Shown: positions 1 through 48,298 of the stretch, piece by piece
How the letters are laid out: each line of letters starts with the position of its first letter
Position numbering within the stretch: the stretch's first letter is position 1
IMG/VR virus record: IMGVR_UViG_3300030098_001309
Location: 1-48,298 of that record
Strand: one strand, 5' to 3'
Origin: a virus
Length of the DNA: 48,298 nucleotides
Made by a program: the position numbers and the translations under genes
Notes under the pieces: generated by a model
The model's database searches: none
What the model was told of the DNA's origin: nothing
Seen by the model: the letters and a program-made list of their open reading frames with translations, nothing else

Positions 1-585
1 GAGCCACCTAACTGTGAATATATTATTCAAAGTTACGACACAGCATTCTTGAAGTCAGAGATGGCTGACTATTCTGCTATAACTACATGGGGAGTGTTTT
101 ACCCAGAAGGTAGACTAGGCGGTGACGAGATTTATAACGGTGACGCACCCCATATTATTCTACTCGACGTGGTTAAAGGTAAGTACAATTTTCCAGAACT
201 CAAGGGACAAGCGTTCAAACAATATGAGCACTGGTCACCAGACGTAGTGATAATAGAAGGTAAGGCATCCGGTATGCCCTTAACCCAAGAATTACGCAAC
301 GTAGGTATTCCGGTCCAAAACTTCACGCCCTCTAAAGGTAGCGATAAAGTTGCAAGAGTCAATAGTTGTGCACCGTTATTTGAGTCTGGTATGGTTTGGC
401 ACCCTGATACTACTTGGGCACATGACGTTATTGAGGAATGCGCAGCTTTCCCTGCGGGTGATCACGATGACTTAGTTGACTCAACCACTCAAGCACTTAT
501 GCGTTTTAGACAGGGTGGGTTTATTAAACTGCCCACGGACTACGAGGAAGAAGTTTTATACCGAAAGAAAATAAGTTATTATTGA
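1..585 (+). CDS. terL: Terminase large subunit, C-terminal nuclease part (5' truncated by window)
   Basis: The frame is open from base 1, so only the last 194 residues are seen. The protein is the motor-nuclease that pumps DNA into the procapsid and cuts concatemers. The visible part is the RNase H-like nuclease domain. The first acidic residue lies in the SYDTAF strand near the window edge, a second in the strand VVIIEGKASG, and a third in the helix motif HDDLVDSTTQAL near the end. This is the usual D...E/D...D arrangement. The ATPase domain and the small subunit must lie outside the window. It is followed directly by the portal gene, the usual order. The identification is firm; the start is unknown. 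Confidence 0.93.
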   Translation, partial: EPPNCEYIIQSYDTAFLKSEMADYSAITTWGVFYPEGRLGGDEIYNGDAPHIILLDVVKGKYNFPELKGQAFKQYEHWSPDVVIIEGKASGMPLTQELRNVGIPVQNFTPSKGSDKVARVNSCAPLFESGMVWHPDTTWAHDVIEECAAFPAGDHDDLVDSTTQALMRFRQGGFIKLPTDYEEEVLYRKKISYY

Positions 586-604
586 GACATAGGAACCCAA
601 TACT

Positions 605-3004
605 ATGGCAATAGAAGTTCAAAGATTTCCCAATCAAGGTAGTCCTCTACTCGTAGAAGAAGAGGAGGAACTAATAGTACAACTGCCGGATGAGGAAGAC
701 TCGGAAGGCGGCGTCGAGTTCCAAGTAGGGCAAGACGGTGAAATGCTGCCCATGCCAGAAATGGCAGCAATGCAAGAACAAGAACACAACATGAACTTAG
801 CCATGGTGCTAGATGAAAGTTCTTTAAATGAGGTTTCATCAGAACTTATGGGTTCTTTTGAAGAAGATAAAGAGTCAAGACACGAGTGGCTAACCACATT
901 CAGTGACGGTTTAGACCTTTTAGGCATAAAATCAGAAGACCGTGACATGCCTTTTCCTGGTGCTAGTGGGGTAACTCACCCATTATTGTCAGAAGCAGCC
1001 ACTCAATTTCAAGCCCAAGCGTATAAAGAGCTGTTACCGCCCAACGGTCCAGTCAATACAAAGATCGTAGGACTAGAAACTCCCGAAATAATGGCACAAT
1101 CTCAACGTGTCAAGGAGTTTATGAATTACCAAATCACAGAAGTGATGCAAGAATACGATCCAGACATGGATAGTTTGCTTTTTTACCTACCTTTGGCGGG
1201 TTCTGCCTTCAAAAAAGTCTATTTTGACTCATTATTAGGCCGCGCAACGTCGGCTTTTGTAAAAGCGGAGAATTTAGTCGTCAGTTATGACACAACTAAC
1301 CTAGAAACGTCGCCAAGAATCACTCATGTCATTAATATGACCGGAAATGACATCAGAAAAATGCAATTAAACGGTATTTACCGAGATATTCCGCTTGGTT
1401 CGGCTGGAGAGGGTGAATATGACGAAGCAAAAGAGAAAATAGACGAATTACAAGGACTCAGTAAGCCTAGTAGCGACTATAACGAGTATACGTTACTAGA
1501 AATACACGTCGATTTAGAGTTAGAAGGCGTAGATGAGTATGATTTTGCTGTTCCGTACATAGTTACCATGCTCGAGGACTCAAATGAAGTCCTCAGTATA
1601 CGTCGAAACTGGGCCATAACCGACGAATTATTCCGTAAAAAAGAGTATTTTGTACACTATAAATTCCTTCCAGGACTCGGTTTTTACGGTTTCGGCTTGA
1701 TTCACATGATTGGTGGGTTGACTAAGTCAACAACCTCTATTTTACGTCAGTTGATTGATGCGGGTACGCTCAGCAATTTACCCGCAGGGTTCAAGGCACG
1801 TGGTATGCGGGTGCAAGGAGAAGATGAGCCATTACGACCGGGAGAGTTTAGAGATGTAGATGTTCCTGGTGGTGCTATTAGAGATGCGTTAATGCCGCTG
1901 CCCTATAAAGAACCAAGCAATGTTCTTAGTCAGTTATTGGGAATATTGATTGATTCAGGCAGAAGGTTCGCTAGCATTGCAGACATGCAGGTTGGGGATA
2001 TCGGCAGTCAACAACTACCAGTAGGCACAACCGTAGCAATGCTAGAGCGCGGCACAAAAGTTATGTCAGCTATACATAAGCGGCTGCATTTTGCTCAAAG
2101 AAAAGAGTTTCGTCTCTTGGCTGGTGTATTCTCAAGGTCCCTTCCACCTAGCTATCCCTACCCCGTAGCTAACGCCAGTCAAGAGATCAAACAAGTAGAC
2201 TTTGATGATCGTATAGATATACTTCCGGTTAGTGACCCTAATATATTCAGTATGGCACAACGAGTCATGCTAGCTCAGCAAGAGTTACAAATGGCCCAAG
2301 CCGCACCGGATATTCACAATTTACGAGAAGCGTACAAAAGAATGTACGAAGCATTAGAGGTCAAAAATATTGAACTACTCTTACCTGAACCAGCTGAGGT
2401 TCCACCAAGAGACCCAATAAGCGAACAACAATCTGCAATAATGGGACAACCTATAAAGGCGTTTGAGTTTCAAAACCATGATGCGTACATCGGTGCCCAT
2501 AGTGCCTTTTTACAAAACCCGCAAATGCAGCAAAACCCTGTGGCTCTTCAAGCTATCTCAGCTAACATACAAGAACACACAGCCATGGGGTATAAACAAC
2601 AGATTGAACAAGTCCTCGGCCAGCAGTTACCACCTCTTGATCAAATGCAACAAATGCCGCCAGAGCAAGCGCAACAATTGATGAATGAGATAGCACTAGC
2701 AGCGGCCAATGCTGCTCAACAGGTAACAGGTCAACAACAAGCATTGATACAAGCTCAACAAAATGCTCAAGTAGACCCAATAGTTCAATTGAAGCAACAA
2801 GAACTTGAGCAGAAGGCTCAGGCTGACGCTTTACGAAGCGAAGTAGATTTAGCTAAAATAGAATCACAAGAGTCGATAGCAGAAATGAAAGTAGCTCAAG
2901 ACAGAGAAGAAGCACTACTCAGAGCTCAAGGAGATATTAATAAAACGTATGGTCAAATATTAAGAGATGTTCGATCATCCGATTCAACAACAAAAGGTGC
3001 GTAA
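605..3004 (+). CDS. Portal protein
   Basis: This 799-residue protein is the putative dodecameric portal at the head vertex, through which DNA enters and leaves. It follows terminase with a 19-base gap, the canonical position. The N-terminus is very acidic (EEEEE and DEED runs). The middle has a mixed alpha/beta body with the segment RNWAITDELFRKKEYFVHYK and the phrase LPGLGFYGFGLIH, a pattern seen in podovirus portals. The C-terminal roughly 170 residues are rich in Gln, Ala and Met and look like a long coiled coil, which would fit a P22-type portal barrel. The size is a little larger than the P22 portal. Family placement rests on pattern and gene order, not an alignment. Confidence 0.85.
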   Translation: MAIEVQRFPNQGSPLLVEEEEELIVQLPDEEDSEGGVEFQVGQDGEMLPMPEMAAMQEQEHNMNLAMVLDESSLNEVSSELMGSFEEDKESRHEWLTTFSDGLDLLGIKSEDRDMPFPGASGVTHPLLSEAATQFQAQAYKELLPPNGPVNTKIVGLETPEIMAQSQRVKEFMNYQITEVMQEYDPDMDSLLFYLPLAGSAFKKVYFDSLLGRATSAFVKAENLVVSYDTTNLETSPRITHVINMTGNDIRKMQLNGIYRDIPLGSAGEGEYDEAKEKIDELQGLSKPSSDYNEYTLLEIHVDLELEGVDEYDFAVPYIVTMLEDSNEVLSIRRNWAITDELFRKKEYFVHYKFLPGLGFYGFGLIHMIGGLTKSTTSILRQLIDAGTLSNLPAGFKARGMRVQGEDEPLRPGEFRDVDVPGGAIRDALMPLPYKEPSNVLSQLLGILIDSGRRFASIADMQVGDIGSQQLPVGTTVAMLERGTKVMSAIHKRLHFAQRKEFRLLAGVFSRSLPPSYPYPVANASQEIKQVDFDDRIDILPVSDPNIFSMAQRVMLAQQELQMAQAAPDIHNLREAYKRMYEALEVKNIELLLPEPAEVPPRDPISEQQSAIMGQPIKAFEFQNHDAYIGAHSAFLQNPQMQQNPVALQAISANIQEHTAMGYKQQIEQVLGQQLPPLDQMQQMPPEQAQQLMNEIALAAANAAQQVTGQQQALIQAQQNAQVDPIVQLKQQELEQKAQADALRSEVDLAKIESQESIAEMKVAQDREEALLRAQGDINKTYGQILRDVRSSDSTTKGA

Positions 3005-3202
3005 ATGAAAGATACAACTAAATACAAAAGTGTGAGCTTTCCTGCTCCTAAAAAGATTAATCTAGCTGAACCAGTTAAAGGAACAACAATTCTTAACTCA
3101 ACCAGCAAAAGCGTTTTTGGTCTTGGGCAAAAAACAGTCCAAGGTAAAGGTGCTGCTACAAAAGGCACAAAATTTAATACGAGTCCTAGCGGAGCAAGAT
3201 AA
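3005..3202 (+). CDS. Small basic protein of unknown function
   Basis: A 65-residue lysine-, serine- and threonine-rich protein begins at the base after the portal stop. It is the first of a run of small basic proteins between portal and co-chaperonin. Segments such as TKYKSVSFPAPKK and KGAATKGTKFNTSPSGAR show no hydrophobic core, so it is probably extended or disordered. The following gene shares its KYK/KTSKYK composition. Location within the head module suggests a minor head or DNA-contacting protein, but there is no motif to support a function. Confidence 0.7.
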   Translation: MKDTTKYKSVSFPAPKKINLAEPVKGTTILNSTSKSVFGLGQKTVQGKGAATKGTKFNTSPSGAR

Positions 3203-3345
3203 TGAACAAGAAAACAAGTAAATACAAAACTACAGGCGGTAAACGCAAAGGTATGATGATGGGCGGTGGTGCTAAAAAGACTAAATATAAAGCAACGGGC
3301 GGCATGCGCAGCGGCATGAAAAAAGGTGGAAGGGCTAAAAAATAA
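3202..3345 (+). CDS. Tiny Lys/Gly-rich repeat protein
   Basis: This 47-residue reading frame starts at an ATG that overlaps the previous stop by one base and ends by overlapping the next ATG by one base, so it is tightly coupled in the operon. It is built from two related halves, KTSKYKTTGGKRKGMMMGG and KKTKYKATGGMRSGMKKGG, nearly all Lys, Arg, Gly, Met and Thr. Such composition suggests nucleic-acid binding or a disordered internal head component. No family is recognised. The coupled overlaps at both ends are the main reason to call it real. Confidence 0.7.
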   Translation: MNKKTSKYKTTGGKRKGMMMGGGAKKTKYKATGGMRSGMKKGGRAKK

Positions 3346-3674
3346 TGGCTAAAAGTAAAAGACCAGGACTCTGGGCCAACATCCACGCTAAACGTAAAAG
3401 AATCGCTGCAGGAAGCGGTGAACGAATGCGTAAAAAAGGCGAGAAAGGTGCCCCAACAGAAGCAAACATAAAAGCTGCCCAAGGTAAAAAATACGGTGGC
3501 GAAATGCTGAAAGAAGTACCTAAAGACAATAAAGGTCTTCGTAAGCTACCTAAAGAAGTAAGAAATCGTATGGGTTTTATGAACACAGGCGGCGAAGCTA
3601 AAATCAGAAAATCTAAGCATCGGGGTTGTGGTGCAGTAATGTCGGACAGAAGAAAGACCACTAAACACTGTTAA
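3345..3674 (+). CDS. Small basic conserved phage protein (KRPGLWANIHAKRKRI type)
   Basis: This is a 109-residue strongly basic protein. Its N-terminus, with RPGLWANIHAKRKRIAAGSGERM and GEKGAPTEA, matches a short conserved pattern I associate with many marine phage head modules, always without assigned function. The C-terminal half contains a GFMNTGGEAKIRKSKHRGCGAVMSD segment, which looks like a second short module common in phage proteins (GGGxK...RGCGxVM). The gene overlaps its upstream neighbour by one base and abuts the next. A role in the head, possibly DNA contact or assembly, is inference from position and charge. Confidence 0.75.
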   Translation: MAKSKRPGLWANIHAKRKRIAAGSGERMRKKGEKGAPTEANIKAAQGKKYGGEMLKEVPKDNKGLRKLPKEVRNRMGFMNTGGEAKIRKSKHRGCGAVMSDRRKTTKHC

Positions 3675-4343
3675 ATGCCCTACCTGATCAGTAACATTCC
3701 TCACTTTAAATGCTGGGTGAGGAAGGAGTTTACTGCTAATCATGAAGACTACCACCAAGAATACCTACACGCTTTAGCTATAGCCGTTAATACCATACCC
3801 GACCGATCTCTCAGTTTTCAAGTTGTTTTCACAGGCGCAGAAGTTCAGGGAACAAAAGAAAAGAATACGCATGGCGGTGCTATGTGGGCAAGAATGCCTA
3901 TACAGGGGTTAATAGCCGATATCCCAGTTGACGAGTGGGGAGAACCCATGGAAGATCATTTAGCACAACCGTGGGATTGTGAAGCTAGACACCATTCTGT
4001 TGTAGTTATGGATAGGGTAAGTTCTTCCCCGTGGTTAGCTAAAATAGATGGGGATTTTTACAGAGCGAAATATATGTTCACTGTAGACTACACAGATAAC
4101 TCTATAGCTGATGACCCTGCTCAACATAAACAGTCTCATGTGATGTACATCACAGAAGATTGTAAATGGAAAGGAAATTTAGTAGCATTACCGAACAACA
4201 GAGTCAGAGCAACCAGCCCAGCTCTGTGGGTGACAGGAGAAGGAGCTCCAGATTTCACACCTTCTCAGTATATTCACTCAGCCGAGGGCCATGAAAGTTA
4301 TCTCGACCCTGCTATAACTTTTAACAATTTATACGAAGATTGA
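3675..4343 (+). CDS. Conserved phage protein of unknown function
   Basis: A 222-residue protein begins immediately after the previous stop. The opening PYLISNIPHFKCWVRKEF and the phrase FQVVFTGAEVQG...GGAMWARMPI recall a conserved hypothetical protein seen in cyanophages and other marine phages beside portal or capsid genes. It appears to be a single globular domain with many aromatic residues and no membrane segment. The acidic, Trp-rich centre contrasts with the basic neighbours. No catalytic motif is evident. A structural or assembly role is likely from context only. Confidence 0.75.
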   Translation: MPYLISNIPHFKCWVRKEFTANHEDYHQEYLHALAIAVNTIPDRSLSFQVVFTGAEVQGTKEKNTHGGAMWARMPIQGLIADIPVDEWGEPMEDHLAQPWDCEARHHSVVVMDRVSSSPWLAKIDGDFYRAKYMFTVDYTDNSIADDPAQHKQSHVMYITEDCKWKGNLVALPNNRVRATSPALWVTGEGAPDFTPSQYIHSAEGHESYLDPAITFNNLYED

Positions 4344-4344
4344 A

Positions 4345-4617
4345 ATGGCTGAATATCAAGGTAAAAAAGTAACACTCAATAGACCAAGAGCTATTCGTAA
4401 AGGTGAGCCTGGATACGGTAAAAAACGCAAAGTTGTTTTTGTTGGTCAGTGTAGTAGCGGTGGTAATAGAATTAAACGTATCACGTTTGGTGACGCTAAT
4501 CTAGGTATGCACAAAGAAAACAAAAAACGTAAGAAATCTTATTGTGCTCGCAGTGGCGGCATAAAAAGCGATAGGTGTAGTGCTAACTATTGGGCACGTA
4601 GAGACTGGAACTGTTAG
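4345..4617 (+). CDS. Small basic cysteine-containing conserved phage protein
   Basis: This 90-residue basic protein has four cysteines, at QCSSG, SYCARSG, DRCSANYW and the final WNC. The segment RIKRITFGDANLGMHKENKKRKKSYCARSGG followed by ANYWARRDW resembles a widespread small phage protein with the pattern VTFGDPN...RKAFRARH...ARYWSC, which is usually unannotated. The cysteines could bind a metal, though the spacing is irregular. It starts one base after the preceding stop and is the last of the basic cluster before the co-chaperonin region. Confidence 0.75.
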   Translation: MAEYQGKKVTLNRPRAIRKGEPGYGKKRKVVFVGQCSSGGNRIKRITFGDANLGMHKENKKRKKSYCARSGGIKSDRCSANYWARRDWNC

Positions 4618-4818
4618 GTGGACCCACTTTATATAATAGATAAAGCACTAAGGGAATTGAGACAAAGACAAGAAGACCTAACAGAAGTTTTAGTGACCGG
4701 AGGAGTAAAAGACTGGGAGGCTTATCAAAAAATTTTGGGTGAACTATCAGGTCTAAGTTCAGCCGAAAGAATCATAATAGACCTGCAAAACATCAGGGAG
4801 CAAGAAGATGTCAATTGA
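4618..4818 (+). CDS. Small helical protein, GTG start
   Basis: This 66-residue acidic, all-helical-looking protein has heptad-like Leu/Ile spacing (YIIDKALRELRQRQEDLTEVL and AERIIIDLQNIREQED). The start is a GTG directly behind the preceding TAG stop, implying translational coupling. Its end overlaps the ATG of the co-chaperonin gene by 11 bases. I do not recognise a specific family. The likely role is a small coiled-coil structural or accessory factor. Confidence 0.65.
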   Translation: MDPLYIIDKALRELRQRQEDLTEVLVTGGVKDWEAYQKILGELSGLSSAERIIIDLQNIREQEDVN

Positions 4819-5233
4819 TGCAACAAAACCGATACCGGACCATGTAGAAATGGTGAGAAATGTCGAAACTAAAAAAGAGTTTGATCCAGAAACTGTTCAC
4901 GAAGAAATATCTAAACTGCCTTCGCCCACAGGGTACAGGTTGTTGATACTTCCTTTCAGTCAAAAAACAGTAACTAAAGGTGGAATCCATTTAGCTGAGT
5001 CTTACGTTGAAAAAGAAAGACTAGCTACGAATGTCGGTTTCGTAATATCCTTAGGACCAGATGCTTATAAAGATCAAGATAAATTTCCTAACGGTCCGTG
5101 GTGTAAGGAAAAAGACTGGATTATTTTTGGCAGATACGCAGGAGCCAGAATCAAAATAGATGGTGGTGACCTGCGCTTACTAAACGATGATGAAATATTA
5201 GCGGTTATCGAAAACCCAGAAGATGTAGAGTAA
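4808..5233 (+). CDS. GroES/Cpn10-like co-chaperonin
   Basis: The 141-residue protein has a core at about residues 38-135, close to the usual 95-100 residues of Cpn10, preceded by a roughly 38-residue charged extension. The core shows GYRLLILP (first beta strand), a mobile-loop-like segment SQKTVTKGGIHLAE where GGIHL corresponds to the GGIVL groove-binding tripeptide, VGFVISLGP, the dome-proximal DWIIFGRYAGARIKIDG and a closing DDEILAVIE. Cpn10 rings cap host GroEL; T4 gp31 does this to fold the capsid protein. Here the gene lies upstream of the scaffold and capsid genes, which fits a capsid-folding role. No GroEL gene is present. Confidence 0.88.
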   Translation: MSIDATKPIPDHVEMVRNVETKKEFDPETVHEEISKLPSPTGYRLLILPFSQKTVTKGGIHLAESYVEKERLATNVGFVISLGPDAYKDQDKFPNGPWCKEKDWIIFGRYAGARIKIDGGDLRLLNDDEILAVIENPEDVE

Positions 5234-5256
5234 TCACGCAACAAAAGGAGAACTAC

Positions 5257-6174
5257 ATGGCTGACCCCATGCAAGCAGAAGAAGCGGTAGAGGTTGAGAT
5301 AGAACCTCTTGAAAACGAAGAGGTTGAGACAGAGCAAGAGACACAACAGGTAGAACCTGTTGAACCTCAAGAATCAGTTGGTGAAAAATCAGACGAAGAT
5401 GAGATAGCTGATTATAGCGAATCTGTTAAAAAACGAATCAATAAGCTAACGTATAAGATTCGTGAATCAGAAAGACGAGAAGCTGCCGCTATTGAGTATG
5501 CTAAAAATGTTCAAGAAAAATTAAACAGTACTCAGGCGTCACTTTCACAAAAAGATAAAAACCTATATGATGAATACAGTGCAAGAGTTGAAAGCCAACT
5601 TGCGTCTGCTGAAGATCGTTATAAAAAAGCACACGATCTCGGAGAAACAGATGAAATGTTGGCGGCACAAAAGGATGTGGCCACACTTGCTGTTGAGCTC
5701 GAAAGTTTAAATCGAGTTAAGAATCAACAACAGCATACTGAGCAACCAGTTGAAGTTCAACAACCTCAACAACAGTTTGTTCAACAACCGCAACCCCAAG
5801 TTCAACAACCGCCACAACCTGACTCAAAAGCACAGGATTGGGCGAAAAAGAATGAATGGTTTGGAAACGATTTGGCTATGACTACGAGTGCTTTCGCTTT
5901 TCATAGACAGTTGGTTGAAAATGAAGGATTTGATCCAGCTTCTGATGATTATTATCAAGAAGTTGATAGAAGAATGGCAGAGGCTTTTCCCCACAAATAC
6001 GGAGGAAAAGACTCACCAGTAACGAACGTTCAAGAGAATGTTGTTAATTCTAGCAGAGGAGTTAGAAGTGGAACAGGAAAAGGACGCACAGTCAAGTTAA
6101 CACCGAGTGAGGTTGCAATAGCAAAAAGACTCGGAGTACCACTTGAAGAATACGCTAAACACGTCAAAAGATAG
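5257..6174 (+). CDS. Putative scaffolding protein
   Basis: The 305-residue protein is very acidic at the N-terminus, has a long predicted coiled coil at about residues 45-155 (SVKKRINKLTYKIRESERRE, then AKNVQEKLNSTQASLSQKD), a Gln/Pro/Val-rich linker at about 160-190 (repeats of QQPQ/VQQP), and a basic C-terminus (GRTVKLTPSEVAIAKRLG...YAKHVKR). This acidic/coiled-coil/basic-tail layout and its place two genes before the capsid gene match phage scaffolding proteins, whose basic helix docks on the capsid shell. AAGGAG precedes the ATG. No protease domain is visible. The call is mainly from architecture and context. Confidence 0.78.
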   Translation: MADPMQAEEAVEVEIEPLENEEVETEQETQQVEPVEPQESVGEKSDEDEIADYSESVKKRINKLTYKIRESERREAAAIEYAKNVQEKLNSTQASLSQKDKNLYDEYSARVESQLASAEDRYKKAHDLGETDEMLAAQKDVATLAVELESLNRVKNQQQHTEQPVEVQQPQQQFVQQPQPQVQQPPQPDSKAQDWAKKNEWFGNDLAMTTSAFAFHRQLVENEGFDPASDDYYQEVDRRMAEAFPHKYGGKDSPVTNVQENVVNSSRGVRSGTGKGRTVKLTPSEVAIAKRLGVPLEEYAKHVKR

Positions 6175-6182
6175 GAGATAAA

Positions 6183-6656
6183 ATGGTAGATAAAAATACC
6201 GCTACAGATCGAGCTCCACGATCTGCTGATAGTCGAGCTAAAGAAGCTCGCCCAAAACCATGGCAACCACCGTCTTTATTAGACGCACCAACGCCACCAC
6301 CAGGTTATGTGTACAGATGGCTACGCGAATCTATGGTAGGACAAGATGACAAAGCGAATATGTCTAAACGTATTCGTGAAGGATGGGAACCTGTTCGATC
6401 AGATGACCACCCTGAGTTTGAAGCACCGACTATAGAGGAAGGTAAACATACAGGCGTAATCGGAGTAGGTGGGTTATTGCTCGCAAAAATGCCAGTCGAA
6501 ACCGTCAACCAAAGGCGTGATTATTATAATCAAATGGCTACACAACAAATGGAAGCCGTCGACTCAAATTTGATGCGAGAAAGTGACAATAGAATGCCTC
6601 TCAGCAACCCTGAGAGGAGAACTCAAGTCACATTTGGTAAAGGAGGCGGTTCTTAA
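6183..6656 (+). CDS. Conserved head-module protein of unknown function
   Basis: This 157-residue hydrophilic protein lies between scaffold and decoration candidates, with AGGAG eight bases before the ATG. It has a proline-rich stretch (PKPWQPPSLLDAPTPPPGY) followed by YRWLRESMVGQDDKANMSKRIREGWEPV, a phrase I associate with unannotated proteins of marine phage head modules. The rest is charged, and the tail is glycine-rich. It may be a minor capsid or assembly factor. No motif allows a firmer call. Confidence 0.72.
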   Translation: MVDKNTATDRAPRSADSRAKEARPKPWQPPSLLDAPTPPPGYVYRWLRESMVGQDDKANMSKRIREGWEPVRSDDHPEFEAPTIEEGKHTGVIGVGGLLLAKMPVETVNQRRDYYNQMATQQMEAVDSNLMRESDNRMPLSNPERRTQVTFGKGGGS

Positions 6657-6662
6657 GAACCG
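6647..6662 (+). terminator. Perfect palindrome/hairpin at gene end, weak terminator candidate
   Basis: CGGTTC-TTAA-GAACCG straddles the stop codon of the preceding gene and is followed by a T-rich but interrupted stretch (TTAATTTTAT). It could be a leaky intrinsic terminator or an mRNA-processing hairpin that sets the level of the decoration and capsid messages. A TATAAT hexamer lies just downstream at 6670-6675, but I see no convincing -35 partner. Confidence 0.4.
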
Positions 6663-6695
6663 TTAATTTTATAATTGGCTTTTAAGGTGAATTAA

Positions 6696-7238
6696 ATGGC
6701 GAATGTCAACGACCCAAATGGATTCACACCAGCATATCATATGTCTGGAGGCACAATACGCCCTTCTGAGTTTCCTATTCAAAGTGGTGCTACTGGCGAT
6801 ATCTTTTCAGGTGACGTCGTGAAGCTCACAAGTGGATATGTACTTCAAGGAGGAGCAACTGATGCTCCACTAGGCGTATTTGGTGGCTGTGAATACCAAA
6901 ACACTTCCGGGGAGGTAATCTTCACAAGAAGATTTGTCTCTGGTACAACAACTCTAGGTTCTGCAAATGTAAAAGCATATGTGTATGCTGATCCTAACAT
7001 CGTTTATGAAGCCCAGTTTACTGGGACTCCTTCACAAACAGATGTAGGAAAAGTACACACTATCTCTACAACTGCAGGTGATAGTAACAACAACCGTTCG
7101 AAAGAAGGTGTGACTACGACTACCGCTAGTGGTATAGCGAAGTTAGTGGCTTATGTGGATCGTCCAGATAATTCCGCTAATGCGCAATACGCTCGTGGGT
7201 ATTTCATATTCCCAGCTTCTACTTACGGTAACGACTAA
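6696..7238 (+). CDS. Putative head decoration/stabilisation protein
   Basis: The 180-residue protein is rich in Gly, Thr, Ser and Val with predicted beta strands (DIFSGDVVKLTSGYVLQGG, VKAYVYADPNIVYEAQF) and sits directly before the major capsid gene. The pattern MANxNxPNGFTPAYHxSGG...I.SG.AT.IF.GDVV resembles small structural proteins next to capsid genes in other podoviruses. A trimeric decoration or cement protein is the most likely role, but this rests on position and composition. AAGGTGA precedes the ATG. The gap to the capsid gene is only 13 bases and carries that gene's ribosome binding site. Confidence 0.68.
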   Translation: MANVNDPNGFTPAYHMSGGTIRPSEFPIQSGATGDIFSGDVVKLTSGYVLQGGATDAPLGVFGGCEYQNTSGEVIFTRRFVSGTTTLGSANVKAYVYADPNIVYEAQFTGTPSQTDVGKVHTISTTAGDSNNNRSKEGVTTTTASGIAKLVAYVDRPDNSANAQYARGYFIFPASTYGND

Positions 7239-7251
7239 GAGGTGATTAGAA

Positions 7252-8160
7252 GTGGCTATTAATAGAGCACAACTGGTAAAGGAACTCGAGCCAGGACTGA
7301 ATGCACTTTTTGGTCTTGAGTACAATCGTTACGAGAATGAGCACTCTGAAATTTTCGATACAGAATCTTCAGATCGTGCTTTCGAGGAAGAGGTGATGTT
7401 ATCCGGCTTTGCGCAAGCTCCCGTTAAAGGAGAAGGTGCAGCGGTAAGTTACGATACAGCACAAGAAACTTTCACATCTCGTTACACTCACGAAACCATA
7501 GCTTTGGCTTTCTCTTTGACAGAAGAAGCTATCGAAGATAATCTCTACGATACGCTTTCCTCTAGATACACGAGAGCTTTAGCTAGATCAATGGCTAACA
7601 CGAAGCAAGTAAAAGCTGCTAACGTGCTTAACAATGGTTTTTCAACCTCCTTCCCAGGAGGCGACGGTAAACCTCTCATGACAACTGATCATCCAACCTT
7701 AACGGCTGGCGATCTTTCTAATGAGCCAAGCACAGCAGCCGATCTAAACGAAACTTCGTTAGAAAATGCGCTGATTGATATCTCCTCATTTAAAGATGAG
7801 AGAGGAATCAAAGTTAACGTTCAAGCCAGAAAACTGATTATTCCCCCTCAACTACAATTTGTAGCAGACAGGATATTAAATTCTCCTGGTAGGGTGGCAA
7901 CTTCAGACAACGACATCAACGCCATGAGAAACATGGGGATGTTGCCAGAAGGCTATACCGTTAACCATTACTTGACCGATACAGATGCATTCTTTATCAA
8001 AACCGATGCACCGAATGGGTTGAAGCACTTCGAAAGAGCTGCTATGACTACTGGTATGGAAGGAGACTTCGAAACTGGTAACGTTCGATACAAGGCGAGA
8101 GAAAGATACTCTTTCGGATTCAGTGATTGGCGTGGAATCTACGGATCTCCTGGTGCCTAG
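7252..8160 (+). CDS. Major capsid protein (HK97 fold, Mu-type major head family)
   Basis: This 302-residue protein is the likely shell subunit. It has the layout of the Mu-like major head family: a helical N-terminus, an E-loop-like region around TAQETFTSRYTHETIALAFSLTEEAIED, then a spine helix (SRYTRALARSMANTKQVKAANVLNNGF) and the phrase GDGKPLMTTDHPTL, which is typical of this family, then RKLIIPPQLQFVADRIL and the C-terminal RYKARERYSFGFSDWRGIYGS. The start is GTG, supported by an excellent GAGGTGAT ribosome site eight bases upstream; the next in-frame ATG is about 48 codons in. A strong terminator follows. Confidence 0.92.
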   Translation: MAINRAQLVKELEPGLNALFGLEYNRYENEHSEIFDTESSDRAFEEEVMLSGFAQAPVKGEGAAVSYDTAQETFTSRYTHETIALAFSLTEEAIEDNLYDTLSSRYTRALARSMANTKQVKAANVLNNGFSTSFPGGDGKPLMTTDHPTLTAGDLSNEPSTAADLNETSLENALIDISSFKDERGIKVNVQARKLIIPPQLQFVADRILNSPGRVATSDNDINAMRNMGMLPEGYTVNHYLTDTDAFFIKTDAPNGLKHFERAAMTTGMEGDFETGNVRYKARERYSFGFSDWRGIYGSPGA

Positions 8161-8162
8161 TA

Positions 8163-8180
8163 CAGTTTCCTTGTAAACTG
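8163..8180 (+). other. Small hairpin ahead of the capsid terminator
   Basis: CAGTTT and AAACTG (8163-8168 and 8175-8180) can form a 6-bp stem directly between the capsid stop codon and the main terminator hairpin. It may protect the 3' end of the capsid mRNA or be incidental. Confidence 0.35.
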
Positions 8181-8184
8181 GTTA

Positions 8185-8214
8185 GAAAGGGATCTTCGGA
8201 TCCCTTTCTTTTTT
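8185..8214 (+). terminator. Strong rho-independent terminator after capsid gene
   Basis: A perfect 10-bp stem, GAAAGGGATC with GATCCCTTTC, closes a very stable TTCG tetraloop and is followed directly by six T residues. This is a textbook intrinsic terminator. It closes the packaging/head operon and isolates the capsid transcript from the following structural genes, so a new promoter is expected between here and 8316. Confidence 0.92.
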
Positions 8215-8257
8215 AAAATATCTACTATAGAATATTTTTTCTAGGTATCAACCACTG

Positions 8258-8298
8258 CTCTATAGACTGACCTAGCAGACAACGCCAAGACTATAGAG
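8258..8298 (+). promoter_or_regulatory. Inverted repeat in the leader of the next structural gene
   Basis: CTCTATAG at 8258-8265 and CTATAGAG at 8291-8298 form a perfect 8-bp inverted repeat with a 25-base spacer. It ends seven bases before a near-ideal AAGGAGG ribosome site of the gene at 8316. A further ACTATAG occurs at 8224-8230. It may be an operator or an mRNA leader stem-loop. No confident promoter hexamers were found in this gap. Confidence 0.5.
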
Positions 8299-8315
8299 TT
8301 TTCCAAGGAGGAAAA

Positions 8316-8822
8316 ATGGCAAAATCAACTTTCTCAGGTCCAGTTAAATCACTGTCGGGTTTTATTTCTGCGGGTAACGCTGTAGTAGTTAGTTTAACAG
8401 CCGACACTTCTTTAACTGTGGCTTCACACGCTGGTAAAGTATTAACATGTAATGATGCAGACGGTAAATTTACCTTACCTACTATTGTAGCTACTGCTCC
8501 TGGACGAGACGACGACCCGAATCAAACAAATAATTTAGGCGCGAGTTTCTTGTTTGTGGTAGAAACGGCAGCTACAGACATGGACATTCTAACAGACGGT
8601 ACAGATAAATTTGTAGGCGGTATTTACACTGGTGTTAACAACGCCACAGGTAAAACATTTATATCAGGTGCGTCTAATGATGTAGTCACGTTAAACGGTT
8701 CAACTAAGGGTGGATTAGCTGGCAGCATAATCAGGGTAACCGCTATAGCTTCAGCTAAATATGCGATAGAAGGCATAACATTAGGTTCTGGAACCTTAGT
8801 AACGCCATTTGCTGACGCTTAA
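8316..8822 (+). CDS. Beta-rich structural protein, probably virion surface
   Basis: This 168-residue protein of Gly, Ala, Thr and Val with alternating strand-like segments (GNAVVVSLTADTSLTVASHAGKVLTC, LGASFLFVVETAATDMDIL) opens with KSTFSGPVKSLSGFISAG, a start pattern seen in small structural proteins of marine podoviruses. It has a perfect AAGGAGG site. Being first after the capsid terminator and having a strong ribosome site suggests high expression. A decoration, head-fibre or tail component is plausible; nothing is diagnostic. Confidence 0.7.
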   Translation: MAKSTFSGPVKSLSGFISAGNAVVVSLTADTSLTVASHAGKVLTCNDADGKFTLPTIVATAPGRDDDPNQTNNLGASFLFVVETAATDMDILTDGTDKFVGGIYTGVNNATGKTFISGASNDVVTLNGSTKGGLAGSIIRVTAIASAKYAIEGITLGSGTLVTPFADA

Positions 8823-8835
8823 TTAGGAGTAAACC

Positions 8836-9243
8836 ATGGCTGATGCAGTAACTTCAACAACTATCGTTGATGATGATAGAAAAGCTGTCATACAGCTAAC
8901 CAACACATCTGATGGAACAGGTGAGGCGGCTGTCACTAAGATAGACGTAAGTGCTCTCGCCGCACGCAGCTCAGATGGAGCTGCGTGTACAGGTTGCAAA
9001 GTAGACAGAGTAAATTACTCAACATTCGGTATGAGTGTTAAACTTTTGTGGAACGCTACTACAAACACAATATGTTGGGATTTAAACTCTGACTACAGTG
9101 ATGATGTTGATTTTTCTTACATGGGCGGCTTGCAAAACACCGCTGCCGCCAGTGGGAAAACTGGTGACATCAAGCTAACAACTACGGGACACGCCAGCGG
9201 AGATTCTTACGTTATTGTTCTGACAGTAATTAAAGAATACTAA
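8836..9243 (+). CDS. Small beta-rich structural protein
   Basis: This 135-residue protein follows its neighbour by 13 bases. It looks like one beta-sandwich domain: VIQLTNTSDGTGEAAVTKIDVSAL, VDRVNYSTFGMSVKLLWNATTNTICWDLN, TGDIKLTTTGHASGDSYVIVLTVIKEY. Similar patterns (KxVIQLTNxSDGTGE..V.KIDVSAL and TGHxSGDSYxIxLxxxK) occur in short proteins beside head-tail adaptor genes in other phages. It is probably a virion protein of unknown position. Confidence 0.68.
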   Translation: MADAVTSTTIVDDDRKAVIQLTNTSDGTGEAAVTKIDVSALAARSSDGAACTGCKVDRVNYSTFGMSVKLLWNATTNTICWDLNSDYSDDVDFSYMGGLQNTAAASGKTGDIKLTTTGHASGDSYVIVLTVIKEY

Positions 9244-9246
9244 TTC

Positions 9247-9921
9247 ATGGCTACCTCTGGTACTAAAACATTTCAGCTAACAATAGCTGATACGATAGAG
9301 GAAGCCTATGAGTTAGCTGGTTTAGAACTCAGGACAGGATATGATGCGGAGACCGCTCGGAGGTCTTTGAATATTATGTTTGCAGACTGGTCTAACAGAG
9401 GTGTTAACCTCTGGACAATAGAGCAGGTGACCACAAACCTCACTGCAGGCACTAATAGTTATACACTGAACTCTTATGATATCGACATAGTTTCCGCAAT
9501 TATACGACAAATAGACGGATCCAACACTACAGACCTCCAGCTTACACGAATAGGTAGGACAGAATATCTAAACATACCGGATAAATCTTCTACAGGAAGA
9601 CCAAACCAGCTATTTTTAGACAGACAAACCACACCTGTTGTTAAGTTGTGGCCTACACCAGACAGCACATACACGTACAGGTTGGTTGCCAACACTATTC
9701 AAAGAATAGATGATGCATCTGCTTCTGCACAGGATCCGGAAATTCCTTCAAGGTTTATGCCTTGCATGGCCAGTGGGTTGGCCTACTACATTGCTTTAAA
9801 ACGCAACCCAGAAAAAGCAGCGATATTAAAAACCCAATACGAACAAGACTTTAAACTTGCAGCCGATGAAGATCGTAATAGAACTTCCCTACATTTTGTA
9901 CCGACTAGGAGCTATATCTAA
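9247..9921 (+). CDS. Putative head-tail adaptor (T7 gp11 / P22 gp4-like)
   Basis: The 224-residue protein begins with a helical segment, IEEAYELAGLELRTGYDAETARRSLNIMFADWSNRGVNLW, typical of adaptor proteins that bind beneath the portal: a pair of helices with Ala/Arg-rich packing and a Trp-rich turn. It is followed by beta strands (YTLNSYDIDIVSAIIRQIDG) and a C-terminal helix pair (CMASGLAYYIALKRNPEKAAILKTQYEQDFKLAADEDRNR). This resembles tail tubular A-type and gp4-type adaptors. Position downstream of the capsid genes agrees. The specific homologue cannot be fixed by eye. Confidence 0.68.
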   Translation: MATSGTKTFQLTIADTIEEAYELAGLELRTGYDAETARRSLNIMFADWSNRGVNLWTIEQVTTNLTAGTNSYTLNSYDIDIVSAIIRQIDGSNTTDLQLTRIGRTEYLNIPDKSSTGRPNQLFLDRQTTPVVKLWPTPDSTYTYRLVANTIQRIDDASASAQDPEIPSRFMPCMASGLAYYIALKRNPEKAAILKTQYEQDFKLAADEDRNRTSLHFVPTRSYI

Positions 9922-10283
9922 TGGCTTATGCGGTCGGAAAATACTCCCAAGCTCAATGCGATAGATGCGGATTTGTCTATAAGTATTTAGAAATGAAAAT
10001 GGAGTGGAACGGGCTAAAGGTTTGCCCGGACTGTTACGAACCTAAACAGCCACAACTTCAACCAGCTAATGTACCTGCAGATCCCGAGGCTTTAAAACAA
10101 CCTCGACCCACAGAATCTGCCCCGACTGCGGGGTACGGAATTGTAAGGTCTGGAAACACTAAAAACGCTGATGGTGTTACAGGACTTTCTATGGATATAG
10201 CCCATAATGATGTTATAGGTTCTAGTTTCTATATGGAAGAAGTGACAGGTAGCGTCGGCACTGTTACAGTAACGATAGGCTGA
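9921..10283 (+). CDS. Zinc-ribbon protein in the head-tail module
   Basis: A 120-residue protein whose N-terminal part carries two CxxC knuckles, Cys13/Cys16 and Cys35/Cys38, separated by 18 residues with an aromatic strand between, a classic zinc ribbon. A proline-rich linker (about 41-65) leads to a Gly/Val-rich C-terminal beta segment ending VTGSVGTVTVTIG. The gene overlaps its neighbour upstream by one base (TAATG) and sits between two adaptor-like genes. The zinc ribbon could be a structural brace in the neck or a regulator. The function is unknown. Confidence 0.7.
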   Translation: MAYAVGKYSQAQCDRCGFVYKYLEMKMEWNGLKVCPDCYEPKQPQLQPANVPADPEALKQPRPTESAPTAGYGIVRSGNTKNADGVTGLSMDIAHNDVIGSSFYMEEVTGSVGTVTVTIG

Positions 10284-10287
10284 TCAG

Positions 10288-10938
10288 ATGAGTTGGACAT
10301 ATTCTTCATTAAAAACTGCAATACAAGATTATTCTGAGTCTACGGAGTCGACTTTTGTTACACACTTAGATGACTTCATAAAAACATCAGAAGAACGTAT
10401 TTTAAAAAGCGTACAACTAGACGACTTTATAAAAAACGTAACAGGCACAGCGACAGCTAGTTCTGCATATTTAGGAGCACCCACTGACTTCCTATCCCCC
10501 TTTAGTTTAGCCGTTATAGATAGCAGTTCTAACTATAACTACCTATTACTGAAGCACCCAAGTTTTATTCGGGATTACACACCCGCATCCGCTACAACAG
10601 GGACACCAAAGTATTACGCCGAGTTCGACGAAAATACTTTTATATTGGCTCCTACGCCAAATTCAAACTACACTTTTGAGTTACATTATTTTTATAGGCC
10701 ATCATCCCTTACTTCGGCAGGTGATTCCGGTACAACTTGGTTGTCGACTAACGCTCCTAATGCTTTACTGTATGGTGCTTTAGTAGAAGCCATGATGTAT
10801 CTAAAAAACTATGAGACATCACCGATCTATGAGACAAGATTTCAAGAAGCGTTAGCTTCGATGAAAAATCTTGGGGAAGGTAAATCCACCCGAGATCAAT
10901 ATAGATATGACCAAGTAAGGAGAACACCACAGGCATGA
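10288..10938 (+). CDS. Putative adaptor/tail tube protein
   Basis: The 216-residue protein begins SWTYSSLKTAIQDYSES...FVTHLDDFIKTSEERILKSVQLDDF, a helical N-terminus common in podovirus adaptor proteins. It continues with beta segments (YLLLKHPSFIRDYTP, TPKYYAEFDENTFILAPTPNSNYTFELHYFYRP) and ends with the helix NALLYGALVEAMMYLKNYETSPIYETRFQEALASM. The second half closely matches the usual layout of tail-tube/adaptor proteins. With the similar gene at 9247, this gives two candidate neck proteins. The stop overlaps the next ATG. Confidence 0.68.
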   Translation: MSWTYSSLKTAIQDYSESTESTFVTHLDDFIKTSEERILKSVQLDDFIKNVTGTATASSAYLGAPTDFLSPFSLAVIDSSSNYNYLLLKHPSFIRDYTPASATTGTPKYYAEFDENTFILAPTPNSNYTFELHYFYRPSSLTSAGDSGTTWLSTNAPNALLYGALVEAMMYLKNYETSPIYETRFQEALASMKNLGEGKSTRDQYRYDQVRRTPQA

Positions 10939-11672
10939 GAATAGAAAAACTTGACGGGGCGAATATCGCCATCGTCGCTATGGGTGAGAGTCAACTCGAT
11001 TACCACTTAGCGATATCCCACGGAAACGAATTTGATGAAGTCTGGGCAATCAATGCTATGGCAGGCATTGCTAGACAAGTAGATCGAACCTTTATGTTAG
11101 ATCCAGCTAGTCGTTTTCTTGACACAGATGACGCAGGAAGCCAGACTAAATTGATGAGAAAAGTGTTGAAAACTCATCCTGGCCCAATCTATACATGTGA
11201 GTTAGACGAACGATGTGAAAATTTGGTTGAGTTTCCTCTCTTAGAGGTTGTGGAAGCTACTGGAAGTTCTTATTTAAACAACACTGTTTGTTTTGCTATT
11301 GCTTATGCTATGTATAACAAAGTTGGCAGAATAAACATGTTTGGCGTAGATTTTACATATAAAGGTAATCTGCATTTTGCAGAGGCAGGACGAGCATGTG
11401 TTGAGTTCTGGCTTTCTAAGTGTATAACTTCTGGGATAGTTGTGAGCGTCGCCCCTAGGTCTGGGTTGCTTGACACTGACGTTCCCATACAAGATAAAAT
11501 CTACGGGTATCATAGATTGAATAACCCTCCGATGATTTTACTCAACCCTGAAACGAATGAGTTCTATAAAACAGGGTTTATAGAATACAACGAAGCAATA
11601 GAACAGGAAAATCGAAAAACAGCAGAATTAGTACCCATCTTGAGCACACCCCCAGAAGCGAAAAGGTACTAG
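10935..11672 (+). CDS. Rossmann-like protein resembling DUF115/MptE or GT42 sialyltransferase fold
   Basis: The 245-residue protein starts with NIAIVAMGESQLDYHLA, a nucleotide-binding-like strand-glycine turn. It then has EFDEVWAINAMAGIARQVDRTFMLDP and, at about residues 112-140, SSYLNNTVCFAIAYAMYNKVGRINMFGVDFTYKG. A first strand ending in a Gly/Ser loop, followed later by an S/N..A..iA...G...I.xxGxDF motif, is the signature of the DUF115/MptE-like and CstII-type sialyltransferase group. The exact reaction is unknown. Its ATG overlaps the adaptor stop (ATGA), so it is made with neck and tail proteins. A virion or host surface sugar target is possible. Confidence 0.55.
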   Translation: MRIEKLDGANIAIVAMGESQLDYHLAISHGNEFDEVWAINAMAGIARQVDRTFMLDPASRFLDTDDAGSQTKLMRKVLKTHPGPIYTCELDERCENLVEFPLLEVVEATGSSYLNNTVCFAIAYAMYNKVGRINMFGVDFTYKGNLHFAEAGRACVEFWLSKCITSGIVVSVAPRSGLLDTDVPIQDKIYGYHRLNNPPMILLNPETNEFYKTGFIEYNEAIEQENRKTAELVPILSTPPEAKRY

Positions 11673-11673
11673 T

Positions 11674-11967
11674 ATGATAGAAATAGACACTGTGAGCAGC
11701 ATCGGAAGCGTTATGGTGGATACACAACAAAACCGAGGCCACCCACCAGAATACTGGGCAGAAAGAGCAACAGACAGAATTTGTGGTATTTCAGAAAATG
11801 CTGAGGGCCATGTGAGACAACAGGCTCAAGCCTTCCGAGTAGCTATTTATTCGACAATACTTTATTATATCAAAGAGAGCATCAATAGTGAGCGATGCAC
11901 TATGCGGAATATCCTGACTCGTCAGGGCCATGAGGATTTAGCTAAAATATTAACGGAGTTAAAATAG
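11674..11967 (+). CDS. Small conserved phage protein of unknown function
   Basis: A 97-residue mainly helical protein containing RGHPPEYWAERATDRICGISENAEGHVRQQAQAF, a phrase I associate with short unannotated proteins in many podoviruses near tail genes. The second half (VAIYSTILYYIKESINSERCTMRNILTRQGHEDLAKIL) is amphipathic helix. It abuts the genes on both sides. It may be an assembly factor or minor structural protein. Confidence 0.72.
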   Translation: MIEIDTVSSIGSVMVDTQQNRGHPPEYWAERATDRICGISENAEGHVRQQAQAFRVAIYSTILYYIKESINSERCTMRNILTRQGHEDLAKILTELK

Positions 11968-12396
11968 ATGGCCATTACATCAACATTAACAACCAGCTTT
12001 AAGAAAGAGCTATTAGAAGCAGTGCATAACTTTAAAAACTCAGGTGGAGATACCTTTAAATTAGCACTGTACACTAGTTCTGCTACTATGGGAGCAGCCA
12101 CAACAGCGTACGCTACCACTAACCAAGTTACCGGAACCAACTATACAGCTGGTGGTGGAACTTTGACTAGAGTAGACCCAACTAGTTCAGGAACAACTGG
12201 GTTCACAGATTTTTCTGATCTTACGTTTGGTACAGCTACAGTTACGGCCAGAGGATGTTTGATATACAACAGCACTGATTCAAATAAGTCGGTAGCAACA
12301 ATTGATTTTGGTGGAGATAAAACCTCTACAGCTGGAGACTTTACAATAGTTTTTCCTGCCGCTGCAGCTAGTACAGCTATCATACGAATAGCCTGA
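11968..12396 (+). CDS. Conserved tail/structural protein
   Basis: This 142-residue protein starts directly at the previous stop. Its pattern, TSFKKELLEAVHNFKNSGGDTFKLALYTSSATMGAATTAY...NQVTGTNYTAGG..L, then LTFGTATVTARGCLIYNST...VATIDFGGDKTSTAGDFTIVFP, matches a compact beta-sandwich family found before tail fibre genes in many phages and usually annotated only as a structural protein. It probably forms part of the tail or fibre base. The confidence is for being a virion protein; its position there is unknown. Confidence 0.78.
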   Translation: MAITSTLTTSFKKELLEAVHNFKNSGGDTFKLALYTSSATMGAATTAYATTNQVTGTNYTAGGGTLTRVDPTSSGTTGFTDFSDLTFGTATVTARGCLIYNSTDSNKSVATIDFGGDKTSTAGDFTIVFPAAAASTAIIRIA

Positions 12397-12405
12397 GGTT
12401 AGCCT

Positions 12406-13167
12406 ATGGCTAGTATAACTGGTTGGGGCCGAGGAACATGGGGCTCTGACACTTGGGGTGAGCCTAACCCTGTAACACTCACTGGGCAATCAGCCACTGG
12501 AGCTGTTGGCTCTGTTACCTTCATTCTTGAAAACAATGTATCTGTAACAGGAGTATCTGCTACAGGTGCGGTCGGAACCCCTACGTTTGACGCTGCCGCT
12601 AACATAACCCCAACAGGACAGTCTGGAACCTCAGCTCTAGGAACAATATCAACTTCAGCTGCCGCTAACATAACCCCAACAGGTCAAGCAGGTACAGGTG
12701 CGGTAGGCACTCCCACGTTTGACGCTGCCGCTAACGTAACCCCAACAGGTCAAGCAGGTACAGCAGGTGCCCCAACAGCTGGGGTAAATGGTCAAGCGAT
12801 AGCCGTTTTGCCAACTATGGTCGGGACAGTCGGTACAGTCGGTGTGGATGTTGATGGTGAGGCTAATGTTCCAGTCACATTATCCGCTGCTACAGGTGCG
12901 GTAGGAACGCTCACCTTTATATTCGGTATTGATGTCCACCTAACAGGACAATTAGCAACAGGAAGCGTTGGTACAGTTACGTTTGACGCTGCCGCTAATG
13001 TTTCTTTGACGGGGGTATCAGGAACAGCAGGGGAACCGACGATCAATGTATGGGGGTTAATTGATGATAGTCAAGACCCAAGTTGGTCGGCAGTTAACGA
13101 TAGTCAAGACCCAAGTTGGACAGCTGTGAGCGATAGTCAAGACCCAGCCTGGGAAGATGTCGCTTAA
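12406..13167 (+). CDS. Repetitive beta-strand tail protein
   Basis: The 253-residue protein starts with a GWGRGTWGSDTWGEP motif, then carries about eight imperfect repeats of roughly 20-27 residues around (T/V)GQSATGAVGTPTFDAAANV. It ends with three 11-residue repeats of the type DSQDPSWSAVN. Such Gly/Thr/Val repeats usually form extended beta structure in fibres or spikes. The GTWG motif is shared with the nozzle protein at 20235 and the fibre at 13218, which hints at a common interface. The DNA repeats are nearly identical, so the length may vary between relatives. Confidence 0.75.
   Translation: MASITGWGRGTWGSDTWGEPNPVTLTGQSATGAVGSVTFILENNVSVTGVSATGAVGTPTFDAAANITPTGQSGTSALGTISTSAAANITPTGQAGTGAVGTPTFDAAANVTPTGQAGTAGAPTAGVNGQAIAVLPTMVGTVGTVGVDVDGEANVPVTLSAATGAVGTLTFIFGIDVHLTGQLATGSVGTVTFDAAANVSLTGVSGTAGEPTINVWGLIDDSQDPSWSAVNDSQDPSWTAVSDSQDPAWEDVA
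12580..13010 (+). repeat. Near-identical in-gene DNA repeats (ACGTTTGACGCTGCCGCTAA unit)
   Basis: The block ACGTTTGACGCTGCCGCTAA recurs near 12583, 12715 and 12979, with flanking ACCCCAACAGG also repeated. Synonymous positions are mostly conserved, so these are recent duplications or are kept alike by recombination. They encode the DAAAN repeat of the surrounding protein. Confidence 0.7.
13066..13152 (+). repeat. Three 33-base tandem repeats encoding DSQDPSW units
   Basis: GATAGTCAAGACCCA starts at 13066, 13099 and 13132, a period of exactly 33 bases or 11 residues. The first two copies continue AGTTGG and the third AGCCTGG. The array ends the repetitive tail protein and encodes a short acidic, Trp-bearing tail repeat. 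Confidence 0.85.
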
Positions 13168-13192
13168 CTATAAATGAAAAAAGTATTATAAT
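13164..13192 (+). promoter_or_regulatory. Sigma70-like promoter before the tail fibre gene
   Basis: TTAACT (13164-13169) and a perfect TATAAT (13187-13192) are separated by 17 bases, the ideal spacing, in the 50-base gap before the fibre gene. The -35 matches four of six consensus bases. It would give the fibre and downstream genes their own host-polymerase promoter. Confidence 0.6.
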
Positions 13193-13217
13193 CAATAGAT
13201 AGCAGAGGATTATAGAT

Positions 13218-15998
13218 ATGGCCAGCACATATGTAAATGATTTACGGCTCAACGAGATGGCTACCGGAGATGGTAGCGGTACGTGGGGCACAACAACGAA
13301 CACAAATTTGGAGCTAATCGCTGAAAAATTTGGGACAGGAAGCGAGGCTCTTTCGGACGCTAGTACAGCAACCATCACGATGGCTGACGGTGCTAGTGAT
13401 GCATTTCGCTCTTTGGCCCTTACTCTGACAGGATCTCTCTCACAAGCTTGTACAGTCACGTTAGCTCCAAATACTCTTTCTAACGTATGGGTGGTTCAGA
13501 ACTCCGCTGGTAACACAGTTACACTAAGCCAAGGCACAGGCGCAAATGTAGTTATACCAAACGGCGGTATCCGCATGGTGGCTACTGACGGTGCTGGCTC
13601 TGGAGCAGCGGTTACAGATGTACTTGATGTATTAGGCGGTACGGGCAACGTAGGGCTTGGTAGCGGTGCGTTTGGTACAGGGCTTACCACAGGTACAGAT
13701 AATGTAGCAATAGGTGACTCTGCGGGTGATGCATTAACTAGTGGATCTCACAATACGTTTGTCGGTGATAACGCTGGCAGTGCTACAACTACTGCAAGTA
13801 ACAACACGGCAATAGGAGCGGATGCTCTTTTAGTTAACACTACGGGGTCGGGAAATGTTGCAGTTGGCTATCTTGCTGCGGATGCGAATACGACAGCTAG
13901 TGGTAATACGGCTGTAGGGGGTTGGGCTTTAAGCACCAACACAACAGGAGCTAACAACACCGCCATCGGTAGTACCGCTCTTTTTGATAACACAACAGGA
14001 GCTAACAACACCGCACTTGGGTACGAAGCTCTCGCAAATAACACTACTGCAAATTACAATGTTGGTTTAGGTAATTATACGCTTCATACCAACACCACAG
14101 CGTCAAACAACACCGCTGTCGGATATGTGGCAATGTACGCCAACACCACAGGCAGCTCTAACACCGCAGTTGGTTATGCAGCGTTGGACGCGAACACCAC
14201 AGGCACAGAAAATGTTGCTGTTGGAAAAGACGCTCTAACTGCCGCTACTACTGGAAACTACAACACAGCAGTTGGCGCACTTTCATTAGATGCCAATACC
14301 ACCGCTTCAGATAACACCGCATTTGGGTATGCTTCGATGACCTCGAATACCACAGGTGCTGCAAATACGGCTGTGGGCAGAGATGTGATGAATGCTAATA
14401 CCACAGGAAATTACAATGTCGCTTTAGGTGCTTATGCCTTAGACGCTAACACTACCGCATCAAACAATACAGCCATGGGGTATCAGGCTTTAACGGCCAA
14501 CACTACGGGTGCTGGGAATGTAGGGGTTGGTGTGGGCGCATTAGGGGCTAACACTACAGCGGCAGATAATACGGCTGTCGGAACTAACGCTTTGTTAGAT
14601 GTTACCACTGGGTCAAATAACACTGCGGTGGGAACAAGTGCATTAAAAGAAAATACAGGAGCTTATAACACGGCTGTTGGTCGTGGTGCTGCCCAAAACA
14701 ACACATCAGGTGAAAGAAATGTAGCCGTTGGATATGACGCTTTAAACGATAACACCACCGGAAACTACAATATCGCTATCGGCGATAGAGCGTTAGATGC
14801 AAACAGTACTGGTTCTGAAAACGTAGCTATTGGAGCAAGTGCGTTAGGAGCAAACACGACAGCTAGTAGTAATGTTGCAATTGGCAACAACGCCTTACTA
14901 GTCAATACGACAGGTTACCAAAATACTGCAATTGGATCTGGTTCATTAGATGCGTGTACTACAGGTGCTTTTAATATTGCAGTTGGGGGTGGAACTTTAA
15001 GTGCTACTACAACTGCAAACTATAACACTGCGGTGGGATATGCTGCTGGAAATGCGTTAACGGGAAGCCAACAGAATACTCTAGTGGGTTATTACACTGC
15101 GGTAGTTTGTACTACTGGAGCCAATAACAGCACCTTGGGGGCATACACTTTAGATGCAGCAAACTCTGATTACAATATTGCAATAGGCTCTTATGCTACG
15201 TCAAACGCTACAACAGGCCACTCTAATACGGTGGTTGGGTATGCTGCTGGTGATGCGATCACAACGGCTGCTTACAACTGCTATATCGGAAGAGATGCAG
15301 GCACCTCTTCAACGACAGGAGAAGCTAATACGTTTGTAGGTGGTTATTTAACTGGTGGGGGTGTTACTACAGGAAGCAATAATGTGTTTGTTGGATATGC
15401 TGCTGGGTATAACAATGTAACTTCGTCAACAGGTGGCAGTAATGTGCTAGTTGGGGGTAACGCTCATTGCACCAACGCAACTACATCAAATTCTGTAGTG
15501 CTTGGGGCAGACTGTTTAGGCGTTGGTGGGGATGGTTATGTGACTATAGGAATTGATGGTTCTGGAGGCAGTGACACTACTGACAGGATTTATAATCAAT
15601 ACACAGCTAACGCAACTTGGACGCATAGCTCTGACGAAAGATTTAAAAAAGAAATAGAAACCAACGAAGATTGTGGTTTAGATTTCATAAACGATTTAAG
15701 AACAGTTACCTATAAATGGAGAGCTGGGTCTGAGCTTGATCCTTCGCTGCCATCATACAACCCTGACAGAACGGAGCCTCGTTACAAAGATCGTTTGTAT
15801 GGAATGATTGCTCAAGAAGTTAAAGCTGCTTTAGATAAGCACAATATAAAAGACTTTACAGGTTGGCATGAATCAACAGAAGGCAATCAAGGTATATCTG
15901 AATCAATGTTTGTTTTTCCATTGATAAATGCGGTTCAAGAATTATCTGCCAAGGTGGATGATTTGACCGAAAAACTTGATAAATGTAATTGCGAATAG
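13218..15998 (+). CDS. Tail fibre: YadA-head-like repeats plus S74 self-cleaving chaperone
   Basis: This 926-residue protein is the probable receptor-binding fibre. Residues about 1-140 are an attachment domain (LRLNEMATGDGSGTWGTTTNTNLELI). Residues about 145-790 hold dozens of 15-25-residue repeats of the type NTAVGYxALxANTTGxxN, as in trimeric autotransporter (YadA) heads and left-handed beta-rolls. The last roughly 120 residues are a peptidase S74 intramolecular chaperone: HSSDERFKKEI with likely cleavage before Ser805, DFINDLRTVTYKWR, YGMIAQEVKAAL and a final coiled coil QELSAKVDDLTEKLDK. Such chaperones trimerise the fibre and then release themselves. The promoter at 13164 may drive it. 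Confidence 0.93.
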   Translation: MASTYVNDLRLNEMATGDGSGTWGTTTNTNLELIAEKFGTGSEALSDASTATITMADGASDAFRSLALTLTGSLSQACTVTLAPNTLSNVWVVQNSAGNTVTLSQGTGANVVIPNGGIRMVATDGAGSGAAVTDVLDVLGGTGNVGLGSGAFGTGLTTGTDNVAIGDSAGDALTSGSHNTFVGDNAGSATTTASNNTAIGADALLVNTTGSGNVAVGYLAADANTTASGNTAVGGWALSTNTTGANNTAIGSTALFDNTTGANNTALGYEALANNTTANYNVGLGNYTLHTNTTASNNTAVGYVAMYANTTGSSNTAVGYAALDANTTGTENVAVGKDALTAATTGNYNTAVGALSLDANTTASDNTAFGYASMTSNTTGAANTAVGRDVMNANTTGNYNVALGAYALDANTTASNNTAMGYQALTANTTGAGNVGVGVGALGANTTAADNTAVGTNALLDVTTGSNNTAVGTSALKENTGAYNTAVGRGAAQNNTSGERNVAVGYDALNDNTTGNYNIAIGDRALDANSTGSENVAIGASALGANTTASSNVAIGNNALLVNTTGYQNTAIGSGSLDACTTGAFNIAVGGGTLSATTTANYNTAVGYAAGNALTGSQQNTLVGYYTAVVCTTGANNSTLGAYTLDAANSDYNIAIGSYATSNATTGHSNTVVGYAAGDAITTAAYNCYIGRDAGTSSTTGEANTFVGGYLTGGGVTTGSNNVFVGYAAGYNNVTSSTGGSNVLVGGNAHCTNATTSNSVVLGADCLGVGGDGYVTIGIDGSGGSDTTDRIYNQYTANATWTHSSDERFKKEIETNEDCGLDFINDLRTVTYKWRAGSELDPSLPSYNPDRTEPRYKDRLYGMIAQEVKAALDKHNIKDFTGWHESTEGNQGISESMFVFPLINAVQELSAKVDDLTEKLDKCNCE

Positions 15999-16010
15999 GA
16001 GACAACAGCA

Positions 16011-16352
16011 ATGGCAGTTAAGAAAACTTTAATAGGAGCCATTCCATCTTCCAAAGATGGCAAGGTAGTTCGCTGGGATGTTCGGATGAAGTACGAACAA
16101 GGCACTGAGGGCCAAGCGGATTACTATACTAATGACAAGAACGCAACAATTGACGCTACTATAGATCACCCAGATGGTTCAACCGTAACTAACTTTACTG
16201 CTAAAGCAGAAAAAGATTGGTCTAAAGCGGATATTGAAGCTATTTGCCCAACAGCTAAATGGGATGCAGTATTTGCTAGCCAATACGATTCAGTAATTAC
16301 GAACCCAACTGTTAATCCTGAAGCTAATACCGAGTTTGTAATACCGAGTTAA
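16011..16352 (+). CDS. Small protein downstream of fibre, unknown function
   Basis: This 113-residue single-domain protein (SSKDGKVVRWDVRMKYEQGTEGQADYYTNDKNATIDATID, KAEKDWSKADIEAICPTAKWDAVFASQYDS) lies 12 bases after the fibre gene, where fibre assembly chaperones often sit. No match to a known chaperone is evident. It has no membrane segment or signal. Its stop overlaps the oxygenase ATG by one base (TAATG). Confidence 0.65.
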   Translation: MAVKKTLIGAIPSSKDGKVVRWDVRMKYEQGTEGQADYYTNDKNATIDATIDHPDGSTVTNFTAKAEKDWSKADIEAICPTAKWDAVFASQYDSVITNPTVNPEANTEFVIPS

Positions 16353-17056
16353 TGGAAGAGCAACACTATACATTCCATACGCTACCAGCAGTATTTATGT
16401 TGGAAGCACAACTATCGGAAAGCATGGTAGGCACACTTAATGACTACCTAGATAAGCTAATGGTGGATGAAAAACGCAAAAGTCATGCGGGTACGTTGGT
16501 AGGTCAGATAGGCCACGGGCAACAGTTGACTATGGATCACCATTGCGAAGAGTTAAAAGACTTTAACTGGACGATTCAGGGTTTGGCAATGGACTACGTT
16601 AAGCAGTTCTGCGCTCAATCTGGCAATCCACTACAAGGCAAAAGAGAAGTGTTAACCGATGAGTTGTGGTCGGTACACAGCTACGAGCGTGACTATAACC
16701 CAATTCACGATCATGGGACTAAAACCATTATGGGTGTTTCCTGCACCACATGGACAAAAGTACCACAACAGATATTAGACTTACCCACAGCAGGTAGTTC
16801 TGAGTACAGCTTATATAACTCATCAGGTAATGCCGATGGTTGTTTAGCGTTTAGCTATGGCCGTAATAGTTTATTAGACATAGAAAGGTTAGCTCCTCCA
16901 CAAAGCTTTGTCATTAAGCCAGAAGTCGGAAAGTTTTTAATGTTCCCTAGCTGGTTAACACACATGGTTTACCCTTTTGAGGGTGAAGGAGAACGGCGCA
17001 CTGTCGCTGCAAATTTGAATGTATGGAAGGTAGATGATGACGGAACAAGACACTAA
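16352..17056 (+). CDS. Putative 2OG-Fe(II) oxygenase, prolyl-hydroxylase-like
   Basis: The 234-residue protein carries the double-stranded beta-helix signature of phage 2-oxoglutarate oxygenases: YNPIHDHGTK (His119/Asp120/His121, first iron-ligand region), then FVIKPEVGKFLMFPSWLTHMVYPF with His204 as distal ligand, and GEGERRTVAANLNVW with Arg215/216 for 2OG binding. This fits the group that is common in cyanophages and marine phages and whose substrate is unknown. Which His of the HDH trio binds iron is not clear. Position behind the fibre suggests hydroxylation of a tail protein, but a nucleic acid or host protein substrate is equally open. Confidence 0.75.
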   Translation: MEEQHYTFHTLPAVFMLEAQLSESMVGTLNDYLDKLMVDEKRKSHAGTLVGQIGHGQQLTMDHHCEELKDFNWTIQGLAMDYVKQFCAQSGNPLQGKREVLTDELWSVHSYERDYNPIHDHGTKTIMGVSCTTWTKVPQQILDLPTAGSSEYSLYNSSGNADGCLAFSYGRNSLLDIERLAPPQSFVIKPEVGKFLMFPSWLTHMVYPFEGEGERRTVAANLNVWKVDDDGTRH

Positions 17057-17270
17057 AGAAATTGTAGATAAAGAAGTTGTAGAAGAAGCTGAGGTTGCTC
17101 AACTTCCTCCTAATCCTGAGATGTTAACTGCTCGTATGGATGAGCTTAGAGAAGAAATTGGGCAGATTACAAACGTAATCAATGCGAACCAAAAGCAGCT
17201 TGATACTTATGTAGCGGCGTTTAACTGGTATTCACAGCAGCTAGAAGCGGTAAGCGCGGAGCAACAGTAA
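17034..17270 (+). CDS. Small acidic coiled-coil protein
   Basis: This 78-residue protein starts 23 bases inside the oxygenase gene, with two consecutive ATG codons and a GGAAGG site upstream. The N-terminus is acidic (EIVDKEVVEEAEVAQLPPNPEM), followed by a helix RMDELREEIGQITNVINANQKQLDTYVAAFNWYSQQLEAV. It resembles short coiled-coil proteins found at the start of phage lysis modules. Its function is unknown. Confidence 0.65.
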   Translation: MMTEQDTKEIVDKEVVEEAEVAQLPPNPEMLTARMDELREEIGQITNVINANQKQLDTYVAAFNWYSQQLEAVSAEQQ

Positions 17271-17473
17271 TGGATTTTGTTCTTAATATAATATCTGTAG
17301 TAACAGGCATTGTGTGTGCAGCATCGATCATATGCAGCCTTACCCCCACTCCTAAAGATGATGCGTTGATTGGAAGGCTATATAAGATTGTCGAAATTGC
17401 AGCGTTAAACATTGGCAAGGCAAAAGAAGGATCTACAACTAATCCAATTAAGTTTGTTAAAAGGACGGATTGA
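17270..17473 (+). CDS. Putative small holin-like membrane protein
   Basis: This 67-residue protein has one strong N-terminal membrane segment (FVLNIISVVTGIVCAASIICSL), followed by TPTPKDDALIGRLYKIVEIAALNIGKAKE, a pattern frequent in short proteins next to lysis genes of marine phages. It is first in the row of membrane genes leading to the spanins and lysozyme. A holin role is plausible from size, topology and position, but other small proteins in the cluster compete for it. Its start overlaps the upstream stop (TAATG). Confidence 0.6.
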   Translation: MDFVLNIISVVTGIVCAASIICSLTPTPKDDALIGRLYKIVEIAALNIGKAKEGSTTNPIKFVKRTD

Positions 17474-17682
17474 TGGCTGCTAAAAGAACCCAAGTTAAAG
17501 TTTCAGAGTCTCAACAGACCCTAGCCGAGTTAAAAACCCATCAAAGAGAGTGCGCTCTAAGATACGAACGGATAGAGGAACGGTTGAATGAAGGCTCTGA
17601 AAAGTTTAAAAAACTTGAGATGATGATTTGGGGAGTGTATCCATTTATGGTGGCGACTATAGTAGCCGCAAAGTACCTATGA
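17473..17682 (+). CDS. XhlA-like coiled-coil plus membrane-anchor protein, holin candidate
   Basis: The chosen ATG at 17473 overlaps the previous TGA; a TTG three bases earlier is also in frame. The 69-residue product has an N-terminal coiled coil (QQTLAELKTHQRECALRYERIEERLNEGSEKFKKLE) and a C-terminal membrane segment (MIWGVYPFMVATIVAAKYL). This is the layout of XhlA-type lysis accessory proteins. It may cooperate with the gene upstream. The alternative is an unrelated anchored coiled coil. Confidence 0.6.
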   Translation: MAAKRTQVKVSESQQTLAELKTHQRECALRYERIEERLNEGSEKFKKLEMMIWGVYPFMVATIVAAKYL

Positions 17683-17910
17683 ATGAAGGGAACGATACTA
17701 GCTTTTATGCTGATTACGGTTATAGAGGGGAACGTAACGCAAGGTTCGGAGCAAATGTTATTTAGAGACATCCATAGATGTCAGCAATTTGCATACTGGA
17801 TAGAGCATAACTGTAGAGACGTCCGTTGTAGAGGGGGCATCAAACAACACAATATAACAGCGTATTGTAAACCGGTCATGGCGGGGGCTAACCAAAAGTT
17901 TTGGGATTAA
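17683..17910 (+). CDS. Small secreted or membrane cysteine-containing protein
   Basis: This 75-residue protein begins with a short hydrophobic stretch (MKGTILAFMLITVIEG) that could be a signal sequence, followed by FRDIHRCQQFAYWIEHNCRDVRCRGGI and a later Cys. The four Cys and the phrase RDIHRCxxFAYWI resemble short unannotated proteins in marine phage lysis clusters. A periplasmic, disulphide-bonded product is a reasonable reading. It abuts the previous stop. Confidence 0.6.
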   Translation: MKGTILAFMLITVIEGNVTQGSEQMLFRDIHRCQQFAYWIEHNCRDVRCRGGIKQHNITAYCKPVMAGANQKFWD

Positions 17911-17912
17911 AA

Positions 17913-18020
17913 ATGAGCATATATAGCGGTTTATTTTACATACATGAAGAAAAACGATTTGCTCGATGGGAACAGTACATTGAGTTTTATCGACAGCAAC
18001 GGTTGAAAGAAAATGCCTAA
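17913..18020 (+). CDS. Very short ORF bridging two lysis-region genes
   Basis: A 35-residue reading frame starts two bases after the previous stop and overlaps the next ATG by eight bases. The product is basic and aromatic (SIYSGLFYIHEEKRF, then ARWEQYIEFYRQQRLKE). It fills the only gap in a tightly packed operon, which supports it as a real gene, and it may couple translation of the EF-hand gene. No function is inferred. Confidence 0.5.
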   Translation: MSIYSGLFYIHEEKRFARWEQYIEFYRQQRLKENA

Positions 18021-18333
18021 AAAGTTACAAGAAAACTCAGTTTGGGCTAAATATGACATTGATCAAGACGGCACGGTTAGTGACGAGGAACTTGAACGCG
18101 CCACACAAATGTTAGAACTGGACTTGCGCGAAGAAAAACAAGATAGCCAGCGCAGAATAGCTTGGGTCGCTATGTCTTCTATGGTTTTGTATTCATTATT
18201 ACCGCTATTACCTTTTGTCCCAGAAGCTCGTTTATCAACCTTGTCTTCACTGAGTGATATGCTCTTCCTTAGTCAAGCCAGCATAATAGGTCTTTACTTC
18301 GGCGCAACGGCCTATATGTCTCGTAAACCATAG
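18013..18333 (+). CDS. Membrane protein with a canonical EF-hand calcium motif
   Basis: The 106-residue protein has a complete EF-hand loop, DxDxDGxVSxxE, at residues 15-26 (Asp15, Asp17, Asp19, Thr21, Ser23, Glu26). A charged helix (ATQMLELDLREEKQDSQRR) and two hydrophobic segments at about 50-70 and 83-100 follow. An odd EF-hand of this kind commonly means dockerin-like or single-site calcium or magnesium binding. It lies among holin candidates, so a cation-responsive membrane lysis factor is conceivable, but that is inference. Confidence 0.72.
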   Translation: MPKKLQENSVWAKYDIDQDGTVSDEELERATQMLELDLREEKQDSQRRIAWVAMSSMVLYSLLPLLPFVPEARLSTLSSLSDMLFLSQASIIGLYFGATAYMSRKP

Positions 18334-18342
18334 AGGTTTACT

Positions 18343-18807
18343 ATGATAATTGAAAGTGTGGCAGCGGCAGGAGCAATCCTGTCTACAATATCTACCGCTA
18401 TCAACAAATTAAATGAGGTTGGTGACGGTGCGTCAAAAGCCGTTGAGTTGATGCAAGGCTTTAGTGATGCGTTAGATTCGTTTGAACGCGATAAGAAAGA
18501 CTCGGTTATCAATAACCTCAGCTCACAGGAGCTTTTAAAATTGGAATCCATAAAACATCGTAGAGATCAATGGGAAAAGTCACTCCACGATATGTTGGTT
18601 ATTCATGATCCAGCCCTGTTGCAAAGATGGGATGAAGCTAAAGCAAGGCAAAAAGCCAATCATAAAAGACAGATGGAAGCTATAAAAGCTAGGGCCGCTG
18701 CTAGGAAAAAGATGATTAGGCAGATTTGGCTTATAATGGGGGTGACCGCTATAGGGTTACTTTGTGCATTTATATTAATTGGAGGGGTCATACTGATCTT
18801 TAAATGA
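18343..18807 (+). CDS. Helical protein with C-terminal membrane segment
   Basis: The 154-residue protein begins with a hydrophobic small-residue helix (ESVAAAGAILSTISTAINKL), then a long charged helical region, and ends with a basic patch (KRQMEAIKARAAARKKMIRQ) before a membrane segment (IWLIMGVTAIGLLCAFILIGGVILIF). Topology is likely C-terminal-anchored with a cytoplasmic coiled coil. It lies in the lysis cluster, and its stop overlaps the next ATG (ATGA). It could be a holin regulator; no family is recognised. Confidence 0.65.
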   Translation: MIIESVAAAGAILSTISTAINKLNEVGDGASKAVELMQGFSDALDSFERDKKDSVINNLSSQELLKLESIKHRRDQWEKSLHDMLVIHDPALLQRWDEAKARQKANHKRQMEAIKARAAARKKMIRQIWLIMGVTAIGLLCAFILIGGVILIFK

Positions 18808-19013
18808 TGGATATAGGAGCAACAACACCAGTAAATCAAATTGCGTGGCGGCAAGTGGCAGAGCAAAAGTATCAAAGACTTATGGACGATCTGCAAGTTG
18901 AAGAGCGTAGACAAAAAGTAGAGCAGTTAAACGCTACGCTGTATGTTGCAAAAAGTGGAAAAGTTCAAATGGAACGAGCTAGACAAGAGAGCTCTATTAA
19001 CTATTTGGTATAA
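18804..19013 (+). CDS. Small coiled-coil protein
   Basis: This 69-residue hydrophilic helical protein (VEERRQKVEQLNATLYVAKSGKVQMERARQESS) is translated from an ATG overlapping the preceding stop. Its sequence after NQIAWRQVAEQKYQRLMDDLQ is typical of short amphipathic helices. It sits directly before the inner spanin. Its role is unknown. Confidence 0.6.
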   Translation: MMDIGATTPVNQIAWRQVAEQKYQRLMDDLQVEERRQKVEQLNATLYVAKSGKVQMERARQESSINYLV

Positions 19014-19015
19014 TT

Positions 19016-19456
19016 ATGGGATTTAAATTAAGCGCAGGATTAGGTGTAGCTTTACTTGTTTTAGCAGGGTCGTTTAAAATGTATTATGACAAAACTCAAG
19101 CTGAAATAAAATCATTTCATTTACAGCTTGAGAAGTCTATACAGAACCAAAAGACTCTTGAGGGCACAATCGAAGAACAAAACGACAACCTGAAACAAAC
19201 TATTGAAAACCATGAACGTATGCTCTCTCAAGTAGAGAGGTTGCAGAAAGAAAACATGATGGCTCAAAATGAGGTAACCGATATCAGAAAAAAGTTCTCA
19301 CGGCATTCCATGGATGTATTGTCCATCAGGAAGCCAAAGCTAATAGAGAACATTATCAACCGTGGCACCAAGTCAGTATTAAATGATCTTAAAACTATTA
19401 CCGATGAAACACAATTTGATGAAAACATTAATATTCCTGTTCCTGCTACTGATTAG
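19016..19456 (+). CDS. Putative inner-membrane spanin (Rz-like)
   Basis: The 146-residue protein has one N-terminal membrane anchor (LSAGLGVALLVLAGSFKMYY, about residues 5-24) followed by a long periplasmic coiled coil (TQAEIKSFHLQLEKSIQNQK through QVERLQKEN), the i-spanin architecture. The next gene, a lipoprotein, starts inside its 3' end. I- and o-spanins join across the periplasm to fuse the two membranes in the last lysis step. The call rests on topology and the overlapping partner, as spanins share little sequence. Confidence 0.75.
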   Translation: MGFKLSAGLGVALLVLAGSFKMYYDKTQAEIKSFHLQLEKSIQNQKTLEGTIEEQNDNLKQTIENHERMLSQVERLQKENMMAQNEVTDIRKKFSRHSMDVLSIRKPKLIENIINRGTKSVLNDLKTITDETQFDENINIPVPATD

Positions 19457-19799
19457 TGGTTGCTCCATACTCGGTTCAGGTCGGGACATACCTGAAGTAA
19501 AACCTGTAGAAGTAGTGACAGTGGTGAAGAAAGCACCCACCTATCACCCTCCGTTGCCTAATCAAATAGATCCTGTTCCAGTAGAATGGACGGTACTAAA
19601 CCCAGAGTTGATGCAAGAGTATCTGGACGATTTGAATGAAGGCAACGCGCCTACGAATGTCTGGTATTCACTAACAACTAAAGGGTACGAGAACCTTTCT
19701 ACTAACATGGCTGAAGTAAAAAGGTATTTGCGCCAAGTCTTGAGTATTTTAAAATACTATAGAGAACAAGACACTCAACAAGAGGCTGAAGATGGATAG
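19383..19799 (+). CDS. Putative outer-membrane lipoprotein spanin (Rz1-like)
   Basis: The protein has a lipoprotein signal, MKTLIFLFLLLISGCS, with the lipobox ISGC. ATG codons at 19383, 19404 and 19419 are in frame; the last two give a more normal signal peptide, and none has a strong ribosome site, which suggests coupling to the inner spanin gene it overlaps. The mature part is longer (about 110 residues) and less proline-rich than lambda Rz1, with a proline cluster (YHPPLPNQIDPVPVEW) and a C-terminal helix. It ends inside the lysozyme start. Confidence 0.75.
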   Translation: MILKLLPMKHNLMKTLIFLFLLLISGCSILGSGRDIPEVKPVEVVTVVKKAPTYHPPLPNQIDPVPVEWTVLNPELMQEYLDDLNEGNAPTNVWYSLTTKGYENLSTNMAEVKRYLRQVLSILKYYREQDTQQEAEDG

Positions 19800-20232
19800 A
19801 ATTAAACTAGAAGAAGAACTTAAATTAGATGAAGGTTGTGTATATGAAGTATACGAAGACCATTTAGGTTACGCCACTTTCGGTATAGGTCATTTAGTCA
19901 AAAAATCAGACGAAGAGTACAAACAAGCCCTCGGCACACCAGTTTCTGAAGAACGAGTGACTAAATGTTTTAATGAAGATATTGACACAGTATGTGAGGA
20001 GCTTGATAAAAATCTTCCTTGGTGGAGAAATTTACCAGAAACTAGGCAGAGAGTGTTGGCTAATATGTGTTTTAATTTAGGTTACCCTAGACTCAGTGGT
20101 TTTAAAAATTTTCTGTCAGCTCTAGAATTTGAGGACTGGGAAACGGCAGCTGAGGAAATGATGGACAGTCGTTGGGCTGATCAAGTTGGGGAAAGAGCTG
20201 AAAGGTTAAGAGACAAAATGTTAGGATATTGA
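19792..20232 (+). CDS. T4-type lysozyme (GH24 endolysin)
   Basis: The 146-residue enzyme hydrolyses peptidoglycan. The catalytic triad is Glu14, Asp23 and Thr29 within LKLDEGCVYEVYEDHLGYATFGIGH, with exactly the spacing of T4 lysozyme (Glu11, Asp20, Thr26). The second lobe holds the helix-rich RVLANMCFNLGYPRLSGFKNFLSALEFEDWETAAEEMMDSRWADQVGERAERL, again matching T4. There is no signal sequence, so it needs a holin to reach the wall. It follows the spanin pair with an 8-base overlap. Confidence 0.95.
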   Translation: MDRIKLEEELKLDEGCVYEVYEDHLGYATFGIGHLVKKSDEEYKQALGTPVSEERVTKCFNEDIDTVCEELDKNLPWWRNLPETRQRVLANMCFNLGYPRLSGFKNFLSALEFEDWETAAEEMMDSRWADQVGERAERLRDKMLGY

Positions 20233-20234
20233 TT

Positions 20235-22100
20235 ATGCCTTTAAATAAATTTGTATTTAGACCCGGAATAAATAGAGAAGGAACCGATTATGATAATGAA
20301 GGCGGTTGGTTCGACGCTAATTTAATCCGTTTTAAAAATGGTAGACCACAGAAAATAGGTGGTTGGAGTAAAGACACAGCTAATACTTTTTTAGGAAAAG
20401 CACGATCGCTACATGGCTGGGTTTCTTTAGGCGGCACAAAATATCTTGGTGTAGGCACAACCTGGAAATTTTACATAAAAGCAGGAGATGATTTTGACGA
20501 CATTACCCCAATACGCAGTACAACTAGTGCAGGAGACGTAACATTTTCTGCAACTAATGGTGACGCAACAATCACCGTAACAGATACAAGCCACGGAGCA
20601 GCCGCCAATGATTTTGTTACTTTTAGCGGAGCAGCGAGTCTAGGAGGTAATGTCACGGCAGCGGTTTTGAACCAAGAGTATCAAGTAGCCACAGTTCCCA
20701 GCACGAGTACATACACGATAGAAGCTAAAGATACCTCTGGTGCCACCGTAACTGCTAACGCGAGTGATAGCGGTAACGGAGGCGGTAGCACGGTAGGCGC
20801 GTATCAGATTACAGTCGGACTTGACGTATTTGTCGCAGGTACTGGTTGGGGAACTGGTACGTGGGGAGCTGGAACATGGGGCAGCTCTAGTGCGTTGTCT
20901 GCTAGTAACCAATTACGTTTATGGTCTCAAGACCATTTTGGTGAGGACTTGATGCTTTGTCCTCGTGGGGGGAGTATTTACAAATGGGTTGAGAACAGTG
21001 GAACTTCTGTACGAGCTGTAAAACTTGCAGGGATTTCAGGTGCTGTTGATGTACCCACCATAGGTCTACAAGTGTTAACTTCAGAAAAAGACAGACACCT
21101 AATAGTTTTAGGTGCTGATCCTATGGAAAACTCTTCTCGCAGCGGTGAAAGTGACCCAATGTTAGTTGCTTTTAGTGATCAAGAAAACGCATTAGATTTT
21201 GAGGCACGCAGTACTAACACAGCAGGGGAACTAAGATTATCCTCAGGTAGTCAAATTATCGGAGCTGTAAAAGCAAGACAAGAAATACTTGTCTGGACAG
21301 ACACCGCTTTGTACAGCATGCAGTTTATTGGTCCACCGTACACATTCGGAATCAACTTGATAAATGAGAATACAGGGTTAATGGCACCGAAGGCTGCTGT
21401 TACTGCTCCGACTGGTGTTTTCTGGATGGGTTATGACAATTTTTATGTTTACACAGGATCGATCAAGAAAATACCTTGTTCTGTTTTGAGCTATGTGTTT
21501 GACGATTTTAATTCATCCCAAGCGTTTAAGGTTCATGCTTTCAGTAACACACAGTTTGATGAAGTCGGTTGGTTTTACTGTTCTGCTAGTTCAACCGAAA
21601 TAGACAAGTATGTAGTGTATAACTACAGCGAACAGGTTTGGTCTTATGGTCTTTTAGAACGACATGCTTGGTTAGATGCTGGCGTAGAACCCTACCCACG
21701 AGCTACCTTGGATGGTTATCTTTATGAACAAGAAACAGGGTTTGATGACGACGGTAGCCCAATGACAAATGTTTACATTGAATCTTCAGATTTTGATATA
21801 GGTGATGGAGAACAATTCGCTTTCATAAATAAAATCATCCCTGATGTTAGGTTTTTAGGCAATAGCAGCGGTGGCCAAGTCAACATGGTTTTAAAAACCC
21901 GTAATTTTCCCGGAGAAGACTTGAGCACTAACAGCACGTCTGTGATTTCTAGTTCTACTAAACAAAACCACGTCAGGGCAAGAGCTAGACAAGCAGTGGT
22001 TAGGTTAGAATCAGACGATGATAACGTACCAGCTAATACAGAAACAGGTTGGCGACTCGGAGCTACTCGTTTAGATATTAGACCAGACGGCAGAAGATGA
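20235..22100 (+). CDS. Tail nozzle / DNA stabilisation protein (P22 gp10-like)
   Basis: The 621-residue beta-rich protein opens MPLNKFVFRPGINREGTDYDNEGGWFDANLIRFKNGRPQKIGGW, a pattern I recognise from packaged-DNA-stabilisation/tail-nozzle proteins of podoviruses. A middle insert, Thr/Ser/Gly-rich with GTGWGTGTWGAGTWG, resembles the tail proteins at 12406 and 13218. The rest (ILVWTDTALYSMQFIGPPYTFGINLINENTGLMAPKAAV, GVFWMGYDNFYVYTG) has propeller-like repeats. I chose ATG 20235, with AGGA eight bases upstream, over the TTG at 20229, which would be only two bases from it. Confidence 0.82.
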   Translation: MPLNKFVFRPGINREGTDYDNEGGWFDANLIRFKNGRPQKIGGWSKDTANTFLGKARSLHGWVSLGGTKYLGVGTTWKFYIKAGDDFDDITPIRSTTSAGDVTFSATNGDATITVTDTSHGAAANDFVTFSGAASLGGNVTAAVLNQEYQVATVPSTSTYTIEAKDTSGATVTANASDSGNGGGSTVGAYQITVGLDVFVAGTGWGTGTWGAGTWGSSSALSASNQLRLWSQDHFGEDLMLCPRGGSIYKWVENSGTSVRAVKLAGISGAVDVPTIGLQVLTSEKDRHLIVLGADPMENSSRSGESDPMLVAFSDQENALDFEARSTNTAGELRLSSGSQIIGAVKARQEILVWTDTALYSMQFIGPPYTFGINLINENTGLMAPKAAVTAPTGVFWMGYDNFYVYTGSIKKIPCSVLSYVFDDFNSSQAFKVHAFSNTQFDEVGWFYCSASSTEIDKYVVYNYSEQVWSYGLLERHAWLDAGVEPYPRATLDGYLYEQETGFDDDGSPMTNVYIESSDFDIGDGEQFAFINKIIPDVRFLGNSSGGQVNMVLKTRNFPGEDLSTNSTSVISSSTKQNHVRARARQAVVRLESDDDNVPANTETGWRLGATRLDIRPDGRR

Positions 22101-22426
22101 GTAAACTGCTCGTAACAAGACTTCCACTAGAACAAGAGCAGTCTGTCAGTAGTGACACGTACAATCGTTTAATTCGAGTATTAGAACTTAATCTAGGTGA
22201 GTTTGATCCAGACAACATACGCCAGATTGACGACACAGAAAAAGGAAAACTAGGGTTTAACGAAGGAAGTATAGTCTGGAATACCAATAATGAGTCTTTA
22301 GAGGTTTGGACAGGTAGTTACTGGTTAGCTATCAGCACTCCTCAAAACGATCGAGGTCTATATGCCACGGGGTCTGTAGGAAAAGTGACACTTAAACTTA
22401 ACGGTGCAACCACAATTACTCTATGA
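22097..22426 (+). CDS. Small structural protein beside the nozzle gene
   Basis: This 109-residue protein overlaps the nozzle stop (ATGA). It has a helical start (LPLEQEQSVSSDTYNRLIRVLELNLGEFDP) and a beta segment GKLGFNEGSIVWNTNNESLEVWTGSYWLAIS, which is the recurring GSIVWNTxxxxLQVWTGxxW motif of tail and fibre proteins that display a short beta hairpin. It ends GSVGKVTLKLNGATTITL. It is probably part of the tail tip or fibre joint. Confidence 0.7.
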   Translation: MSKLLVTRLPLEQEQSVSSDTYNRLIRVLELNLGEFDPDNIRQIDDTEKGKLGFNEGSIVWNTNNESLEVWTGSYWLAISTPQNDRGLYATGSVGKVTLKLNGATTITL

Positions 22427-22493
22427 TTTGTAAAGAATATACAATGTTGTTTGAATTAGTTAAACTTAATGGCTACAGGAGTTGAACATAGCT

Positions 22494-23744
22494 ATGCAGA
22501 CTCAAGGTATAGAAAGTTTAGAAGATTTAGCTGATGCACGTCACGCTTTAGCGATTCACGGTCGCTATGGCGATACCACCATAGGACACCTAACTCCTGG
22601 AGAAATGGTACTTCCTCGCCCTATCGCTGATGACCCTGTATTAAAAAGACAGCTGTTTGATGCATTCGAAAGACACGAACTAAACCCATACCAATATCAA
22701 GTAGGCCATTTTGAAAACTCTATCAACCCATTGACCGGAGTCCCGGAGTTCGGGTTTTTTAAAAAGATTGGTAAATTTCTTAAAAAAGCTGCTCCTATCA
22801 TTGGTCAAGTTGTAGGTTTTGCTATAGGTGGTCCTGCTGGAGCTGCTATTGGTGGAGGTATTGGCGGTGCGGTTAAAGAAGGAGACGTCAAAGGTGCAGT
22901 AAAAGGTGCTGCACAGGGGTATATCGGTGGAAATATAGCCCAAGGAATGGGGTTAACTGGCGGCCAAGGATTTTCAAAAGGAATAGCTTCTTTGAATCCT
23001 TTCAGTCAAAACTCAATGTACACTTTTGGTGCTAACCCAACACAAGCTAAAGGTATTGGCGCACTTTTCCAAAATGTCGGTGCTAATCTTGCTCACACGA
23101 TAAATCCTGGACAAACAGCTTCTGGAACAACTATTCCAAAGATAGGTGACACGTTTGATAAGTTAAGCACATTTCAAAAAATGGGGACTGCTGGTTTAGG
23201 ACTAGCCGCCCTCGGTGGTTTTGAACCTGGAGAAGACGAATCAAGAATGCCTGATCCATCTGGTCAATTAGGTGGGTATCTGCAAGCACCACTTAGACCA
23301 GCCACCATACCACAGCAATATCAATCTGCTGGCAGTTCTGTATCTGCAATGAATCCGTATGTAGCAACAACTAGCCCAAGTCTCGGAACTACCGGCTCAA
23401 CCGCCCAACAACTAGAAGAGGCTATGAGAAGAAATAAAGATTATAGCGAATTACTTTTTCCACAATTTCAAAGAGTTAATGTCAAAAACGGAGGAAGGAT
23501 ACAAGATGGAAGTGAAATACCAGAACTAGATTTAAGGAAGACTGGAGGTGGTGTTTCTGATTCTAGTGGTTCTGGTGACGAAGATACGATACCAGCTATG
23601 TTAGCTGACGGAGAGTTTGTCATGACTAAACAAGCTGTCAAAGGAATGGGTAATGGGAATCATTCAGATGGTATTCGGACCTTGTATAATATGATGGCTA
23701 TGAATGAAGATAAAGCTGCAATGATGGGTCTAGGGAGAGCATAA
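22494..23744 (+). CDS. Virion protein with glycine-rich hydrophobic segment
   Basis: I chose ATG 22494, 12 bases after AGGAG; the TTG at 22482 directly abuts that site and is too close. The 416-residue protein has the motif GHLTPGEMVLPRPIADDP near the start and PAMLADGEFVMTKQAVKGMG near the end, a pair of (L)xxGExVxP/T motifs seen in many phage virion and tape-measure-like proteins. Between them is a Gly/Ala-rich hydrophobic stretch (IIGQVVGFAIGGPAGAAIGGGIGGAVKEG) that could insert in membrane during DNA ejection. It probably belongs to the internal core or tail tip. Confidence 0.72.
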   Translation: MQTQGIESLEDLADARHALAIHGRYGDTTIGHLTPGEMVLPRPIADDPVLKRQLFDAFERHELNPYQYQVGHFENSINPLTGVPEFGFFKKIGKFLKKAAPIIGQVVGFAIGGPAGAAIGGGIGGAVKEGDVKGAVKGAAQGYIGGNIAQGMGLTGGQGFSKGIASLNPFSQNSMYTFGANPTQAKGIGALFQNVGANLAHTINPGQTASGTTIPKIGDTFDKLSTFQKMGTAGLGLAALGGFEPGEDESRMPDPSGQLGGYLQAPLRPATIPQQYQSAGSSVSAMNPYVATTSPSLGTTGSTAQQLEEAMRRNKDYSELLFPQFQRVNVKNGGRIQDGSEIPELDLRKTGGGVSDSSGSGDEDTIPAMLADGEFVMTKQAVKGMGNGNHSDGIRTLYNMMAMNEDKAAMMGLGRA

Positions 23745-25435
23745 TGTCAACAGAAAACACATACCAAAGAGTAGAGCAGCTCCCCCCTAATTACTTAGCA
23801 CAATTTTTTGCTGGAGGTCAACAGGGCGTTCCTGGAATAATGCCCCTATTGAATCAAGAGCTTGTTAATAGATTAAGCACTTTTGGTGTAGAAGGAGCTA
23901 ATCCGTACACATATTCCGGACAACGTATAGCTGGGTTCACACCAGCAGAACAAGAAGGTTTCCGCATGACAGCGGAAGGTATGGGTGGGTATCTACCGTA
24001 TTATCAAAGGGGTGAACAACTAACCGAACAAGGATTGGATAAAGCCACCGGAGCCTATAACCAAACTCAAGACTACATTAACCGAGCTGTGTCTGCTGGA
24101 CAAATGAGCACAGACGAGGCTCAGGCTTTATTGAGACAAACTCCTGGGATAGCTCGCTCAGCTTATGATGCTGGTGTGGGACAAGTTGGTCAGGCAGGTG
24201 GTCAGTTAAACCAAGCATTTAATCTAGCAACAGGAGCTGGCACAGATTTAAGTGAAGCTCAAGGAATGGTTAGAGGTTCTCCAGCAAATCTTTCAGAAGC
24301 GTATGGAGATATTCGGTCGGCTCAGTTTGATCCTCGTGAAGCTAGAAGCATGTTACAGGGAGCAAGTGGTCGTCTCGGCGAATCGGCTATGACTGGGTAC
24401 GGGGCTACTGGCCGTTTTGACCCTGGAGGTATAGAAAGTTTTTACAACCCATTTGAAGAACAAGTCGTTCAACAAACCATGGAGGATGTTCGGAAAGGGT
24501 TGGCTCAAGGCGATATAGCTCGTAGAGCTAGTGAGGTTGGTGCAGGATCTTTTGGAGGTTCTCGCAGTCGGCTTCAAGCAGGGGAGTTAGCTGATGCTGC
24601 AGCCAGAGGTGCCGCTTCTCAAATAGGGGCTATACGTTCGGGCGGTTATCAAGACGCAGCAAGAAGATCTCAAGCCGCTTTTGAAAATCAACAAGCTCGC
24701 CAAGCAGGTCAAGCAAATCTATTAGCCGGCTTAGGCGCACAACAATCTAGCATAGGTTCTCAATTGGGCCGATTAGGACTATCGACCGAAGCTCAAAAAA
24801 TGCAACGTGGTCAAGCGTTAGGTGGTCTGGGTTTAGCTTCTGGTCAACAGCAATTAGCGGCGGGTCAAGCATTAGGTGGTCTAGGTTTAGCAGGACAAAG
24901 AGGTCAGTTAGCTCAGGCTGGGGCTTTAGGTCGAATGGCAGGTCAACGGGCTGGAATGGGTACTCAGTTAGCTGGAATGGGCCAAAATTTAGCTGGGGTT
25001 TACGGTAGTACAGCTGGCGGTATAGGTAGTTTAGGCGGTAATTTAGCCAACATATACGGTGGTGCTGGTACTGATTTATTCAGGGCTGGATCTGGTTTAG
25101 GGCAGCTGTACGGTGGTGCTGGTCAACAGATGGCTGGGTTCGGTCAAGGTGTAAGTGCACTACAAGGCCAAGACATTAATAGAATGATGGGCATGGGCGG
25201 TATGCAAAGAGGAATGGATCAAAGAGGTCTAGACCTAGCTTACCAGAATTTTGTCGGTCAATACAACCAACCATTACAAACCTTCGGCCAGATCGGCGGG
25301 TTGGGTGCTGGTTTTGCTCCTGCTCTAGGAGGACAAACAGTAGGACAAGGCTCTACAGGTAACGACACTAACCCATTAATGCAAGGTCTAGGCACAGCTT
25401 TAACCGCATATGGTGCATTTAATAGATTTTCATAA
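23744..25435 (+). CDS. Large Gln/Gly/Ala-rich internal virion protein
   Basis: The 563-residue protein has extreme Gly, Gln and Ala content. From about residue 310 it consists of GQALGGLGLA-type repeats (QRGQALGGLGLASGQQQLAA, GQALGGLGLAGQRGQLAQAG) and further AGMGxxLAGxG motifs. This suggests a long low-complexity helical or polyglycine-like tail component. The N-terminal part has YSGQRIAGFTPAEQEGFRM, a phrase shared with conserved phage virion proteins. It follows the preceding gene through a TAATG overlap. The most likely role is an ejected internal protein. Confidence 0.7.
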   Translation: MSTENTYQRVEQLPPNYLAQFFAGGQQGVPGIMPLLNQELVNRLSTFGVEGANPYTYSGQRIAGFTPAEQEGFRMTAEGMGGYLPYYQRGEQLTEQGLDKATGAYNQTQDYINRAVSAGQMSTDEAQALLRQTPGIARSAYDAGVGQVGQAGGQLNQAFNLATGAGTDLSEAQGMVRGSPANLSEAYGDIRSAQFDPREARSMLQGASGRLGESAMTGYGATGRFDPGGIESFYNPFEEQVVQQTMEDVRKGLAQGDIARRASEVGAGSFGGSRSRLQAGELADAAARGAASQIGAIRSGGYQDAARRSQAAFENQQARQAGQANLLAGLGAQQSSIGSQLGRLGLSTEAQKMQRGQALGGLGLASGQQQLAAGQALGGLGLAGQRGQLAQAGALGRMAGQRAGMGTQLAGMGQNLAGVYGSTAGGIGSLGGNLANIYGGAGTDLFRAGSGLGQLYGGAGQQMAGFGQGVSALQGQDINRMMGMGGMQRGMDQRGLDLAYQNFVGQYNQPLQTFGQIGGLGAGFAPALGGQTVGQGSTGNDTNPLMQGLGTALTAYGAFNRFS

Positions 25436-27981
25436 TGGCGACTAGAGAAGAATTACTAAGGGGACTCGGAATGAGTGACGATTTTATCAATCGTCCTAAT
25501 CCTTTTGGTACTTCTTTAGATCTAACACCAACTAGAGAAAGAGAACAATCTATCGAACAAACAATTATTCGATTGAGTAGAGAGGGTGTACCCTTAGACG
25601 AGATTTCTCAAATGACTGGTGTTGCACCCGATACAATTGTTCAAATTCTCGGACCAAGAGCACCACAACCAGCACCAACTACTGAGTTCGGTTTTCCGGA
25701 TAATGCCTCAGCCATGGCTAATCCACAAAGACAACAGTATTTACCCGAACAAACTCCTCCACCGATAGGCATTGAATCGTTGGTACAGGAGTCTCCTGAA
25801 CTAGATAATTTTGTAGATCAGGGTAACACTATGACTGATCTTGTTTCTAACACAGTAAGTTTAGAAGACCCAGTCAACCCTCGTAGATATCTAGAAGAAG
25901 CAGCGATACATCGAGCCATGGAAAATAATGGTGTAGATTTAGAGGATCAAGATACAGACGGTTTAGACATAGAGAACGATTTGTCTAAAAGAGCTGCTTT
26001 AGCTTCTATGGTAGGAGCTTCTGCTAACGGTGTGGATGACGAAGACGCTGTAAAAACTATGAATACGATGACACGTATGAACAGTTTATTCGATCCAGGC
26101 AACCCTGAAGATTTAAAAAAGCAGCTGGAAATATATAAAGAAGCGGCTCAAATATTTTATGACGTAGACGATCTTAAAGAGTTGATACCTCAACCAGATA
26201 AATCATTGCCATTCATGCTTGCGGGTGCAGCTTTGATTCAGTCCGGTGAAAAAGGCGAGAGCTGGGGTAGTGCTTTATCTAAAGCGTTTTTGAACTATGG
26301 CATGGCCAGAAATAAAGAAGAGAGAAAATACAAAGAAAAAATATTAGGTCTAGATTTAGCAGAGAAAAAAGGTATCATGGATTTTGCTACTAACATGTAT
26401 ATAGCTGATCTAAGAGACCAAAGAGCCATGGCTAGAGCATTAGCAACTAGAAGCCCTAGTATAGACCTCTATAAAGTGTCGGGATACTCACGCCCTATTG
26501 CTCTTACAGGCAAACAGGTACAAGACGCCATTTTTAGTGGCATCCCGATTGATGGGAAATGGACTGAAACAGGTCAGGTTTTGAAAAATTTCACAGTTAC
26601 TGATGGTGCTGGTAATAAACTTGTCAAAGCTATGACCGATGCAGAAGCTAAAACCATGATTGACTCTAATAAGTATGACGATATTGTGGTCGGCAATACG
26701 TTAGGAAATTTAAAACTATACAGCGTAGACGGTGTTAATCAAATGCTTGAGCCTAGAGAGGCTAAAGCTCTTCAACAGGAAGGTAAACAAATCAGTCTTG
26801 CTAAAGCTTCTACATTAAAAACAGCTCTTGATACCACGACTAATAAAAATGTTTTTATTGACTCTAGCGTGCTCAAAGCACAAGCTAAAGCGGGTACTTC
26901 CAGATACATCCCTATAGAAGATCAAATTTCTTTCGCTTTTGATAGTAACGGCATGCCTATAGTTGGTAACAGTAATTTTGTTTTTGGTTTGTCAACTCAA
27001 AAAGATGTTTCAAGAGTTGTCAGAGAATTTGAAACAAACTATAAAGCCGCAAACTTTAATAGAAACCGAATACTCTCCACAATAGACGAAATAAAATCTG
27101 TCTTAGACACGGGTGCTCAACAAGGTACACCTCTGTTTTTCGGTGCGGCTGGAACCTTGACAGCTGGTGGCCGTAGGGTTATAAACGAAGTTGATCAGCT
27201 CAGTAAAATTTTCTCAGGAAAAGACAAGGGCTGGCGATTCATACAGGACGGTGAGACTGTTAGCTATGATAAATTTAAAGACGGTCTTGGTCTCGGAGAC
27301 TATGTAGAAGAAAGCGGCTTCGGTAAGTTTTTAGTTAACTCAGGTTTGAAGAAAAAAGAAGCAGAAACTCTAGTGTTTCAGTTAGCTCTTACGAGTGCAA
27401 TGTTAGAGGGTCAAAAAGGTCGTGACATATCCAATGAAGATATTAAACGATTTATGACAAGAGCAGGTGCCTACGCCACATCAGAAAGAGAGTTTAGAAC
27501 CCTTCTAAACAACCTTGAGTTTAATGCGATAGACTATGTTGATAAATATGTAGATTCTAATTTACGGTTAAGCTCTGCTAAAATGAAAAATCCAGATGGA
27601 GAAGGAACCGTTCCAATATTGGAATATCAGTTTAGGGATATCGTAACTAAAGATAATGATTACGCACCGACTGAGGGTTCAGAAACTATAGAACAAAGAA
27701 GAGAACGCCTACGAAGCAGGAGACAAGTGTCCACGGACGGTGGTGTTGATACAAATATTTCTGCTCCAGCAGGAACTGCTAGCAAACCGTTACCAGGAGG
27801 CGACGCACTTTCTGGTGATGGCCAGAGAACACTTCATCAAGTTTATGAACACTATATGACTTTACCAGACGACGACGCAAAGTATAAATACGTTGTGGGT
27901 CTAGCTAATCGACTAGGAAGGAATTCACCTGAGTTTAAAACGATATCTGATTACATTAAACGAGCGAGCTCAACACCCTAA
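25435..27981 (+). CDS. Large internal virion (ejection) protein
   Basis: The 848-residue hydrophilic protein carries an HTH-like segment near residues 45-72 (RLSREGVPLDEISQMTGVAPDTIVQIL). The central part (around ALIQSGEKGESWGSALSKAFLNYG) matches a pattern frequent in big podovirus internal proteins: LAGAALIQSGxxGxSWGSALAxAFxxYG. Its size, position between virion genes and helical composition fit T7 gp15/gp16-type ejected core proteins. No lytic transglycosylase motif is seen. It overlaps its neighbours by one base at each end. Confidence 0.72.
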   Translation: MATREELLRGLGMSDDFINRPNPFGTSLDLTPTREREQSIEQTIIRLSREGVPLDEISQMTGVAPDTIVQILGPRAPQPAPTTEFGFPDNASAMANPQRQQYLPEQTPPPIGIESLVQESPELDNFVDQGNTMTDLVSNTVSLEDPVNPRRYLEEAAIHRAMENNGVDLEDQDTDGLDIENDLSKRAALASMVGASANGVDDEDAVKTMNTMTRMNSLFDPGNPEDLKKQLEIYKEAAQIFYDVDDLKELIPQPDKSLPFMLAGAALIQSGEKGESWGSALSKAFLNYGMARNKEERKYKEKILGLDLAEKKGIMDFATNMYIADLRDQRAMARALATRSPSIDLYKVSGYSRPIALTGKQVQDAIFSGIPIDGKWTETGQVLKNFTVTDGAGNKLVKAMTDAEAKTMIDSNKYDDIVVGNTLGNLKLYSVDGVNQMLEPREAKALQQEGKQISLAKASTLKTALDTTTNKNVFIDSSVLKAQAKAGTSRYIPIEDQISFAFDSNGMPIVGNSNFVFGLSTQKDVSRVVREFETNYKAANFNRNRILSTIDEIKSVLDTGAQQGTPLFFGAAGTLTAGGRRVINEVDQLSKIFSGKDKGWRFIQDGETVSYDKFKDGLGLGDYVEESGFGKFLVNSGLKKKEAETLVFQLALTSAMLEGQKGRDISNEDIKRFMTRAGAYATSEREFRTLLNNLEFNAIDYVDKYVDSNLRLSSAKMKNPDGEGTVPILEYQFRDIVTKDNDYAPTEGSETIEQRRERLRSRRQVSTDGGVDTNISAPAGTASKPLPGGDALSGDGQRTLHQVYEHYMTLPDDDAKYKYVVGLANRLGRNSPEFKTISDYIKRASSTP

Positions 27982-30968
27982 TGGCTCAAAACGATATAAT
28001 AGATATTGATGCTCTTATAGACGACTATGAAGCTGGTTTATTGTCACAAGCTGCATCATCACAAGCCCAACAACAAGCACTAGCAGACTTAGACTTACAA
28101 AAGTTGACCCAGTTCGGTTACCAACCTCAGACTGAGCAAGGGTTTAACCCTAGCCAGTTTTCCCCAGTCGCGCCTTTTATGGAGGATAGACTTAGGAAGC
28201 AACAAGCCATAGAAGCCGGAATCAAAGCGGATGACCCATACATCATAGAAAAATACTTACCGACTGCTGAACCTCAAATTAGAGCGGAATACACAGGTGT
28301 GGATTTTACGGGCGGTGCTACGGGAGATATAATCCGTCAAATTTCTTTTTTACCTTCTGACGTAGGCAGCGACCCGAACTATGTACAAAGAGTGGTTCAA
28401 AGAAACTATGCGCAGGACCATGGTATTTCTCCCACTTACGATTATAACGTAAGAGTAGAACCCAACACGAATGAATTAATATTCAACGACCCATTGAATA
28501 ATAACCAGCCCACCGTGGTTAATCCTCCAGGAATAGATAGAGGAGAACTGCTGGCGTTTGCTGAGCCGTTAGTTGCTGAAGTCGGGGCTGGTATAGCTGG
28601 TGGTTTAACGGCTGGAATCGTCACTGGCGGTAATCCCGTAGCTGCTGGTGGAGGAGCCATGGCAGCTGAAACTTTAGCGACTTATGTCTGGCGTTTACAG
28701 AATTTAAACTGGCTAGACAGCCAAGGTTATCTACCAGAAGACTATGATATAAATGGCCAAGCTATGAAAGAAGCTGGAATGACAGCTCTCTTCAGTATTG
28801 GTGGCGTTGGGTTATTTAAACTGGCTAAAATGGCTTTTGGTGTGGCGAGTCCAGGAAGAGCTTTCCCGCTTGATGAAGATGAGTTCATTGAGTCATACAA
28901 TAAAATATCTGGTGATACTTCTCAAATGACTTCTCCCCAAGTTATGATAGCTGCAGCCGATGAAGGCGTACCCATAACATCTAGTCAAGTAGAAGGAGCA
29001 GAACAAGCTCTCAGAGCTGAGGCAGAAAAAGCCACAGATGTGGGAGAAGAACTTAGGTCTTTGTATGGTGCTCAAGAACGAGAAGCCATGGAGGGTGCTG
29101 TTGGGCCGTTTGAAACTCAAGGAATAACTAGGGAGTTAGTCGGAGAGGAAGGTGGTGCAGCAGCAAGATCTGTAAGAGGACAGGAGTTTAGAGAAGTTGC
29201 TCAAGAGGCTTTAGATACTAACCCTAGAATGGTTCAAGCAGAAAGGGATTTAGAAAACTTAAACCTTGAGTCAGATAGAATATTCGGGGAACTAGTTGAA
29301 GGGTCCATGGACCCTGCTACAGCTGGTTCTAGTATAAGAGCTACTTTTCAACAAGCGAAAGATACAGCACTTCAGCAAGTAGACGATGCATACGATGAAG
29401 CCGCTACAGCAGCAGGATTCAAAGGAAACATAAAACCATACGACTACAGTAAATTATTGAAGCCTGTTAAACGTATGGAAAACATCGTTAGACAACAAGC
29501 CTTCGCAGACCCTAGAGAAGCTAAACGATTACAGGCTATTTTAAAATCAGTCAATGATGGTAAAATGAAGCCTCACAGTGTTTTTGTGAATGACCTGAGT
29601 GAGCTTAGATCAATAATAAGACAACAAAGTGACCTAGGAAAAAACGTAGATGACTTAATCACCATACGAGACAGTATGTTGAGTATTCGTAGAGACGCTC
29701 TTAAACAAAAAGGAGGAGAAGGAGCGTTAGCTGCGTTTGAGGCAGCTGAAGCTTCGTACAGACAATTAAACGAAGACTTTAACAATAGACTTTTGAATAA
29801 CATGTTGAAGATTCAAAATGTTAGCGCAGATAAATATGCTCAAGGTGATAAACAAGCCTACGAAGGTTTAGTAAATTTTTTCCGTTCTAACATTACTGAA
29901 AGAACTGACGGTACATTAGACTCTCCTGAGTACATAAACAAGATATTGCTAGACCCTGAAAACGCAGACGGGTTATTAGGTTTAAAAGCTGGTTTAAGAA
30001 ACGAGTTCAAAGAAAAAGTGCTAACTGAGCAGGGCGGTGTATTAAAGCCTAAGTCAGCAACCGCCTTTGATAACTTTATGGCTAGAAACGGTGCGATTTT
30101 ACGAAAGTTTTTTACCGAAGAAGAACTAGCTCAGTTTGATAGTGCGGAAGCCTTTGCTAGAACTTTCAAACAAAATGAAATAAGTCTAGCAAAAACAAGA
30201 GATCAAATAAACAGTTCAACTAACTTAGCCCCTATAGCTGCGAACCTGAATAAACCTGAATTAATATTCAGAGACACATGGAAACCTGGTGAAGTTACAC
30301 CGACGAGAGAACTGTTCGACGCAGTCACAACACACGGTAACCAAGAATTACTTGATTCTTATAAGTCTTATATCTTTAAAGACTTTATGGAAAAAACACA
30401 AACTAGAGGATCACTTAATCAAGATATTTTTAACGCCTCTAGAATGGAACAATACTTAGACAACCATGGGGACGCTATGGAAGTCTGGTTCGGTAAAAAG
30501 TTTGTGTCTCAACTAGGAGACATTACTCAAAAATTAAAACCATACGATAATTTAGGAACAGCAAAATTATCTGAAGAAGATCATTTCTTACTCAACAGTA
30601 TAAATTCTTTAGCTCGTGCTTATGTGGGTTTGTTTACAACTCCAGGTCGTGTTCTTACAGCAGTTAAAACTATTTACGGTGGTAACGCTGCTAGAAAACA
30701 ACTTCAATTGCTGTCCGACCCCGACAAACTATACAACGTCATAATGAAAGATAAATGGCAGAAAAATCCAGCAGTGCGAGGGGCAGTGAGAGAGTTAGGT
30801 CGATTATTTTACAGAGAAGAAGTAGACCAACCTACACTAGAATCTGATATGACCCCGATGGAATCTATTATGTTTGGACCAGATGAACAACTCAGGCCGA
30901 CACTTAATCGAGGCGGTCATGTGGTGAGAAACTTAGGCGTACCATTAAAATACGGATACGGAGAATAA
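27981..30968 (+). CDS. Large internal virion protein with hydrophobic segments
   Basis: This 995-residue protein is the largest product of the window. Residues about 190-235 (LLAFAEPLVAEVGAGIAGGLTAGIVTGGNPVAAGGGAMAAETLATYVW) and about 265-290 (AGMTALFSIGGVGLFKLAKMAFGVA) are hydrophobic, and most of the rest is charged helix. Such Gly/Ala-rich membrane-prone segments within a huge soluble protein fit ejection proteins that form a trans-envelope channel. No peptidoglycan hydrolase motif is obvious. The C-terminus, GGHVVRNLGVPLKYGYGE, is a distinct small motif. Confidence 0.72.
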   Translation: MAQNDIIDIDALIDDYEAGLLSQAASSQAQQQALADLDLQKLTQFGYQPQTEQGFNPSQFSPVAPFMEDRLRKQQAIEAGIKADDPYIIEKYLPTAEPQIRAEYTGVDFTGGATGDIIRQISFLPSDVGSDPNYVQRVVQRNYAQDHGISPTYDYNVRVEPNTNELIFNDPLNNNQPTVVNPPGIDRGELLAFAEPLVAEVGAGIAGGLTAGIVTGGNPVAAGGGAMAAETLATYVWRLQNLNWLDSQGYLPEDYDINGQAMKEAGMTALFSIGGVGLFKLAKMAFGVASPGRAFPLDEDEFIESYNKISGDTSQMTSPQVMIAAADEGVPITSSQVEGAEQALRAEAEKATDVGEELRSLYGAQEREAMEGAVGPFETQGITRELVGEEGGAAARSVRGQEFREVAQEALDTNPRMVQAERDLENLNLESDRIFGELVEGSMDPATAGSSIRATFQQAKDTALQQVDDAYDEAATAAGFKGNIKPYDYSKLLKPVKRMENIVRQQAFADPREAKRLQAILKSVNDGKMKPHSVFVNDLSELRSIIRQQSDLGKNVDDLITIRDSMLSIRRDALKQKGGEGALAAFEAAEASYRQLNEDFNNRLLNNMLKIQNVSADKYAQGDKQAYEGLVNFFRSNITERTDGTLDSPEYINKILLDPENADGLLGLKAGLRNEFKEKVLTEQGGVLKPKSATAFDNFMARNGAILRKFFTEEELAQFDSAEAFARTFKQNEISLAKTRDQINSSTNLAPIAANLNKPELIFRDTWKPGEVTPTRELFDAVTTHGNQELLDSYKSYIFKDFMEKTQTRGSLNQDIFNASRMEQYLDNHGDAMEVWFGKKFVSQLGDITQKLKPYDNLGTAKLSEEDHFLLNSINSLARAYVGLFTTPGRVLTAVKTIYGGNAARKQLQLLSDPDKLYNVIMKDKWQKNPAVRGAVRELGRLFYREEVDQPTLESDMTPMESIMFGPDEQLRPTLNRGGHVVRNLGVPLKYGYGE

Positions 30969-30969
30969 A

Positions 30970-32289
30970 ATGTCAACTGATCAATTAATTGATCCAAGAA
31001 CAGGCATGCCTATGAGGGTGTATGAAGCTCCTCAACAAGGAGGATCCGCGTACAATAAACCTTTATTGCGTATGGATATGACTAATCCACAAGTACCAGC
31101 TATCAACCCATTGATAAGAATGTACAACCGTAGCCCTGCTAGTCAAGGTGGTTTAGACTCTCTTATAAATCCAGCAATGACTGATCCAGGTGGCGAAGAT
31201 GATCGAGCAGCAATGATGGCGATGCAGCGGGATACATTTCTTCCATACTTAACTGGTAACCCAAATGCAGGTGATGGTTCAACGGACGGTGGTGGTTCTG
31301 TAGAGGATGAAAGTTTTACTGGTGGAGTTGCTACAGACCAAGCTAATCCTGTTGCTGTAACTAGCGGTCAAGCAGGCATAGTCCCAATGACAGAAAGTCA
31401 AATGGGAAATCTTGCGTACCAAGACATGGGACCAATGCCAATCAGTAACGCTGGGTTTATGGACAATCTAAACTATAACCCTTATTCTAATTTTCAAGCA
31501 AACGAAGGAATAGGTGCTTTTGAATATGATCCTAATATCGGGCCAGCAGCAAACGTAGCCGGAGATGCTTTAGCTCTTTACACAGGTCTAGGGTACATAC
31601 CAAAATTCGGTGAAAAATTTGCTAATGTTTTTAGTAAAGGTTTTTCTAATTTAGGTGACTTAGTCAACAAAATACCAGGAGTAGGAGCGGTTACTAGTAG
31701 AATAGGTGATGCTCTCAACAGAGGAGCAGCACCTATAGAAAAATTTATGGACGATTCTGTTAATCCGTTAGGCATAACGGGCGCACTATTGAATCCTAAA
31801 GCTCCAAGACAAGAGATTGATCCAAGCATGATGAATACAAGACAAGATGTTGTCAATTTTATGGATAATTTGAGCGCACAACAAGTTGACCCAACAGTAA
31901 TGGATACACAACAAAGCGTTCAGGCTTTTGTAGATTCTTTAGGTCCAGGAGATCCACCAACATACAGTGGACAATTATTGGGAAGTAGTCCTTTTGCTTC
32001 TAGTGTTACTCCATTCGGTGTAGGGGATGAAGCCATAGTAGGAAGGTGGGATAGTTCTCTTAGAAATTTGCCTAACCAACCCGGAACGGTTGAGTCTGGT
32101 ATGGTTTATGATTATGACGCACCTACTCAAACTTTTATGGACAGAGCTATTGACGCAATGATAACCAGTGCGGGCACAGGTGGTGGTGGTTCAATAGGTG
32201 GTGGTGGTTCAATAGGTGGTGGTGGTTTTACTGGCGGCGTCGCTGGAGGACAAACTAAAAAAGAACATTTACAAGATGCTGGGGGCTAG
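30970..32289 (+). CDS. Virion-associated protein with Gly-rich C-terminus
   Basis: The 439-residue protein ends the structural operon. It is Pro, Gly, Asn and Asp rich and has amphipathic helices around FGEKFANVFSKGFSNLGDLVNKIPG. Two related blocks, DPSMMNTRQDVVNFMDNLSAQQ and DPTVMDTQQSVQAFVDSLGPGD, are an internal repeat. The C-terminus has GGGGSIGGGGSIGGGGFTGGVAGG. An earlier FTGGVATDQAN segment shares the FTGGVA phrase. Its stop codon is shared, as a CTAG palindrome, with the converging helicase gene. A minor virion role is likely. Confidence 0.68.
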   Translation: MSTDQLIDPRTGMPMRVYEAPQQGGSAYNKPLLRMDMTNPQVPAINPLIRMYNRSPASQGGLDSLINPAMTDPGGEDDRAAMMAMQRDTFLPYLTGNPNAGDGSTDGGGSVEDESFTGGVATDQANPVAVTSGQAGIVPMTESQMGNLAYQDMGPMPISNAGFMDNLNYNPYSNFQANEGIGAFEYDPNIGPAANVAGDALALYTGLGYIPKFGEKFANVFSKGFSNLGDLVNKIPGVGAVTSRIGDALNRGAAPIEKFMDDSVNPLGITGALLNPKAPRQEIDPSMMNTRQDVVNFMDNLSAQQVDPTVMDTQQSVQAFVDSLGPGDPPTYSGQLLGSSPFASSVTPFGVGDEAIVGRWDSSLRNLPNQPGTVESGMVYDYDAPTQTFMDRAIDAMITSAGTGGGGSIGGGGSIGGGGFTGGVAGGQTKKEHLQDAGG

Positions 32290-33728
32290 GTTAACCAATC
32301 TTTCCATTTTTCTTCACCTAGTACAGTCTGCGCTATATTCTGTTTTTGTCTTAGAGACTTAACTATCTTCTCATCAACTGTCCGTTCACAAACTATATCT
32401 ACATAGGTGACTTTATCTGTTTGACCTATCCTATGCGCACGATCCTCAGACTGCAGCCTCTTTTCTAAATCGTAATTATTTGAATAATAGATAACTGTAT
32501 TAGCTTCAGTCAGTGTGATGCCGTATCCTCCTGTCTGTGTATTACCAACGAAAAACCGAAGTGAACTATCCGGGTCTTGAAACTGATTAATGACTTCTGC
32601 TCTGCGGTCTTGTGTAACATCTCCGTGATAAGTTCCTACTGATTCTTCTCCATACACACGAGTAAGTTCATCTTGAATCTTTTGTATATCATGTCTATAA
32701 TTAGCCCAAATGATAACCTTACCGTCAGTCTCTTCTAGTATCTCCATTAGCTCAGTTAATCTATGGCTAGGTAGTTCATCCACACCACCACCATCAAGAC
32801 CAACAAACCCACAAGAAACTTGATGAAGTCTTATGATTTGAGTTATCAAATGAGTAATTGTTACTGTGCCTTTGCTTAAAGAAGCCCTCGCTTGCTTTTG
32901 TAATTCTTTGTATACCCTCTTTTGTTCATCTGTCATTTGAATAGTTCTTCTAAGATAAACTTTATCAGGTAAGTCTAAACAGTCCTTTTTTAGTACTCTA
33001 CAGCTAAATTTAAGGAGACTCTGGTTTAATTCTGTAAGGTTTTTGTACCCTAGTACCTGCTTGAACGTCCTACCGCTAGCAGAACGGTCAACTAAATTAG
33101 CGTATCTAGCTCTAAAAGCGAAATAACTGTTGTACCCGAGTAAAGCTGGATCTAGAAAGTATGCTTGACTGTACAAGTCTAGTGGACTTTTTGTCACAGG
33201 AGACCCTGTCAATATTCTTCTATAGTGAGCGTACTTACCCAGTCTTACAGCATTGACTGTTCTTTTAGCTTTATGATTTTTTATCGTTGTACTTTCATCT
33301 ATTATAAACATACACTTTCTTTTGAATAAAAAGTCAGTGACAAACCTTGTGCCTTTTTTCGTGCTCAAAGCCTCTATGTTCATGATTAATATGTTGAGTC
33401 GGTCTGGCTCTTCAAATAAAGTTTGAAGGCATTTTATATTTTTCTGAGAAGTTGAGTTAGACCATTTGACTACGTGGTGGTCTACTTTGTCTGGTATGTG
33501 GTTAGGTATCTCTTTACTAAACCACGTATCATAGACTCCTTTAGGAGCTAGCACTAACACACCGTTTATGTTTCCTTCTCTGTGTAGGTGTACGAAGTTA
33601 TCAATAGCTACCTTAGACTTACCGCAACCCATCTCCATGAAAAGTGCAAACACCTTCCTGTCGTGTGATTCTTCTAGTGCGTCTAACTGATGCTGATAGG
33701 GTACGGTTTTGAATATAAAGTCGTTCAA
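32286..33728 (-). CDS. SNF2/DEAD-like superfamily 2 helicase
   Basis: This 480-residue ATPase is the only minus-strand gene. It has motif I GCGKSK (residues 34-39), Ia LVLAPKGVYDTW, II FIIDEST (about 142-147), III TGSPVTKSPLDLYSQ, IV/V KVIIWANYRHDIQKIQ and NTQTGGYGITLTEANTVIYYSN, and VI SEDRAHRIGQTDKVTYVDI. That is a complete SNF2-type SF2 set without accessory domains. The start is TTG; in-frame stops upstream rule out a longer form. It could remodel replication or recombination intermediates, or oppose host transcription or defence. It points away from the early block, sharing its control region. Confidence 0.9.
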   Translation of the reverse strand: MNDFIFKTVPYQHQLDALEESHDRKVFALFMEMGCGKSKVAIDNFVHLHREGNINGVLVLAPKGVYDTWFSKEIPNHIPDKVDHHVVKWSNSTSQKNIKCLQTLFEEPDRLNILIMNIEALSTKKGTRFVTDFLFKRKCMFIIDESTTIKNHKAKRTVNAVRLGKYAHYRRILTGSPVTKSPLDLYSQAYFLDPALLGYNSYFAFRARYANLVDRSASGRTFKQVLGYKNLTELNQSLLKFSCRVLKKDCLDLPDKVYLRRTIQMTDEQKRVYKELQKQARASLSKGTVTITHLITQIIRLHQVSCGFVGLDGGGVDELPSHRLTELMEILEETDGKVIIWANYRHDIQKIQDELTRVYGEESVGTYHGDVTQDRRAEVINQFQDPDSSLRFFVGNTQTGGYGITLTEANTVIYYSNNYDLEKRLQSEDRAHRIGQTDKVTYVDIVCERTVDEKIVKSLRQKQNIAQTVLGEEKWKDWLT

Positions 33729-33885
33729 GTTTCTCGTTTCTTAATAAGGCTCTAGATAGTATCTAATAGTAAAGTAGTAAAATAAATACATGTTTTAGCA
33801 TAATTAAGAACTAATAGCTAATACCCACCTAATACGATTACCAATAACTTCCCAACGCACTGTTTTACATATATTTTTGACCATG

Positions 33886-34062
33886 GCCTATTAGCCTATT
33901 AAGAGTTTTTAAAAATTTAAGCATAGTTCGTATTAGGAAAATTAAATTACCTTATAATAAATAGGGTAGTAGATAAGGTGTTGACGGTGACGCCTATTAT
34001 GTGAAAGCCTCGGCAGTGGCACACCGTCCTATTGATGCCTAACTTTTTATATACGCCTATAT
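33886..34062 (+). repeat. Iterated GCCTATTA octamers
   Basis: Three exact copies (33886, 33894, 33992) and one copy differing at two bases (34055) occur in under 180 bases of non-coding sequence. The first two are in direct tandem. The spacing looks like binding sites for a phage regulator or initiator. Confidence 0.6.
33983..34028 (+). ncRNA. Possible structured RNA element upstream of the early operon
   Basis: GACGGTG (33983-33989) pairs perfectly with CACCGTC (34022-34028); GCC (33992-33994) can pair with GGC (34018-34020) inside. The 46-base element could be a leader hairpin or an independent small RNA. It does not match a riboswitch class I can name, and there is no T-run directly after it. 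Confidence 0.35.
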
Positions 34063-34110
34063 ATTAAGTAGGTAAAATCGAGAAGGTTAGTAAGAATTAA
34101 GAGACAAGAG

Positions 34111-34422
34111 ATGGATTCAACAGTATATATTGTACAAAAACCCGACCCTAAGAAAAACATCATATCTGCACAAGAGTATGGCGACTTTTGCTTCATACTT
34201 CCTGAGGGTTCTAACCTTTCTTGGATCCCAGAAGAAAACATCCGCACGATAAGGAAAGTCTTAAAAACTTTTAATGACGAGGACTTTTTACTACCTATAG
34301 GGGATCCTGCAGCGATAGGCGTATGCACCGCTGTAGCTGCCGAATATAACCAAGGACGTGTAAAATTCCTAAAGTGGGATAACCGTCAATACAAATACTA
34401 TCCGCTGGAGGTAACTATATGA
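34111..34422 (+). CDS. Early gene, small protein of unknown function
   Basis: This 103-residue protein is the first gene of the early operon. It contains YIVQKPDPKKNIISAQEYGDFCFILPEG and the C-terminal VKFLKWDNRQYKYYPLEV, which I associate with short unannotated marine phage early proteins. It seems to be one alpha/beta domain, with no membrane segment. Early position suggests a host-takeover or regulatory protein, but that is only inference. Its stop overlaps the next ATG (ATGA). Confidence 0.7.
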   Translation: MDSTVYIVQKPDPKKNIISAQEYGDFCFILPEGSNLSWIPEENIRTIRKVLKTFNDEDFLLPIGDPAAIGVCTAVAAEYNQGRVKFLKWDNRQYKYYPLEVTI

Positions 34423-34967
34423 GCATCTTAGATAAGATGGAAGAAGAGAGTCAGTCAGACATAAAAGTAGATGACCTGACTAACATTAGTCAGCTTAGTA
34501 GAAAGCTGACACAAATGGAAGATCAAATAGAACATCTAGAGTCAGAGCTCAAAATTAGGAAAGACGAACTTAGAAAATTAAGTGAGGACACGCTCCCTAA
34601 CGCGCTCCTAGAGCAAGGACTCAGTGAAATAAAACTGACAGATGGTACAACCCTTTCTGTTACGAGTTATTACTCAGCTAGAATAACAGACGAGACTCGT
34701 GATGCAGCTTTCAAATGGCTACAGGAAAACGAGTTAGGAGATATTATAAAGAATACAGTATCGGCTAGTTTCGGTAGAGAAGAAAACGATGCTGCACAAG
34801 AACTCATGACACAGCTTCAAGAGGAAGGACACGACCTCGTACAGAAGAAGTGGGTAGAACCCATGACTCTCAAAGCTACTGTCAAGGAGCAGGTGGAAAA
34901 AGGTGTCGCCCTGCCTTTAGAAACCTTTAACGTCTACATAGGGCAAAAAATAAAGGTGACAAAATGA
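34419..34967 (+). CDS. Coiled-coil early protein, upstream partner of SSB-like gene
   Basis: The 182-residue protein has a heptad-rich N-terminus (SRKLTQMEDQIEHLESELKIRKDELRKL), then TLPNALLEQGLSEIKLTDGTTLSVTSYYSARI, then a C-terminal domain with MTLKATVKEQVEKGVALPLETFNVYIGQKIKV. The same order (coiled coil, short beta domain, LPxExFxVYxxxxxKI) recurs in phage proteins encoded just before SSB-like genes. It may be a recombination or DNA-end factor like Gam; the activity is unknown. It overlaps the next gene by four bases. Confidence 0.68.
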   Translation: MSILDKMEEESQSDIKVDDLTNISQLSRKLTQMEDQIEHLESELKIRKDELRKLSEDTLPNALLEQGLSEIKLTDGTTLSVTSYYSARITDETRDAAFKWLQENELGDIIKNTVSASFGREENDAAQELMTQLQEEGHDLVQKKWVEPMTLKATVKEQVEKGVALPLETFNVYIGQKIKVTK

Positions 34968-35746
34968 CCAAAGAAAAAACTAACGAAGAAAAAACTAACG
35001 AAGTAGCAGAGAAATCCTCTACAGCCTTAACAGCCTTGTCCGTGTTCGAAGAGGACGCTGGTAGTGGCCTAGAGAATATCGGTGCAGAGGATGTGACTGT
35101 ACCCAGACTTAAAATACTACAGGCACTCAGCCCTGAAGTCAACAGTCGTGATGGTAAATACATTAAAGACTCTGCAGCGGGAGATATAACTAACACGGTA
35201 ACACGTGAACTTTTCCAAGGCGAAGAGGGCTGTGAAGTGATACCTGTTACTTATAAGAGGTACTACTTAGAGTGGCAACCTAGAGAAGATGGCGGTGGGT
35301 TGATAAAACAACACACTGATCAAGCCATACTTCAACAGACCACTAAGAATGATAAGAATCAGGATGTATTAGAGAACGGTAATTATATCCAGACGTCGGC
35401 TACACACTACGCCTTAGTTGTCGACGGAGAGTCTTTTCAGACAGTGATGATTCCTATGTCCGGTACACAACTCAAAAAGTCGAGAGCTTGGAACTCAGTG
35501 GCTTCTACGCTCAAGGTAAAAGCGGGAGACGGTAGGGTGTTTACACCACCGATTTATAGCCATAAGTACAAGCTGACTACAGTACCAGAGTCTAATGACC
35601 TCGGTAACTGGTTCGGCTGGAACATTGAGCTTCTGGGTCAGTTAGGTGACGAAGAGATGTTTCTCTACGAAGCCGCCAAACAGTTCAAAGAAAGCATAAA
35701 CTTTGACGCTAGTTTTGGGAAAGCTGAGGAAGAATCTCCTTTTTAG
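34964..35746 (+). CDS. Putative single-stranded DNA-binding protein
   Basis: The 260-residue protein has a core beginning EDVTVPRLKILQALSPEV and beta-rich segments (GCEVIPVTYKRYYLEWQP, VPESNDLGNWFGWNIELLG), and ends with an acidic tail, GKAEEESPF. The final acidic Pro-Phe is the hallmark tip of SSB proteins (E. coli ends in DDDIPF), which recruits polymerase, helicase and nuclease partners. The position, followed by primase, helicase and polymerase genes, agrees. The N-terminal 30 residues are charged repeats (KTNEEKTNE). I cannot assign it to a defined OB-fold family by eye. Confidence 0.65.
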   Translation: MTKEKTNEEKTNEVAEKSSTALTALSVFEEDAGSGLENIGAEDVTVPRLKILQALSPEVNSRDGKYIKDSAAGDITNTVTRELFQGEEGCEVIPVTYKRYYLEWQPREDGGGLIKQHTDQAILQQTTKNDKNQDVLENGNYIQTSATHYALVVDGESFQTVMIPMSGTQLKKSRAWNSVASTLKVKAGDGRVFTPPIYSHKYKLTTVPESNDLGNWFGWNIELLGQLGDEEMFLYEAAKQFKESINFDASFGKAEEESPF

Positions 35747-35748
35747 TA

Positions 35749-35782
35749 GAGTGGTGTTATGGGTGGAGGGAAACCTCCACTC
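35749..35782 (+). promoter_or_regulatory. GNRA hairpin with alternative pairing in the SSB-primase gap
   Basis: GTGGAGG-GAAA-CCTCCAC (35763-35780) is a perfect 7-bp stem closed by a GNRA-type GAAA tetraloop. An upstream GAGTGG (35749-35754) can instead pair with CCACTC (35777-35782), giving two competing folds. No T-run follows, so it is not a normal terminator. It lies 25 bases before the primase TTG start and could protect or process the mRNA, or control primase translation. Confidence 0.65.
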
Positions 35783-35805
35783 AAATCAAAATCGGAGCGT
35801 GATAA

Positions 35806-37317
35806 TTGGATATAGCACAAAAACTGCATGAAATATTCCATGGCTCGAGTCGAGCTCACGGAAGTTTTAAAGTAGAAAGTGCTTCGCTAGGACAGAAAAC
35901 ACAAGGAAAAGCAAAAACAATTAAAACTGCTGGGGCCAGTTTAAAACATTGGCAAGACCATGTAGCAGGGGTAGAGGGTCTAGGGGTCATACCGATAGAC
36001 GAAGAAAATTCAGTCAAGTGGGGAGCTATAGACATAGATGTCTACTCACTAGACCTAGAAAAGCTAGTAGCTAAGATAGAAGAATTTAAACTACCGCTGG
36101 TGGTTTGTCGTAGTAAAAGCGGTGGTGCACATGTTTTTTGTTTCCTTAGGGAAAAAGTTCCGGCTGCTGACATGCAGGATAAATTAAGAGAAATAGCAGC
36201 AGGACTGGGTTACGGGGGAGTAGAGATATTCCCTAAACAAAGAGAAGTTTTAGTCGAGCGAGGTGACATAGGTAGTTGGCTTAACATGCCATATTTCGAA
36301 GGAGATGAGTCTTTGAGATATGGTTTTGATACTAAAGGTAAAGCTCTTACACTGACTAAGTTCATAGAGTTTGTAGAAAAGCGGTGTATAAGCCATCAAG
36401 AATTAATAGGGCTAGAAGTCCCGATAGTAAACGACATGCTAGAGGGGCCACCGTGCCTTCAGGTTTTGTTAGAGCAGGGGTTTCCTGAAGGTACAAGAAA
36501 CAACGGTTTATTTAATGTAGGAGTCTACCTTAAAAAGTCAGACCCTGAAAATTGGGAAACTGAGATAGAGGAGTACAATCGTAAGTACGTTCACCCTCCT
36601 CTACCTGCTCAAGAGGTGCTTACTTTGATAAGCACGTTAAAGAAGAAAGACTATAACTACAAGTGTAGTGACGAGCCTATCAAATCATTCTGTAATGTGT
36701 CTAAGTGTAGGATGTGTAAGTTCGGTGTGGGTGGTGGTAACACTATACCTACTTTTTCTAGTTTATCTAAACTAGACACAAAACCACCACTCTGGTTCTT
36801 ATCTATTAACGATAAACGCCTTGAGTTAAATACAGAACAGCTCCAAAATCAGCTAAAATTTCAGCGTGCATGCATGGAATTACTCAATATGATGCCTCCA
36901 CGCATGAACGATAGAGCTTGGCAAAATCTCATACAGACTTTGATGGATAGTGGTATGGAGGTTATTGAGGTTAGTGAGGACGTAACTATAGAAGGCCAGT
37001 TTATGGAACTTCTTGAATCTTTCTGTACTGACATGGCTCAAGCTAATACAAGAGATGAGATACTCCTAGGTAAACCGTACACAGAAGATGGTAAAACATA
37101 TTTTAGAATCAAAGACCTTAAAGAGTATTTAGTCAAGCATAGATTCACAGACATGGAGACTAACCGAGTCGCCTCTAAATTGAGAGACCTCAAGGCCAAT
37201 CATAAGTTTTTTAATATTAAAGGCCGAGGGACTAATGTCTGGTACATAGATGAGTTTGAGTACAGAGAAGACGAGGGTAGTCTAGAAGCTAAAGATTTTC
37301 AGGAGAAAACTCTGTGA
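35806..37317 (+). CDS. Archaeo-eukaryotic-type primase (AEP/TOTE-like) with C-terminal Cys cluster
   Basis: The 503-residue protein has WGAIDIDVYSLD (Asp76 and Asp78, the metal-binding DxD) followed by VVCRSKSGGAHVFCF (about 100-112), the SxSGxxH-type motif of AEP primases, and VEIFPKQ. A C-terminal part resembles PriCT-like regions (GTRNNGLFNVGVYLKK), with Cys287, Cys296, Cys301 and Cys304, which could hold zinc or an iron-sulphur cluster. The TTG start is forced: an in-frame stop precedes it and the next Met is after the catalytic residues. GGAG lies eight bases upstream. It would make primers for the phage polymerase. Confidence 0.82.
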   Translation: MDIAQKLHEIFHGSSRAHGSFKVESASLGQKTQGKAKTIKTAGASLKHWQDHVAGVEGLGVIPIDEENSVKWGAIDIDVYSLDLEKLVAKIEEFKLPLVVCRSKSGGAHVFCFLREKVPAADMQDKLREIAAGLGYGGVEIFPKQREVLVERGDIGSWLNMPYFEGDESLRYGFDTKGKALTLTKFIEFVEKRCISHQELIGLEVPIVNDMLEGPPCLQVLLEQGFPEGTRNNGLFNVGVYLKKSDPENWETEIEEYNRKYVHPPLPAQEVLTLISTLKKKDYNYKCSDEPIKSFCNVSKCRMCKFGVGGGNTIPTFSSLSKLDTKPPLWFLSINDKRLELNTEQLQNQLKFQRACMELLNMMPPRMNDRAWQNLIQTLMDSGMEVIEVSEDVTIEGQFMELLESFCTDMAQANTRDEILLGKPYTEDGKTYFRIKDLKEYLVKHRFTDMETNRVASKLRDLKANHKFFNIKGRGTNVWYIDEFEYREDEGSLEAKDFQEKTL

Positions 37318-38810
37318 CGTGGAACGTGGTACTTGGTCCACCTGGGACTGGTAAAACCACGTATCTTTTAGACAAAGTTGAGCAATTCTTAGACTCGGGT
37401 GTGAGACCTGAAAAGCTAGGATATGTGGCGTTTACTAAAAAAGCAGCAAACGAGGCACTAACCAGAGCTATAGAAAAGTTTGACTACGATGTTGAAGAGT
37501 TAACCTATTTTAGAACACTACACTCTTTGTGTTACCACTGGCTGTCACTCTCTAGAAGTGACGTTATGGATAGAGGTAACTTGAGAGAGTTCAGTAAGAG
37601 TGTTGGTGAAAGAATTAGCTCAGCTTGGGATGGTGAAAATTTACTAGCCTTGACTAGTAAAGGCGACACCATGTTATTTTTAGAAAACATGTCAAGAAAC
37701 CGTTGTGTTGGATTTAGAGAGCAGTGGAATAACTCTAACTCAAACATTTCATGGATGCATTTTGATTGGTTCATCAAAAACTACAAGAACTACAAAGAAG
37801 CTAATTTTTTAATAGACTACACAGACATGCTAGAAATGTTTCTACAGTCTAGAGGTTCACCTAATTTAGAGGTATTGATAGTTGACGAGGCACAGGATTT
37901 ATCTGCTCTTCAATGGCGGTGTATACAGAAATTAGCTGAAAATGTTGAGCATGTATACATAGCTGGCGATGATGATCAAGCTATTTATCGTTGGGCTGGC
38001 GCAGACGTCGAACATTTTATCAACTTGAAGGGTGACAACACGTATTTGAAACAATCTTATCGTGTACCTAGGAAAGTGCACGACGTTGCGTTAGGAATCG
38101 TAAAGCGCATAGGTAACAGAAAAGAAAAAGTCTGGGAACCTAAGGAAGAGGAAGGAACAGTTAGTTACCACACCAACTTTGAGCATGTAGACATAAGTAA
38201 GGGGGACTGGTTATTTTTAGCTAGAAACAATTACCTGTTAAACGCTGTAGAAGAACACCTAAAGGTTAATGGCCGTGTTTATCTAAAAGGTAATAAACCC
38301 TCTGTGTCTGAGACATTGATAAACGCCATAAGGGATTGGGAAAATCTTCGTAAAGGAAAAACTATAGAGGCTGGCAGAATAAGAAAAATCTATAACTATA
38401 TGAAGGTTGATAGAGGTGTAAAAAGAGGGTATAAAACTCTTAAAACCGTACAAGACGACATGCCCCTCAACCTATTTCAGTTGAAGCAAGACCATGGCCT
38501 ACTGGTTGATAGCATATGGCATGAGTGTTTTGATTTGATCGGTAATACTCAAAGGGAGTATGTGATTTCATGTCTTAGACACGGTGAAAAACTTATGTCT
38601 TCCCAGATCAGGTTGAACACTATACATGCAGCTAAAGGCGGTGAGTGTGAGAACGTTGTGCTATTAACAGACCTAGCCACTAAAACATGGGACGAGCTGT
38701 ATAAAAACCCTGATAATGAATGCAGGGCATTTTATGTAGGCGTCACAAGAACTAAAAACAACCTGCATTTAGTTAGAGGCAAGACACGCAAGGAGTTTTT
38801 ATTTGTATGA
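37314..38810 (+). CDS. UvrD/PcrA-like SF1 helicase
   Basis: The 498-residue helicase starts with GTG, overlapping the primase stop. It has Walker A GPPGTGKTT (residues 8-16), Ia VAFTKKAANEALTRA, II VDEAQDLSALQW, III YIAGDDDQAIYRWAGAD, IV KQSYRVP, V LNTIHAAKGGECENVVLLTD and VI RAFYVGVTRTKNNLHLV: a complete UvrD-type SF1A set. It probably unwinds the template at the phage fork, next to primase and polymerase. It is shorter than cellular UvrD (about 720 residues), so accessory subdomains are reduced. Confidence 0.93.
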   Translation: MTWNVVLGPPGTGKTTYLLDKVEQFLDSGVRPEKLGYVAFTKKAANEALTRAIEKFDYDVEELTYFRTLHSLCYHWLSLSRSDVMDRGNLREFSKSVGERISSAWDGENLLALTSKGDTMLFLENMSRNRCVGFREQWNNSNSNISWMHFDWFIKNYKNYKEANFLIDYTDMLEMFLQSRGSPNLEVLIVDEAQDLSALQWRCIQKLAENVEHVYIAGDDDQAIYRWAGADVEHFINLKGDNTYLKQSYRVPRKVHDVALGIVKRIGNRKEKVWEPKEEEGTVSYHTNFEHVDISKGDWLFLARNNYLLNAVEEHLKVNGRVYLKGNKPSVSETLINAIRDWENLRKGKTIEAGRIRKIYNYMKVDRGVKRGYKTLKTVQDDMPLNLFQLKQDHGLLVDSIWHECFDLIGNTQREYVISCLRHGEKLMSSQIRLNTIHAAKGGECENVVLLTDLATKTWDELYKNPDNECRAFYVGVTRTKNNLHLVRGKTRKEFLFV

Positions 38811-39385
38811 TTAAATTTACTAAAGGTCTTTTTACTGGTCACAACCCTAAAATATTCAGTTGGGATAACCCCACTCACAGGGTGTTTAACGGTGAGGTGG
38901 TCAAAGGTAGAAAAACAAAGGGTTATGGTACGTCTGCATTTGAATATGCAGGTAAAAAATACGAACCTGAACCATGGACCACTCAACTACTTCATGAAAA
39001 AAGTGTCGCAGAAGCATACGTTAATCAAACTTTGGGCAGAGACTTAAAATTTACTTTCTGCCTTTGCGGTCTGTATGAAACAGGAGAAGAGTGGATACCC
39101 CACCACTCTGACACAGTTCCTACACTTGATGATATTGTTTTGAGCGTTTCTTTCGGTGCTCCTCGACTGATTAACTTTAGAGAGTATCAGTACAATGTAA
39201 AGAAGCACACCAACACTAGTGATACCAAGACTCCCAGTAAATGGGTGAAAGAATATAACTACATCATGGAGGATGGTGACGCCATATTGTTTGATGGACA
39301 TTCTCAGATGAAGACTACCCATTCAGTACCACCTATAGAGGGGTCAGGTAGAAGAATTAGTTTGACGTTTAGGACAGGTTTGTGA
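38807..39385 (+). CDS. AlkB-like 2OG-Fe(II) dioxygenase
   Basis: The 192-residue protein matches the AlkB catalytic core: FCLCGLYETGEEWIPHHSD with His100-x-Asp102, then IVLSVSFGAPRLINF, DGDAILFDGHSQMKTTHSV with His172, and GRRISLTFRTGL, where Arg183 and Arg189 keep the R-x5-R spacing of AlkB. These are the iron and 2OG ligands. AlkB oxidatively removes alkyl groups from DNA or RNA. In a phage with a base-modification cluster it could also act on a modified base, but repair is the family default. It overlaps the helicase by four bases. Confidence 0.87.
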   Translation: MIKFTKGLFTGHNPKIFSWDNPTHRVFNGEVVKGRKTKGYGTSAFEYAGKKYEPEPWTTQLLHEKSVAEAYVNQTLGRDLKFTFCLCGLYETGEEWIPHHSDTVPTLDDIVLSVSFGAPRLINFREYQYNVKKHTNTSDTKTPSKWVKEYNYIMEDGDAILFDGHSQMKTTHSVPPIEGSGRRISLTFRTGL

Positions 39386-39405
39386 CAAAAATTTTTAACA
39401 AAATT

Positions 39406-39431
39406 CCTATACTTTCCCTTTACAAGTAAAG
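39406..39431 (+). promoter_or_regulatory. CCTATACT box and CTTTAC/GTAAAG palindrome before the modification cluster
   Basis: In the 60-base gap before 39446, CCTATACT (39406-39413) contains a -10-like TATACT, and CTTTAC-AA-GTAAAG (39418-39431) is a 14-base near-palindrome just downstream, where an operator would sit. The same CCTATACT appears in the gap before the DUF932 gene (46663-46670). No clear -35 was found. Confidence 0.45.
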
Positions 39432-39445
39432 TAAACTAAACGCAA

Positions 39446-39913
39446 ATGAATATATTTAAACTAGACTCTACCCCTAAATTATGTGCCCAAGTACACTGCG
39501 ATAAGCACGTATCAAAGATGATACTAGAGTCTGCTCAAATGCTTTGTACCGCCTTGTGGTCTAATAACCAGACTGCCCCGTATAAGCCAGTACACGCCAA
39601 ACACCCGTGTACCCTATGGTCTGGAGCTAGTCTCGATAACTGGCTATGGCTCAAGGAGTTAGCCTTACGTTTAAATGAGGAGTTTTGCTGGCGGTACGGT
39701 AGGTCAGCTAACCATAAATCAGCTGACATAGTTAAGTCTCTACCTCCTCCTTTGATAAAAAGTAAAGGGCTACAACAACATCCACAATGTATGCCCGAAC
39801 AGTATAAAGTTACTGACGACCCTGTTACAGCTTATCGTAATTACTATAACGGTGAGAAGCATTTTGCCCAATGGACTAAAAGGGAGATACCTTCATGGTA
39901 CAGGAAAATTTAA
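39446..39913 (+). CDS. Conserved phage protein of unknown function (CDKHVxKM family)
   Basis: The 155-residue protein begins MNIFKLDSTPKLCAQVHCDKHVSKMILESAQMLCTAL, a highly conserved pattern in cyanophage and other marine phage proteins that lack an assigned function. It continues PVHAKHPCTLWSGASLDNWLWLKELALRLNEEFCWRYGR..HKS and DPVTAYRNYYNGEKHFAQWTKREIPSWYR. The invariant His, Lys, Glu and Cys residues look catalytic or DNA-contacting. A remote likeness in shape to small DNA glycosylases such as T4 DenV is possible but not demonstrated. It overlaps the next gene by 19 bases. Confidence 0.75.
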   Translation: MNIFKLDSTPKLCAQVHCDKHVSKMILESAQMLCTALWSNNQTAPYKPVHAKHPCTLWSGASLDNWLWLKELALRLNEEFCWRYGRSANHKSADIVKSLPPPLIKSKGLQQHPQCMPEQYKVTDDPVTAYRNYYNGEKHFAQWTKREIPSWYRKI

Positions 39914-40791
39914 AAAGGTTTTTTTACTACATAAATGAAAGACACCGAATATACCTTAAACGCGAGGAAGGCCACAGTTGGCCATGGACTGATGATGAGA
40001 TACTTCAGACCTATAGCTTTTGTAACGTGTTCCGTGAACTAGATACAGTCACTCAATGGATAGAGGATAACTGGCGAGAGCCTTACGCGGATCATCCTAA
40101 CCTACCGTTCTCTATGGCGGTAGCTCGTCAAATTAACTGGCCAGAAACACTAGAGGAGATAGGGTTCCCTGAAGAGTGGGAGCCTGAAAGAGTCAAGTCT
40201 ATAATGCAGGCAAGAATGGATAGAGGAGATAAGGTCTACACAGGGGCGTATATGCTCACTGGTACATTGGGCGGTACTAAAGTGGAACAGACTGTGGATA
40301 AGATACTCACCCCACTCTATGAAAACCAACCCACACTACATAGAGACTCCTTAGAAAAGTCTTGGAGAGAATATCTGCCATACGCTGGGTTTAGTGGGTT
40401 TATGGCTTATGAGGTAGTTACTGATCTAAGATGGACCATACACCTACAAAACGCGGACGATATATACTCGTGGGCTAATGCAGGTCCAGGAGCTCAGAGA
40501 GGGTTGAACAGAATACACGGTAGGCCCGTCAATCAAACTATCAAAACCCATCAGCTAACAGAAGAGATGAAAGATTTATTAGACCTCTCAACAGAAATCG
40601 AGACCTATCCTACTGAGCAGAATATGCAAGACCACCTCAGGTATCTGGCATATTGGATAGACGGACTAGAGATGAGAGATATTGAACACTGCCTCTGTGA
40701 ATACGATAAGTATGAAAGGGTAAGGCTAGGGGAAGGCCGACCCAGAGCAAAATATAAATACAAAGGAGACAAGTATGCCAGCAAATTTTAG
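39895..40791 (+). CDS. Thymine-hypermodification family protein (aGPT-PPlase / 5-hmdU kinase helical domain-like)
   Basis: The 298-residue all-helical protein has RFFYYINERHRIYLKREEGHSWPWTDDEILQTYSFCNVFRELDTVTQW near the N-terminus, the hallmark of the alpha-glutamyl/putrescinyl-thymine pyrophosphorylase and 5-hmdU DNA kinase helical-domain superfamily defined by Iyer, Aravind and colleagues. Further matching parts are HPNLPFSMAVARQINWPETL, SWANAGPGAQRGLNRIHGRPVN, and EMRDIEHCLCEYDKYERVRLGEGRPR near the end. The superfamily is distantly HhH-glycosylase-like and acts on 5-hydroxymethyluracil in DNA. No P-loop kinase domain is fused. The exact activity is unknown. Confidence 0.78.
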   Translation: MVQENLKRFFYYINERHRIYLKREEGHSWPWTDDEILQTYSFCNVFRELDTVTQWIEDNWREPYADHPNLPFSMAVARQINWPETLEEIGFPEEWEPERVKSIMQARMDRGDKVYTGAYMLTGTLGGTKVEQTVDKILTPLYENQPTLHRDSLEKSWREYLPYAGFSGFMAYEVVTDLRWTIHLQNADDIYSWANAGPGAQRGLNRIHGRPVNQTIKTHQLTEEMKDLLDLSTEIETYPTEQNMQDHLRYLAYWIDGLEMRDIEHCLCEYDKYERVRLGEGRPRAKYKYKGDKYASKF

Positions 40792-41140
40792 AGACATTCA
40801 ATCATTGGCAGATATAGATGTACAAAAATTGAAGAAAGCAGAAAAAAGCTATGGAGACAGCTGGCGTGACCGTGGTGGGGTAGGCGCATTTATGATGCTG
40901 GCTCGTAAATGGGATAGGATTGAGAATCAGGTTAAAAAAGATGGTTGGGATATATTCCACACAATCTCTCAAGATTCCAGCGACACAGGGATACTAGACG
41001 ACATACGAGATCTAAGAAGGTATCTTCTTTTAGTTGAGTCTTATACAACTAAAAATCGGTTGGTAAAAGGGGAAGAAGAACCAACTGAACCTATGTTCCC
41101 AGACCAACCTGAGTTTCCATCAACAAGAAAAGAGAACTAA
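40775..41140 (+). CDS. MazG/DUF1599-like small helical protein
   Basis: The 121-residue protein carries KSYGDSWRDRGGVGAFMMLARKWDRIENQ and DTGILDDIRDLRRYLLLVES. The pattern YGDxW..RGG...F....RKWDRIE......D.GxxDDIRDLRRYLLL resembles the DUF1599/nucleotide-modification-associated MazG-like helical proteins, which are thought to hydrolyse or handle nucleotides. It sits between the modification-family gene and dUTPase, overlaps the former by 17 bases, and has a good AAAGGAG site. The similarity is by pattern only. Confidence 0.55.
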   Translation: MPANFRDIQSLADIDVQKLKKAEKSYGDSWRDRGGVGAFMMLARKWDRIENQVKKDGWDIFHTISQDSSDTGILDDIRDLRRYLLLVESYTTKNRLVKGEEEPTEPMFPDQPEFPSTRKEN

Positions 41141-41141
41141 A

Positions 41142-41603
41142 ATGCAAAGTAAAATAGAAGTCAAGCTAATTGACACAAGGTTACCAGATAAGTGTGACAC
41201 CCCAATATTACCTGAGTATGCTACCGCAGGGTCTGCAGGATTAGACTTACGATCAGGCGAGGGGTTTATTCTCAAACCCGGAAGTTCACATAAATTCCAT
41301 ACAGGGATAGCTGTGTTTTTAAATGACCCAAGTATCTGTGGCCTGTTGGTTCCTCGCTCTAGTTTGGGCATAAAAAACATACACCTAACCAATACGCTTG
41401 GTATCATAGACTCAGACTATCAGGGTGAATTGATTGTGCCGCTAACAAACAATGGAGACAAACCTTTTCACGTGAAGGTTGGACAACGAATAGCTCAACT
41501 AGTGGTAATGCCCGTCGTACATGTGCACTGGTTACCTGTTCTTGATTTTAGCGGTGTCACTAAAAGAAACCAAGGCGGTTTCGGCAGCACAGGAGAAAAG
41601 TAA
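41142..41603 (+). CDS. dut: dUTPase
   Basis: The 153-residue trimeric-type dUTP pyrophosphatase has all five motifs: I AGLDLRSG (residues 32-39), II PRSSLG (71-76), III LGIIDSDYQGELIVPLTN (86-103), IV VGQRIAQLVV (113-122), V RNQGGFGSTG (142-151). It converts dUTP to dUMP, keeping uracil out of DNA and supplying dUMP to the thymidylate synthase-like enzyme two genes downstream. It starts one base after the MazG-like stop. Confidence 0.96.
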   Translation: MQSKIEVKLIDTRLPDKCDTPILPEYATAGSAGLDLRSGEGFILKPGSSHKFHTGIAVFLNDPSICGLLVPRSSLGIKNIHLTNTLGIIDSDYQGELIVPLTNNGDKPFHVKVGQRIAQLVVMPVVHVHWLPVLDFSGVTKRNQGGFGSTGEK

Positions 41604-42388
41604 TGAAGATATACATCCCCACAAGAGGTCGAGCATATAATCAGGAGACCTTAAACTGGTTCCCTAAAAGTATGCAAACTGACGGGTCTGTGGTTCTAGT
41701 CGTAGACCCAGATGAACTGGACCAGTACCATAAATACCCAGACACACCCAAGATGGTTATTCCTGAAGGGATGACAGGTATAGGTCCAAAGAGGAAGTAC
41801 ATAGTAGAGAACACAGAAGATCCACGCATCGTCATGTTAGATGATGACCTTCGTTTTTATATTCGTAAAAGCCCGACAGACTGGCATCTGAGGTATTTAG
41901 AGTCTAGTGAATATCCTGCGTTGTTCGGGTTACTAGACGAGTGGATGGATCAAGGATACGCTCATGTTGGGGTAAGTGCTAGAGAAGGTAATAATCGTGT
42001 AGAGACTCTATCGGTTGAAAACACCAGATATATGCGAGTGCTGGGGTATAACCTTGACGCCTTCCCCTCTGATGTAGAGTGGGGCCGAACACAGGTAATG
42101 GAGGATTTTGATATTTCTTTACAGCTTCTTAGAAGAGGCAAAGCGTGTAAGGTAAGTTACTACTACGCACAAGGCCAAAAATCTTCTAATGCAGACGGTG
42201 GCTGTAGTGAATGGAGAACGATAGATGTACATAACGCAGGAGCGGAAAGGTTGCATGAGCTTCACCCAACCTGTGTAAAGGTGGTAGAAAAACAAACTAA
42301 AACAGCTTGGAACGGCTTGCCTCGTAAGGACGTGGTTGTAGGTTGGAAAAAAGCATATAAAGAAGGGGTGGAAAATGCAAGTAATTGA
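41603..42388 (+). CDS. GT-A glycosyltransferase, TET-associated-type (TAGT-like)
   Basis: The 261-residue protein starts MKIYIPTRGRAYNQETLNWF, the typical opening of TET/JBP-associated glycosyltransferases. It then has VVLVVDPDELDQYHKYPDTPKMVIPEG, IGPKRKYIVENTEDPRIVMLDDDLRFY with the DxD-type metal site Asp80-Asp82, and MEDFDISLQLLRRG (about 166-179), a candidate catalytic region. That family glycosylates hydroxymethylated bases in phage DNA. No TET/JBP gene is nearby, but a thymidylate synthase-like gene directly follows, so the acceptor might be hydroxymethyluracil. It overlaps both neighbours. Confidence 0.72.
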   Translation: MKIYIPTRGRAYNQETLNWFPKSMQTDGSVVLVVDPDELDQYHKYPDTPKMVIPEGMTGIGPKRKYIVENTEDPRIVMLDDDLRFYIRKSPTDWHLRYLESSEYPALFGLLDEWMDQGYAHVGVSAREGNNRVETLSVENTRYMRVLGYNLDAFPSDVEWGRTQVMEDFDISLQLLRRGKACKVSYYYAQGQKSSNADGGCSEWRTIDVHNAGAERLHELHPTCVKVVEKQTKTAWNGLPRKDVVVGWKKAYKEGVENASN

Positions 42389-43400
42389 GGTAAGAAACGT
42401 ACACGATGCTCTACTCAGAGGGTTAGAACTTCTCGAGGTTCACGGTATAACCAGAGACAGTAGGAACGGTCAAGTGAGAGAGTCTGAGTGTCCCGTCACT
42501 ACGGTATATCATAGACCACAAGAAAGAGTGCTGTTTTGGGAGCAGAGAGACGCTAACCCATTCTTTCATTTTATGGAGAGCTTGTGGATGCTTGGCGGCA
42601 GACATGACTTGGACTATGTCTACCAGTTCAACAAGGGTATGAAGCGGTACAGCGATGATGGTAAAACTCTGTGGGGAGCGTATGGCTGGAGATGGAGAGA
42701 GTACTGGACAGACCGGACAAATGATCAGTCTATAGACCAACTCAGTATAATCATAAAAAGACTAAAAGAAGACCCAACAGATAGACGCTGTGTTTTACAG
42801 ATGTGGGACGTAGTGTCTGACTTGGATAGAGACGGCAAAGACGTACCGTGCAACACAACTATTTACTTCAAAATTGATGCAGAAAATCGTCTACAGATGA
42901 CGGTCTGTAACAGGTCAAACGATATCATCTGGGGAGCTTACGGGGCTAACGCTGTGCACATGTCAATGTTGCAAGAGTACATGGCTGGAGCTTTGCGTGT
43001 GGATGTCGGTAAATATTATCAAGTGAGTGATAACTACCACGCCTACACAGATGTGTTTAATAAACTAGTGGACAAGTTTTCAGAAATCGATGCGTTTGAT
43101 TTTTTCACAATGAAAGATCTCATTAACTCAAATCCGTACATCACTAACCATACTTACTACCCAATGGTGAATACTACGATAGAGGAATGGGACTTAGACT
43201 TATTAAAATTCTTGGGCAGGACTCCCTTTCAAGAGGTTGAATACAGTGAACCATTTTTCTCAGATGTAGCCGTACCTATACAGGACGCTTGGTGGCACTG
43301 GAAGTTGGACGAACAGAAAGAAGCTATACTAGAAATAGCCAAGTGTGAAGCCAGCGACTGGAGAAAAGTATGCTGGGATTGGTTTAGTAGACGAATGTGA
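42375..43400 (+). CDS. Divergent thymidylate synthase / possible dUMP hydroxymethylase
   Basis: The 341-residue enzyme carries the ThyA fold motifs: RRCVLQMWD (phosphate-binding Arg137/138), DVPCNTTIYFKI with nucleophile Cys159, NRSNDIIWGAYGANAVHMSMLQEYM with the base-binding Asn (Asn192) retained, and YYQVSDNYHAY. Asn, not Asp, suggests dUMP rather than dCMP. The C-terminus ends CWDWFSRRM, lacking the classic TS closing tail, and GAYGAN replaces GLPFN, as in phage thymidylate synthase/hydroxymethylase relatives. It may add a methyl or hydroxymethyl group. Neighbouring dUTPase, glycosyltransferase and hmU-family genes favour hydroxymethyl, but that is unproven. Confidence 0.85.
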   Translation: MQVIEVRNVHDALLRGLELLEVHGITRDSRNGQVRESECPVTTVYHRPQERVLFWEQRDANPFFHFMESLWMLGGRHDLDYVYQFNKGMKRYSDDGKTLWGAYGWRWREYWTDRTNDQSIDQLSIIIKRLKEDPTDRRCVLQMWDVVSDLDRDGKDVPCNTTIYFKIDAENRLQMTVCNRSNDIIWGAYGANAVHMSMLQEYMAGALRVDVGKYYQVSDNYHAYTDVFNKLVDKFSEIDAFDFFTMKDLINSNPYITNHTYYPMVNTTIEEWDLDLLKFLGRTPFQEVEYSEPFFSDVAVPIQDAWWHWKLDEQKEAILEIAKCEASDWRKVCWDWFSRRM

Positions 43401-43413
43401 ATAAGGAGTAGTC

Positions 43414-44094
43414 ATGATTGAACAATGGTCTTACAGCCGACTAAGCTGTTTTGAAAAGTGCCCTAAACAAGCAGAGTTTAAGTTTATCAAAAAGATAAAA
43501 GAACCTGGAAGTCCAGCAATGGATAGAGGAAAGGATATGCACAAACTCTGTGAAGAATATATCAGAGGTAATTACGAAGAGATGCCCTCTCAGCTCAAAG
43601 AGTTTGAAGAGGCGTTTGAAGTTCTAAGAGACTTGTATATTCACGGCCATGTGTTTTGTGAAAGTGACTGGGCTGTAGATAAAAACTGGCAGAAAACTGG
43701 TTGGTTTGAAGAGGATACATGGGGTAGAGCTAAGGTAGACGCCTTTGTGTACGAGGAAGGAATCTCCAAGGAGGCTCGTGTTATTGATTTTAAGACAGGT
43801 CGATACGACGGTAATCAAGAAACACACAGAGAGCAGTGTGAGCTTTACGGTGCTGTAGCACTAAGCCGTTACCCAGAGCTAGAAAGTATCCAGACAGAAA
43901 TGTGGTACTTAGACCATGGTAAAATAGATAGGTATATCTACACACCACAAAGCATAAAAGCTAAACAAGAAAGACTTAATCAACGAGCACTCACTATGAC
44001 TACAGCTGAAGAGTTTCCTGCCAACCCTTCTAAGTTCAAGTGTAAGTGGTGTTATTTCGGTAAACAAAATATGTGTAGGGAGGCTGCAGCGTAA
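43414..44094 (+). CDS. Cas4/RecB-like PD-(D/E)XK nuclease with Fe-S-type cysteines
   Basis: The 226-residue protein starts WSYSRLSCFEKCPKQAEFKF and has the Cas4/AddB-type nuclease set: DRGKDMHKLCEEYI (His43), RAKVDAF (Asp109), VIDFKTGR (Asp125 and Lys127), and EQCELYGAVAL (Gln141 and Tyr145). Four cysteines, Cys16, Cys210, Cys213 and Cys221, match the Fe-S latch of Cas4/AddB. No Cas genes are present, so a replication or recombination exonuclease role is likelier. AAGGAG precedes the ATG. Confidence 0.9.
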   Translation: MIEQWSYSRLSCFEKCPKQAEFKFIKKIKEPGSPAMDRGKDMHKLCEEYIRGNYEEMPSQLKEFEEAFEVLRDLYIHGHVFCESDWAVDKNWQKTGWFEEDTWGRAKVDAFVYEEGISKEARVIDFKTGRYDGNQETHREQCELYGAVALSRYPELESIQTEMWYLDHGKIDRYIYTPQSIKAKQERLNQRALTMTTAEEFPANPSKFKCKWCYFGKQNMCREAAA

Positions 44095-45981
44095 ATGACT
44101 CAAGAACTATTATTCCCACCCGAGGCTGACTGGAAACCACCGACCTCTTTCCCGGACCTGACTAACGTAAAAGAGTTAGCCATTGACTTAGAGACTTGTG
44201 ACCCGTGGCTCATGTCTCATGGTCCAGGGTGGGCGTTCAAGGACAGAGGAGATATCATAGGTATAGCGGTAGCTACTGAAGGATACAAGGGCTACTTTCC
44301 TATTGCGCACACAGCTGGCGGCAATTTAGATGGGGAGGTGGTCCGTAGATGGTTTCAAAAACAGTTAGACGCTCCTAGCGAAAAAATATTCCACAACGCT
44401 CAGTACGATGTGGGGTGGTTAAAGCGTGCAGGTTACGAGATAAGTGGAACTATACACGATACCATGATGGCTGCGCCTCTACTGAATGAGAACCAGTACA
44501 GCTACTCTTTGAATACGCTGGGTAAGTTATACCTCAGTGAAGAAAAAGATGAGTCTATGCTGGACGAAGCTGCACAGGCTTTTGGTGTTAACCCCAAGGC
44601 TGAGATGTATAAATTAGAGGCTAAGTATGTAGGAGCTTACGCAGAGCAAGATGCTGACTTGACCTATAGACTATGGCAAATATTAAAAGAGGGTGTGTCA
44701 ACAGAAGACGTTGCAGACATCTATAAACTAGAAACTTCTCTCATACCTATACTCATAAACATGCGTAGCATGGGGGTGAGGATAGACGTAGACAAAGCTG
44801 ATCAGGTAAAGAAGCAGTTACAAAGAGAAGAGAATAAAATAACAAAAGAAATTAAACGGTGGTACGGGGTAGAACCTGACCTATGGGCAGCTCAATCGCT
44901 AGCTCAAGTTTTTGACAGAGCTGGTCTAGACTACCCTAAAACACCTAAGACTCAGGCACCTAGTTTTGTCGCTAGTTGGTTAGAGGAACACGACCATAAA
45001 CTTCCCATGGCTATTGCCAAAGCTAGAAAACTTAACAAAGCCAGAACCACATTTATAGATAAGATGATACTAGAGCATCTTGTTGACGGTAGAATACACG
45101 GTGAGCTACACCCGCTAAGATCTGATAACGGAGGCACAGTTACAGGGAGGTTCAGTTGCTCTAACCCTAACCTTCAGCAAGTTCCTGCACGTGATCCTAT
45201 GATTGGTAAATTGATACGCAGTCTTTTTATACCGGAACAAGATTCTCATTGGGGGTGTTTTGATTACTCTCAACAAGAACCTCGCCTTACGGTTCATTAC
45301 TCTGTTCTTACTCAGCAGGAGGGTGCGGAAGAAGCCGCTATGGAGTATGCCTATGATGACGCAGATTTTCACCAGATTGTAGCGGACATGGCTAACATAA
45401 GTCGTAAGGAAGCTAAGATTATCAACCTAGGACTGAGCTACGGTATGGGTAAAGATAAGCTAACCACTCAGCTAGGAATCAGTCCAGAGGAGGCTGAAAT
45501 ATTATTTGACCAGTATCACGAGCGTGTACCGTTTATCCGTGGCCTACGCGACTCTGCGGCTCGTATGGGTTCTAACAGAGGTTTTGTTAAAACCTTATTG
45601 GGCCGTAAATGTCGATTTAACCTCTATGAACCGTTTGACCGCAGGGAGCTGCCGTTACCGTTAGAACGCGCCATGGATGAATATGGCGGTAGATTGAAAA
45701 GAGCCTACACCTATAAAGCAATGAACCGTTTAATACAGGGTTCAGCTGCTGATATGACTAAAAAAGCCATGGTCGACTTAGCTAAGGAAGGGTTCTTAGC
45801 ACATACTCAAGTGCACGACGAGTTAAATATTTCTGTAAGCGATAAGAAAGATTGTGAAAAAGCCATAGAGATTATGAGAGACTGCGTTGAATTAAAAGTA
45901 CCTAATAAAGTAGACGCAGAGATAGGTAAGAACTGGGGGGATGTTTTACATTACGAGGACTATTTTAATGACAAGACGTGA
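44095..45981 (+). CDS. polA: Family A DNA polymerase with 3'-5' exonuclease
   Basis: The 628-residue replicative polymerase has exonuclease motifs ELAIDLET (Asp31/Glu33), IFHNAQYDVGWL and YAEQDADLTYRLW, so proofreading is intact. Polymerase motifs are A FDYSQQEPRL (Asp390/Glu395), B RKEAKIINLGLSYG (Arg437, Lys441, Tyr449) and C VHDE (Asp575/Glu576). The residue equivalent to E. coli Phe762 is Leu445, the leucine variant discussed in viral ecology. There is no 5' nuclease domain and no DnaJ insert. It abuts the nuclease gene and overlaps the HTH gene. Confidence 0.96.
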   Translation: MTQELLFPPEADWKPPTSFPDLTNVKELAIDLETCDPWLMSHGPGWAFKDRGDIIGIAVATEGYKGYFPIAHTAGGNLDGEVVRRWFQKQLDAPSEKIFHNAQYDVGWLKRAGYEISGTIHDTMMAAPLLNENQYSYSLNTLGKLYLSEEKDESMLDEAAQAFGVNPKAEMYKLEAKYVGAYAEQDADLTYRLWQILKEGVSTEDVADIYKLETSLIPILINMRSMGVRIDVDKADQVKKQLQREENKITKEIKRWYGVEPDLWAAQSLAQVFDRAGLDYPKTPKTQAPSFVASWLEEHDHKLPMAIAKARKLNKARTTFIDKMILEHLVDGRIHGELHPLRSDNGGTVTGRFSCSNPNLQQVPARDPMIGKLIRSLFIPEQDSHWGCFDYSQQEPRLTVHYSVLTQQEGAEEAAMEYAYDDADFHQIVADMANISRKEAKIINLGLSYGMGKDKLTTQLGISPEEAEILFDQYHERVPFIRGLRDSAARMGSNRGFVKTLLGRKCRFNLYEPFDRRELPLPLERAMDEYGGRLKRAYTYKAMNRLIQGSAADMTKKAMVDLAKEGFLAHTQVHDELNISVSDKKDCEKAIEIMRDCVELKVPNKVDAEIGKNWGDVLHYEDYFNDKT

Positions 45982-46264
45982 GTTAAAAGATCTATACTTT
46001 AATGTCCACATGACCTACACAAACAGCCACACTACACTGGAGGATCTCGGACTGAAGTATGGTCTTACTAAACAGAGAATTTGGCAGATCATACGGTTCT
46101 GTAAACTAGGCAACGGTAACTACTATAAAGGTCTTGAAGAATACAATAATGTCTACAAAAGCTACAGAGAAGAGTTCCCAGATGCGAATGTTAAAACCCT
46201 TAATGAGTTGATGCGTGATTGGATGTCACTCAAAAACATCAGATTGATAAAGAATAAAAAGTAA
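45968..46264 (+). CDS. Small HTH protein (sigma region-4-like)
   Basis: I start it at ATG 45968, with an AGGA site eight bases upstream, rather than the earlier in-frame ATG at 45941 inside the polymerase gene. The 98-residue product begins MTRRELKDLYFNVHMTYTNSH and has a helix-turn-helix, TTLEDLGLKYGLTKQRIWQIIRFC, of the sigma-70 region 4 type. It may regulate early or late transcription or recruit polymerase. The rest is basic and helical. It overlaps the polymerase stop by 14 bases. Confidence 0.75.
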   Translation: MTRRELKDLYFNVHMTYTNSHTTLEDLGLKYGLTKQRIWQIIRFCKLGNGNYYKGLEEYNNVYKSYREEFPDANVKTLNELMRDWMSLKNIRLIKNKK

Positions 46265-46656
46265 TGGGAAAAATAAATTCAAGAAACAAGGGTGCAAGTT
46301 TCGAAAGAGATATTGCGAGTAGACTCAACACATTTTTTGAAGAAAAAGGAATTGATTACAAAGTCAAAAGGAACCTAGAGCAGTATCAAGAAAAAGATCT
46401 CGGCGATCTTAATATCCCTAAACACACCATAGAGTGTAAAAGATATCACAACGGCAACTGGTACAAAGAAGCGTGGTGGGAACAAGTAACAGCTGCCTGT
46501 GGAGAAACTATCCCTATTCTGATATGGAAATACAACCACCAGCCAATCAGGGTTTGTCTTCCGCTCTACGTTCTAACAAATGGTGAAAAAGATTTAACAA
46601 AAACTGCTGTGATAACCTTTGAAGACTGGCTAGACATTGTTGCTAATATTCTTTAA
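46264..46656 (+). CDS. Holliday-junction-resolvase-like PD-(D/E)XK nuclease
   Basis: The 130-residue protein has NSRNKGASFERDIASRLNTF (Glu14), EKDLGDLNIPKHTIECKRYHNG (Asp48, Glu57 and Lys59, the GDL...IECKR catalytic core) and WWEQVTAACGETIPILIWKYNHQPIRV (Gln74). This order and size match the archaeal Hjc-like and related phage resolvases. It would cut branched DNA before packaging. The start overlaps the previous stop (TAATG). A related non-resolvase nuclease is possible. Confidence 0.8.
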   Translation: MGKINSRNKGASFERDIASRLNTFFEEKGIDYKVKRNLEQYQEKDLGDLNIPKHTIECKRYHNGNWYKEAWWEQVTAACGETIPILIWKYNHQPIRVCLPLYVLTNGEKDLTKTAVITFEDWLDIVANIL

Positions 46657-46662
46657 GATTAT

Positions 46663-46744
46663 CCTATACTCTTAAGTTAACCAATATATCATAACCTTAT
46701 ATTTAGTAGTTACAGGCCAAGCATACAGCTAACCGCTACTAAAT
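46663..46744 (+). promoter_or_regulatory. CCTATACT box and 9-bp stem-loop before the DUF932 gene
   Basis: CCTATACT (46663-46670) contains a -10-like TATACT. Downstream, ATTTAGTAG (46701-46709) pairs perfectly with CTACTAAAT (46736-46744) around a 26-base loop, and TTA/TAA can extend the stem with a bulge. The stem ends six bases before the AAAGGAG ribosome site. It may be an mRNA leader that controls translation of the next gene, or an operator. Confidence 0.55.
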
Positions 46745-46761
46745 AAAGAAAGGAGAAACTT

Positions 46762-47790
46762 ATGGTTGCTGCTGTAGAAACAATGGCTTATGCTGGAGAA
46801 GTACCTTGGCATGGCCTAGGTGTTAAGGTTGAGGATAACCTAACGCCTGAAGAAATGTTGATTGCTGCTGAGCTTGATTGGACAGTAAGTAAGCGTCATT
46901 TATTTACACACGCGGACCCCGACGTAAACGCCTCTAACGATTTAATCGGTGTAGAGGACTACTACGTGTTAGTCAGGGACAGCGATAACAAAACCTTTGG
47001 CCCATGTGGTAAACGATTCGTACCCAGTCAAAACAGGGACGCTTTTGAATTTTTCAAAAAGTTTACCGACGCTGGCCAAATGACCATGGAAACTGCAGGC
47101 TCTCTCAAAGGAGGCGAGCAGGTGTGGGGTTTAGCTAACGTCAGTAAAGATTTTACCCTTCCTGGCGACGACCGTGTACTGGGCTACCTACTAGTGAGCG
47201 TGTCTCATAAGTGGGGTAAGTCTAATGAGATACGGTTTACACCCATTCGCGTAGTTTGTAACAATACGTTGACCATGGCTCTAGCTGACCGCACTAGAGC
47301 AGGGTTTAAGATGCCTCATGTTAAAGCCTTAGACAGTGAGGTTTTCGGTGCAGCTGAAGAAGCCCTCGGCCTAGCGGGTGAGAGAATGAAAGAGTTTAAA
47401 GAAAGCGCAGAGTTTCTTAGCTCTAAGAAGTTTAACAAAAACTCAGTCGTTACTTACATCGCTGACCTGTTTCAACCGGACTTACTAGAAGCCCAGAAGG
47501 AAATAGAAACGATGAGTGACACTCGCGCCATCGCTACCCGTCAATCTATGGTTGATGAGTTTAAGCGTATCCCTAGCATGGTGCACCAAGCTATAGATGA
47601 ACAGCCCGGAGCTGCCCTCAAGTCCTCTAAAGGTACTTGGTGGGGGGCTATGAATGCTGTTACGTTTGTGGTTGACCATAAGTGGGGTCATGACCGTGAC
47701 GCTTCCCTCCATAACGCATGGTTCGGTAACCGTGCCTCCCTCAAGCAAAGGGCTATGAACAAGGCGATAGAGTACGCCGAAGCTGCATAG
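46762..47790 (+). CDS. DUF932 / phage-plasmid-like protein (TIGR03299 type)
   Basis: The 342-residue protein opens ETMAYAGEVPWHGLGVKVEDNLTPEEMLIAAELDWTVSKRHLF, the unmistakable start of the DUF932 phage/plasmid family. It continues DYYVLVRDSDNKTFGPCGKRFVPSQNRDAFEFF, IRFTPIRVVCNNTLTMAL and TWWGAMNAVTFVVDHKWGHDRDASLHNAWFG. Members are widespread in phages and plasmids; the function is unknown. Strong AAAGGAG and flanking regulatory elements suggest it is a separate, well-expressed transcript ending at the terminator after it. Confidence 0.92.
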   Translation: MVAAVETMAYAGEVPWHGLGVKVEDNLTPEEMLIAAELDWTVSKRHLFTHADPDVNASNDLIGVEDYYVLVRDSDNKTFGPCGKRFVPSQNRDAFEFFKKFTDAGQMTMETAGSLKGGEQVWGLANVSKDFTLPGDDRVLGYLLVSVSHKWGKSNEIRFTPIRVVCNNTLTMALADRTRAGFKMPHVKALDSEVFGAAEEALGLAGERMKEFKESAEFLSSKKFNKNSVVTYIADLFQPDLLEAQKEIETMSDTRAIATRQSMVDEFKRIPSMVHQAIDEQPGAALKSSKGTWWGAMNAVTFVVDHKWGHDRDASLHNAWFGNRASLKQRAMNKAIEYAEAA

Positions 47791-47797
47791 ACTTTTT

Positions 47798-47841
47798 AAG
47801 GAACGGTGTCAATAACCTTGACACTGTTCCTTTACTTTTTT
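47798..47841 (+). terminator. Strong rho-independent terminator after the DUF932 gene
   Basis: AAGGAACGGTGTCAA (47798-47812) pairs with TTGACACTGTTCCTT (47818-47832) through 15 bp with one G-T wobble and a five-base loop, followed by TAC and a run of six T. It insulates the DUF932 transcript from the last small genes. Confidence 0.9.
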
Positions 47842-47851
47842 ACCCTTCCTT

Positions 47852-47873
47852 TTTAACCTAAGCATAGGTTAAA
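47852..47873. promoter_or_regulatory. Palindromic operator candidate before the last small genes
   Basis: TTTAACCTA-AGCA-TAGGTTAAA is a perfect 9-bp inverted repeat with a four-base centre, 19 bases before the ATG at 47893. It is symmetric and short, like a dimer-repressor site. It lacks a T-run, so it is not a terminator. Confidence 0.5.
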
Positions 47874-47892
47874 TAAGAAACGAGAGACAAGA

Positions 47893-48102
47893 ATGAACAC
47901 AAGAGACTTAGTGAAGTTTTTCCATCAAAACACAAACACATTCGGGCCTGAAGAAGATATCTCAAAGATACCTGAGGTTTTCGTAGAGGAGACCAGCCCT
48001 GGGAACCAAAACAGAGTTACTATCAAAACTCCAATTAAAGCGGTTGAAATTCGTGACGGAAAAATATATCTTAGGATTCACAGTAGAATACTACCTAACT
48101 AG
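47893..48102 (+). CDS. Small protein of unknown function
   Basis: A 69-residue protein with DLVKFFHQNTNTFGPEEDI and TIKTPIKAVEIRDGKIYLRIHSRI. A charged helix followed by beta strands suggests a small folded domain. It lies behind the palindrome at 47852 and a terminator. I do not recognise a family. Confidence 0.6.
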   Translation: MNTRDLVKFFHQNTNTFGPEEDISKIPEVFVEETSPGNQNRVTIKTPIKAVEIRDGKIYLRIHSRILPN

Positions 48103-48110
48103 GATATCTT

Positions 48111-48298
48111 ATGCACGACCCTGTAGAGACTTTAGTTTTTGTTGCTAACACCCCTGATGGCATCGACTGGACTAGAATAGTTTTAACCGACAACTCAAAG
48201 ATAGGTGACCTGATAGCAGGTTCAGCATACTTTAGTGACCCTGCTAAGTACTCCGCTCCTCCTTGGCTAACTACACAAAAAGCCACGGAAATTTACGA
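48111..48298 (+). CDS. Unknown protein, 3' truncated by window
   Basis: The frame is open from this ATG to the window end (62 residues visible), with AGGA seven bases upstream. The visible part contains HDPVETLVFVANTPDGIDW, RIVLTDNSKIGDLIAG and YSAPPWLTTQKATEIY. It is acidic and looks like a folded alpha/beta domain. If the genome is circular, terminase small-subunit and large-subunit N-terminal genes should follow it. No function is assigned. Confidence 0.55.
   Translation, partial: MHDPVETLVFVANTPDGIDWTRIVLTDNSKIGDLIAGSAYFSDPAKYSAPPWLTTQKATEIY

Follow-up and report, generated by a model that had tools for sequence, protein, structure and literature searches.

The window analysed here, a linear 48,298-nt record of a marine phage (IMGVR_UViG_3300030098_001309), carries seven open reading frames, all on the plus strand and all found at the positions given in the original prediction. 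The first encodes an AlkB-like 2OG-Fe(II) oxygenase (38807-39385; Pfam 2OG-FeII_Oxy_2, 1.5e-14, above the curated cut-off) and is followed by genes for a CDKHV-family protein assigned to phrog_624 (39446-39913; 2.5e-49), a 298-aa HMUDK_hel protein (PF18723; 39895-40791; 4.7e-48, above the curated cut-off), a 121-aa protein with no assigned family (40775-41140), a dUTPase (41142-41603; Pfam 1.7e-30, above the curated cut-off; NCBIfam 5.7e-39), a 261-aa GT-A glycosyltransferase of the TAGT family (PF20691; 41603-42388; Pfam 3.9e-26, phrog_842 8.9e-52) and a 341-aa enzyme of the thymidylate synthase (TS) family (42375-43400; Pfam Thymidylat_synt 4.7e-22, above the curated cut-off). The gene of a family A DNA polymerase (PolA; 44095-45981, plus strand; Pfam 2.9e-61 and synteny) is a conserved neighbour. 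The seven genes had been described as adjacent and overlapping, which applies to four of the six junctions (overlaps of 19 nt between the phrog_624 and HMUDK_hel frames, and of 17, 1 and 14 nt), whereas the oxygenase gene is separated from 39446 by 60 nt and 40775 from the dUTPase gene by 1 nt. Six of the seven family calls hold, namely AlkB-like dioxygenase, CDKHV family, aGPT-PPlase/5-hmdU-kinase-helical-like protein, dUTPase, TAGT-like glycosyltransferase and divergent ThyA. The MazG/DUF1599 call for 40775 is unproven: PF07659 (DUF1599/Nmad1) matched nothing in the window even with the threshold set at E ≤ 10, and the likeness is weak, the protein briefly resembling (E 8e-4) one protein that does match DUF1599.

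A survey of 193 distinct HMUDK_hel loci revealed 77 with TAGT, 40 with an hmdU kinase, 8 with a GT-B-like ORF and 1 with both TAGT and a GT-B-like ORF, the GT-B-like assignment being weak, as well as 67 without a partner. TAGT and the hmdU kinase did not co-occur at any of the 193 loci. ADDT was found at 27 loci, every one of them of the kinase type. Among 50 whole records, PF20691 exceeded its cut-off in 40 (in one of these, G036 with locus L081, the score exactly equals the cut-off and TAGT lies distant from HMUDK_hel within the contig), the hmdU kinase was detected at E ≤ 0.01 in six, in four of them over the cut-off, and no record held both over the cut-off. HMUDK_hel, TAGT and the synthase were encoded on the same strand at all 77 TAGT-type loci (69 retrieved by HMUDK_hel queries or as named records, 8 solely by a TAGT query), and the order HMUDK_hel-TAGT-TS was kept at 69 of the 77, arguing that the association of the trio is not due to chance. 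A carefully built tree (53 rows) requires six or more exchanges between TAGT and kinase, and a quick tree (74 rows) gives seven. Of the 67 partnerless loci, 14 had a synthase gene, and some of these 14 are truncated by contig ends; bacterial contigs falling into five groups (L259, L260, L261/L280, L262 and L269) showed only HMUDK_hel, TS and 40775 in the vicinity. The TAGT-type locus L254 also encodes a thymidylate-kinase-like ORF (phrog_4121).

The idea that all seven genes form one conserved unit did not survive this comparison. Since the genes for the oxygenase, the phrog_624 protein, the dUTPase and 40775 appear, vanish or shift among relatives, the conserved core is the smaller set HMUDK_hel-TAGT-TS near PolA. 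In a redundant set of 147 loci, the accessory dUTPase and phrog_624 genes were detected at 31 and 104 loci, respectively, and the AlkB-like oxygenase, which is probably outside the core, at 66 in varied positions. The phrog_624 frame at 39446 additionally showed a weak match to Pyr_excise (E 0.03, under the cut-off). Homologues of 40775 were located, with variable placement, near 68/77 TAGT-type, 5/40 kinase-type, 4/8 of the weakly assigned GT-B-like and 6/67 partnerless loci. In DSL-LC04 and HTVC027P the cassette is missing from the helicase-PolA interval.

The synthase (42375) is 47.8-50% identical to that of phage M6 (47.8% over the full length), and its closest solved relative is a CMP 5-hydroxymethylase. 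Consistent with the predicted divergence, none of the NCBIfam ThyA equivalog models reached its cut-off (best score 93.6 bits versus 174.55), arguing against placement in canonical ThyA. W80 of E. coli, the active-site tryptophan of ThyA, is not kept but falls within an alignment deletion, and the next tryptophan pairs with the Y/F of Y-S-D-D-G. In the alignment the enzyme carries C159 and N192, presumably the catalytic cysteine and the uracil-type asparagine, respectively; MilA has an aspartate at the latter site. C159 is kept in 67/67 synthase rows, and among rows having a synthase N192 is kept in 28/30 of the TAGT type, 24/24 of the kinase type and 6/6 of the weakly assigned GT-B-like type. 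An aspartate occupies the uracil-reading site in the TAGT-type loci L254 and L337 and also in L281, which suggests cytosine specificity there. Based on the kinship with M6, the missing tryptophan, the uracil-type asparagine and scores below every ThyA cut-off, the 42375 product is probably a dUMP hydroxymethylase.

The glycosyltransferase (41603) belongs firmly to the TAGT family with 92.7 bits against a cut-off of 27.5, so that placement outside the DNA glycosyltransferases is not borne out. A fold search with its AF2 model (pLDDT 89.9) returned GT-A matches with Z up to 13.8, and D80-D82 of the acidic D-D-D motif are invariant across 28 sequences.

As originally predicted, no P-loop hmdU kinase is recognizable in the window: PF18748 had zero matches at E ≤ 10, a threshold at which 7 of 14 control genomes gave matches, none above cut-off, and the sole Walker A motif in frames of at least 60 aa belongs to a UvrD-like helicase. 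Tet_JBP and Thymidylate_kin were likewise without match in the window and in a 60.3-kb relative (G002, 93-95% identical), and neither of the two records matched ADDT (PF18724) or the T4-type alpha-GT (PF11440) and beta-GT (PF09198) at E ≤ 10.

HMUDK_hel (39895) is 40.6% identical to M6 ORF055, and its relatives are also annotated as aGPT-PPlase1. The top fold match of its AF2 model (pLDDT 91.5) was 8z2n, the PaMx11 gp46 5-PmdU glycinyltransferase (Z 11.9 over 215 residues, 7% identity), followed mostly by HhH glycosylases (3knt, Z 10.5), although for helical proteins Z below about 13 can reflect a common arrangement and is not proof. Foldseek found nothing at E ≤ 0.001, the E value being only 0.094. 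The protein is predicted to fold like HhH-GPD DNA glycosylases. Residues R16, R47, D50, D177, E269 and K272 are 100% conserved in TAGT-type and kinase-type rows alike. Twenty-five columns are at least 90% conserved in both types, none of them fixed as different residues between the two, and no polar column reaches 90% in one type while being below 60% in the other. The many invariant charged residues could point to catalysis rather than mere recognition. Fusions of HMUDK_hel with TAGT or kinase were absent among the surveyed loci.

From the directly computed gene content, kinase-family absence, exclusion in the sample, partner switching, shared residues and predicted folds we infer a glycosylated base in the DNA, and we consider it moderately probable that the core trio follows a glycosylating route without a kinase to make hmU and decorate it in the phage DNA. 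The 42375 enzyme would convert dUMP, supplied in part by the dUTPase, to 5-hmdUMP, as homology and active-site residues suggest. Host kinases would then yield hmdUTP for incorporation by PolA; no thymidylate-kinase match was found in the window or G002. Given its family, its position and its mutual exclusion with the kinase, TAGT is proposed to add a sugar onto the hydroxymethyl group of hmU in DNA. The modification is likely to shield the DNA against host nucleases. We further propose HMUDK_hel as a common recognition or handling factor which may recognize or flip hmU in DNA for the resident effector, i.e., the P-loop kinase in M6-like phages, TAGT in the window and probably GT-B-like enzymes elsewhere. 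That it is a general HhH-fold adaptor offering hydroxymethyl-pyrimidines in DNA to interchangeable effectors (P-loop kinase, GT-A TAGT or GT-B-like glycosyltransferase), through which marine phages obtain base-J-like glycosylated hmU with neither a JBP/TET oxygenase nor a phosphorylated intermediate, is put forward only tentatively. As a shared hmU-DNA handling factor, its names "kinase domain" and "pyrophosphorylase" would be misnomers; the name aGPT-PPlase, as we read it, implies a co-encoded kinase, and no hmdU kinase match accompanies it here. Purified hmdU kinase has been reported active on hmU-DNA in PMC6449724 (as unpublished) and PMC6457204, so that HMUDK_hel would not be strictly required for the kinase.

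Alternatively, HMUDK_hel might itself be a PUGT-like transferase replacing or extending the sugar placed by TAGT, which would thereby stand in for the M6 phosphate and lead to a new adduct. The 8z2n fold match and the invariant Arg, Asp, Glu and Lys would fit such an enzyme. Nevertheless, identical residues are fixed in kinase-type phages, 27/40 of which have a separate ADDT nearby, and therefore the transferase would have to serve phosphorylated and glycosylated substrates alike; a profile comparison with M6 ADDT also showed no sequence relation, and we regard this explanation as unlikely. It is rather improbable that the synthase supplies merely dTMP, or else hmdU that, like in SPO1, is already the finished base, while TAGT targets an envelope sugar or protein and no glycosylated base is formed. 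The TAGT model does resemble many cellular GT-A transferases, but at most 10 kb separates TAGT from the synthase at 77/77 TAGT-type loci and at most 100 nt at 55/77, TAGT alternates with the hmdU kinase among loci, and the marks of ThyA are missing from the synthase. A hidden kinase route, with an enzyme that is too diverged, host-derived or beyond the contig, is very improbable: the linear window is about 13 kb shorter than G002, and PF18748 gives certain kinase-like ORFs low scores (17.7 bits in both G033 and G034) and misses one in L072 that a custom profile caught, but G002 lacks a PF18748 match and any further Walker A frame in the 60,000 of its 60,325 bases scanned in three pieces, and the family-blind pattern, a Walker A ORF of 100-330 aa near 39/40 kinase loci versus 10/77 distinct TAGT loci, is consistent.

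The kinase-free glycosylating route can be compared with several known systems. Base J, the glucosyl-hmU of kinetoplastids, is of the predicted product type, but arises via JBP oxidation of T in DNA, whereas the window has no Tet_JBP match and its 38807 oxygenase is AlkB-type. The substrate of PaMx11 gp46 is a phosphomethyl base, going by the title of 8z2n. Pseudomonas phage M6 (Yuavirus) shares with the window the hydroxymethylase-type synthase and HMUDK_hel near PolA; it differs in encoding the gp54 hmdU kinase (PF18748) and the gp51 ADDT and in having no TAGT over cut-off, so that of the M6/ViI kinase route only synthase and HMUDK_hel are found in the window. In T6 the TAGT gene adjoins that of a ThyA-family dCMP hydroxymethylase. 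According to PMC13216743, T6 TAGT has a GT-A fold, as the window TAGT has by predicted model, and puts a second glucose on hmC pre-glucosylated by alpha-GT; the window, in contrast, has a uracil-type synthase and no alpha-GT or beta-GT match. The cultured Brevibacterium phage LuckyBarnes carries TS-TAGT-TAGT-HMUDK_hel (gp38-gp41) near PolA, differing by its two TAGTs, and its whole record has no PF18748 match. In its announcement (PMC6588365), gene products are predicted to be a dCMP-hydroxymethylase and two glycosyltransferases, whereas we find Asn as the specificity residue of the synthase. The trio genes as such are already known: in HTVC023P-type pelagiphages TS and aG/PT-PPlase1 (plus a glucosyltransferase) were described as partner genes in 2022 (PMC9599517), matching the window by name and by location near PolA, and the portal proteins are 52% identical over 75% of the length. 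The main text of PMC9599517 does not discuss the missing kinase, the exclusion or the swaps; "kinase" occurs twice, both times as histidine kinase, and "5-hmdU" and "hydroxymethyl" are absent. In the literature searched, we found no earlier account of the missing kinase, the TAGT/kinase exclusion, the partner swaps or the HMUDK_hel fold.

As relatives repeatedly swap the effector enzyme, the genes resemble a modular kit for disguising DNA. If our interpretation is correct, thymine hypermodification would gain a kinase-free glycosylating branch, one conserved DNA-handling protein would be common to chemically different branches, and two misleading family names would be corrected. Solitary TAGTs were flagged as potentially novel transferases in 288 of 753 phage genomes by PMC13216743, and some of these would obtain a candidate role. 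Glycosylated hmU would then be predicted in the DNA of marine phages.

The seven plus-strand ORFs lie where the original prediction had placed them, starting at 38807, 39446, 39895, 40775, 41142, 41603 and 42375, and overlaps of 1-19 nt occur at four of their six junctions. Profile searches bore out an AlkB-type 2OG-Fe(II) oxygenase (38807), a phrog_624 protein, the helical protein HMUDK_hel (39895), a dUTPase (41142), the glycosyltransferase TAGT (41603) and a thymidylate-synthase-family protein (42375). The phrog_624 gene (39446-39913, plus strand) overlaps the start of HMUDK_hel, and its product has a weak, sub-cut-off likeness to pyrimidine-dimer glycosylase (E 0.03). The MazG/DUF1599 assignment proposed for 40775 was not confirmed by profile search and is unproven, its product falling below every family cut-off. 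A relative of 40775 fused to the synthase of Brevibacterium phage LuckyBarnes appeared likely by eye, but reached only E 0.009 and was not found by a custom profile. A JBP-like thymine-oxidising role of the AlkB-like protein was rejected, as no Tet_JBP match was obtained at E ≤ 10 and, among relatives, the gene changes position or is lacking. Elsewhere the window encodes a primase-like protein of the AEP-TOTE kind (35806-37317, TTG start, 3e-9) upstream of the helicase, a second 2OG-Fe(II) oxygenase (16352-17056; PF13759, 1.4e-12) downstream of a large repeat-rich ORF (13218-15998), and a TIGR03299 phage/plasmid protein (46762-47790; 210 bits), which neighbours the module in many relatives.

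The record is a viral contig of 48,298 bases classed as linear. The portal protein shares 52% identity with its counterparts in the pelagiphages HTVC023P and HTVC027P across roughly three quarters of its length; given a G+C content of 38-48% in 2-kb segments (40-44% in most), the host is uncertain despite this pelagiphage-like portal. A close relative, G002 (60,325 bases), is co-linear with the window, with blastn blocks mostly 93-95% identical (exceptions: 440 nt at 88% and 188 nt at 99%). On G002 the two ends of the window map about 13 kb apart, so that this contig covers most of the sequence the window may be missing. In DSL-LC04, PolA directly follows the helicase gene with no cassette between them, and in HTVC027P the two are set apart by three small ORFs, again with no cassette, indicating that a conserved replication module either holds or lacks the cassette at a single site.

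The absence of a P-loop kinase, as originally noticed, held under profile search. The hmdU kinase family PF18748 gave no match in the window at E ≤ 10 or in G002 at E ≤ 0.01, and PF02223, PF18724 and PF12851 gave none in either at E ≤ 10. Among frames of at least 60 aa in the window, that of the helicase alone holds a Walker A motif, and the same was observed for G002 (60,000 of 60,325 bases, scanned as three pieces).

The 41603 product matched TAGT with 92.7 bits against a cut-off of 27.5. Its AlphaFold2 model (pLDDT 89.9) has a GT-A fold, with PcManGT (Z 13.8) and GalNAc-T2 (Z 13.6) as fold matches, and D80-D82 are invariant across 28 sequences. T4-type alpha-GT and beta-GT families had no match in the window or G002, and neither the HMUDK_hel nor the TAGT profile retrieved a PDB sequence below E 0.4. 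In T-even phages a dCMP hydroxymethylase gene adjoins that of TAGT. PMC13216743 describes glucosylated hmC as the substrate of T6 TAGT, and counts 288 of 753 phage genomes with a solitary TAGT homologue, terming these homologues potentially novel transferases.

Full-length identity between the synthase and its counterpart in Pseudomonas phage M6 is 47.8% (50% in a separate alignment). A PDB profile search with four relatives (177,635 distinct sequences) ranked the CMP 5-hydroxymethylase MilA best (1.9e-32) and ThyA next (1.3e-25); phmmer with the window synthase alone gave a like order (4e-18 versus 1.6e-13). None of the NCBIfam ThyA models reached its cut-off, the best scoring 93.6 of 174.55 bits. 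In ThyA, an active-site Trp serves hydride transfer, and Asn or Asp governs the choice between uracil and cytosine. The Trp of E. coli ThyA aligns to a deletion in the window synthase, and window Asn192 aligns with the ThyA Asn, where MilA has Asp. Among the 67 of 74 representative loci that carry a synthase ORF, with TAGT, kinase, GT-B-like or no partner near HMUDK_hel, Cys159 was kept in all 67, and Asn192 in 28/30 TAGT-type, 24/24 kinase-type, 6/6 GT-B-like and 6/7 partnerless rows. We read the window synthase, by inference from these comparisons, as a putative dUMP hydroxymethylase. Asp occupies the uracil-reading site in L254 (Microbacterium phage Librie), L337, L302 and L281, the last typed as TAGT plus GT-B-like and hence outside the 67 rows; these may be cytosine enzymes. 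HMUDK_hel adjoins the Asp-type synthase in all four (in Librie at 4999-5811), so hydroxymethylcytosine may be another base served by the HMUDK_hel/TAGT set.

TAGT and the kinase were found to exclude each other. In 50 whole records (47 viral contigs, M6, MW202897 and LuckyBarnes) picked for length and diversity from the 107 first listed, TAGT exceeded its cut-off in 40 and the kinase was detected at E ≤ 0.01 in six (four over cut-off), with no record carrying both; the TAGT match of M6 was below cut-off (13.3 bits) and that of record G036 exactly at it. Both were missing in four (L071, L072, L074 and L075), of which L072 has a kinase-like ORF detected by a custom profile. Merging 325 HMUDK_hel loci on an identical 80-residue C-terminal stretch left 193 distinct loci, close relatives being counted apart. 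Within 10 kb, TAGT was the partner in 77, TAGT together with a GT-B-like ORF in one, the kinase in 40 and a GT-B-like ORF in eight, with none of these in 67; TAGT and kinase co-occurred in 0/193. ADDT was present in 27 loci, kinase-type every time. One fetch had been baited with TAGT, and dropping it leaves 185 groups with 69 TAGT-type and the other classes unchanged; queries using HMUDK_hel of L004, L254 and L075 gave only two loci apiece. A family-blind check for nearby same-strand Walker A ORFs of 100-330 aa agrees with the exclusion, such ORFs occurring at 39/40 kinase, 10/77 TAGT, 1/8 GT-B-like, 1/1 TAGT plus GT-B-like and 4/14 partnerless synthase loci. Three of the ten motifs at TAGT loci sit inside dUTPase or phrog_624, and another of the ten, that of Librie, is thymidylate-kinase-like (phrog_4121). 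Distant HMUDK_hel relatives (most of L289-L336; mostly 24-32%) are found in contigs of archaea, alphaproteobacteria and Patescibacteria, and most have no synthase close by.

The partners have been exchanged repeatedly. For a careful IQ-TREE analysis of 53 HMUDK_hel proteins, 18 long-branch or near-neighbour rows, including LuckyBarnes and Librie, had been removed, as had the three partnerless rows that remained. This tree requires at least six changes between TAGT and kinase and nine between glycosyltransferase of either kind and kinase; a quick 74-row tree gave seven TAGT/kinase changes. Partners differ within the sister pairs L082 (kinase) and L291 (TAGT), with support 100/96, and L071 (GT-B-like) and L056 (TAGT), with support 100/100. 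In L071 (10806-13169) a cupin, an FkbM-type methyltransferase and a GT-B-like enzyme occupy the place of TAGT between HMUDK_hel and the synthase, a gene set that could possibly place a methylated sugar on DNA. The GT-B-like class comprises homologues of seven seed ORFs chosen by eye. Pfam glycosyltransferase matches, all below the curated cut-off, were obtained for four of the eight loci (L071, L074, L174, L267) and none at the thresholds used for L075, L279 and L283; L306, whose ORF lies about 9 kb from HMUDK_hel and outside the Pfam scan, was classed by seed homology. A PHROG scan of eight such ORFs gave no match at E ≤ 0.01, and the best PDB profile hit was 0.11. These assignments, sub-cut-off or unsupported in Pfam, are weak and only probable. 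The GT-B-like ORF adjoins a radical SAM protein near HMUDK_hel in L075 (1144-4304; by Pfam) and L279 (8733-11377; by eye).

HMUDK_hel proteins of the TAGT type and the kinase type share 25 columns conserved at ≥90% in each, with R16, R47, D50, D177, G197, G199, E269 and K272 at 100% in both; no column was conserved as differing residues, and no polar column was ≥90% in one type and <60% in the other. Keeping these residues whether hmU is to receive a phosphate or, as predicted, a sugar, HMUDK_hel most likely acts on the substrate common to both branches, hmU (or a hydroxymethyl-pyrimidine) in DNA. Its AlphaFold2 model (pLDDT 91.5) best matched PaMx11 gp46, a 5-PmdU glycinyltransferase (8z2n; Z 11.9, rmsd 3.5, 215 residues), followed mostly by HhH DNA glycosylases (3knt at Z 10.5, down to Z 6.2), with human DUF2419 also among them (Z 9.6) before a fall to Z 2.2. 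An HhH DNA-glycosylase-type fold is well suggested by the model, though not certain because the Foldseek E was 0.094. A relationship to ADDT by sequence was rejected, a profile comparison with the single M6 ADDT giving none, though the fold search points that way. Counting against a purely adaptor role of HMUDK_hel are the reported activity of purified hmdU kinase on hmU-DNA (PMC6449724, as an unpublished result; PMC6457204), the absence of HMUDK_hel fusions to effectors in the loci examined, and five bacterial contig groups (L259, L260, L261/L280, L262 and L269, Hyphomicrobium and other alphaproteobacteria among them) with HMUDK_hel, synthase and a 40775 relative, near which neither kinase nor glycosyltransferase was found. 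A likely action on the common hmU-DNA speaks against the functions implied by the names 'pyrophosphorylase' and 'kinase domain'.

The genes themselves were already known from PMC9599517, where, judging by names (relatives annotated aGPT-PPlase1; phrog_842), they are members of the HMUDK_hel and TAGT families; its main text uses 'kinase' in two places, each time as histidine kinase, and nowhere has '5-hmdU' or 'hydroxymethyl'. In the literature searched, no earlier description turned up of the lack of a kinase, the TAGT/kinase exclusion, the partner swaps, the GT-B-like variant or the HhH fold of HMUDK_hel, nor did any relevant-looking report of glycosylated hmU in phages. The main specialist papers were outside the reach of this search, and novelty is therefore provisional. 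The comparative data give good support to what would be a new, glycosylating and kinase-free form of thymine hypermodification. Among cultured phages, Librie is a second TAGT carrier, though probably of the cytosine type, and LuckyBarnes, which is TAGT-type and has the uracil-type residue, offers a simple test of the glycosylating route.
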